Source of the DNA: Chlorobiaceae bacterium
GTDB lineage: Bacteria; Bacteroidota; Ignavibacteria; UBA10030; SZUA-254
Assembly: GCA_013824245.1 (NCBI GenBank)
Contig: PNNN01000044.1
Span: 1-37,463, forward strand
Length of the DNA: 37,463 nt
Reading direction: 5' to 3'
Position numbers and translations under genes: made by a program
Shown here: one piece after another, positions 1-37,463 of the stretch
How positions within the stretch are numbered: position 1 is the first letter of the stretch
How the letters are laid out: each line of letters opens with the position of its first letter
The notes under the pieces: generated by a model
What the model was told of the DNA's origin: nothing
Databases searched by the model: none
What the model saw: only the letters and a program-made list of their open reading frames with translations

Positions 1-3000
1 GTAATACCGACTTCATTGGATACAAATCTTTACACCGGTGAACAAGCGACTAAAATATTGACCATTGAAAATAATGGTGCAAGTGATTTGACATTTGAGA
101 TTTCGGTTCAAGAAGTGGCTGTAGAGTTAAAGGTTATAACTAAGACAGAGATAGCAGGGAAGAGTATAAATTATCAAAACGGTGGTAAGGAAGATCACCA
201 GTGGATTAAGAACGAAAAAATAATTAATCCCTATGGAGATATTAAGAAAGAAAATATATCGGATTATCTTTCAAGTAATACAGAGACCAAATTTAATACT
301 TTGATATCTCGCACAAACACATCGTCTGGAGAGAGATTATTCGGGGCGTTAAGCAGTCAAATTTCCGAAATTGATTTGACTACTGGAGGCGTTATCAGTA
401 GTTTTCCAACACCGGTACCTACATCGGATGGGCCAACTGCTCTGGCGTTTTCAGGTGTGCGTCTCTATTTTACTGATGCATTTAATACATCAAAAATCTT
501 TGTACTGGACCCAAGTATAGGAACTGTTCTGGATTCATTTCCAGCACCATCCATGAGCATAGATGGCTTAGCGTTTGTTAACGGCAAGCTTTATGCAATG
601 GATTACACTGCTTATAAAATCTATGAACTCAATCCTGATGGCGGGATGGTCCTGAGAATTATCTCACCACCTGTCTATATCGGCGGTGGGATTGATGGAG
701 GAGATGGGAGGTTATTTGCAAGTAATTTTTCATCAGGGATTTTCGAATTAAGCTTAGTAGATGGTTCTGTGATAAACTCTTTTATTCCGGTCTCAGATGT
801 CTATGGTTTGGCTTTTACAGGAAGAAAATTGTTTACCAGTGTTCCTGGAATCGGAATTGACGAATACGATCCAAATACAGGGACCTATTTAGGCCGGATG
901 TCATCTCTCGGATTTGCTGCGCTGGCTGGAGGTTCCAGTTGGTTGTTGGTGAATCCGAGTACGGGTACTATTTCATCTGGAAGTAGTATAGATATTACTG
1001 TAGTCTTTGATGCAACGGGTATGAATGGTGGTGATTATAATGCGAATGTATTAATCAAAAACAATGACCCAGATCCAGATCAAGATACAGTAATTGTTCC
1101 TGCTCATTTGCATGTAACCGGTGCGCCAGACATTGCATTATCAGATACATCAATTGATTATGATACAGTATTCATCGGCGTTGTGAAACGTGAGACACTT
1201 AGAGTATCGAACGTCGGGACAGATGTTTTGAATGTTGGTAATATTACATCAGATAATAGTGATTACGGTGTAAGCGCTACGAATTTCAGTTTGAATCCGG
1301 GTGAGCATCAAAATGTAGCAGTTACATTTACACCGAGCGTTGTTGGTGAACGGTTAGGGAAATTAACAATCACAAGTGATGATCCTGATGAGGGAACGTT
1401 GGAAGTGGATTTAGTTGGAGTAGGAATTGAGCCACCGAATATTGTGGTAACACCGACATCGTTAAATTCCGATCTGCTCACGGGAGAAATAGAAACGAAG
1501 ACGCTGACGATAAGTAACACCGCTCAAGCAGGTTCGAGTGACTTGCATTTTAATGTTGCTTTGCAGATGGATGGAACGTTAAGCGCTGATAAATTATTTG
1601 TATCTAAAAAGGATGTAACAGTTCCTTTAGGAACAAGAAGTGGTGAGATACCACCTGGAACAGAATACCATCCGAATCAGGTAATAGTAAAATTTAAGCG
1701 AGGGGTACAAACGGCACAGGCGATGACGATTCGCAGTGAAATTGATGCAACGGTTGAGAAGAAATTTAAAATGATAGGTGCAGAGTTGTGGAATGTATCG
1801 GGTGTTAGTGTTACCGATGTTATTTCACGATATCGAGGAAATCCGCTGATTGAGTATGTCGAACCGAACTATGTAGTTCGAGCGATTGATAAGATACCGA
1901 ATGATCCATATTTCTCATCACTTTGGGGAATGCAAAAAATCCAAGCCCCGGCGGCATGGGATAAAACAACCGGGAACGATGTTCTCATAGGAGTGATCGA
2001 TACAGGTGTTGATCCGGACCATGTTGATTTGGCTGCCAATATTTGGACGAATCCAGGAGAGATAGCTGGAAACGGGATTGATGATGATGGTAATGGATAC
2101 ATAGACGATATACATGGATGGGATTTCTATAACAACGATAATAATCCTTATGATGATAATGGACACGGTACACACGTATCCGGTACGATAGCGGCATCAG
2201 GTAATAATGGAATAGGTGTAGTTGGTGTATGCTGGTCGGCCAAGATTATGGGGTTAAAGTTTTTAAGTTCTGGAGGATCGGGATACACAAGCGGAGCAAT
2301 CAGTGCGTTGGAGTATGCGACGATGATGAATGTTCGTTTGACGAGTAACAGTTGGGGTGGAGGAGGTTATGAGCAGGCGTTGTATGATGCTATACAGGCG
2401 GCAGGTGCGGCAGGGGATTTGTTCATAGCAGCAGCAGGTAATAGTAGTTTAAATAACGATAGTTATCCACATTATCCATCATCCTATGTATTGGACAATG
2501 TCATATCAGTGGCATCAACAACATCAGATGACCAAATGTCGTGGTTTAGCAATTATGGATTAGTGTCTGTGGATTTGGGGGCGCCAGGTTCCGATATTTA
2601 CAGTACGTTGCCGGGTAACAACTATGGTAGTTACAGTGGTACATCGATGGCAACACCGCATGTATCGGGCGTAGCGGGATTAATATTATCATTGAATTCA
2701 AATTTGGGATGGGCAGATGTTAAGGGTATACTCATGTCAACGGTTGATCCGATATCAGCACTGGCAGGTAAATGTGTTACCGGTGGAAGGTTGAATGCAA
2801 ATAATGCGGTGCAGTCAGTACAGACTTGGTTGAGTGTGAATCCGATGAGTGGAACGGTTGCTGCTGGGAATTCAGTAGAATTGCAAGTAACATTTGACGC
2901 GACGGGATTAAACGGAGGGGACTATGTAGGGAATATACTTGTTTTAAATAATGATCCAACACCTGATGAAGACACAATATCGGTTTCAGCTTTGTTGCAT

Positions 3001-6000
3001 GTAACCGGTGCACCTGATATTGCTCTATCAGATACATCAATTGATTTCGGTACTGCTTTCATCAGTATCACACACAGGGATACGCTTACAGTATCGAATG
3101 TTGGAACGGATGTTTTGAATGTTAGTAACATTACATCAGATAATAGTGATTACGGTGTTAGTGTTACCAATTTTAGTCTGAATCCGGGTGAGCATCAGAA
3201 TGTAGCAGTTACATTTACACCGAGCGTTGTTGGTGAACGATTAGGGAAATTAACAATCACAAGTGATGATCCTGATGAGGGAACGTTGGAAGTGAATTTA
3301 ATTGGTGTAGGAGTTGAGCCGCCGAATATTGTGGTAACACCGACATCGTTAGATACAAGTCTTTACACCGGAGAACAAGCAACTAAAATACTGACGATCG
3401 AAAATAATGGTGCGAGCAACCTTACATTTGATGTTTCAGTTAAGGGAGTGAGCGGACTCACTTCGATGAATTACATTCCAAATGAATCGCTCAAATCTAC
3501 AAAAGTTCTTGCGATTGGAAAACCTATCCCGATGGATAAATTAAAAGATATGCCAAAGGTGATGTCTGTTAATTCAAATGATCTGATAGATAAAGGTAAA
3601 TCTTTTCAACATAATCCTTCTACTGCAAACCCATCAGAAAGTATTATGGGTGTAGAAATATTTGGTAGTATGGAAAATATCTATTATGCTGGACCAAGAA
3701 CGAGAGGTAATTTATTTTCATGTATGACTTCAACTAAGTTGATCGAACATCGTTTTTATTTGAATCCCTCAGCGTCAACTCAACTGTGGTTTTTGGTATA
3801 TGAAGGGAATACTCAAGTTGGCACATATAATTTAATAAGTGCTTCAAATGTTACACCAGCCGGACCAGGTGAGGGCTGGTATAGTTCGGGAATGGTTGAG
3901 GTTTCTTTAGAAGCCGGAAAATATTACTTAATTGTTGCCTCTTTTGAACAAGTCAGCAATTATTATAATCAGCAGAATATCATCCCTTATCCAATTTCTA
4001 CCTCTTTTGGTCAGTTAACCGCTGGTGCGGGTTGGGGTTGGGCTCCATCTACAAGCTTTCCACCAGCCAATTCTCAAGATGTTCCTTCGGGTGCATTTAG
4101 TGGACCAGTTGCGTATTATCAAGCAATAGTTACAGGAGTTGGAACATCATGGTTATCGGTCAATCCTACTTCGGGTGTAGTTCCTCCTAGTACATCAATG
4201 AATATAGAAGTTACATTCGATGCAACGGGTATGAATGGTGGTGATTATTATGCAGATATATTAATCAAGAATAATGATCCAGATCCAGATCAAGACACAG
4301 TAATTGTACCGGCACATTTACATGTAACCGGTGCGCCGGATATGGCACTATCAGATACAACATTTGATTATGGTACATTGTTTATAGGTGCATCAAAACA
4401 AGAGACGCTGAGAGTCTCGAATGCTGGGACTGATGTATTGAATGTTAGTAACATTGCATCTAATAATAGCGATTATAATATTAGTGCTACCAATTTCAGT
4501 CTGAATCCGGGTGAGCATCAAAATGTAGTAGTTACATTTACACCGAGTGTAGTAGGAGAACGATTGGGGACATTAACAATTACAAGTGATGATCCAGATG
4601 AGGGAACATTGGAAGTCGATTTAGTTGGAGTAGGAATTGAGCCGCCGAATATTGTTGTTTCACCGGCATCATTAGACACAAGTTTAAACACGGGGCATCA
4701 AACAACAAAAATACTGACGATTGAGAATAATGGTGCGAGCAACCTTTATTTTAATATATCTCTTGCATCAACATCTGGCAGTTTGGCATCTACGCAAATT
4801 AATATATATACACTTCCTCCAATAAAGATAGATGCTTCAAAAAATATTGATCTCGACAAGTCAATAAATAATAATTCAGTCTTCCCCAATCCGGATTTAC
4901 ATACGCGAAACATAACAGCTGAATTAAAAGATCTGACTGGTAAATTTATTGGGATTACGAACCTCTATTATTATTATGTCATCTCTAACGATTTACAAAA
5001 TAGAGGTGCACTTATACGGGAAATTGTATTTCCGATTTCACAAACTACATTGGATAGCATGGATGTTTTATTCATTGATGATGCTATTTATTATGCCACA
5101 CCATCCGATATTAGCAATATCCGTAATTGGGTTCAAGAGGGAAATGCTTTAATTATCCATGGTGATGACTATTCTTCAATGTCGAATATTAATACATTAC
5201 TACCAGGAACAGGTATTCAAGTAACAAGTCTAAATAATTATTATTCTGCAATACTAACAAATATTCTACCACATGAGATAACAAAATATGTTGATACAAT
5301 TAATGCGGATAGTTACGGTTCGTATTGTACTATTATCTCACCAGCTCAAACAATAGTATATGATGACTATGGCAGGACCCATGTTGCTTTTTCGAATCTT
5401 GGGTTAGGTAAAGTGGCTGCTGTTGGAAATGAATTCTGTTCTGATTGGAATCTGACCGTTGGTGACACTCGGTTGTTTGCGAATCAAATGGTGGATTGGT
5501 CAGTGGGTGGATCTGATTTCCTTAGTGTTGTACCCGACTCTGGTACTATATCGCCGGGTAATTTATCGAACGTTTCTATTACCTTTGATGCAACGGGTAT
5601 GAATGGTGGTGATTATTATGCAGATATATTAATCAAGAATAATGATCCCGATCCTGATCAAGACACAGTAATTGTACCGGCACATTTGCATGTAACAGGT
5701 ACACCGGAATTTAGTCTGCTACCAACAAGTCTCTCATATGGTTCTGTCAATTTTGGCACCGGTAAGGTAGACAGTGTTGTTGTTACAAATATCGGTTCAT
5801 CACAATTAGATATTACTTCGGTGGTATCCGATAATGAACAATTTACAGTAACACCAACATCTGCTATTCTTGCACCGTCTGTACCTACGAAATTCTATAT
5901 TACATTCACACCTTCAAACAATGGTACAATAATTGGTAACATTATCTTTTCTCACAATGCACTCGGTACACCGGATACTGTGGTTGTCTCAGGTAATGGT

Positions 6001-7449
6001 ATAGGACCAGTGTTCGTTGTTTCAAAAAATGTAGTAGATTTTGGATCTGTTCTGCTGGGGTATGTTAAAAAAGATAGCGTGAGAGTTAGTAACCTTGGAT
6101 TAACATCGTTATCAATTTCATCAGTAACCTGTAATAATTCTCAAGTAACTATTTTACCGGAGAATTCTGTCATATCACCGTGGTCCTCACGTTGGTTTGT
6201 TATAACGTTCACATCAACGTCAATGGGTGAGTTATCCGGCGCAATTATTTTCACTCATAACGCACCAAGTTCACCGGATACTGCGACTGTGGCTGGTCGG
6301 GCAGTACAAAGCATTCAAATATCAGTCGTGAATCGATGGAATATTGTATCTGTACCTATAAGTGGAACCGATCCAAGGAAGAATATTTTGTTTCCGATGG
6401 CTATATCTCCGGCATATAAGTATAAAGAGAAATATATATCTTCAGATTCAATGTTCCATGGCTCAGGATATTGGCTAAAATTTGATTCATCATATCGAAT
6501 TCAATTCAACGGTTTCATTCTCGCGGATGACACGATTGATGTTGTAAGTGGTTGGAATATGATCGGATCCATCTCAACACCCATTGATGTCTCAAATGTT
6601 ATTCCACACGAAACAAATATCATGTCCCCATTATTTGGATACCATAATGGATATGATATGACCGATTCATTACATCCGGGGTCTGCATATTGGGTGAAAA
6701 TGAGTGATCCGGGTAAATTAGTGCTCACGTCGAGAGAGCAATCATCAATGATGCGATCTGTTTCTTATGCAAAACTGTTTGATGAGTTGGATAGATTACA
6801 ATTTGAAGATTATCTCGGAAACAAACAATCTGTCTTTTTCTCGATGGATGAAAAAAATACAGAACTAAAAAAATTCAGCGATGCGCCGCCACTGCCGCCA
6901 AGTGGCTGTTTCGATGTAAGATATCAATCCCAGCGTATTGCTGAAGTATTTTCAACTAGTGAAAAATATCGTGATTTCACTATTATGATTACTGATGCTA
7001 CATATCCGATGAAGGTTCGATGGAATATTAAACTAGATAAAGGGCATCAATTTATCCTTTACGATGCTCCAAACGGGAAACGTATCCATCATACTCTTTC
7101 AGCAGAAACGGGGGATGTGATCATCTCTGATAAAAGAGTGAACCGGATTGTTCTCCGGATCGCTCAAATACCAACGCAATTCGTAATGTTACAGAATTAT
7201 CCTAATCCCTTCAATCCGATAACAAAGATTGAATACGCTTTACCAACGGATTCAAAAGTGTCAATCAAGATCTTCAACTTACTTGGCCAAGAAGTTAAAA
7301 CTTTGATCGAAGAAGAGCAAGATGCCGGATATAAAATATGTGAATTTGATGCCAGTGAATTCACAAGCGGTGTTTACTTCTATCGGGTTACGGCTCAGAG
7401 TGTGGGAAAGACATACTCGGATGTGAAGAAAATGTTATTATTGAAATAA
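1..7449 (+). CDS. Giant T9SS-secreted mosaic protein with embedded subtilisin protease (5' partial)
   Basis: The frame is open from base 1 and the first codons already match an internal repeat (TSLDTxLYTGEQATKILT), so the gene starts upstream and the first ATG at 16 is not the start. The visible 2,482 codons hold Ig-like ASH/choice-of-anchor-D-type scaffold units interrupted by four payloads: a beta-propeller-like region (109-936), an S8 subtilisin with fervidolysin-like prodomain (about 1660-2770), a beta-rich module (3442-4146) and a Rossmann/GATase-like module (4765-5514). The protease keeps Asp (1999-2001, DTGVD), His (2164-2166, GHGTHVSG), oxyanion Asn (2440-2442) and Ser (2644-2646, GTSMATPHVSG), so it should be active. 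Two diverged ASH domains (5701-6300), a GW..YW module (6313-6735), an FDVRY-type module (6790-7160) and a YPNPFNP sorting domain (7174-7446) follow. The T9SS role is family knowledge; the substrate is unknown. Confidence 0.93.
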   Translation, partial: VIPTSLDTNLYTGEQATKILTIENNGASDLTFEISVQEVAVELKVITKTEIAGKSINYQNGGKEDHQWIKNEKIINPYGDIKKENISDYLSSNTETKFNTLISRTNTSSGERLFGALSSQISEIDLTTGGVISSFPTPVPTSDGPTALAFSGVRLYFTDAFNTSKIFVLDPSIGTVLDSFPAPSMSIDGLAFVNGKLYAMDYTAYKIYELNPDGGMVLRIISPPVYIGGGIDGGDGRLFASNFSSGIFELSLVDGSVINSFIPVSDVYGLAFTGRKLFTSVPGIGIDEYDPNTGTYLGRMSSLGFAALAGGSSWLLVNPSTGTISSGSSIDITVVFDATGMNGGDYNANVLIKNNDPDPDQDTVIVPAHLHVTGAPDIALSDTSIDYDTVFIGVVKRETLRVSNVGTDVLNVGNITSDNSDYGVSATNFSLNPGEHQNVAVTFTPSVVGERLGKLTITSDDPDEGTLEVDLVGVGIEPPNIVVTPTSLNSDLLTGEIETKTLTISNTAQAGSSDLHFNVALQMDGTLSADKLFVSKKDVTVPLGTRSGEIPPGTEYHPNQVIVKFKRGVQTAQAMTIRSEIDATVEKKFKMIGAELWNVSGVSVTDVISRYRGNPLIEYVEPNYVVRAIDKIPNDPYFSSLWGMQKIQAPAAWDKTTGNDVLIGVIDTGVDPDHVDLAANIWTNPGEIAGNGIDDDGNGYIDDIHGWDFYNNDNNPYDDNGHGTHVSGTIAASGNNGIGVVGVCWSAKIMGLKFLSSGGSGYTSGAISALEYATMMNVRLTSNSWGGGGYEQALYDAIQAAGAAGDLFIAAAGNSSLNNDSYPHYPSSYVLDNVISVASTTSDDQMSWFSNYGLVSVDLGAPGSDIYSTLPGNNYGSYSGTSMATPHVSGVAGLILSLNSNLGWADVKGILMSTVDPISALAGKCVTGGRLNANNAVQSVQTWLSVNPMSGTVAAGNSVELQVTFDATGLNGGDYVGNILVLNNDPTPDEDTISVSALLHVTGAPDIALSDTSIDFGTAFISITHRDTLTVSNVGTDVLNVSNITSDNSDYGVSVTNFSLNPGEHQNVAVTFTPSVVGERLGKLTITSDDPDEGTLEVNLIGVGVEPPNIVVTPTSLDTSLYTGEQATKILTIENNGASNLTFDVSVKGVSGLTSMNYIPNESLKSTKVLAIGKPIPMDKLKDMPKVMSVNSNDLIDKGKSFQHNPSTANPSESIMGVEIFGSMENIYYAGPRTRGNLFSCMTSTKLIEHRFYLNPSASTQLWFLVYEGNTQVGTYNLISASNVTPAGPGEGWYSSGMVEVSLEAGKYYLIVASFEQVSNYYNQQNIIPYPISTSFGQLTAGAGWGWAPSTSFPPANSQDVPSGAFSGPVAYYQAIVTGVGTSWLSVNPTSGVVPPSTSMNIEVTFDATGMNGGDYYADILIKNNDPDPDQDTVIVPAHLHVTGAPDMALSDTTFDYGTLFIGASKQETLRVSNAGTDVLNVSNIASNNSDYNISATNFSLNPGEHQNVVVTFTPSVVGERLGTLTITSDDPDEGTLEVDLVGVGIEPPNIVVSPASLDTSLNTGHQTTKILTIENNGASNLYFNISLASTSGSLASTQINIYTLPPIKIDASKNIDLDKSINNNSVFPNPDLHTRNITAELKDLTGKFIGITNLYYYYVISNDLQNRGALIREIVFPISQTTLDSMDVLFIDDAIYYATPSDISNIRNWVQEGNALIIHGDDYSSMSNINTLLPGTGIQVTSLNNYYSAILTNILPHEITKYVDTINADSYGSYCTIISPAQTIVYDDYGRTHVAFSNLGLGKVAAVGNEFCSDWNLTVGDTRLFANQMVDWSVGGSDFLSVVPDSGTISPGNLSNVSITFDATGMNGGDYYADILIKNNDPDPDQDTVIVPAHLHVTGTPEFSLLPTSLSYGSVNFGTGKVDSVVVTNIGSSQLDITSVVSDNEQFTVTPTSAILAPSVPTKFYITFTPSNNGTIIGNIIFSHNALGTPDTVVVSGNGIGPVFVVSKNVVDFGSVLLGYVKKDSVRVSNLGLTSLSISSVTCNNSQVTILPENSVISPWSSRWFVITFTSTSMGELSGAIIFTHNAPSSPDTATVAGRAVQSIQISVVNRWNIVSVPISGTDPRKNILFPMAISPAYKYKEKYISSDSMFHGSGYWLKFDSSYRIQFNGFILADDTIDVVSGWNMIGSISTPIDVSNVIPHETNIMSPLFGYHNGYDMTDSLHPGSAYWVKMSDPGKLVLTSREQSSMMRSVSYAKLFDELDRLQFEDYLGNKQSVFFSMDEKNTELKKFSDAPPLPPSGCFDVRYQSQRIAEVFSTSEKYRDFTIMITDATYPMKVRWNIKLDKGHQFILYDAPNGKRIHHTLSAETGDVIISDKRVNRIVLRIAQIPTQFVMLQNYPNPFNPITKIEYALPTDSKVSIKIFNLLGQEVKTLIEEEQDAGYKICEFDASEFTSGVYFYRVTAQSVGKTYSDVKKMLLLK
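937..1560 (+). repeat. Scaffold unit 1 of the mosaic gene
   Basis: This 208-codon unit runs from SWLLVNPSTG to LHFNVA. It contains DATGMNGGDY, LHVTGAPDIALSD, FSLNPGEHQNVAVTFTP and the start of the next Ig-like domain (PPNIVVTPTSL). Units 2 and 3 have the same layout and nearly the same length. It separates the propeller payload from the protease payload. Confidence 0.85.
2824..3441 (+). repeat. Scaffold unit 2 of the mosaic gene
   Basis: This 206-codon unit runs from TWLSVNPMSG to LTFDVSV. Much of the DNA matches unit 1: the part encoding VTFTPSVVGER and the following ITSDDPDEGTLEV has identical runs of roughly 40 and 50 bases separated by single changes. It lies between the protease payload and the third payload. 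Confidence 0.85.
4147..4764 (+). repeat. Scaffold unit 3 of the mosaic gene
   Basis: This 206-codon unit runs from SWLSVNPTSG to LYFNISL, exactly the length of unit 2. The DNA from 4219 to 4280 is identical to 5587-5648 in unit 4. It lies between the third and fourth payloads. Confidence 0.85.
5515..5700 (+). repeat. Scaffold unit 4 of the mosaic gene (first half only)
   Basis: The unit opens with DFLSVVPDSG, so the Trp seen in the other units is replaced by Phe. It continues through DATGMNGGDYYADILIKNND to LHVTG. The ASH-like domains that follow (5701-6300) are diverged and no longer carry the near-identical repeat, so the cassette array ends here. Confidence 0.8.
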
Positions 7450-7470
7450 TCTGAGAGTGATACTTGGAAC

Positions 7471-7506
7471 AAAAAAAGGGTGAGTATCAATAACTCACCC
7501 TTTTTT
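7471..7506 (+). terminator. Rho-independent terminator of the mosaic gene
   Basis: A perfect 8-bp stem, GGGTGAGT (7478-7485) with ACTCACCC (7493-7500), closes a 7-base loop. It is flanked by seven A and six T, which lengthen the stem and give the U-tract. It lies 21 bases after the stop codon. The rest of the 7507-7826 gap shows no supported gene, only the promoter candidate listed separately. Confidence 0.9.
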
Positions 7507-7625
7507 AATAGTAACATTGCCAAGGATGCGCGTCCTATCTTGATCATTAAAGAATCGTTGATATATTTTGTTTCTGAGCGGTTTGTACAAAGATACCATT
7601 TCGGCTTATTTAACACAAATAATAG

Positions 7626-7654
7626 TTGACTTTTAGGTGGAATTGGTGTACAAT
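7626..7654 (+). promoter_or_regulatory. Sigma70-type promoter for the CARDB protein gene
   Basis: TTGACT (7626-7631) and TACAAT (7649-7654) are separated by exactly 17 bases. The predicted start near 7661 would leave a leader of about 165-210 bases. The same geometry recurs at several other genes in the window, which raises confidence. Confidence 0.55.
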
Positions 7655-7826
7655 ATTCATTAAATATTTTAATCATTGAGGGTTTAATGAAATAAGGGTT
7701 TAATTCCTCGCCGCTTCCGGTGGTGAATTCAATCCTGAATCATCAGATTCATCCTGTTTGTATTGCAATGAATGCTTTGAATATGAATTATCAATAAACA
7801 ATAATTAATTTAATTGCAGGTGTTAT

Positions 7827-10800
7827 ATGAATTTTGTTAAAACAAAAAAAATATTTAGGAGATCTACGCGTATGACAAATTATCATGTAATATTCCGAAA
7901 GATGTGGATGATGAGCACGCTCATCGCCTTCTTTTTCACTGGAACCGTTTTTGCACAACTACCTGACCTGACTATTTCGAACGTGTCAGTTCCGGTATCT
8001 GCCTCGTCTGGTGAATTCATCACCATAAAGTGGACTACCTCGAACATCGGGAGCGGGTCGACCGTCAGCGGATTCTTAATAGATGGAATCTACCTTTCCT
8101 CCGACCAAATCTTCAACCAAACAACGGATACCTATATCGGCGCATACATCCACTCTTCCCCAATCGCAGCCGGAACGAGCGAAGAAGATTCGACGGTAGT
8201 GATAGTGCCCGACAGTTTGGATGGAAACTTCTATATTTTTGTGTATGCCGACGCCTTTTCGCTCGAGACTGAGTCGAACGAAACAAACAATTTTGCTTCC
8301 TCGGCGGTGATCAATATCAGCACGAACGCTCCCGATCTCAATATGCTGCGCGTTGATGCACCTGCGACCGGATCATCGCAGCACTATATTCAGGTCAGTT
8401 ATTCAGTCTCCAACATCGGGACAAAAGACATTACGAACCAGACGTGGTCCGATTATATTGTCCTTTCAACCGACACGGTCTATGATAATGCCGATGATGT
8501 TTTCCTCGGCGGGGTATCGTTGGATACTTCCTTAACAATCGGAGATTCGTATACTCGGACTTCTTCGGTTTATCTACCCTCTAACTTGAGCGGGATATAC
8601 TATATTTTTGTGCGAACGAATGCTTTCGATTTCCTTCGTGAATTGAATGCGAACAACAACCTTGGCATATCGGCTCCAATTAGTATAGATTTCAAGAGGC
8701 CCGATCTTATCGTATCGCTGATTAACAGACCTAACACTGTGAACGCAGGAGACAAGCTCAGATTCTCATATCAGATCACCAACATCGGTGATACGAGCAC
8801 TAACTCTCAGGAATGGGTTGATGAAATTTTCTTATCATCTGATTCTCTAGCGGAGAACGACACACTTCTGACACTCCGCTTCCATTCGACGAATCTCGCT
8901 CCGAGTCAGAGCTTGACGGTAAACGACAGCGTTTATTTGCCGTTCGGATTACTCAAGGGAAACTACCACATCGTGATCGTGTGTGACATACTGAACCAGA
9001 TTAACGAATCGAACGAGACTAACAACACGCGAATCTCGAATCCATTTCTCTATGGCTTCAGCGGTCCCGACCTCATTGTAACGCAGGTACAAACGCCTGC
9101 AAGCGCGTTTTCCGGACAACAAATCCAAATCAATTGGATAGTGAAAAATAACGGCACTCTCGCGACGAATGCGCCACAATGGTACGATCGGGTCTACCTT
9201 TCGCCAAGCCCTGTCTTCGATCCGTTGGGCGTTACGACCCTGGGATTTTTTGATAACATGAGCTACCTCGGTCCCGGAGAAAGCTACTCCAACACACAGA
9301 ATGTTACGCTGCCAAATGGGATTAACGGAAGTTATTATATCTTCGTGCATTCAGATGCATTCGCACAAATAACGGAGGTGGATGAATCAAACAATTTCAT
9401 GAAGAATGATACCGCGATGCAAGTGAATCTTTCGGCTTCGCCGGATCTGATTGTAAGTGCGTTTTCGAAACCGAGTAATGCATTCTCTGGAGATACGATC
9501 GATATTTCCTACACGGTAAAGAATGCCGGAGACGGATCAACAAACTCTGCCCAGTGGTACGACGTTCTTTACTTCACACAGGATACTGTACTCGATATGC
9601 GAACGGCTAAGTGGCTCGGATGGTATCAGCACGACGGCGCTCTTGCACCTGAAAGTTCATATACAAGAATGGACCGCGTTGTTCTTCCGAATGCGATCTC
9701 CGGGAAGTATTTCTTTTATCTCAGCACAGACAATTTTAACAATGTTTATGAGTTTACCACAGAGAGCAACAATACACGCCGCGACTCGATTGATGTTGTT
9801 CTCACACCGCCTCCCGATCTTGTCGTTACAAATGTTTCGGGACCATTAAGTGGGAATTCCGGAAATCGTATTCTGGTCTCGTGGACAGTACAAAACCAAG
9901 GTTCGAATCCGCCATTTGAGTCGGGATGGCAGGATCGCTTTTATATTTCCTCGTCATCAACATTCTATCCTGAATCATCATCCGTTCTCGGAACGTTCAC
10001 TCGCTACGGAATTCTCGAACCTGATTCAAGCTACACTAAGACTGACAGTGTTCTCATTCCTGACGGTTTGTCGGGTCAGTATTACATTTACGCAATAACA
10101 GATTGGAAGAATGAAGTTTTCGAGAATCTCTTCGAGGGCAATAACGTAACACGTTCCGTGACAAGTATTCAAGTACAACTCAGTCCGTGGCCAGATCTTG
10201 ATGTTACTTCGATGACAACTCCATCAACTGCCGCCGCGGGTCAACAAGTAACAATAAACTGGAACGTTACAAACTCAGGGATTGGAACTGTAACATCCCC
10301 ATTATGGAAAGACAAAGTGTACATCTCTTCTTCTGCTGTTTGGGACTCTGCCTCCTCGACTTTATTAAAAGATGTTCCACGTAATTCGCCGCTATTGCCG
10401 TCGGGCAATTATTCACAGAGTGCATCCGTAACTTTGCCGGTAACGATTTCCGGAACATACTACTTCTATATCATCACAGATGCGGGCAACAATGTTTATG
10501 AGCACACAGACGAAGGTAATAATATCGAGAGAAGTTCAGAAGTGTTTGTACAGCCCTATCCGCCAATTGATCTTCGCGCAGGGAATATCGTCATCCCATC
10601 ATCGGGATTCTCTGGGATTTCGGTTTCTGTGCAATTCACCGTTCAGAACATCGGTGCGGGAAAAACACTCGCAACGAAATGGGACGATGCGGTTTATCTC
10701 TCAACGGATACAATTCTCAATCCGGGTGTAGACAGTTTGCTCATAGTTTTTCGTAGAATGGGCGCGCTCGACGTCGGAGAAAGTTACACGCGAGACCTCA

Positions 10801-13800
10801 CCGTTCGTTTACCAGACGGTGTTTCAGGAAATTATTATTGTTTAGTGCGGACTGATACCGGAAACGTTGTTAGTGACAGCGACATCCTGAATAATCTAGG
10901 CTATTCATCGTCGATGATATCCATCGTACTTTCACCACCACCAGATCTCCACATTGCATCCTTCGCCGCGCCGAGTGAGGGTCAATCGGGACAACCAATT
11001 ACAGTACGGTGGACAATCCAAAACAGTGGATCGGGACAAACGCTTGTTTCATCATGGAATGATGCGATCTATATCTCAAGTGATATCTATCTTGATCCTG
11101 CTGATACAAGACTTGCAACGAAATCACATAATGAAGGACTACTCGCCAGTCAATCGTATAGCGACAGTCTCGAAGTGGTTCTTCCGAATTACGCATCTGG
11201 TGATTTGTTCCTTCTGATACAGACCGACAGCAAGAACGAAGTGTTTGAGCAATCGGGTGAAGCCAACAATGTTCTCAGTCGACCTATCACTGTGAATATT
11301 GCGGCACCTTCCGATCTCATCATTTCAAACATCGTAGTTCCAGACAGCGCTATTGCAGGGGATGATGTAACAATCTCTTGGACAATTCGAAACCAAGGAG
11401 CGAATCCCGCCACAGGCTGGATCGATGATGTAGTATATCTCTCATCTGATCAATCGTGGGATGTTACCGATCCGGTTTTTGGAATTTATAGAAGAAACAT
11501 TAACCTCTCACCTGGTGCTTCTATGGAAGCGAGCATGAAAGCCAAGATCAATCGTACGTTCTTCTCAGATTCTGCAGGAAACCTCACCGGTCCGGTGCCG
11601 GGCTTCGCACCCGGAAATTACTACGCAATTGTACGAACAGACATCCGTAACTATATCCATGAGAACAACGAAAATAACAATGCCGGAACATCGACTGGAA
11701 CTACTCGTATTAATGTTCCTACACTTCAACTTGACATCCCAACAATAACGTCACTCACCGAAGGGGAACAAAAGTATTTCCGGGTAAACGTAATTGCCGG
11801 ACAAACTCTTAAGGTTACTCTCGATGGCAGTGCGCCGAGCGGCAGTCTTGAAATGTACGGACGGTTTGGCACGGTGCCAACACGGTCGCAGTTTGATGTT
11901 GCATATACAACAGCATTTTCTCCTGATCAGCAGATAACGATACCAGAAACGAACACTGGCACGTACTATATTCTGATCTTCGCTGATCGTATAGAAGGTT
12001 ATTCGATTGGTGCGACAATTCTTGCTCAGTCATTAACATTCGGTATCAGCTCCTTGTTACCGGCCCGAGGCGGTAATTCAGGCGATGTGACAATTATGGT
12101 TGAAGGCGCCCGTTTCGTAACCGGAAGCACGGTGAAGCTTATCGGTTCAGGTGGCGCACTACCACGGCTCATCAAGAGCACTTTCATCGACGCGTCACGG
12201 ATCGATGCGACGTTCGACTTGACAGACAATCTTCCTCTTGGCGCATATGATGTTGTTGTTCGACGTCCGGATAATTCAGAAGCCACACTTGCCGGCGGAT
12301 TTACATTGGAGCCGGGGAAAAATCTTACTGCAAACTTGGGCTTTGCGCCTCCAAGCGCAATCGCGCGAGGTGGATCTGGATTTTATTCTATCTCAGTTGA
12401 GAACACGACTAACATAGATCTCCCATTCATGACCGTCTACATCATCATCCCTTCAGGGCAGAGTTACAATGTCAACTCAAACAACATGCAAACTCTTAGT
12501 CAACTTCTCCCTGACACACTCGAGAACATTATACATCTTCAGAATCATTTTGATGAAGGACCATGGCGTTTCGTACCGCTAACTGCGAGAAATGTCCGCG
12601 TTGGTCAACGGTTAAACATTGCACTTCAGGTGAGCAATGTTCAGGGAGACGAATTTCCGATCCAGATCGCTGTTGACGCTATTGACCGAAAAGGATTTGT
12701 CGATGGACAACTTCTATATCTCGAATTATTCCGTCAGGCGCTCCTGAGAGACACGAGCGGTAAATTCGCTCCTGAATTCTACAACCTCGCGCAAACTCCG
12801 CAGACATTTATTAATACACTGATGCAAGTTTACGTTGACCTGGGAATTCTCACAGCATTAGATGTTTCACTTGTTACTTCTAAACAGCTTCAGGAAACCG
12901 TAGAAAAAGTCTCTCGTCTTCCGCTCGATCAGAAAAAGCTTGAAGCTGTGTTCAGACCAATGCTCACTTCGTGCGAGAACGAGTTGAATTGGCTTGAGCT
13001 TGGCGGAAGATTAGCCATCATCGCCATTGGATTGGTGACGGGTGCATTACTTGCACCGGTGGCTCTTGGTGTCGGGGCGGTTCTTGCAGTTATAAGCGGG
13101 CTTGGCTTGGGTCTGAATATCGGCGCGATCATCAATGACTCACCCGGACTAATGTCAAGAATATTCTGCGATGATCCCCGGACACCCACTCCCGTTGTCG
13201 CGTCGAAAGATCCAAACGACATTATGGGTCCTGCTGGTTATGGAGAAAAGAAATGGGTAGCCGTCACGCAGACGATGACCTATACGGTGCGATTTGAAAA
13301 TGATCCGAAACTCGCCACAGCACCTGCTCAAACCGTCAGCGTCAACATGGAAGTTGACAGCACGCTGGATGTTCGTTCATTCCGTCTTGGTAACTTTGGA
13401 TTTGGGAGTTTCACATTCAACGGTGCAGAGAACCGGTCGCATTATTCAAAGCGGTTGGATGTTCTTGACTCACTCAGTGTCTACGTTGATGTGAGCGCCG
13501 GAATCGATGTAGATAAGAATAAAGCATTCTGGATATTCAAATCGATCAACCCGGCAACCGGAGAACTTCCATCCAATCCTCTTTCCGGATTTCTTCCCGT
13601 CAACGATTCACTCCATCGGGGTGAGGGATTTTTAACATTCTCTGTCAAACCAAAATCAACTTCACGTACAGGTGACAGCGTACATGCGAAAGCGCGTATT
13701 GTCTTCGATGTCAACGATCCGATCGATACACCTCCCATATTCAATACAATCGATGCCGGCTTGCCGTACAGCAGCGTTCGCTTGCTGCCACCCATCACCA

Positions 13801-14366
13801 AAGATACAACATCCTTCCTTGTGCGATGGGTAGGCACAGACGATTCAACCGGATCTGGGCTAAAAAATTATTCGGTTTTCGTTTCTAAAAATGATAGTCC
13901 ATTCGTTCCGTGGCTATCCAACGTAACGGACACGATGGCAACGTTCACAGGTGAATCGGGAAATCAGTATGGCTTCTTCAGTTTATCGGCAGATAACGCA
14001 GGCAACATCGAGATCGTGAAGGCTTCAGCAGATGCGGTGACGTTGTTGACCGGAATCGATGAACTGCTTCAGATGATTCCATCCGTATTCAAACTTCATC
14101 AGAACTACCCGAATCCCTTCAACCCAGGCACAGGGATTCATTATGAACTCCCAAAGACTTCGCACGTAACGCTTACAGTCTTCAACGTGCTGGGGCAGAA
14201 AGTTGCAACAATTGTTGATGAAGTCCAGGAGATGGGCTACAAGACTGTGGAGTTCAGTGCCTCCCATCTGGCAAGTGGTGTGTACTTCTATCGGATGGAG
14301 GCGGTGAGTATAGCTGATCCGGGCAAAACGTTCACACAGGTAAAGAAGATGGTGCTGATGAAATAA
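7827..14366 (+). CDS. Secreted T9SS protein with ten CARDB repeats, PPC and IPT/TIG domains
   Basis: An N-terminal signal peptide ends near TVFAQ (residue 43). Ten CARDB-type beta-sandwich repeats follow (about 46-1297), each beginning PDL or a variant and ending near an N-E-x-N-N motif. Next come a PPC domain (about 1300-1395), an IPT/TIG domain (about 1403-1498), an unassigned region, a Gly/Ala-rich hydrophobic stretch (about 1725-1770), a region starting SKDPND, a fibronectin-like region, and a T9SS sorting domain with QNYPNPFNP (about 2085-2179). The protein is probably a surface adhesin or scaffold; no catalytic site was seen. The start is uncertain: ATG 7827 has AGGTG four bases upstream, whereas in-frame ATG 7872 has AGGAG at 7857-7861 and gives a more normal 29-residue signal peptide. 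Confidence 0.9.
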   Translation: MNFVKTKKIFRRSTRMTNYHVIFRKMWMMSTLIAFFFTGTVFAQLPDLTISNVSVPVSASSGEFITIKWTTSNIGSGSTVSGFLIDGIYLSSDQIFNQTTDTYIGAYIHSSPIAAGTSEEDSTVVIVPDSLDGNFYIFVYADAFSLETESNETNNFASSAVINISTNAPDLNMLRVDAPATGSSQHYIQVSYSVSNIGTKDITNQTWSDYIVLSTDTVYDNADDVFLGGVSLDTSLTIGDSYTRTSSVYLPSNLSGIYYIFVRTNAFDFLRELNANNNLGISAPISIDFKRPDLIVSLINRPNTVNAGDKLRFSYQITNIGDTSTNSQEWVDEIFLSSDSLAENDTLLTLRFHSTNLAPSQSLTVNDSVYLPFGLLKGNYHIVIVCDILNQINESNETNNTRISNPFLYGFSGPDLIVTQVQTPASAFSGQQIQINWIVKNNGTLATNAPQWYDRVYLSPSPVFDPLGVTTLGFFDNMSYLGPGESYSNTQNVTLPNGINGSYYIFVHSDAFAQITEVDESNNFMKNDTAMQVNLSASPDLIVSAFSKPSNAFSGDTIDISYTVKNAGDGSTNSAQWYDVLYFTQDTVLDMRTAKWLGWYQHDGALAPESSYTRMDRVVLPNAISGKYFFYLSTDNFNNVYEFTTESNNTRRDSIDVVLTPPPDLVVTNVSGPLSGNSGNRILVSWTVQNQGSNPPFESGWQDRFYISSSSTFYPESSSVLGTFTRYGILEPDSSYTKTDSVLIPDGLSGQYYIYAITDWKNEVFENLFEGNNVTRSVTSIQVQLSPWPDLDVTSMTTPSTAAAGQQVTINWNVTNSGIGTVTSPLWKDKVYISSSAVWDSASSTLLKDVPRNSPLLPSGNYSQSASVTLPVTISGTYYFYIITDAGNNVYEHTDEGNNIERSSEVFVQPYPPIDLRAGNIVIPSSGFSGISVSVQFTVQNIGAGKTLATKWDDAVYLSTDTILNPGVDSLLIVFRRMGALDVGESYTRDLTVRLPDGVSGNYYCLVRTDTGNVVSDSDILNNLGYSSSMISIVLSPPPDLHIASFAAPSEGQSGQPITVRWTIQNSGSGQTLVSSWNDAIYISSDIYLDPADTRLATKSHNEGLLASQSYSDSLEVVLPNYASGDLFLLIQTDSKNEVFEQSGEANNVLSRPITVNIAAPSDLIISNIVVPDSAIAGDDVTISWTIRNQGANPATGWIDDVVYLSSDQSWDVTDPVFGIYRRNINLSPGASMEASMKAKINRTFFSDSAGNLTGPVPGFAPGNYYAIVRTDIRNYIHENNENNNAGTSTGTTRINVPTLQLDIPTITSLTEGEQKYFRVNVIAGQTLKVTLDGSAPSGSLEMYGRFGTVPTRSQFDVAYTTAFSPDQQITIPETNTGTYYILIFADRIEGYSIGATILAQSLTFGISSLLPARGGNSGDVTIMVEGARFVTGSTVKLIGSGGALPRLIKSTFIDASRIDATFDLTDNLPLGAYDVVVRRPDNSEATLAGGFTLEPGKNLTANLGFAPPSAIARGGSGFYSISVENTTNIDLPFMTVYIIIPSGQSYNVNSNNMQTLSQLLPDTLENIIHLQNHFDEGPWRFVPLTARNVRVGQRLNIALQVSNVQGDEFPIQIAVDAIDRKGFVDGQLLYLELFRQALLRDTSGKFAPEFYNLAQTPQTFINTLMQVYVDLGILTALDVSLVTSKQLQETVEKVSRLPLDQKKLEAVFRPMLTSCENELNWLELGGRLAIIAIGLVTGALLAPVALGVGAVLAVISGLGLGLNIGAIINDSPGLMSRIFCDDPRTPTPVVASKDPNDIMGPAGYGEKKWVAVTQTMTYTVRFENDPKLATAPAQTVSVNMEVDSTLDVRSFRLGNFGFGSFTFNGAENRSHYSKRLDVLDSLSVYVDVSAGIDVDKNKAFWIFKSINPATGELPSNPLSGFLPVNDSLHRGEGFLTFSVKPKSTSRTGDSVHAKARIVFDVNDPIDTPPIFNTIDAGLPYSSVRLLPPITKDTTSFLVRWVGTDDSTGSGLKNYSVFVSKNDSPFVPWLSNVTDTMATFTGESGNQYGFFSLSADNAGNIEIVKASADAVTLLTGIDELLQMIPSVFKLHQNYPNPFNPGTGIHYELPKTSHVTLTVFNVLGQKVATIVDEVQEMGYKTVEFSASHLASGVYFYRMEAVSIADPGKTFTQVKKMVLMK
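7857..7874 (+). promoter_or_regulatory. Alternative ribosome binding site and start codon
   Basis: AGGAG at 7857-7861 precedes ATG 7872-7874 by ten bases, in frame with the long CARDB gene. Starting here removes a 15-residue basic extension and leaves a standard signal peptide (hydrophobic core STLIAFFFTGT, cleavage after VFA). Other genes here use GGAGG or AGGAG, so this start competes seriously with 7827. Confidence 0.45.
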
Positions 14367-14391
14367 AGACATTTGTCCACGAAACAGTTAC

Positions 14392-14427
14392 AGGTGGGGA
14401 TTAAAATGATTGGCTTAATCTCCACCT
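14392..14427 (+). terminator. Hairpin after the CARDB gene
   Basis: A 13-bp stem (14392-14404 with 14415-14427, one G-U pair) closes a 10-base loop, 25 bases after the stop codon. No T-run follows, so it may act as an mRNA-end stabiliser or a factor-dependent terminator rather than an intrinsic one. Confidence 0.55.
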
Positions 14428-14520
14428 TGCCAACAAAAGAAAGTCGATTTTAAAAACATGGCATTAATGAGGTAGAAGAAGCAAATAGTAGCTGCGTATC
14501 ATGAAGGAGCTAACTAAAAT

Positions 14521-14580
14521 GTTCTCTCGATACATCCCGTCCCGAATTAAATTATTCGGGACGGGATGTATCGAGAAAAC
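14521..14580. repeat. Long near-perfect palindrome between convergent genes
   Basis: A perfect 23-bp stem (14525-14547 with 14554-14576) closes a 6-base AT loop. Outside one mismatch, three more base pairs form. The core CCCGTCCCG/CGGGACGGG is much richer in GC than its surroundings and resembles the hairpin core at 25347-25378. It sits between the 3' ends of the CARDB gene and the MFS gene, so it could end transcription from both sides or be a REP-like repeat. Confidence 0.8.
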
Positions 14581-14602
14581 AAACTTATTGGTCAGCCCTT
14601 TT

Positions 14603-15838
14603 TTATTCTGACGCGTTCAAAATATTTATTGCATCCGATTCAGATTTGGGCTGATGCTTTATTTCAAAATAATAAAACCAAATGATTGCAGCACAGATTA
14701 AAAATAAAAAACTGTTAATGATAAAAACAGATTGAATTCCCCAATTGCCTGCAACCCATCCGCCAACAAGTGGTCCTATCATATTTCCGAAAACCGCTAA
14801 GCTCGATGCAATACCGATCATACCGCTTTTTCTGTTGTCGGGCGAGTGAAAATTTGTCATTGAATATAAAGCATGAAGAATTCCGCCGCGTACAAATCCC
14901 ATTCCCGCCCTTAGAAACATCAACGATAATAAATTCGGTACAATCATATGCAAGCTATAAGTGATGCCTGTACCTGTTAAAGCATAGATAATATTTTTTT
15001 TGAAACCGAAACGATCGTTCCGCCTGCCCCACCATGGCGAAGATATCACCATAAAGACACCTGATATTGCTATTGTCAATCCCGTTAATGTTGAGATATA
15101 TTTTGTAGTTGTTTTAAAACTTTCGATGAACAAAGCGAACAACGGCTCAATCATTAACGCCGCAATTTGAGATAGAACAATTACAACTGCAATCACGCGG
15201 AGATGTCTATTCTTGAACATGAATTTAACATTTTGCACCACTGATGATTTTATGTCGATATTTTCAGATTGTGGAACTTCACGAACATAACGAGCAATGA
15301 CAAATCCTCCGATGAAGCAGAGAAAAGCAGTGATGAAAAATATTTCGCGGTATCCCATTATATCGGCAAGAAAACCCCCGATTGCAGGTCCCAGCATTGT
15401 GCCGCCTGCCGTTGCCGATTGGAGTAAACCAAGTGCATATCCGATTCGTTCGCGAGGTGTAGACGATGATACAAGCGTGAGCGACGCCGCAATGAACCCG
15501 CTGATTGCCCCTTGAAGCATACGGAAAAATAATAGCTGGTAAACATCTTGAGAAAATCCGATCAACACTTGTGATATACCAAGTCCGATGATTGCCCTTA
15601 CTACCATTGCCTTTTTACCATACTTATCTCCAAGCGATCCCCAGATCGGGGTTGCGATAAACGCTGTGAAAAAAGGACCCGCGAAAACAAGTCCACTCCA
15701 CCTCGCAAGTTCAGTTTGGTCTGTTACGCCTAATTGTCTTATGTAGAAAGGGAGGAAAGGTACGACTAAATTCATACCGATCATTGCAAGGAATTGCGTC
15801 CCCCAAAGTATATATAAATTTTTTTTCCAGGGTTCCAT
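14603..15838 (-). CDS. MFS transporter, drug-efflux DHA1-like
   Basis: This 411-residue inner-membrane protein has the length and hydrophobic pattern of a 12-helix major facilitator. Motif A is visible between helices 2 and 3 (GSLGDKYGKKAMV) and a motif-C-like stretch occurs in helix 5 (MLGPAIGGFLAD), typical of proton-coupled drug antiporters of the TetA/MdtG type. The C-terminus is a short polar tail. Upstream of its ATG no clear Shine-Dalgarno is visible. It is divergent from the EamA-type transporter gene, with only about 80 bases between start codons, so the two may share a control region. The substrate cannot be told from sequence. Confidence 0.88.
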   Translation of the reverse strand: MEPWKKNLYILWGTQFLAMIGMNLVVPFLPFYIRQLGVTDQTELARWSGLVFAGPFFTAFIATPIWGSLGDKYGKKAMVVRAIIGLGISQVLIGFSQDVYQLLFFRMLQGAISGFIAASLTLVSSSTPRERIGYALGLLQSATAGGTMLGPAIGGFLADIMGYREIFFITAFLCFIGGFVIARYVREVPQSENIDIKSSVVQNVKFMFKNRHLRVIAVVIVLSQIAALMIEPLFALFIESFKTTTKYISTLTGLTIAISGVFMVISSPWWGRRNDRFGFKKNIIYALTGTGITYSLHMIVPNLLSLMFLRAGMGFVRGGILHALYSMTNFHSPDNRKSGMIGIASSLAVFGNMIGPLVGGWVAGNWGIQSVFIINSFLFLICAAIIWFYYFEIKHQPKSESDAINILNASE

Positions 15839-15863
15839 CTTTGAAAAGAAAGATACGAAAAAG

Positions 15864-15892
15864 TTGACTTAAAAGCTTACTCGATATAGCTT
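15864..15892 (+). promoter_or_regulatory. Weak sigma70-like promoter in the divergent gap
   Basis: TTGACT (15864-15869) and TAGCTT (15887-15892) are 17 bases apart. The -10 box is poor, so this is a tentative promoter for the EamA transporter gene, with a leader of about 20 bases to ATG 15919. Confidence 0.3.
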
Positions 15893-15918
15893 TGAGAAAT
15901 ATTCCTTATATTAAATCT

Positions 15919-16779
15919 ATGTTTATTTATTTCGTGCTGATATTTCAACAACTCATTGCCAGCGGTACTCATATTATTGCCAAGGTTGTTGTAAAAGATA
16001 TCGATCCTGTATCTCTCACGATGTTGAGATCTGGTATCGCGGCTATCGCACTTCTCCTGATAATGTATATTCGCAGGATCAAACTCCAATTTGAGAGAGC
16101 CGATTGGAAAAAGATAATATTTCTGAGCACGTTAGCAATACCGATAAATCAATTTTTATTTTTATACGCAATAAAATATACAACTCCGGCAAATGCCGCT
16201 CTTCTTTATGCTACTACTCCTGCAATGGTTTTAGTTCTTTCTATTATATTAGGTCGTGAAAAAGCGATTCTTAAAAGGATGATCGGTATTGGAATTGCGT
16301 TCGTTGGGGTTCTGATTGTAATTTTCGAGAAGGGGGTTGATGTTCATGCCGATTATACGATTGCAAATGTTGTCATCTTTGTTGCAGTTATCGCGTGGGC
16401 TTTATATACTATCCAAGGGAAAGAGATGATACTGAAGTATGGCGCCCTCAAAACAAGTTCATCAACAATGGTGATAGGTACAATTTTATATTTACCGATA
16501 GGAGCATGGAACACCATAAATTTTTCTTATCAATCTCTAACCATCTATCATTGGCTAGGATTATTATATTTAGCAATCATGACATCTATTTTCGCTTACG
16601 TTCTTTGGTACTACGCTTTAAGTCGGATAGAAGCTACAAGAGTTACAATTTTCATGAACTTACAGCCGGTACTTACAACATTGCTTTCTGTTTTATTGTT
16701 AGGGCAATCGATAACGGTGGCGTTCGTTATTGGTGGTGTAATAGCATTGAGTGGTGTGATTATAGCGCAAGGGAAATGA
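15919..16779 (+). CDS. EamA/DMT-family transporter
   Basis: The 286-residue protein has about ten hydrophobic segments in two homologous halves, the pattern of drug/metabolite transporters (EamA; RhaT/YdcZ-like exporters). Typical family stretches include the early helix with FLYAIKYTTPANAALLYATT and the late helix with AYVLWYYALSRIEATR, which match the conserved ends of each EamA repeat. I chose ATG 15919 because the first membrane helix begins there. An in-frame TTG at 15892 would add nine residues; neither start has an obvious Shine-Dalgarno. It is divergent from the MFS gene and followed by a tRNA-Ser locus. The substrate is unknown. Confidence 0.85.
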   Translation: MFIYFVLIFQQLIASGTHIIAKVVVKDIDPVSLTMLRSGIAAIALLLIMYIRRIKLQFERADWKKIIFLSTLAIPINQFLFLYAIKYTTPANAALLYATTPAMVLVLSIILGREKAILKRMIGIGIAFVGVLIVIFEKGVDVHADYTIANVVIFVAVIAWALYTIQGKEMILKYGALKTSSSTMVIGTILYLPIGAWNTINFSYQSLTIYHWLGLLYLAIMTSIFAYVLWYYALSRIEATRVTIFMNLQPVLTTLLSVLLLGQSITVAFVIGGVIALSGVIIAQGK

Positions 16780-16801
16780 AGGCAAGGGAAATGAGCGATG
16801 C

Positions 16802-16830
16802 TTGCTTTCGGTTTCCCTTTTCAATATATT
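16802..16830 (+). promoter_or_regulatory. Promoter candidate for the tRNA-Ser locus
   Basis: TTGCTT (16802-16807) and TATATT (16825-16830) are 17 bases apart. The predicted start near 16837 lies about 36 bases before the broken tRNA copy and about 165 before the intact tRNA-Ser, so one transcript would cover both. Confidence 0.4.
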
Positions 16831-16872
16831 TAACACGGTTATTTTCGATGTTCGAGATTCGATATTCGATAT

Positions 16873-16988
16873 TTGGAGAGCTGGCAGAACGGTCCCGTTC
16901 CGACAATGGTCGGAACGAGGATTCACGTCCCGTCTACGACGGAACGGAACTATTGCATCCCGCTCTTCAAGCGGGACGTCCGCAAGTA
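16873..16988 (+). pseudogene. Broken partial copy of tRNA-Ser with a 57-base insert
   Basis: Bases 16873-16892 are identical to 17001-17020, the 5' acceptor and D-arm part of the intact tRNA-Ser. The next 57 bases (16893-16949) have no counterpart. Similarity then resumes: CTATTGCA (16950-16957) matches 17021-17028, and CGTCCGCAAG of the variable arm recurs. In place of the anticodon arm is a GC-rich hairpin (16958-16976). The T-arm and 3' acceptor are missing, so it cannot make a tRNA. The hexamer GAACGG sits at the left edge of the insert (16887-16892) and near its right edge (16942-16947), like a small target duplication. Confidence 0.75.
16893..16949. repeat. 57-base palindromic insert in the tRNA-Ser relic
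   Basis: The insert holds two adjacent hairpins. One is an 8-bp stem CGTTCCGA/TCGGAACG (16896-16903 with 16910-16917). The other is CGTCCCGT with ACGGAACG (16926-16933 with 16939-16946, one mismatch). Its GC content stands out from the AT-rich flanks. It resembles the other GC-rich palindromes of this window and may be a REP- or MITE-like unit. Confidence 0.6.
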
Positions 16989-17002
16989 AAGTTTTGAATA
17001 TT

Positions 17003-17085
<83 letters not shown>

Positions 17086-17088
<3 letters not shown>

Positions 17089-17123
17089 AACTACGTTCCG
17101 CAAAAGAGCGGAACTTCGTTTGG
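17086..17123. repeat. Hairpin overlapping the 3' end of tRNA-Ser
   Basis: CCAAAC (17086-17091) pairs with GTTTGG (17118-17123), then after a 3x3 internal loop GTTCCGC (17095-17101) pairs with GCGGAAC (17108-17114). The CCA of the tRNA forms part of the outer stem. It could guide 3' trimming or end transcription, though no T-run follows directly. The core belongs to the GTYCCGC-type palindromes seen elsewhere in the window. Confidence 0.6.
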
Positions 17124-17200
17124 CAAGCAAAACTGCTTTCTACGATAGGCAGATATTTTTTTGAGAAGATAAAATGTTATTTGTAAATCTTTAGGAGTGG

Positions 17201-18430
17201 ATGAATTTACTATGCAACTGTCTAATTGACTTTATGAAAGAAGATACGCAGAAACAATTGTCTGAAAAGATTCTTGAAGAACTTGCCGATAAGATCAAGC
17301 ATAACCAACAGTTAAGGCAAAAACTTGAACCTTTTAACGATCTCCCGATTGAAAAAGTTGTTGATGCAATCATCGATCAGTTCAACTATCTCTTGTCCGG
17401 TGAACTGCGTGATCTCATAATTAAGTTGATTGAGAACGAAGTTGAATCTGAAAAGGAAATAAAATTAGAAGAAATTCCTCTACCTGAAAGAACGGCTGAC
17501 CTAATTCCAGAGGTTGAAACACCAATAATTGAAGAGAAAATACCGGAACCGGTAGCGTCAGAAATTACAAATGAATCGATTATGGAACGTTATGGCACAA
17601 AAGAACATTTTCCAACTGAACCTTTAGATATCGAGTTCAAAGCTTCAGATTGGTTTTATCTGCTCGGATTTTGCTACGCGCCAGATAGCACCGGACACGG
17701 AATTCCAACTAAAAAATTAACACTGAATGGGGTCGATGGGACGAGCAAAATCATTCTTTTAGACTACGGAGACGTTCGATTTTTTATCCATCAACTGGAA
17801 TCATCCGGTTACTCGAAGGACAATTCGGGTAAATTAAATTTGACTCCGAAATCTTCGGTTCAATTGAAATACGAACATGAAAAAACGATTAATATTCTCC
17901 GTTCCGAAGAAGTTTTGGTTGCCTTTCCATTTTGGACTGTAATGCAGAATAAAGAAACTATTACTAAGCAAATAGAAGATAAATACGTTGATATTCTCCG
18001 CTCATTAATAGACGTTCACGACGCGGTTGAATGGGATATTGATGTATTTGCATTCGATCAACATTTAATAGAAATGCCGGTTATTACGAGCGCTGGAAAA
18101 GATAGAGTAAGCACTCGTGAATCGAGGCATCCGGTAAGCAAAGTGCGGGATGCAAAAGTGCTTGATAAGTTGCTGTTCAAAGAGAAAAGTTTGGCGCAGG
18201 AAATTCACAGTCAATTACTTCTGCATGCAACCAAATCAAAGATCGATTTTATGATTCGTTTGGATAATGCTTTTATGGATGATTGGAAATCGATTCTTTC
18301 ATCTCGATATACTGTTGGAAAAGATAAGCGCAAGAATTTTTTCAAATCTGTGCGAAGTATACAGCAAGAGTACGAACAGTATAAACTCATGCTTCGTGTT
18401 ACAAGTCCGAATGTTAGAATCACTTTTTAA
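17201..18430 (+). CDS. Uncharacterised protein, possibly GvpL/GvpF-like in its second half
   Basis: The 409-residue protein has no signal peptide or membrane helix, so it is probably cytoplasmic. The first 130 residues are charged and likely helical, with an acidic, proline-containing linker around residues 90-130. The region around residues 235-290, with PFWTVMQNKETITKQIEDKY and then EWDIDVFAF, resembles the GvpL/GvpF pattern in which a phenylalanine-rich strand precedes a helix and an EW-x-V-x-V strand. That match is from memory and moderate at best; no other gas-vesicle gene is nearby. The start has AGGAG at 17193-17197, only three bases from ATG 17201; an in-frame ATG at 17234 lacks a site. 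It stands alone between two tRNA genes. Confidence 0.72.
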   Translation: MNLLCNCLIDFMKEDTQKQLSEKILEELADKIKHNQQLRQKLEPFNDLPIEKVVDAIIDQFNYLLSGELRDLIIKLIENEVESEKEIKLEEIPLPERTADLIPEVETPIIEEKIPEPVASEITNESIMERYGTKEHFPTEPLDIEFKASDWFYLLGFCYAPDSTGHGIPTKKLTLNGVDGTSKIILLDYGDVRFFIHQLESSGYSKDNSGKLNLTPKSSVQLKYEHEKTINILRSEEVLVAFPFWTVMQNKETITKQIEDKYVDILRSLIDVHDAVEWDIDVFAFDQHLIEMPVITSAGKDRVSTRESRHPVSKVRDAKVLDKLLFKEKSLAQEIHSQLLLHATKSKIDFMIRLDNAFMDDWKSILSSRYTVGKDKRKNFFKSVRSIQQEYEQYKLMLRVTSPNVRITF

Positions 18431-18473
18431 CAGCAATAACCTTCCATATCGGTTAACTTTTCTTATCCGAATA

Positions 18474-18502
18474 TTGGATTTAAAAAAATATTTTTATATA
18501 TT
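18474..18502 (+). promoter_or_regulatory. Promoter of tRNA-Asp
   Basis: TTGGAT (18474-18479) and TATATT (18497-18502) are 17 bases apart. The predicted start lies about eight bases before the tRNA, as is usual for tRNA promoters. Confidence 0.5.
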
Positions 18503-18516
18503 TGTAACGCAATAAT

Positions 18517-18591
18517 GGGGTCGTAGTTCAGTTTGGTTAGAACGTCTGCCTGTCACGCAGAAGGTCGCGAGTTCGAGTCTCGTCGGCCCCG
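18517..18591 (+). tRNA. tRNA-Asp(GUC)
   Basis: The acceptor GGGGTCG pairs with CGGCCCC (18584-18590, one G-U), with discriminator G18591. The anticodon loop CTGTCAC (18550-18556) sits on a 5-bp stem and gives GTC at 18552-18554. The T-arm has TTCGAGT. No CCA is encoded, unlike the neighbouring tRNA-Ser. Confidence 0.96.
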
Positions 18592-18697
18592 CAAAAAATG
18601 GGAGATAATGATTTATCCATACCATATTTATTCTTAAAATAGATTCACAAAAATATTATAGAGAATTAGTCAAAGAATATCCGCAAGGTCTCGTTTA

Positions 18698-18728
18698 TCC
18701 GCCGAAGTCCCGACGGGACGCAGGCGGA
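18698..18728. repeat. Nested GC-rich palindrome
   Basis: TCCGCC (18698-18703) pairs with GGCGGA (18723-18728), and inside it GTCCC (18707-18711) pairs with GGGAC (18715-18719). It lies in an AT-rich gene graveyard and resembles the palindromes near tRNA-Ser and at 14521 and 25347. Confidence 0.55.
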
Positions 18729-18761
18729 ACGGTCCCTGCAAAAAAAGGAGGAAGCAGTAAG

Positions 18762-18962
18762 ATCACAGAGCATTTCGTATATATAATCCAGAGTGAAAGA
18801 GATGAGAGCTATTATGTGGGTTCAAGCCATGATCATCATAGTGACAATATTAAATTCACGTTAAGACGCCAAGTACGCAAAGAATCTTCGTGGACTTTGC
18901 GCCTTTGCGAGAAAAATTTAAGGTATCCACAAAAATGCCTATCGGTTTCAATACTTTTTTAA
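18762..18962 (+). pseudogene. GIY-YIG endonuclease remnant
   Basis: The frame reads TEHFVYIIQSERDESYYVGS, which matches the N-terminal half of small GIY-YIG proteins (VYII core followed by YYVGS). A good Shine-Dalgarno (GGAGG, 18747-18751) precedes it, but the codon where ATG is expected is ATC (18762). After YYVGSSHD the similarity stops in a sequence carrying CGCAAAG/CTTTGCG repeats, so the Arg and Glu parts of the catalytic domain are gone. The frame closes at 18960-18962. It is therefore a start-less, 3'-replaced remnant. It lies 170 bases after tRNA-Asp. Confidence 0.6.
18876..18909. repeat. CGCAAAG/CTTTGCG inverted repeat
   Basis: CGCAAAG (18876-18882) is inverted to CTTTGCG (18895-18901), and a second, direct CTTTGCG follows at 18903-18909. 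This type of short repeat occurs in intergenic DNA of several bacterial groups, as far as I recall. It lies where the GIY-YIG similarity ends. Confidence 0.4.
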
Positions 18963-19213
18963 TCAGGATCATTATCTGCCAGAAGAAAAAGAAGTTTTTG
19001 CAATATTAGCAAATAAAAATTTTTGCAACGACCTCGAATGTAAGAAATAAAGAAAGTGCCGAATGTTGAGTTCGACATTTATCCAACCGAAAGTCGTGAT
19101 ATATTTTTTAGAAATGGTTTTTCAGAGAAAAATAAAAATATGTCAATGCTAAAATACTCTGAAATAAAAACAGAACAGTTTGGAAAACCTGTTGAAAAAT
19201 TTTGGATGACCTG
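18922..19213 (+). pseudogene. Frameshifted gene remnant, family not recognised
   Basis: Two protein-like stretches lie end to end in different frames. The first (18922-19043) reads through YRFQYFFNQDHYLPEEKEVF and stops; the second (19044-19213) contains DIYPTESRDIFFRNGFSEKN and ends in a stop codon after EKFWMT. The first has no ATG start and the second none before its middle. The composition looks like a once-coding sequence with a frameshift near 19040. The FFRNGF stretch recalls acetyltransferase C-termini, but this is too weak to name. Confidence 0.4.
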
Positions 19214-19300
19214 AAGCTTAATTAGAGAAACGGGTATTAAAAAAATCTGTGCTATCATTAAACTGTAAAGGAAGCGATAATAGTCGGGTGGAGGTCTTTT

Positions 19301-19477
19301 ATGAGATTAAATATCATTTTTCTCGAAAAATATTTTTTTTATGACTTTTTTAATTATTTCATGAAATATTCTGACGGTCAGGACAAATTTTCAAAAAATC
19401 ATTTAAAATGGCTGAATTTCACAAAGAATTATGTTGAGTCCCCTGTAAGTTCGTATCCTTATTTTTTCTATCGGTAA
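19301..19477 (+). CDS. Small aromatic-rich ORF, 58 residues
   Basis: A complete ORF starts at ATG 19301 with a strong Shine-Dalgarno GGAGG at 19290-19294, six bases upstream, and ends at TAA 19475-19477. The product is rich in Phe and Tyr, with an N-terminal stretch IIFLEKYFFYDFFNYF and a charged middle. No family was recognised. It is too short for confident calling in AT-rich DNA, but the ribosome binding site is as good as those of the large genes here. It lies just upstream of a strong promoter, in a region of gene debris, so it could also be a remnant. Confidence 0.35.
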   Translation: MRLNIIFLEKYFFYDFFNYFMKYSDGQDKFSKNHLKWLNFTKNYVESPVSSYPYFFYR

Positions 19478-19515
19478 TATAAATCAAAAAAAATGAGAAT
19501 TTTTTTAAAAAACAC

Positions 19516-19544
19516 TTGACACTTTGCTTAAGATTTGTTAAAAT
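19516..19544 (+). promoter_or_regulatory. Strong sigma70-type promoter
   Basis: TTGACA (19516-19521) and TAAAAT (19539-19544) are 17 bases apart, a near-consensus promoter. The start would be near 19551, about 360 bases before the beta-helix/SdrD_B gene. Confidence 0.65.
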
Positions 19545-19550
19545 TGAACA

Positions 19551-19912
19551 AGTATGTTAGTTCTATGAATCTTTTTCCTGAGCATTATTTCAAGCTTTAT
19601 CACCACAATTCCGCATGAAATGTTCTATTGAGATCTCATAGATATTCATCTAATCAGTAACTGTCATCAAAAAAATAAAATCAAAACAACGTGAATCATC
19701 GATCATCGATTGCTCGCACAACTTGAGGGTGTAGTGTGATCTTTCAATTATATATTCATGTTGAATGGCAGGTGTAAAAATATCTAAGTGGATAAAATTT
19801 TTTGTATTAATTTTATTCACATAAAAAAGATTTAAAGAAAATAAAAATAAACATAAAGTAACAAACCACTAATTCACTAATCCACAATTCATTAATCCTT
19901 ATGGAGGATTCT
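19551..19912 (+). other. Long AT-rich leader before the beta-helix gene
   Basis: If the promoter at 19516 is used, this 360-base stretch is an untranslated leader. I see a short direct repeat (ATCATCG, near 19696-19710) and AT-rich stem potential near 19794-19820, but no known riboswitch. It ends in GGAGG (19903-19907), five bases before ATG 19913. Confidence 0.4.
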
Positions 19913-22900
19913 ATGAAACATGTAACATTCTTCGTGGCTCTCGTGTTGCTCACGGTCACTGTAACGTCTTTGGGCTTTGCTGGTAAGGCAAATGTTCAGA
20001 CAACAGTTCCAACGGTATCACAAGCTGCCACACGCTCTGTAACAGATTCCGATCTACCAACAGGACGTGCAATAAAATCATCAAGATCGATCGATCTCTC
20101 GATTCAAGAAACAAGACCGATACCGATCATTGCAACAGCAGCCAGCACTAACCTGACAACAGGATTAGCGGGTACATATACCATACCCGGTGATTTTGCA
20201 AATATCAGCAGTGCAGTTGCGGTGCTTCATTTCCTCGGCGTTTCTGGTGACGTTGTGTTCGAACTTGGCAACGCAAGTTATACAGAAATGGGACCGATCA
20301 CATTCGGCAATTTCCCGGGCGCAGGTTCTTACAATGTTAAGATACAACCGGCGGCTGGCCTTGCCGTAACTGTGAATTTTGTTTCAACACTTACAGAAGG
20401 TAAGGGCTTCGCGTTTAACGGCGCAAAGAACATCACAATCGATGGTCTTAATACCGGCGGCGCAAGCTTAACCTTGCAGTATGCTTCGATCTCGGGATTC
20501 CCGACGAGCGATGCATTCGGTGCTACAGTATACATCACAGGTGCTTCAGAAGTTATCAGCATTCTGAATACTCATGTAAAAGGACAGATCGACAATGCAG
20601 TGTGGGAAAACCAGACAGATGGTCGTCCGGCTATATTCATTTATGCACCTGATACCGATGGCGACTGGAATAAAAATATCACAATCGATGGATGTACAAT
20701 CACAAACGCTACATATGCCATTAAAGCATTACTCGGCGCTGGTGGTAATTTATTCGCCGTTGATGGTTTAACTATCACTAATAACAAAATCGGTGGTGCT
20801 TTTGGTAATCCGGTTGTAATTGGTGGTCTATATGAAGTAACTGCGAACGTTGTGTTTGCAAATAACATTATTGATGATGTTCGATATATGCAAACATATT
20901 GGTATGTTGGACCAACCGAATATGACGAAGATTGGGTTTTCTATGCAGGCGTCGGATTCATGTACAACTTCGGTCAGTCAACTGCTTTCCATTTCTTATT
21001 AGTTGATAACGGTGTTTTTTCTAACAACGTAATCCGCAATATTGGAACTGGCGATTGCGCTTACGGCGATGGTGTTCTTACATACGGAACGCGTGTTTAT
21101 TCATACAACCTTGGGTATGCAAAAACGGCAATAATGTATAACAACCGTTTTTCAGCTCTTACAAATGCAGGTGGTGGCGGACAAATTAATGCCATTCGTG
21201 GTCCTGCAGGTTATCTCTATCATAATTCAATTAGCTTAACTGGTGCGGCACCAGCAGCTACAACCATCAATGGTATCAACGGACATAGCGCTGTATATAA
21301 TAATGCTGTCTCCCTTGATTTGACAGGTGCTACACCCACAACAGTTCGTGCAGTTGTCGCCGGATCAAACATTGATTATAATGCTCTCTATTCAACAGGT
21401 GCAGCCATCTCTGGTACAGCATCGGTTAATGCAGCAGCATTGGCAGGTTACAACAAGAATGGTACATTTGGACCGATCAATTTTGATTCTGATCTCCATA
21501 TCACCACTGGTCCTTCAGCGGCAGAAAATATTGGCCGTGCAAAGACCTTATTACAACCCGATATAGATGGCGATGTCCGCGACACAACAATTGCGGGTAT
21601 ACGCGATGCTGGCGCAGATGAAATGTTGTCAGATCTCGCATTACCATGGACAAACGATGTTATGCCGTTAGGCCTGGCATATCCGGGTTCAAGCACACCA
21701 ACCGGCATCAATGTTTCTCCACAAGTCATCGTGAAAAACAATACACCGGCTTCAGTAGGATCGTTCTCGGTTAACGTGAAGATTGTTGACGTTCTTACAG
21801 CAACAACAGAATTCGATGTTACCGAAGTAGTTACCAGTATGAATCCGATGGAAATAAAAACCATCCCGCTTGCAGGCGTATGGTCAGTTACAGTTGTCGG
21901 TACAAAAGCGATTACTGTTACAACCTCGTTAAGCGGTGATGTACAAATCAGCAACGACGTCGCTTCTGCATCCACAGTAGTTACCGGACCTGAACAAGTA
22001 TATACGAATAAAACATATACATTCGATCTCGGAGCAGAAAACTGGACAGCTACAACAGGTCCATCAGCAACAACTGATTGGAAACGTAAAAACAGTTTTG
22101 CAAAATTAGGCAGTGCATACTCAGGATATTCATGGGTAACTGAACGTCCCAATTTAATTTCAACTTACACCGAAGGTGCATATGCCAATACACAGGGTTA
22201 TACTACAACATATCCTGGCGCCAATCTTCTAACAACACCATGGCTTGATATCAGCGGAATGATCGGAACAGATGTTTATGTTTCGTTCGTACACAGCATT
22301 CGCTTAGAACCAGATTGGGATTGCGCATGGATGCAATACACAGTAGATGGTTTAAACTGGAAGAACCTCGGTACAGTGAACGATCCGAACGGTATCAACT
22401 GGTATAGTGAAGCTATCTACAAACATGCTACACCAAATCCGGATGCATTTGATGATGCAACCGCTATGCAATATGGATTGATCCCTGATGCAGATCATCT
22501 ACCATACAGATGGGCAACCAACAGTCGCGGTCTTCTTGCCGGTGGTGATGATGACGGCGTACCTGCCGGTCCTGATGGATGGGTATATGTACAATTGCAC
22601 ATTACTCCTACAACTTATGCAGAGATAGTACACGCACCTGCCATTAAATTCCGTTACATCGGTTTCTCCGATGCAGCAACGGCAATGGATCCGGGTGGAT
22701 TTGGATTCGACAATTTCTACATTGGTAACAGTGCACCAGTTCTTACAGGTGGTACCATTACAGGTACAATTTTCCGTGATGCAAACGGAAACGGGGTTAA
22801 TGATGCGGAAGTTCCAGAAGCTAATAAAGATGTTAAAGTGTATTACTATGGTGTTTATGTAACAACCATTCAATCGGATGCAACTGGTGTATACACATTC

Positions 22901-25336
22901 GATCTCAATGCTAACAACGGATTACCCGGTGATTATCAACTTGAACCGGTCATTTCTGGTGTAGCATATACAGTTCCATTCGGTACATCACCAAAATCAA
23001 CAATCAATCATTCATCCGATGGCTTACCGAGAGTACAGGACTTTGGTACATTCGTCGGCAGTGTCAGCGGTATGGTGTTTGAAGATGTTGATAATGGTGG
23101 CGATAAAGACCTAGGCGAAGCCGGATTAGGTGCATTCATTGTTGAGTTGCGTAAAGACTCTGACACTGGATTCTTGATGGGCTTCGATACAAGTGACGCC
23201 GCAGGATTATATAGCATTCTTGCACCTCCATATGCTAATTATGTTATCAAACAAATTCTGAAGACAAACACTCGCATAAGTATGCCTGCAACACCATTTA
23301 CTTATGCAGTTACAGTCGGCACGGTTAGCGGTGATCCTTCTGCGAATCTGGTTAACAAAGATTTCGGTATCTTCATCTTTGGACAAACAAAGATAGAAGC
23401 ATATGTAGATCTCAACGGTGACGGAATAAAAGGCGGCGCTGACTACGATGCTATAACCATCGGAGATGGCACGATCAGTTGGGATGTGTTTAAAGGAACG
23501 ACTTTGATCGCTACAGACGTTTTGGGTGATGGACTTGCTGCAATACTCCATAACCTCGACGCCGGTGATTATAGCTTCGTTCGTGCAACACCACCACCAA
23601 CCAATTGGGTGAAGACATCAATTCCTGATGAATACAATGTTTCTATCACCACAAGCCGACAGGCAACCACATTTACTACCTTATACTTCAAGATAACTAA
23701 CCTCCAAGGAAATGTAATTGAAGATTTGAACGGTAATGGTTCCGCGCAAGTTGGTGAAGGTGCTCTTGTAGGTTGGACAGTCAATCTAACAAAAGATACA
23801 ACTACATATTCAACAACAACAAATGCATCAGGTGATTACTTCTTCACGAATCTTGGTCCAGGTCCTTGGACTATCACAGAAGTTGTACCGGCTGGTTGGA
23901 CCCGCACATTTGGTTCTTTTGCTGCGGCGTATCCATTCAGTTCCAGTTATAATGCGGTTAACGCTGGTTATAATTTCGGTAACTTCAAAAACATCGCCAT
24001 CAGCGGTGTATTATTCCGTGACAGGAATAACGACGGTGTTAAGAATGCCGGCGAAGAAGGTATCTCGGGATGGGATGTAACTCTCGCTCCGGGTTCAACA
24101 GTTCCAACCGGACCCAATGGTGAGTTCACCTTCACAGCAGGTCCACTTGCTGCAAGTTATGGACTTAGCTTGAATGTTCTCACTGGATACTCTTGCACAG
24201 TTCCGTCTGGCGCGGCTTATACAATAGCAGCAGTCAGCGGTGTTGATCAAATCAATAAAGACTTTGGCGTGTTCAAAGGAACAGACGATACAAAGTATCG
24301 TACGTTTACCTATGAACAACTTAGTGGTGCAACCGAAGCAAAGCCGATTAAATACAAACTCAATAAAGCTATCATTGGTCCGCCGAACACCGCGAACCTA
24401 ATCGATAGATTGGTTAATGTTAAAATCGGTGGAACTTATGCATTCCAAGTCGGTTTGTCAGGTCAACTGAATATGGGCAATAAAGAAAAAGCATACCTCA
24501 AAGTTACAAAACAAGGCGATGCATTTAAATCGTTCAGCGCGAAGGGTGCTTTGCACACCGGTGCAGCACGCGGATTTGATTTCACCAACAAGGGCGGTCT
24601 CATGCTCAAGTTGTGGAAATCGATGGGCGCAGACAAGAAGAACGACGCTCTCGTTGCTCAATTGTTAACACTGCAGGTAAACCTTGCGGCAAGTCTCAAT
24701 GGCAACACAGATGCAACCCAAAATCTTGGTGCATTAATAGTCTCGGGCACAGGTCCCTGGGGCACAGACCAAACCATCGATCAGATCGCTGATTATGCTG
24801 ATGGCGTTATGACAAATTGGGAAGGTATACCGTTCTCGGTATATACCGACCTCTATAACGCTGTTAAAATGGTCAACGAAGCATTTGCCAGCACAACCGT
24901 TGGCGATACAACAACTGATGGTGGTTGGACAAGTGCGAAGCTAAAATGGGTTACCACAAAGACCGTATTTGAAGTTACTGGTCTGAAATCAGCAGTAGTT
25001 CCTGCAAAGAATCGTATCAACAACGATCCTTATCAATTGCCGGAAGTATATGCTCTTGGTCAGAACTATCCAAATCCGTTCAACCCAACAACAAGCATCA
25101 GCTTTGATCTGCCGAACGATGCTATCGTAACCTTGAAGATCTTCAACATCTTAGGTCAAGAGGTCGCGACAGTACTCAATCGTCAGGAATTCTCTTCAGG
25201 CACTGAAGAGGTTGACTTCGACGCAAGCCAGCTTGCATCGGGCGTCTATCTCTATCAGGTAGTTGCAGAAGAAATGAATGCCGACGGCGTAGGTCAGACC
25301 TTCACGCAAGTGAAGAAGATGATGTTGATGAAATAA
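19913..25336 (+). CDS. Secreted T9SS protein with beta-helix, MAM-like and five SdrD_B-like domains
   Basis: The 1,807-residue product starts at ATG 19913, five bases after GGAGG; an ATG at 19901 overlaps that site and is unlikely. A signal peptide (MKHVTFFVALVLLTVTV) is followed by a right-handed parallel beta-helix region (about 83-560, with INGIN and NNVI turns), a CARDB-like sandwich (about 573-690), a MAM/lectin-like domain (about 700-940, ending FGFDNFYIG) and five SdrD_B-like prealbumin repeats (about 948-1455). The repeats open with Asp/Asn loops such as DANGNGVND, DLNGDGIKG and DRNNDGVKN, which look able to bind calcium. A domain of unknown type (about 1460-1700) precedes the sorting domain with QNYPNPFNP. 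It is probably a surface adhesin or stalk; the ligand is unknown. Confidence 0.92.
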   Translation: MKHVTFFVALVLLTVTVTSLGFAGKANVQTTVPTVSQAATRSVTDSDLPTGRAIKSSRSIDLSIQETRPIPIIATAASTNLTTGLAGTYTIPGDFANISSAVAVLHFLGVSGDVVFELGNASYTEMGPITFGNFPGAGSYNVKIQPAAGLAVTVNFVSTLTEGKGFAFNGAKNITIDGLNTGGASLTLQYASISGFPTSDAFGATVYITGASEVISILNTHVKGQIDNAVWENQTDGRPAIFIYAPDTDGDWNKNITIDGCTITNATYAIKALLGAGGNLFAVDGLTITNNKIGGAFGNPVVIGGLYEVTANVVFANNIIDDVRYMQTYWYVGPTEYDEDWVFYAGVGFMYNFGQSTAFHFLLVDNGVFSNNVIRNIGTGDCAYGDGVLTYGTRVYSYNLGYAKTAIMYNNRFSALTNAGGGGQINAIRGPAGYLYHNSISLTGAAPAATTINGINGHSAVYNNAVSLDLTGATPTTVRAVVAGSNIDYNALYSTGAAISGTASVNAAALAGYNKNGTFGPINFDSDLHITTGPSAAENIGRAKTLLQPDIDGDVRDTTIAGIRDAGADEMLSDLALPWTNDVMPLGLAYPGSSTPTGINVSPQVIVKNNTPASVGSFSVNVKIVDVLTATTEFDVTEVVTSMNPMEIKTIPLAGVWSVTVVGTKAITVTTSLSGDVQISNDVASASTVVTGPEQVYTNKTYTFDLGAENWTATTGPSATTDWKRKNSFAKLGSAYSGYSWVTERPNLISTYTEGAYANTQGYTTTYPGANLLTTPWLDISGMIGTDVYVSFVHSIRLEPDWDCAWMQYTVDGLNWKNLGTVNDPNGINWYSEAIYKHATPNPDAFDDATAMQYGLIPDADHLPYRWATNSRGLLAGGDDDGVPAGPDGWVYVQLHITPTTYAEIVHAPAIKFRYIGFSDAATAMDPGGFGFDNFYIGNSAPVLTGGTITGTIFRDANGNGVNDAEVPEANKDVKVYYYGVYVTTIQSDATGVYTFDLNANNGLPGDYQLEPVISGVAYTVPFGTSPKSTINHSSDGLPRVQDFGTFVGSVSGMVFEDVDNGGDKDLGEAGLGAFIVELRKDSDTGFLMGFDTSDAAGLYSILAPPYANYVIKQILKTNTRISMPATPFTYAVTVGTVSGDPSANLVNKDFGIFIFGQTKIEAYVDLNGDGIKGGADYDAITIGDGTISWDVFKGTTLIATDVLGDGLAAILHNLDAGDYSFVRATPPPTNWVKTSIPDEYNVSITTSRQATTFTTLYFKITNLQGNVIEDLNGNGSAQVGEGALVGWTVNLTKDTTTYSTTTNASGDYFFTNLGPGPWTITEVVPAGWTRTFGSFAAAYPFSSSYNAVNAGYNFGNFKNIAISGVLFRDRNNDGVKNAGEEGISGWDVTLAPGSTVPTGPNGEFTFTAGPLAASYGLSLNVLTGYSCTVPSGAAYTIAAVSGVDQINKDFGVFKGTDDTKYRTFTYEQLSGATEAKPIKYKLNKAIIGPPNTANLIDRLVNVKIGGTYAFQVGLSGQLNMGNKEKAYLKVTKQGDAFKSFSAKGALHTGAARGFDFTNKGGLMLKLWKSMGADKKNDALVAQLLTLQVNLAASLNGNTDATQNLGALIVSGTGPWGTDQTIDQIADYADGVMTNWEGIPFSVYTDLYNAVKMVNEAFASTTVGDTTTDGGWTSAKLKWVTTKTVFEVTGLKSAVVPAKNRINNDPYQLPEVYALGQNYPNPFNPTTSISFDLPNDAIVTLKIFNILGQEVATVLNRQEFSSGTEEVDFDASQLASGVYLYQVVAEEMNADGVGQTFTQVKKMMLMK

Positions 25337-25346
25337 GCAATATCTT

Positions 25347-25378
25347 TTCTCCCGTCCCGCGAAAGTGGGACGGGAGAA
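25347..25378 (+). terminator. GC-rich hairpin with GAAA tetraloop
   Basis: A 14-bp stem (25347-25360 with 25365-25378, one G-U) is capped by GAAA, 11 bases after the stop of the beta-helix gene. There is no T-run after it, so it may be a REP-like unit or an mRNA stabiliser as well as a terminator. The CCCGTCCCG core is shared with the palindrome at 14521-14580. Confidence 0.65.
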
Positions 25379-25439
25379 CTAATAATAATCAACTTGTTAA
25401 TTCACAATAAATAAATCATAAATACCTTCGGAGGGTATA

Positions 25440-26303
25440 ATGCGAAAAATGTTTTTAGTTACAATAGTTCTTCTTTTGCTCACAATGAGTAATATGCTGT
25501 TTGCTCAGTCAAAATCATCTGAGTTCAAGATTACAGTTAGTGATGATGCCGGAAGTGCCCCAGCCGTAATGATGTTTGGCAATCACGTGGATGGTACGTA
25601 CGGTGCAACGTTAGCACAATTAGATTCTCTCAATCCAACAATTGTTGAGCGCGAAAGTCCACCGCTTCCTCCCGGTCTTGGTGTTGTTTGGAAACCCGCC
25701 CGCGCAGGAATGAACTGGGGAATCGGATTAATGACTTATGATTTTAGGGGATATACATCCGAGACTCAAATAGATACATTCAAAATATCCTTTGTTAATG
25801 GGGATAGTTATGCCGATATAACTTTAGAATGGCCCGATGCAACATACCTTGGTTTGCGCTGCACAGGTATGACGATTAAAATCGGTACAGATGTTATTGA
25901 TATGTTCGCGCAAACAAGCTACACAATTGTTGACGCGGGTGAAATACCAATAAATAGCGCAACCATTACTAAAACCGGTTGCTTCATTATTGATGATGTA
26001 AAACTCGAAAAATCAACCGTACCGGCAGGTTACAAGTTAAATCAGAATTTCCCTAATCCGTTCAACCCATCAACAACAATCACGTTCGATGTGTTGAAGA
26101 GTTCGAACATAGATGTTTCCGTTTATAACGTTCTCGGTCAAAAGGTTGCATCGTTAGTTTCGCGCGATCTTAATCCCGGAACATATTCAACCAATTGGAA
26201 CGCGGCATCGTACAGCAGTGGAGTTTACTACGTGCGCATGACTGCAAAGGAAAACGGAGTGGAGCAATATTCTTCGCTTCACAAGATGCTCTTTGTAAAA
26301 TAA
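25440..26303 (+). CDS. Small T9SS-secreted protein with one beta-sandwich module
   Basis: The 287-residue protein has a clear signal peptide (cleavage near LFAQS, residue 23), one beta-rich module (about 27-185) and a T9SS sorting domain (about 192-287) with QNFPNPFNPSTT. GGAGGG at 25430-25435 sits four bases before ATG 25440. The module has a proline patch (PPLPPG) after a segment ending in the NPTIVERES stretch, and resembles modules in the neighbouring FN3 protein and in the two mosaic proteins at the window ends. It is thus a minimal version of that architecture: signal, module, sorting domain. No catalytic motif is visible. Confidence 0.9.
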   Translation: MRKMFLVTIVLLLLTMSNMLFAQSKSSEFKITVSDDAGSAPAVMMFGNHVDGTYGATLAQLDSLNPTIVERESPPLPPGLGVVWKPARAGMNWGIGLMTYDFRGYTSETQIDTFKISFVNGDSYADITLEWPDATYLGLRCTGMTIKIGTDVIDMFAQTSYTIVDAGEIPINSATITKTGCFIIDDVKLEKSTVPAGYKLNQNFPNPFNPSTTITFDVLKSSNIDVSVYNVLGQKVASLVSRDLNPGTYSTNWNAASYSSGVYYVRMTAKENGVEQYSSLHKMLFVK

Positions 26304-26332
26304 AATAACAAACGCTCATCGTTTAAAATCGG

Positions 26333-26371
26333 AATGCGGAAGAACGCTTCAGAGCGCTTCCGCATTTCTTT
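26333..26371 (+). terminator. Terminator after the small secreted protein gene
   Basis: AATGCGGAAG (26333-26342) pairs with CTTCCGCATT (26357-26366). An inner CGCT/AGCG helix closes a TCAG loop, with a two-base bulge. TTTCTTT follows. It lies 30 bases after the stop codon and ends 16 bases before the next start. Confidence 0.8.
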
Positions 26372-26386
26372 CTATGGTGTAGGAGT

Positions 26387-29300
26387 ATGAAAACAAAAAA
26401 TCATATATTGAAAGCCGGCATATTGCTCGTTGTGGCAATGCTGTTCATTCCTAAAATTGCCGATGCTCAAACGCCGAAATTTAGAGTTATGTTGACTCTT
26501 GTCGATAGTTTATTCGACGTGGATATGAAATTCAAAAAAGTTGTGTATGATACCGCACTGTTCGGATTACATGAGAATGCTGAATATTGCGTTGACGCGG
26601 ATACCTTAAAAGGATTCACCGATCATTGGGTAGATTATTGGCAGAACAATTTTTACGGTCCGAATATGAAGGAAGAAGAATGTCCGCCGGAAGCGTTTAA
26701 TTATGCTTTTTATATGAAAACCGATAAGTCATGCACCGGAGTTATTGGTTATTTTAATTTGTTTCATCAATACTTTTCTGCAACACAGAATGATACGTTC
26801 AGGATAAGACTTTTATCGACTGAGTATGAATATAGTCGCCTTACGATTAGATGGCCCAAAGTATTATCGGAATATTTTACGTCTGCGCGTTGTAGCACCT
26901 CAGTAAATGGCGTAGTATATAATGTGAATATGTTGACCGACTCGAGTGTTTCTTTTGATTTAAATGCAACTGACAACAGCACTGGAATTAGTTGGAAAAT
27001 TTTTACTAATGGTCCAAAACTCCCACCGGGTCCACCTGCAGCACCAAGCGCTATCTCGCCGGTTAGTGGCTCAACCGGAATAGCGGATACAGTCACAGTA
27101 CAGTGGTCTTCCACCGCAAATGCATATCGGCATCGTTTACAGGTGAGCAAAGATCCTTCATTCAATACAAATATTATTAAAGATACAATATTTAACGGGA
27201 CATTTTATAAGCTTTCAAAACTTTCACAACTTACATGGTATTATTGGAGGGTCTCTGTTCAAACCGCGTATGGGTTTAGCTATTATCCCGATCCGGCTTA
27301 TAAATTTCAAGCAAAAGCATTTTCACCACCAATTCCAAAAAGATTATATCCCGACAGTAACGGTACTAACATACCGCTGAACTCCATATTCAGATGGAAT
27401 CGATCTGCCTCTTTGAATAGTGTAACGTACAAGGTTCAGGTTGCAAGCGACACCGGCTTTACTGCAATTCTTAAAGATTCTACAACTACCGATTCTCTGA
27501 TGAGTATCGGCGGAATTTTTACAAATTGTAATAATTATTATTGGCGCATCAACGCAACCGATATCAATGGAACGAGTGATTGGTCGTCGAAGTGGAAATT
27601 TAAATCTGCATACAGCACACCTGCGTTACCGGTTCTTGTTTCTCCAGATGATAATCAATTAAATGTTTCGCTTACTCCTACTTTGAGTTGGACAGGTGAT
27701 ATTTGTACAGAAACTTACAGACTCATGGTCGCAAAAGATATTGCATTCACGCAGGTTGTTTACAATTCGGTGGTCAATCAAACATCGCAAACATTGCCAA
27801 CACTCGATCAGGATCAACAATATTTTTGGAAAGTTAAATCAATAAATCCTGTCGACTCCAGTGATTACGTAACAGCACGCAACTTTACAACAATACTTAA
27901 TCCTGCGGCGATACCAGTATATGTTTCACCGGCAAACGGCGATACAAATAGAAACCCCATCGATATTTTACGATGGAGAAAAGTTCCGTACGCCGTTAAT
28001 TACAACGTTCAAATTTCTCTCGTTCAGAATTTCGCCACTTTAGTTGCAGACGATTCGTCGCTAACGGATACTACATTCACAACACCTTCTCTCAATAATT
28101 GCGTAACATATTATTGGAAAGTACGCGCTATCAATCGTATCGGTTCCGTCGGGTTTACAGCCGCAAGAAATTTTAAAATCAAAACAGCCATTGCAGGCGC
28201 TCCTATTCTCGATAGCCCGGTGAACGGCAAAGATTCTTTGGTAGAGAATGTAACGCTTCAATGGCATGCCGGCGATCCTTGCACTAACTCTTATTATTTT
28301 CATGTTTCAAGAAATTCATCTTTCACAGATACTGTGAAAGACGGTAGAACATCTTTAACAACATACGCTTTAACCGGCTTAGCAGGTAATGTTTATTATT
28401 ACTGGCGGGTTCGAGCGGTAAATTATTTAGGCGATGGAGTATTTTCAGAGACGTTCCAATTTCATACGACAAAATCAACACCACTCGCTCCGGTTTTGTT
28501 AGAGCCGGTAAATGATTTGGGAGATGTTTCTAATTCTCTGACGTTAAAATGGGATTCTGCAATGTTTGCTTCTTCATACCGACTGCAGGTAGCTCGTGAT
28601 TCTTTGTTCACAAATTTATTCCATGATGATTCATTAATCGCACGTCAACCCGGTGTTCGACCGTCAAAATTGGTAGACGGTTTACCAAATGCAATAAAAA
28701 TGTACTGGCGTGCAAATGCCAAGAACGAGATTGGCGCAAGTCCATGGTCGAATGTAAGAAAATTCTCAACATTATATCCGCCGGCAGATATTATTTTAAA
28801 CGAACCCGCGAACGGTGAAGAAGCAGTATCACTCAAGCCCACTTTTTCATGGAGTCTCGCTTCAAGAGCAAATGTGTATCAATTACAGGTAGCGAAAGAC
28901 ACAATATTACAAGATAAAATTTTCGATGATTCAACAATCGTCGAGCAAAGTTGGAGTCTCCTGTATCCGTTAGACCAATATGCAAAATACTTCTGGCGCG
29001 TACGGGGTAAAAACAGTGCTGGCTGGGGTAACTGGACAGTTGCATCTTCATTTACAACTACACGGGTCGGTATTGCTAACTGGCTTTTACCATTAACAGT
29101 TGCGGAAACAGGACCGGAGCGGCAGACAATATATTTCGGACTTAATCCCGATGCAACTAAAGGAATAGATCAGGCACGCGGGGAATATGAATTGCCACCT
29201 GTTCAATACGGTTATTTCGATGCACGATTCATATCATCCTTTATTGGTGAAGGTTTATTAGTTGAGTATCATGAATTTGTTAAATATACGCAGCGCGATA

Positions 29301-29854
29301 CGTTCCAGTTTAGATTTCAACCGGGAATGGGTGCATATCCAATGACAATTTCATGGTATAAGGCACGTGTTAAAGATGTATGCGACAGCATGATAATCAC
29401 AGATAGGTTAGTTGCTCCTACATTACGCGCTCGGATGGATATCGATTCATTCATCGTTATCAATAATTCAACAATCCAATCGATGTACATTCTAACTTAT
29501 GCAGCATATCCCACAGATGTTGAGCCGGTCATTACTCAAATTCCCAAAGGATTTGTGCTGTACCAAAATTATCCGAATCCGTTTAATCCTTCTACGAAGA
29601 TTCATTTCTCAACAGATAAAGAATCTCGAATTTCGATTACGATCTTCGATATGCTAGGTCGGGAAATATCGGTTTTAACCCGATCAAATTATTCTCCGGG
29701 CTCATACACAATCGAGTGGAACGGAAGAAATATCGATGGCGCACAGATGCCCAGTGGTGTATATTATGTTCGAATGGTTGCTTCCCCTCTAAGTGCATCA
29801 GAAGCGGGTACGCAACCGTTTGTTGGAACCCACAAAATGATTATGATGAAATAG
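26387..29854 (+). CDS. Secreted T9SS protein with seven FN3-like repeats
   Basis: The 1,155-residue product has a signal peptide (cleavage near DAQT, residue 28) and an N-terminal beta module (about 28-205). Seven fibronectin-III-like repeats follow (about 215-895), each with a P-x-x-G start, a W in the core and a Y-Y/F-W-R/K-V strand. A second copy of the beta module (about 897-1048, with LPPVQYGYFDARF) and a YPNPFNP sorting domain (about 1052-1155) end the protein. AGGAG (26381-26385) lies one base from the ATG, unusually close; no better start is visible. The gene follows the small secreted protein that carries the same module, so the two may act together. It is probably a surface binding protein; no enzyme motif was seen. 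Confidence 0.9.
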   Translation: MKTKNHILKAGILLVVAMLFIPKIADAQTPKFRVMLTLVDSLFDVDMKFKKVVYDTALFGLHENAEYCVDADTLKGFTDHWVDYWQNNFYGPNMKEEECPPEAFNYAFYMKTDKSCTGVIGYFNLFHQYFSATQNDTFRIRLLSTEYEYSRLTIRWPKVLSEYFTSARCSTSVNGVVYNVNMLTDSSVSFDLNATDNSTGISWKIFTNGPKLPPGPPAAPSAISPVSGSTGIADTVTVQWSSTANAYRHRLQVSKDPSFNTNIIKDTIFNGTFYKLSKLSQLTWYYWRVSVQTAYGFSYYPDPAYKFQAKAFSPPIPKRLYPDSNGTNIPLNSIFRWNRSASLNSVTYKVQVASDTGFTAILKDSTTTDSLMSIGGIFTNCNNYYWRINATDINGTSDWSSKWKFKSAYSTPALPVLVSPDDNQLNVSLTPTLSWTGDICTETYRLMVAKDIAFTQVVYNSVVNQTSQTLPTLDQDQQYFWKVKSINPVDSSDYVTARNFTTILNPAAIPVYVSPANGDTNRNPIDILRWRKVPYAVNYNVQISLVQNFATLVADDSSLTDTTFTTPSLNNCVTYYWKVRAINRIGSVGFTAARNFKIKTAIAGAPILDSPVNGKDSLVENVTLQWHAGDPCTNSYYFHVSRNSSFTDTVKDGRTSLTTYALTGLAGNVYYYWRVRAVNYLGDGVFSETFQFHTTKSTPLAPVLLEPVNDLGDVSNSLTLKWDSAMFASSYRLQVARDSLFTNLFHDDSLIARQPGVRPSKLVDGLPNAIKMYWRANAKNEIGASPWSNVRKFSTLYPPADIILNEPANGEEAVSLKPTFSWSLASRANVYQLQVAKDTILQDKIFDDSTIVEQSWSLLYPLDQYAKYFWRVRGKNSAGWGNWTVASSFTTTRVGIANWLLPLTVAETGPERQTIYFGLNPDATKGIDQARGEYELPPVQYGYFDARFISSFIGEGLLVEYHEFVKYTQRDTFQFRFQPGMGAYPMTISWYKARVKDVCDSMIITDRLVAPTLRARMDIDSFIVINNSTIQSMYILTYAAYPTDVEPVITQIPKGFVLYQNYPNPFNPSTKIHFSTDKESRISITIFDMLGREISVLTRSNYSPGSYTIEWNGRNIDGAQMPSGVYYVRMVASPLSASEAGTQPFVGTHKMIMMK

Positions 29855-29905
29855 TATCTATCCCGACGCGAGGTAAAGTTATACAAATATATGAAGAAGT
29901 TTTTG

Positions 29906-29938
29906 AGCCGGAAGAATTAATATGTTCTTCTTCCGGCT
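29906..29938 (+). terminator. Hairpin after the FN3-repeat gene
   Basis: AGCCGGAAGAA (29906-29916) pairs with TTCTTCCGGCT (29928-29938), an 11-bp perfect stem with an 11-base loop, 51 bases after the stop codon. No T-run follows. An ATG at 29922 lies in its loop and is therefore a poor start for the next gene. Confidence 0.6.
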
Positions 29939-30014
29939 TAACCATAAATGGAGGCAATTGAACCGATTCTTAATCCGGAAAGTAAATTATATTTTCATAC
30001 CCTCATTGGAACTA

Positions 30015-33000
30015 ATGCGTTGTTTAAGATATAAAATATTTTTGATTCGATATGTGGCAATCGGAATCATCTCTTTGTCGGTTATTACGCATTCTATAAG
30101 CGGAGAGAAGCTTGGAGATCAATCATCTGTTTCTTCAACCAAGTATCATTCATCGCTAATAAATATCAACAAGCTTACAATGTGGGCGTCGGATGACGGT
30201 ATAATGGAACAGAATCCGAAAGATCAAACAGCAGGTGTTTCGTTCCCTCGGGGAGTAGGTAATGTTGTTAATCGCGGCGGTTTCTTGTGGGGTGGAAAAG
30301 TGTACGATGGAAACTTGCAAACAATAAGAGTAGGGGGACAGACTTCAACGAGTGGAACAGTAGCGGGGCGTATTATCGCTCCAGGTATTGCCGAAAATGT
30401 TGCTAATGCAGATGTGCGGATTTACCGGATCAGACGTGGATGGGCTGATGTTGATTTGCACCAAGAAGCGGCAGAATTTTTTAATCTTCCTCTGATAGAC
30501 ATCGGAGATAATGAAGTTCAAGAACTCCGAGACCTTTACATGAAAGATTGGATGGAATGGCCCTGGCAAAAAGGCGCTCCTTATTATGAAAGAAACGGCA
30601 TCCCCGGTTATCAGCCCGATCCTTATGGAAAAGACTCCACATATGACGAACCCGGACTCGGCGATGCTGATCAGGTAATTTGGTATGTTACAAACGATTT
30701 GAATTCATCGGCGGTATATCGACTTTACGGTTCGGCATCAATTGGGCTTGAGATGCAAGTAACTTGCTGGGCTTACAACAAATATCCCGATTTACAAAAT
30801 GTTATCTTCCAACGTTATCGTTTGATTTATAAAGGGGCATCATTCACACCACCGACTGCCAGAATAGAATCGATGTACGTTGCCAAATGGGTTGACCCTG
30901 ATATCGGTGATTACTCTGATGATTTTGTTGGATGTTTGCCCGGCGAAGACCTTGGATATTCATATAACTCCAGAGCGTCTGATGCAGATTTTGCTAAGGC
31001 AAAAGTAAGTCCGCCTGTGGTTGGATATTCTTTATTGCAAGGTCCTCGCGTACAAATGGCTGGGTCTGTGGCTAAATGGAATTTAGATGATATTTCTGAT
31101 TATAAAAACCTGCCAATGACAACATTCACTTATTTTAGTCATTCAGATCGATCGGCAGATTATAGTTTAGGAGCGTATGAAGGAACGCTCCTATGGTGGA
31201 ATTTATTCCGCGGATACAAACATAAACCGGTCTCTCCGCCTACTTGTTTACTTGATCCGTTGGCAAACCAATGCACGAAGTTTGAGCTTGACGGTGATCC
31301 TGAATATTTCCATGGTTGGATTGATGGGATACCCGATTCTTCAGGCGATCGCCGGTTCGCAATCATAAGCGGACCATTTTCTTTGGCTTACGGTGATACG
31401 CAAGAGGTTGTATATGCGTTAACAGCCGGCACCGGAACAAACAACCGGAACGGAATAAGCGTAGTAAAAAAATATGCAAATGCCGCGCACGATGCATATT
31501 ATCTGAATTTCAAATTCCCTGATCCTGTTCCCGAGCCGCCTCTCAGAGTCGTTGAGCTTGATCAGCAAATTATTCTTGATTGGGAATCGGATTCAACGAA
31601 ATTAAAAAAAGTGGAATCGTATCTTTCGTGCGGTTACAGATTTGAAACCTACACGCTGTATCAATTTCCGCTCCCCAATTCTCCAATCGAGGAGGCAGTT
31701 GTATACCAATTTTTTGACCCAACACAGCCGCGGCTTCTTTATCTGAAAGATGATAAAATACGTAATGAAAATTTGATAAACGGACAAAAATATTATTTTG
31801 CTCTGACAACATCTGCATATCATCCCGATCCGAAAATTTATAAAAAGAGAATTGAATCACAGATAAAGATAATCGAGGTAACACCTCACAGTCCCAATCC
31901 CGGTACAATAATACCATATGCGATTGGAGATACTACATCGGATGTTGTGAATATTGTTGGAAGAAATGATGCAGTAGTAAATGTGATGTTTTATGATCCT
32001 ACTAAGTTGTATGACAGTTTAATACCAAACGGACATACGTATGAAATTTTGTATCATAGAAATTCTGTTCCCATGATTGATTTCGACGAAAAACCAAAAT
32101 GGTCATTTATCGATCAATCGACGGGAGATACGCTGATTAGCCGCATTCCGGTAGATAGCCGACCGGAGAGGATAGAGACTCGAGGATTTTCGATTGAAAC
32201 ATTATTGCCGCGCCACGGAATGAAAAATGTTTCGCTCGTTAAATACAAATCAAAAGATATCTATGAGCCAATATTTGAGAACCCTTCACCCGATGCTGAA
32301 TTCATGATCGCTGGTCCAGGAACTTCAACAATAGATACTATTAAAGGACAGAGTGGAGACGATGTTGATATTGAATTACACTTTTATGGAGATTCGAGTT
32401 GGACATTATACTATGGTCCCACAGCAATAACATCGCGATGGGTTCGTGTTCCTTTTACCGCATGGGAAAGAAAAATAATCAGTCCAGACACAATTTACCG
32501 ACAGCTTTACACGACAATTGTTAATGTTGAAAATGATAGTGTCTGGCGATCAACTTCATATTTGAATCGCATGTACAATGGAAATCCGATGCTGGCTTTC
32601 CCACCCATTGTGGTCGTGATTGATAGTGACATGATAGGAGGAAAATATTATCTGGGAAAATATTATGATGATCTCCCTTATAATCCGGATCAAAGATTTT
32701 ATCGTGCATTACTCTGGTTTAACGGATATTATTATTCCGGCGACGTCACTATTAGCAGGGCGATCATTGTAGATCTTGATGGAGATAATGCACCCGCTCC
32801 GCTTGGTACCGCTGTTCGGTTCGAGAGAATTCAAGAAATTCGCAACGGCGATAGAAAGATTGTCTCATTAAAACCGATGACTAAGACCGATTTGATTGCG
32901 GCAAGAGAAGAAATTAAACGTGTAAATGTTTTTCCAAATCCATATTATGGAATGAATCGAGCCGAGATTAACAGGTTCTCTCGGTTTGTTACTTTTAATC

Positions 33001-33242
33001 ATCTCCCATTTTATGCAACTATTCGCATTTATAATCTCGCCGGCATTCATACCCGAACCATCATCAAAGAGGATGAATCTCAATTTGCCCGTTGGGATTT
33101 GAATAACGAAAGCGGATTACCTGTGGCAGGTGGATTGTATTTTGCCCAGATAGAAATGCGTGATACCGAGGACAGAATACTTGGCGAAAAGATTTTAAAG
33201 CTTATGATAGTCCCCGAAGATTTATCGCCAATAGATCAATGA
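30015..33242 (+). CDS. Large exported protein paired with a PorV/PorQ-like barrel
   Basis: The 1,075-residue product has a signal-peptide-like N-terminus (IFLIRYVAIGIISLSVI). The C-terminus (about 970-1060) has VFPNPYYGMN followed by IRIYNLAGIHTRTI, an FlgD/T9SS-like beta-sandwich, but it lacks the usual YPNPFNP text and ends in an acidic tail. The middle is beta-rich with fibronectin-like stretches; no catalytic motif is clear. Start choice is difficult. The frame is open to an ATG at 29922 inside a hairpin loop. A TTG at 29958 lies three bases after GGAGG (29950-29954). ATG 30015 gives the most normal signal peptide. The next gene starts seven bases after the stop, so the two are co-transcribed. 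Confidence 0.82.
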   Translation: MRCLRYKIFLIRYVAIGIISLSVITHSISGEKLGDQSSVSSTKYHSSLININKLTMWASDDGIMEQNPKDQTAGVSFPRGVGNVVNRGGFLWGGKVYDGNLQTIRVGGQTSTSGTVAGRIIAPGIAENVANADVRIYRIRRGWADVDLHQEAAEFFNLPLIDIGDNEVQELRDLYMKDWMEWPWQKGAPYYERNGIPGYQPDPYGKDSTYDEPGLGDADQVIWYVTNDLNSSAVYRLYGSASIGLEMQVTCWAYNKYPDLQNVIFQRYRLIYKGASFTPPTARIESMYVAKWVDPDIGDYSDDFVGCLPGEDLGYSYNSRASDADFAKAKVSPPVVGYSLLQGPRVQMAGSVAKWNLDDISDYKNLPMTTFTYFSHSDRSADYSLGAYEGTLLWWNLFRGYKHKPVSPPTCLLDPLANQCTKFELDGDPEYFHGWIDGIPDSSGDRRFAIISGPFSLAYGDTQEVVYALTAGTGTNNRNGISVVKKYANAAHDAYYLNFKFPDPVPEPPLRVVELDQQIILDWESDSTKLKKVESYLSCGYRFETYTLYQFPLPNSPIEEAVVYQFFDPTQPRLLYLKDDKIRNENLINGQKYYFALTTSAYHPDPKIYKKRIESQIKIIEVTPHSPNPGTIIPYAIGDTTSDVVNIVGRNDAVVNVMFYDPTKLYDSLIPNGHTYEILYHRNSVPMIDFDEKPKWSFIDQSTGDTLISRIPVDSRPERIETRGFSIETLLPRHGMKNVSLVKYKSKDIYEPIFENPSPDAEFMIAGPGTSTIDTIKGQSGDDVDIELHFYGDSSWTLYYGPTAITSRWVRVPFTAWERKIISPDTIYRQLYTTIVNVENDSVWRSTSYLNRMYNGNPMLAFPPIVVVIDSDMIGGKYYLGKYYDDLPYNPDQRFYRALLWFNGYYYSGDVTISRAIIVDLDGDNAPAPLGTAVRFERIQEIRNGDRKIVSLKPMTKTDLIAAREEIKRVNVFPNPYYGMNRAEINRFSRFVTFNHLPFYATIRIYNLAGIHTRTIIKEDESQFARWDLNNESGLPVAGGLYFAQIEMRDTEDRILGEKILKLMIVPEDLSPIDQ

Positions 33243-33249
33243 CCAAGAA

Positions 33250-34284
33250 ATGAAATTCAGAAGATCATATCGATATCTAATTTTGTTTTTATGCCTATTC
33301 ATGCACTTTGTTGTTTATGCCGGCAGACCGGATAAAGCCGGAACAGCCGGTGCCGCAGAATTGTTGCTGCCTGTGGGTGCAAAGTCGATAAGTTTAGCCG
33401 GTTCAAATATTGCAACCGTAAAAGGAATTGAAGCGAGCTATTGGAATCCGGCAGGTCTGGCAAATATGAATTCGAATTTCGGTTTGTTGATATCTCATAT
33501 GAATTACATCGCCGATGTTAATGTTGAATATGTTGCACTCGCTATGCAGTCGCCCAATATCGGAACAATCGGTTTAAATTTGAAAACTCTTGATGTTGGT
33601 GAGATTCCAATCACCACAGAAGTTAATCCAGACGGTACAGGTGAAACTACATCGCCTACATTTATTACCGTGGGTGGAACATTCGCGCGAAACATTACAG
33701 ATAGAATTGCAATTGGAGTTGCTGCAAATATAATATATGAACGGATGGCGCGGGTATCGGCAACAGGAGTTGCGTTCAATTTCGGTGTTCAATATAGCGG
33801 CATCGGTGGGGTTAATGGATTAAGTGTTGGTGTTGCAGTGAAAAACATCGGACCTGCAATCCGATTCGATGGTCCCGGTTTATTTCGAGAAGCGAGAATA
33901 GAAGATGCAACCGGAAAAAGTTCTATTGTAAAAATTCAAGCGGCTGCAAGCGACTTGCCGACAACAATTGAAGTCGGACTCGGTTATCATTTGCCGATAA
34001 AATCTATATTCAATTTGAATTTGAATTCTGTTTTTCAGAATAATAATTATTCATCCGACGCGTATAATTTTGGTATTGATTTAGATTACAGAGAACGATT
34101 TTTCTTTAGAACTGGTCTCTCTATCAGTCCTGATGGAGGTATTTCAGAAAATATTTTTGGATCGGCTTATGGATTCGGTATTAAGCACGAATTCTCCGGT
34201 TATCAATTCGAAATCGATTATGCTTACAGAATTGTTCGTTATTTTAGCGGAAATCACGTATTTTCGATGATTTTTAGCTTTTGA
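33250..34284 (+). CDS. PorV/PorQ-like outer-membrane beta-barrel protein
   Basis: The 344-residue product has a signal peptide (cleavage near VYAGR, residue 25). Its mature start GTAGAAELLLPVGAKSISLA, followed by YWNPAGLAN, is typical of the PorV/PorQ (UPF0164-like, FadL-fold) family. Alternating beta-strands follow, and the chain ends in Phe as outer-membrane barrels usually do. In type IX secretion PorV collects cargo from the translocon and passes it to the sortase PorU; whether this copy is the main PorV or a specialised paralogue cannot be told. It is translationally close to the preceding large exported protein and surrounded by T9SS cargo genes. No clear terminator follows. Confidence 0.8.
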   Translation: MKFRRSYRYLILFLCLFMHFVVYAGRPDKAGTAGAAELLLPVGAKSISLAGSNIATVKGIEASYWNPAGLANMNSNFGLLISHMNYIADVNVEYVALAMQSPNIGTIGLNLKTLDVGEIPITTEVNPDGTGETTSPTFITVGGTFARNITDRIAIGVAANIIYERMARVSATGVAFNFGVQYSGIGGVNGLSVGVAVKNIGPAIRFDGPGLFREARIEDATGKSSIVKIQAAASDLPTTIEVGLGYHLPIKSIFNLNLNSVFQNNNYSSDAYNFGIDLDYRERFFFRTGLSISPDGGISENIFGSAYGFGIKHEFSGYQFEIDYAYRIVRYFSGNHVFSMIFSF

Positions 34285-34383
34285 TCAATTATGTGCCTAT
34301 ATTCAGAGAATGCTCTTGTCTGGACGATGGCAACGACTGTAGAAGAAAATTAGCAAAATGAGTACATTTTTTTTAAATAAAGC

Positions 34384-34412
34384 TTGACAATATTTAAAAA
34401 AACGACTATATT
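34384..34412 (+). promoter_or_regulatory. Strong sigma70-type promoter for the last gene
   Basis: TTGACA (34384-34389) and TATATT (34407-34412) are 17 bases apart. The start near 34419 gives a leader of about 100 bases, ending in AAGGAG (34508-34513), eight bases before ATG 34522. Confidence 0.7.
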
Positions 34413-34521
34413 CAAAAAGTCCCCCAGACTGTACTCAAGCTTGAATTAACAAAAAATAACCTAATTCACATATATAACAATTCATTATTATTCAACGATT
34501 ACATTAAAAGGAGAAATATCT

Positions 34522-37463
34522 ATGCGGTTTTTGACATTGTTTCTCTCGGTACTTTTATTGACGAGTTCGCTGTTTTCACAAAAGCGATTTCTTGTCTCAC
34601 CGAATCAGGAGGTAATTCCGGTTACAAAGTATTCGAGTCCTTCAGAGGAAATTTCCAAACGGATAGTTAAAGGAACATCATCTGTCACTGGAAATTGTTC
34701 TGGAACATTTATTTTTGGTTATGAACCCAGTGTTTATGTAACCACCAGTAATTTTGGCATGTATCATAAAGACGTTTTAGGACAATGGTACGTAGCAAAA
34801 GCAGCCGGTACTATTGACACCGTGTATTGGGAAATGTTCGGACTTATAGGTACACCCGACTCGACAGTCAATTTACGAATTCATCGGTCTAAGATAGGTC
34901 CCGGATCGGGTCCTGGGTTTGGTGCATTCGCATCTCAACCTCCATGTCAAAGCTGGGGTTATTGGAAGACTACAAATGATTATGATATGGGTATAGCTCC
35001 ATTCCTAACATTCTTATCACCCACCGAAGATACAACATGGTATTCCACTATCGCAAGCGGAACTTCATTCCCGCCATTTGATAGTTCGATGTACGGACAA
35101 AAAAGTGGACAGCCCATTACGGTGAGACCATACGAAATTATAAAAGCCGATTTAGCCGGTTCTGGTGTTGCACCTACTGTAAGTAAGGGTGATGTATTTT
35201 TTATTTCATTTCAACCGAGCGGTCCAAACGCACACGTTTCCCCTGATATTCGTACTGAATTTGCCGCTTGGGGTTCTGATGGACCTATTTCAACGACAAA
35301 TGAGAATTGGCCCGCACGAAATTGGAAATTTTATGAACATGATTCTGGACCATCAAATTGCGCAGGCGTTCCAACGCATTTAGTAAAGCGCGGATGGGTT
35401 GCGCGGGGTCCGTTTGACGAAGATCCATTTTATACTGCGGCTTACAATGTTTGGTACTCAATGACTGCAACCACAAATGTCCCACCGATTATCAAAGCAC
35501 AAGAAGGTGGTGATCCAACAAATACATTCTCCAATCAATCGCAAGTATTATCATATATAATTTACGATTGCGATCCAGAGTTTATTGACAGTGCGGCAGT
35601 ATCGTATGTAAAGATAAAATGGTCAAAAGCGAATACAATTGCCGGAGTAGAAGAGTTTGTGGATCAACCGGATATATACATGACCCATTTGGGTTCTGAT
35701 TTTTATAGTGCAGAAATACCCGGGCAGCCGCCAGGCACAACCATCAGTTATCAGGTTGAAGCTGCAGATGTTCGTGGCATGGTTAATTTGGGAGCGAGCA
35801 ATGGATATAAAATTGTAACATTAAATAATCCATACTATCGTGTAGATACCGGATATACCTGCACAATGCAGAACATTAGCCAAACCGGCACATCTATCAC
35901 TTATGATAAGTTCTTCATCAACTCAGCGATGAGCGGAGCCGGCGAAGCACCGCGAGACGACGGTACAGCAGGTCCATTTGATATCGGCGGAGATATACAC
36001 TTGTTTGCAGGCGATACTGCGCGATATGCATGGGTAAGCGTTAATGGAGCAATTGCATTATCAGAAAATGCCTTAGATACAATCGACGTAAATGCAAACG
36101 GTTTTGCAACAACCGGATGGGATTTCCCCATGTTGCAACATCATTACAGGGCAGATACAATGTTTCCATCGCGTATGCCTCCGAACTTCATAGCACCATT
36201 CTGGGCAGATATGATCATTGCTGATACATTCCCGACACCAACTGTATACGGAAAGATAGTATATGGCAATGGCGGAGATAATTGTCAGTTCATAGTGGAA
36301 TGGGATTCAATCGGAACATTCGATAGAGACGGATCGACCTCAGATGTAACAACGTTCCGTGTAATCTTAAACCACTGCGATGGTAGCATAGAATATCAAT
36401 ATAACAGCGTGGGTACGTTAGGATTAGATTCACTTGCCTTAGTGGGATTGCAGGCAGATTCAACCGACTTAACCACAGGCGGCGGTACAGTGGATCCGGG
36501 ATTTGTATTCATCAATAGGAATACATATCCATATGAAACTAAACCTCGCAACAACTGGTGCATCAAGATGTATGCAGGTGCGCCGATATACGTTACTTCC
36601 GGCTGGAAGATGTTATCGGTATCAACACAAGGTCCCGGCAGCATGAGCAAGTCAACCTTATATCCGAACGCGATATCAGCAGCATTCAGATATAGTTCTA
36701 CTTCAGGTTATCAAATAACCGATCCGCTTGTAAACGGAGCCGGCTATTGGCTGAAATATGATAAGTATTCATATGCAGGCGGACCTGGAATAGCGAATAA
36801 TAATGTAACAATACCTGTAACAGCCGGCTGGAATTTGATTGGTTCAATCGCAAAGCCGATCGCGGTTGCAAGTATTGAAAAATCACCCGCTGATTTAACA
36901 ATTGGAACAGTTTACCAATATACTTATAAGTATGAAAACGTATCTACAATTACACCGGGATGGGGTTATTGGGTAAAGACAAACATGGCAGGGACGTTAA
37001 CCCTGACTGGTAGCGCAACACTTCCGAAACAGGAAGTGGCCGACTATTCACAAATCAACAAAGTAACAATTATAGACAAAGCTGGTCGTTACCAGACACT
37101 CTACATAGGCGAAGAGGGCTTGGTACAGGCAGCCGGATTAGACGCGGGCGAATGGCCCCCGGCAGCACCCGACTTTGACGCGCGCTTCAAGAACTCAAAG
37201 GGTATGGTAGCCACCTATCCGTCAAAGTTAGAAGCGGCAAAATACGATTATCCTATCAGCATAGCAACGGATGCGTATCCTGTGGTTATTAAATGGGAAG
37301 TAAGCAAAGCGGCAGAAAAAGCGCTTACACTCGTATCAGGCGGCAAATTGTTAACCGTTCTTGAAGGCAGCGGAAGCATGAAGGTAAAGGATGGAGCCGG
37401 ATTGGGCTTAGCGTTAAACGGCAATGTAAACGTGCCGAAAGTATTTGCGCTTGGTCAGAACTA
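34522..37463 (+). CDS. Secreted T9SS-type protein with nidogen-like region (3' partial)
   Basis: The frame is open from ATG 34522 to the window end, 980 codons, and stops at LGQN just where YPNPFNP is expected. A signal peptide (MRFLTLFLSVLLLTSSLFSQ) is followed by a beta-rich N-terminal region, an Ig/FN3-like middle and a nidogen-like (NIDO) region (about 490-680) with YAWVSVNGAIAL and NFIAPFWADM. Then come two GW..YW units (36589-37014; GYWLKYD and GYWVKTN) and the shared PP...FDARF module (37065-37330). The last two also occur near the end of the mosaic protein at the start of the window. It is probably a surface adhesive protein. Shine-Dalgarno and promoter are both strong. Confidence 0.9.
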   Translation, partial: MRFLTLFLSVLLLTSSLFSQKRFLVSPNQEVIPVTKYSSPSEEISKRIVKGTSSVTGNCSGTFIFGYEPSVYVTTSNFGMYHKDVLGQWYVAKAAGTIDTVYWEMFGLIGTPDSTVNLRIHRSKIGPGSGPGFGAFASQPPCQSWGYWKTTNDYDMGIAPFLTFLSPTEDTTWYSTIASGTSFPPFDSSMYGQKSGQPITVRPYEIIKADLAGSGVAPTVSKGDVFFISFQPSGPNAHVSPDIRTEFAAWGSDGPISTTNENWPARNWKFYEHDSGPSNCAGVPTHLVKRGWVARGPFDEDPFYTAAYNVWYSMTATTNVPPIIKAQEGGDPTNTFSNQSQVLSYIIYDCDPEFIDSAAVSYVKIKWSKANTIAGVEEFVDQPDIYMTHLGSDFYSAEIPGQPPGTTISYQVEAADVRGMVNLGASNGYKIVTLNNPYYRVDTGYTCTMQNISQTGTSITYDKFFINSAMSGAGEAPRDDGTAGPFDIGGDIHLFAGDTARYAWVSVNGAIALSENALDTIDVNANGFATTGWDFPMLQHHYRADTMFPSRMPPNFIAPFWADMIIADTFPTPTVYGKIVYGNGGDNCQFIVEWDSIGTFDRDGSTSDVTTFRVILNHCDGSIEYQYNSVGTLGLDSLALVGLQADSTDLTTGGGTVDPGFVFINRNTYPYETKPRNNWCIKMYAGAPIYVTSGWKMLSVSTQGPGSMSKSTLYPNAISAAFRYSSTSGYQITDPLVNGAGYWLKYDKYSYAGGPGIANNNVTIPVTAGWNLIGSIAKPIAVASIEKSPADLTIGTVYQYTYKYENVSTITPGWGYWVKTNMAGTLTLTGSATLPKQEVADYSQINKVTIIDKAGRYQTLYIGEEGLVQAAGLDAGEWPPAAPDFDARFKNSKGMVATYPSKLEAAKYDYPISIATDAYPVVIKWEVSKAAEKALTLVSGGKLLTVLEGSGSMKVKDGAGLGLALNGNVNVPKVFALGQN

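Follow-up and report, generated by a model that had tools for sequence, protein, structure and literature searches.

Architecture of the window protein

Can one Ig-like domain, opened again and again at the same loop, carry a series of unrelated domains along a single polypeptide? This question is raised by the open reading frame at the start of the DNA stretch that we analyzed (the window; 37,463 nucleotides), which corresponds to the whole of contig PNNN01000044.1 (C23) from a Chlorobiaceae bacterium. A first-pass annotation had described a mosaic gene at positions 1-5700 in which the same scaffold is interrupted four times at the same point. In the translation of the window, the frame (ORF 1-7449) is open from base 1 and comprises 2482 aa without a stop; the 5' end of the gene lies outside the window, which opens mid-scaffold. 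Using profile HMMs for the left half (L) and the right half (R) of the interrupted domain and for an intact ASH-like domain (A), we obtained the layout L(280)R-A-L(424)R-A-L(239)R-A-L(254)R-A-A (inserts in aa), in which a BACON/HYDIN-type Ig domain is opened four times, always at one loop. The DNA repeats agree with this layout, as a 300-nt scaffold block at position 1006 recurs at 2893, 4216, and 5584 with 75, 82, and 61% identity; repeated interruption at one point is thus borne out by both approaches. Inverted repeats of at least 30 nt were not found in positions 1-9000 of the window.

All parts of the gene are encoded on the forward strand. The first unit begins with a left half truncated by the contig start (L1, 1..108; HMM aa 1-33, profile 6-38/38), which is followed by payload 1 (109..936), the right half R1 (940..1116; aa 314-372), and an intact ASH/HYDIN-like Ig domain with family matches of the choice-of-anchor D type (A1, 1114..1428; aa 372-476). 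Unit 2 consists of L2 (1432..1560; aa 478-518), payload 2 (1561..2823), R2 (2827..3003; aa 943-1001), and A2 (3001..3315; aa 1001-1105). Unit 3 comprises L3 (3319..3441; aa 1107-1143), payload 3 (3442..4146), R3 (4150..4326; aa 1384-1442), and A3 (4324..4638; aa 1442-1546), and unit 4 contains L4 (4642..4764; aa 1548-1585), payload 4 (4765..5514), and R4 (5518..5694; aa 1840-1898). Judged by the starts of the four R halves, the payload limits and the scaffold spacing of 624, 618, and 618 bases given earlier were right to within a few bases. The four payload units do lie within 1-5700, but the gene does not end there: two further intact ASH-like Ig domains follow (A4 and A5, 5695..6297; aa 1899-2002 and 2003-2099), and the protein terminates in a type A C-terminal sorting domain of the type IX secretion system (T9SS; 7198..7446; PF18962 and TIGR04183 over cut-off, aa 2400-2467), of which the TIGR04183 match (7198-7401) scores 37.7 bits against a cut-off of 23. 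With this sorting domain and a SprA_N match in the genome (188.7 bits), the window protein is a predicted T9SS substrate.

The scaffold also forms the end of a second contig, C58, whose terminal 65 nt are identical to the window at position 3229. C58 encodes an M6 catalytic domain (PF05547) and an InhA-like MAM domain (PF20773). It very probably holds the 5' part of the window gene, including a fifth interrupted copy and, as its head, an M6 protease. The join between C58 and the window is inferred, and roughly 45 nt at the junction are unsettled.

Position of the inserts in related proteins

Before counting relatives, we discarded loci with 1.5-kb flanks from places already covered, ORFs nested within longer ORFs, and any ORF lacking an L or an R match; the fifth copy on C58 stands outside these counts. 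In the resulting 56 ORFs from diverse genomes, the window's ORF included, 176 of 185 L-R pairs carry an insert of at least 40 aa and 173 one of at least 100 aa, the three shorter inserts being 41, 48, and 77 aa in length; the remaining nine pairs are natural uninterrupted copies. Long inserts are few at the other junctions (R-A, 3/142; A-L, 0/147; R-L, 0/11; A-A, 2/9), and the A-R junctions, long in 3/3 cases, each conceal a diverged L half when inspected by eye. Since 176 of 185 L-R junctions are interrupted as against few of the others, insertion at this point is not a matter of chance, with the reservation that the 185 pairs are not independent, because many of the relatives are mutually related. 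Most relatives were retrieved with an R-A-L query, which disfavors inserts at R-A or A-L. A search with R only, run as a check on this bias, added 12 loci with 13 L-R pairs, seven of them interrupted (208-285 aa) and six uninterrupted (5-17 aa).

A profile built from 16 uninterrupted copies, one of which (L227) resembles an ASH domain admitted by a lenient threshold, located the same breakpoint: of 162 partial matches that break off early, 120 stop at positions 38-43 of the profile, and of 153 that start late, 92 begin at positions 39-43 of 100. Large inserts within L, R, or A, which would split a profile match in two, are rare, with coverage of the profile below 60% in 2/190 L, 1/196 R, and 2/167 A matches. 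Payloads at non-equivalent positions, which would speak against a common site, were few, namely whole domains at the R-A junction of L123, L129, and L132 and, in L237, a single 169-aa gap at A-L. Further genomes from the order, the phylum, and other lineages use the same loop for different payloads, and up to eight slots are filled in one chain (L056, L139, L151).

Payload families

The inserts, most of which span about 120-420 residues, fall into 30 blastp sequence clusters, a figure that is not a count of folds, as such clusters may divide one fold. Two or more clusters occur in 40 of the 56 ORFs, and at least five clusters are recognized, mutually unrelated families. S8, DUF4350, DUF6923, Cleaved_Adhesin, InhA-like MAM, and Laminin_G_3 were matched over cut-off, and NIDO slightly under it.

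Payload 1 of the window consists of an N-terminal linker followed by DUF6923-like repeats (cluster C2). Its match to PF21959 (E 7e-4, 19.9 bits) is below the cut-off of 27; a C2 relative reaches 30.6 bits with this model and 29.6 bits with PF14339 (cut-off 29.6), and an L084 payload is 48% identical to payload 1 over 221 aa. The earlier label beta-propeller is putative for this payload.

Payload 2 had been read as a subtilisin with a prodomain, and matches to PF22148 (aa 552-623) and PF00082 (aa 658-915; 207.9 bits, cut-off 21.8) uphold this reading. Its translation contains the motifs DTGVD, GHGTH, and GTSMA. From the family match and these D/H/S catalytic motifs we classify it as a subtilisin-family S8 protease with predicted activity; an L134 payload is 73% identical to it over 424 aa. 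Payload 3 (cluster C7), a putatively beta-rich module outside recognized families with relatives in L056, L059, L060, and L091, remained unmatched both in Pfam (E<=0.01) and among PDB sequences (E<=1).

In payload 4 (cluster C0), a low-confidence linker precedes a GATase1/ThuA/DUF4350-like domain, in line with the Rossmann-like module proposed before. The modeled domain matches IFT52, GATase1-like, and ThuA-like chains (Z 15.3-20.2, 185-200 aligned residues), best of all the IFT52 N-terminal domain 5fmr (Z 20.2, rmsd 2.6, 200 aligned), and the match to DUF4350 (E 0.004, 17.9 bits) is below the cut-off of 30.4. The predicted structure thus points to a GATase1/ThuA-like fold with a putative enzyme role. 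Across 151 payloads, the median alignment leaves 35 unaligned residues at the N-terminal end versus 4 at the C-terminal end (N>C in 125/151); with the most extended alignment this asymmetry is weak (3 versus 0 residues, N>C in 79/151).

Exchange of payloads and mosaic scaffolds

The first-pass annotation had suspected a modular cassette system, and two slots directly support the swapping of payloads. In the first slot of C58 and of its homologue L134, the flanks are 74% (aa 13-543) and 76% (aa 764-915) identical, while the payloads, a MAM domain in C58 and a NIDO-like domain in L134, do not match each other (best E 2.9). Likewise, L157 and L151 share residues 1-525 (57%) and 745-900 (65%) around payloads from different clusters. 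C58 and L141 have the MAM domain in slot 1, next to an M6-type head; in L134 it is in slot 7.

The scaffold DNA is a mosaic, the pattern that recombination would leave. Along R3 and R4, identity per 20-codon window runs through 40, 80, 96, and 86% and then falls to 50 and 38%, and between R2 and C58, identity is 41-70% across the R half and reaches 88-100% across the ASH domain. BACON halves are on average 41-44% identical within a protein and 34-36% between proteins; in the latter comparison, identity is 2.5 points higher when the payload cluster is shared. Their best matches lie in the same protein in 33 cases; among those in other proteins, 75 share the payload cluster and 69 do not.

The strongest competitor of this reading is one old architecture, in which payloads entered anciently and the arrays differ by divergence, unit duplication, and loss, with no exchange within slots. 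It gains from BACON pairs between proteins at >=70% identity, of which 15 of 17 have the same payload cluster, from chains that are runs of a single payload (six of cluster C0 in L056, four of cluster C3 in L130), and from the consideration that loss of units and fusion of scaffolds could still mimic a swap. It accounts poorly for two slots whose flanks are 57-76% identical on both sides of unrelated payloads, for the differing positions of the MAM domain, and for the abrupt changes in identity along scaffold units. We consider it unlikely. Exchange within slots is the reading that we prefer, though closely matched slots mostly retain their payload.

Fold of the split domain and integrity of the array

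As single pieces, the halves differ in what profiles recognize. R2 alone matches BACON_2 with 26.3 bits (profile 43-77/94; cut-off 25) and HYDIN with 27.9 bits (cut-off 25.5); R4 alone reaches 27.6 bits with HYDIN and only 12.8 with BACON_2. The uninterrupted copy in L137 is over the BACON_2 cut-off (31.4 bits, profile 2-79/94), as is the whole window protein (51.3 bits), and among six uninterrupted stretches scanned, one passed BACON_2 and three passed HYDIN. BACON (PF13004, cut-off 25) was not reached by R2 (12.5 bits) or the L137 copy (11.5 bits). By the profiles over cut-off, the split domain is a BACON_2/HYDIN-VesB-CFA65-type Ig.

In an AlphaFold2 model of unit 4 (model A; pLDDT 83), a GATase1/ThuA-like domain splits an Ig domain with four strands on the left (L4, model residues 110-148) and five on the right (R4, residues 400-458). 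The adjoining intact ASH domain shows the same 4+5 pattern, and A3 has nine strands in the model. In a comparison of model A by VIA-align, chains that contain several ASH-type Ig domains aligned along the unit (rmsd 5-19 over the Ig arrays; aligned ranges given by their ends). With Foldseek, ciliary central-apparatus chains came out on top, their TM-scores for the full model being low. The window unit is therefore predicted, for one unit, to be an Ig-like domain split by an inserted domain, and the model indicates that the two halves of unit 4 close into one Ig. The model of the subtilisin unit was poor (pLDDT 56; an alignment of six rows) and was not used as evidence for a split Ig: fold comparison found pro-subtilisin (3whi, Z 22.4, rmsd 3.9, 277 aligned), and the scaffold halves were barely tested. 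An earlier alignment of this unit was dropped, as the ends of N-terminal subtilases fell onto the scaffold. The expectation that the halves form a single Ig domain is hence upheld by the model for unit 4, and homology suggests the same for units 1, 2, and 3.

Very improbable, in comparison, is an arrangement like beads on a string, in which L and R would be end pieces of distinct short domains, with the payloads as ordinary tandem domains between them. Two L halves alone gave no Pfam match at E<=1 and right halves alone match BACON_2 or HYDIN-like models, as such an arrangement would have it; yet payload-free natural copies form a continuous L-R domain with a loop of 5-20 aa, the L137 copy extends over far more of the BACON_2 profile than R2 does, and the modeled strands of L4 and R4 add up as in the adjacent intact ASH domain. 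An assembly artefact that fused different genes into a chimeric array is hardly credible: the window does open at a repeat break and C58 does terminate in the 65-nt exact repeat, but the four payloads share one stop-free open frame, and L134, from another genome, carries an array of this kind (3936 aa) within a single contig, with an M6-type head, seven payloads, and a T9SS-type tail.

Proposed model and comparison with known systems

We regard the following explanation as likely in its entirety. The gene product would be a giant surface or extracellular protein secreted by the type IX system, in which an M6 protease head (C58) precedes repeated units, each pairing one split BACON/HYDIN-type Ig domain with one intact ASH-type Ig domain, and the T9SS tail. 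Every split Ig would be opened in the loop between strands 4 and 5; the chain would enter the foreign domain mostly via a variable linker and re-enter strand 5 nearly linker-free, and both halves would close into a single Ig. The Ig units may form a rod from which the payloads project sideways, both ends anchored at one point, like the split domains of RTX adhesins. This display and a joint role of the payloads in binding and digesting extracellular polymers are inferred, and homologous recombination between near-identical scaffold stretches might duplicate, move, and exchange payloads.

An Ig domain would then serve as a general-purpose socket, in which one loop takes up serially arranged payloads from several unrelated families and a given slot differs in its payload between related genomes. 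Such a socket could offer a natural engineering platform, one scaffold with exchangeable payloads held by both ends at one point, would explain why profile searches recognize only the right half of split domains, and would open the question of how modular giant surface proteins arose to testing, with exchange datable and breakpoints mappable. A broader view we put forward tentatively: the loop of the BACON-type Ig might be a general plug-in slot in secreted giants of many bacterial lineages, payloads including enzymes being repeatedly exchanged via scaffold recombination, and maturation of a pro-protease would cut the chain in the slot, leaving the split Ig as a non-covalent clasp for two chains.

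The first-pass annotation called such a display unusual, which must be tempered. According to available excerpts, whole functional domains interrupt Ig-like domains in RTX adhesins, with both ends near one point (PMC12077191, PMC10865825), and AhLap of Aeromonas hydrophila has two split Ig-like domains with different payloads in one chain (PMC12077191). Like the window protein, these adhesins (AhLap, FrhA, MpIBP), as far as described there, contain a split Ig-like domain in a long chain of Ig repeats. In the excerpted account of FrhA from Vibrio cholerae, the first section of the split domain is a short single strand of 12 residues (PMC10865825), in contrast to four strands in the window unit. 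RTX adhesins have a type I signal and RTX beta-rolls, the window protein a T9SS tail, and RTX families were absent from the best 25 of the 31 matches that the window protein gave in Pfam (last listed E 0.0057). Here, moreover, the split unit recurs, the payloads include a protease with a prodomain, and payloads move between relatives.

CrAss-like phages encode tandem Ig-like BACON domains as well, in one ORF with a T9SS sorting domain; in the consulted portion of that source they are described without inserted payloads (PMC6949934). Inserted payloads in BACON or ASH proteins were not found in the literature searched, which left most subscription papers outside. Choice-of-anchor D and HYDIN-ASH repeat proteins are of the same type as the intact A domains, but their models depict one continuous Ig of about 100 positions with no inserted payload. 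The closest known kind is the split Ig of RTX adhesins; new here is a BACON/ASH-based, mostly T9SS-tailed, serial, partly enzymatic, and shuffled version of it.

The gingipain/haemagglutinin adhesins of Porphyromonas resemble the window family as T9SS-exported proteases with adhesin modules, and a cluster C4 payload of L118 matches Cleaved_Adhesin (PF07675). Gingipains are C25 proteases whose adhesin modules stand in tandem and not in split Ig domains; the C25 catalytic domain was not among the matches listed, where the catalytic families are M6 (C58) and S8. The immune inhibitor A (InhA) metalloproteases combine an M6 catalytic domain with an InhA-like MAM domain, as C58 does, but the MAM domain of C58 sits inside a split Ig and one of the same cluster is found in slot 7 of L134.

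Organization of the mosaic gene

The window comprises all of contig C23 of a 3.23-Mb source assembly in 76 contigs, and the frame of the mosaic gene (1-7449) is already open at base 1. Profiles for the left (L) and right (R) halves of a split BACON/HYDIN-type Ig domain and for an intact ASH-like Ig domain (A) gave the order L-[280]-R-A-L-[424]-R-A-L-[239]-R-A-L-[254]-R-A-A, the bracketed numbers being residues inserted between the halves. We term these inserts payloads and the loop that receives them a slot. Beyond the final A-A pair, profile searches found a stretch without a named family and then a T9SS sorting domain.

The profile hits bear out the first-pass annotation in its payload coordinates (109-936, 1561-2823, 3442-4146 and 4765-5514) and its scaffold spacing of 624, 618 and 618 bases. 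Payload 1, described there as a beta-propeller, gave a weak match to a DUF6923-like repeat domain; the propeller label is that of the first-pass annotation. The subtilisin proposed for payload 2 was matched, together with a prodomain of the fervidolysin type, and its sequence retains the D, H and S motifs. Payload 3 had no family match in Pfam and PDB sequence searches. For payload 4, a Rossmann-like domain, an AlphaFold2 model predicts a GATase1/ThuA/IFT52-N fold.

Predicted fold of the split unit

The proposal that both halves around a payload form one Ig domain was assessed with an AlphaFold2 model of A3-L4-payload-R4-A4 (18 sequences, pLDDT 83, pTM 0.51). Intact A3 has strands at residues 7-9, 13-20, 25-33 and 39-46, followed by 51-53, 58-60, 65-72, 78-88 and 95-105. 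L4 has strands at 110-113, 117-122, 126-135 and 141-148, and R4 at 400-403, 406-409, 414-422, 429-439 and 448-458; together they are predicted to repeat the 4+5 strand pattern of A3. The proposal is thus supported by the model of unit 4, while that of the subtilisin unit (pLDDT 56) points neither way. VIA-align matched the unit 4 model to the CEP192 SPD-2 domain (7ptb; residues 5-457, 204 aligned), 2qsv (108-559, 202 aligned) and 7sqc_F0 (1-559, 295 aligned), ranges that give end points only, with an rmsd of 5-19 over these Ig arrays. The aligned sizes are about those expected if L4 and R4 formed one domain. Model residues 151-193, which lead from L4 to the payload, are mostly of low confidence, and the return into R4 is short. 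Here (4774-4902 in the window) and in relatives, many payloads are entered through a long, variable linker and are followed by few residues, a pattern that depends on the alignment used.

Insertions at a single loop

Relatives were collected with a contiguous R-A-L query. At family level it matched 14 of 15 genomes (E<=1e-10), at order level 17 of 98 (E<=1e-20) and in a phylum sample 18 of 395 (E<=1e-25), the window's own genome included each time; these tallies include ASH-only matches and are not counts of split Ig domains. A scan of named species genomes added 61 loci. After the better loci of the genome searches had been fetched and redundant ones removed, 56 ORFs with both L and R remained, including that of the window. 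L-R pairs from 19 of the 61 named-species loci were kept, in records labeled Bacteroidota, Ignavibacteriales, Melioribacteraceae, Cyclobacteriaceae, Latescibacterota, Krumholzibacteriia, Neomarinimicrobiota, Eisenbacteria, Calditrichaeota, Cloacimonadota, Delongbacteria, Candidatus Hatepunaea or, in some cases, only "bacterium".

At least 40 residues separated the halves in 176 of 185 L-R pairs, and at least 100 in 173; the nine uninterrupted pairs had 6-20. Stretches of at least 40 residues occurred at 3/142 R-A, 0/147 A-L, 0/11 R-L and 2/9 A-A junctions; all three A-R junctions were long, and each by eye conceals a diverged L half. Since the R-A-L query is biased toward intact R-A and A-L junctions, we searched again with R alone, which matched 21 of the 98 order genomes. 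Twelve new loci held 13 L-R pairs, seven interrupted (208-285 aa) and six not (5-17 aa), as well as one A-L gap of 169 aa. Six further R copies lacked a recognized L: four appear uninterrupted by eye and two are truncated on the left, one of them preceded by a NIDO-like stretch. A 100-position profile was then built from 16 copies that lack an insert. Of its 162 partial hits that broke off early, 120 stopped at positions 38-43; of the 153 that set in late, 92 began at positions 39-43. From the junction counts, the R-alone search and these breakpoints we conclude that BACON-type domains in these lineages are often intact, and that the domain inserts seen inside one sit at this loop. At three loci (L123, L129 and L132), whole domains separate R from the ASH domain that follows and lie outside the loop; by eye, those of L123 and L132 appear to be a single repeated small domain.

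Diversity of the payloads

The suggestion that relatives might carry different payloads on the same scaffold was borne out: blastp grouped the 176 inserts of the 56 ORFs into 30 clusters, of which 11 have a single member. Three of the inserts, of 41, 48 and 77 aa, may be no more than linkers. The clusters include C0 (GATase1-like; 37 inserts in 19 ORFs), C1 (NIDO-like, its representative scoring 23.8 bits, just under the cut-off of 25; 27 in 20), C2 (DUF6923/DUF4394; 25 in 20), C4 (Cleaved_Adhesin/MAM), C13 (subtilisin) and C28 (Laminin_G_3); most other representatives scanned had no Pfam match at E<=0.01. At least two clusters were present in 40 of the 56 ORFs and at least three in 23. In one ORF (L147:3-8276), five slots hold copies of one small payload (cluster C8, 122-137 aa) and one slot is empty. 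A Delongbacteria contig (L190:2-10414) has three successive ORFs, each with one split Ig that holds a payload of cluster C12 or C1.

Payload exchange and probable scaffold recombination

A second contig of the source genome, C58, terminates within the same scaffold. Its final 65 nt are an exact repeat at window position 3229, and its end does not overlap that of the window; a break of the assembly within the scaffold repeat is the most likely explanation. The C58 ORF encodes an M6 protease head and adds a fifth split Ig, whose payload is an InhA-like MAM domain. We infer that C58 and the window belong to one gene, a join supported by a similar array on a single contig of an order-level relative (L134, G019; Bacteroidota bacterium isolate C1_metabat.bin.52), whose 3936 aa run from an M6-type head through seven payloads to a T9SS-type tail.

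The C58 ORF and L134 share 74% identity over residues 13-543, spanning the M6 head and the L half, and 76% over 764-915, from the first residue of R, whereas the slot 1 payloads do not match (best E 2.9), being MAM in C58 and of the NIDO-like cluster in L134. The MAM of L134 sits in the seventh slot and is 53% identical to that of C58; the BACON domain of that slot is only 44% identical. A Neomarinimicrobiota relative (L141) likewise has MAM in slot 1, behind an HExxH-motif head that shares 54% identity with the C58 head, so this placement of MAM is probably the older one. Two further relatives, L157 and L151, are 57% identical over residues 1-525 and 65% from R onward, with payloads of clusters C2 and C20, respectively. 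In both comparisons the likeness extends slightly past L into the linker and restarts at the start of R. Among between-protein BACON pairs at >=70% identity, 15 of 17 share a payload cluster, and the payload thus appears stable in most slots.

The scaffold units within the gene are themselves mosaic. In codon alignments, R3 and R4 were 40, 80, 96 and 86%, then 50 and 38% identical in successive 20-codon windows, and for R2 against C58 the identity was 41-70% within the R half, rising to 88-100% across the ASH domain that follows. Changes of this kind suggest recombination or gene conversion among the units; another possible cause is selection acting on some parts of the scaffold. The first two processes could, in addition, lead to the duplication, relocation or replacement of payloads.

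Export and putative function

Type IX export of the protein is likely, since SprA is present in the source genome along with 127 matches to the sorting domain, 126 of which exceed the cut-off. By a simple pattern, a PNP-type sorting motif lies near the end of 35 of the 44 ORFs that end within their locus, the window ORF being entered from its profile-search result. Simple patterns also found an S8 motif in the heads of seven of the 56 ORFs and an HExxH motif in six. Of ten heads scanned, one matched S8, two BNR-type repeats, two fn3-type models only and one other Ig-like or unknown models; four matched no family. The combination of proteases with binding-type payloads suggests a role in the capture and digestion of extracellular polymers.

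Close relatives of the inserted subtilase are N-terminal heads of other proteins of the group, which suggests that a pro-protease was inserted whole into the slot. After L134, the closest sequences to the subtilisin (1561-2823) among the named loci are the subtilases at the N-terminal heads of proteins from Latescibacterota and Krumholzibacteriia relatives (L136, L137). If the subtilisin matures by prodomain removal, the chain would cleave itself inside the split Ig, which would keep the pieces joined.

The closest known system is the split Ig-like domains of RTX adhesins, which project ligand-binding domains and of which AhLap has two in a single chain (PMC12077191 and PMC10865825). What sets the proteins described here apart is their scaffold family, the number of strands ahead of the split, the secretion tail, the inclusion of enzymes, the number of slots and the visible exchange of payloads. 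In the literature searched, we found no published account of BACON or ASH proteins with payloads inserted into them.

The next gene (7827-14366) encodes another serial, T9SS-tailed protein, of 2179 aa, with ten CARDB stretches, DUF7619 and a sorting domain. The sorting-domain search found further T9SS-tailed proteins of 1811, 287 and 1155 aa at 19901-29854.
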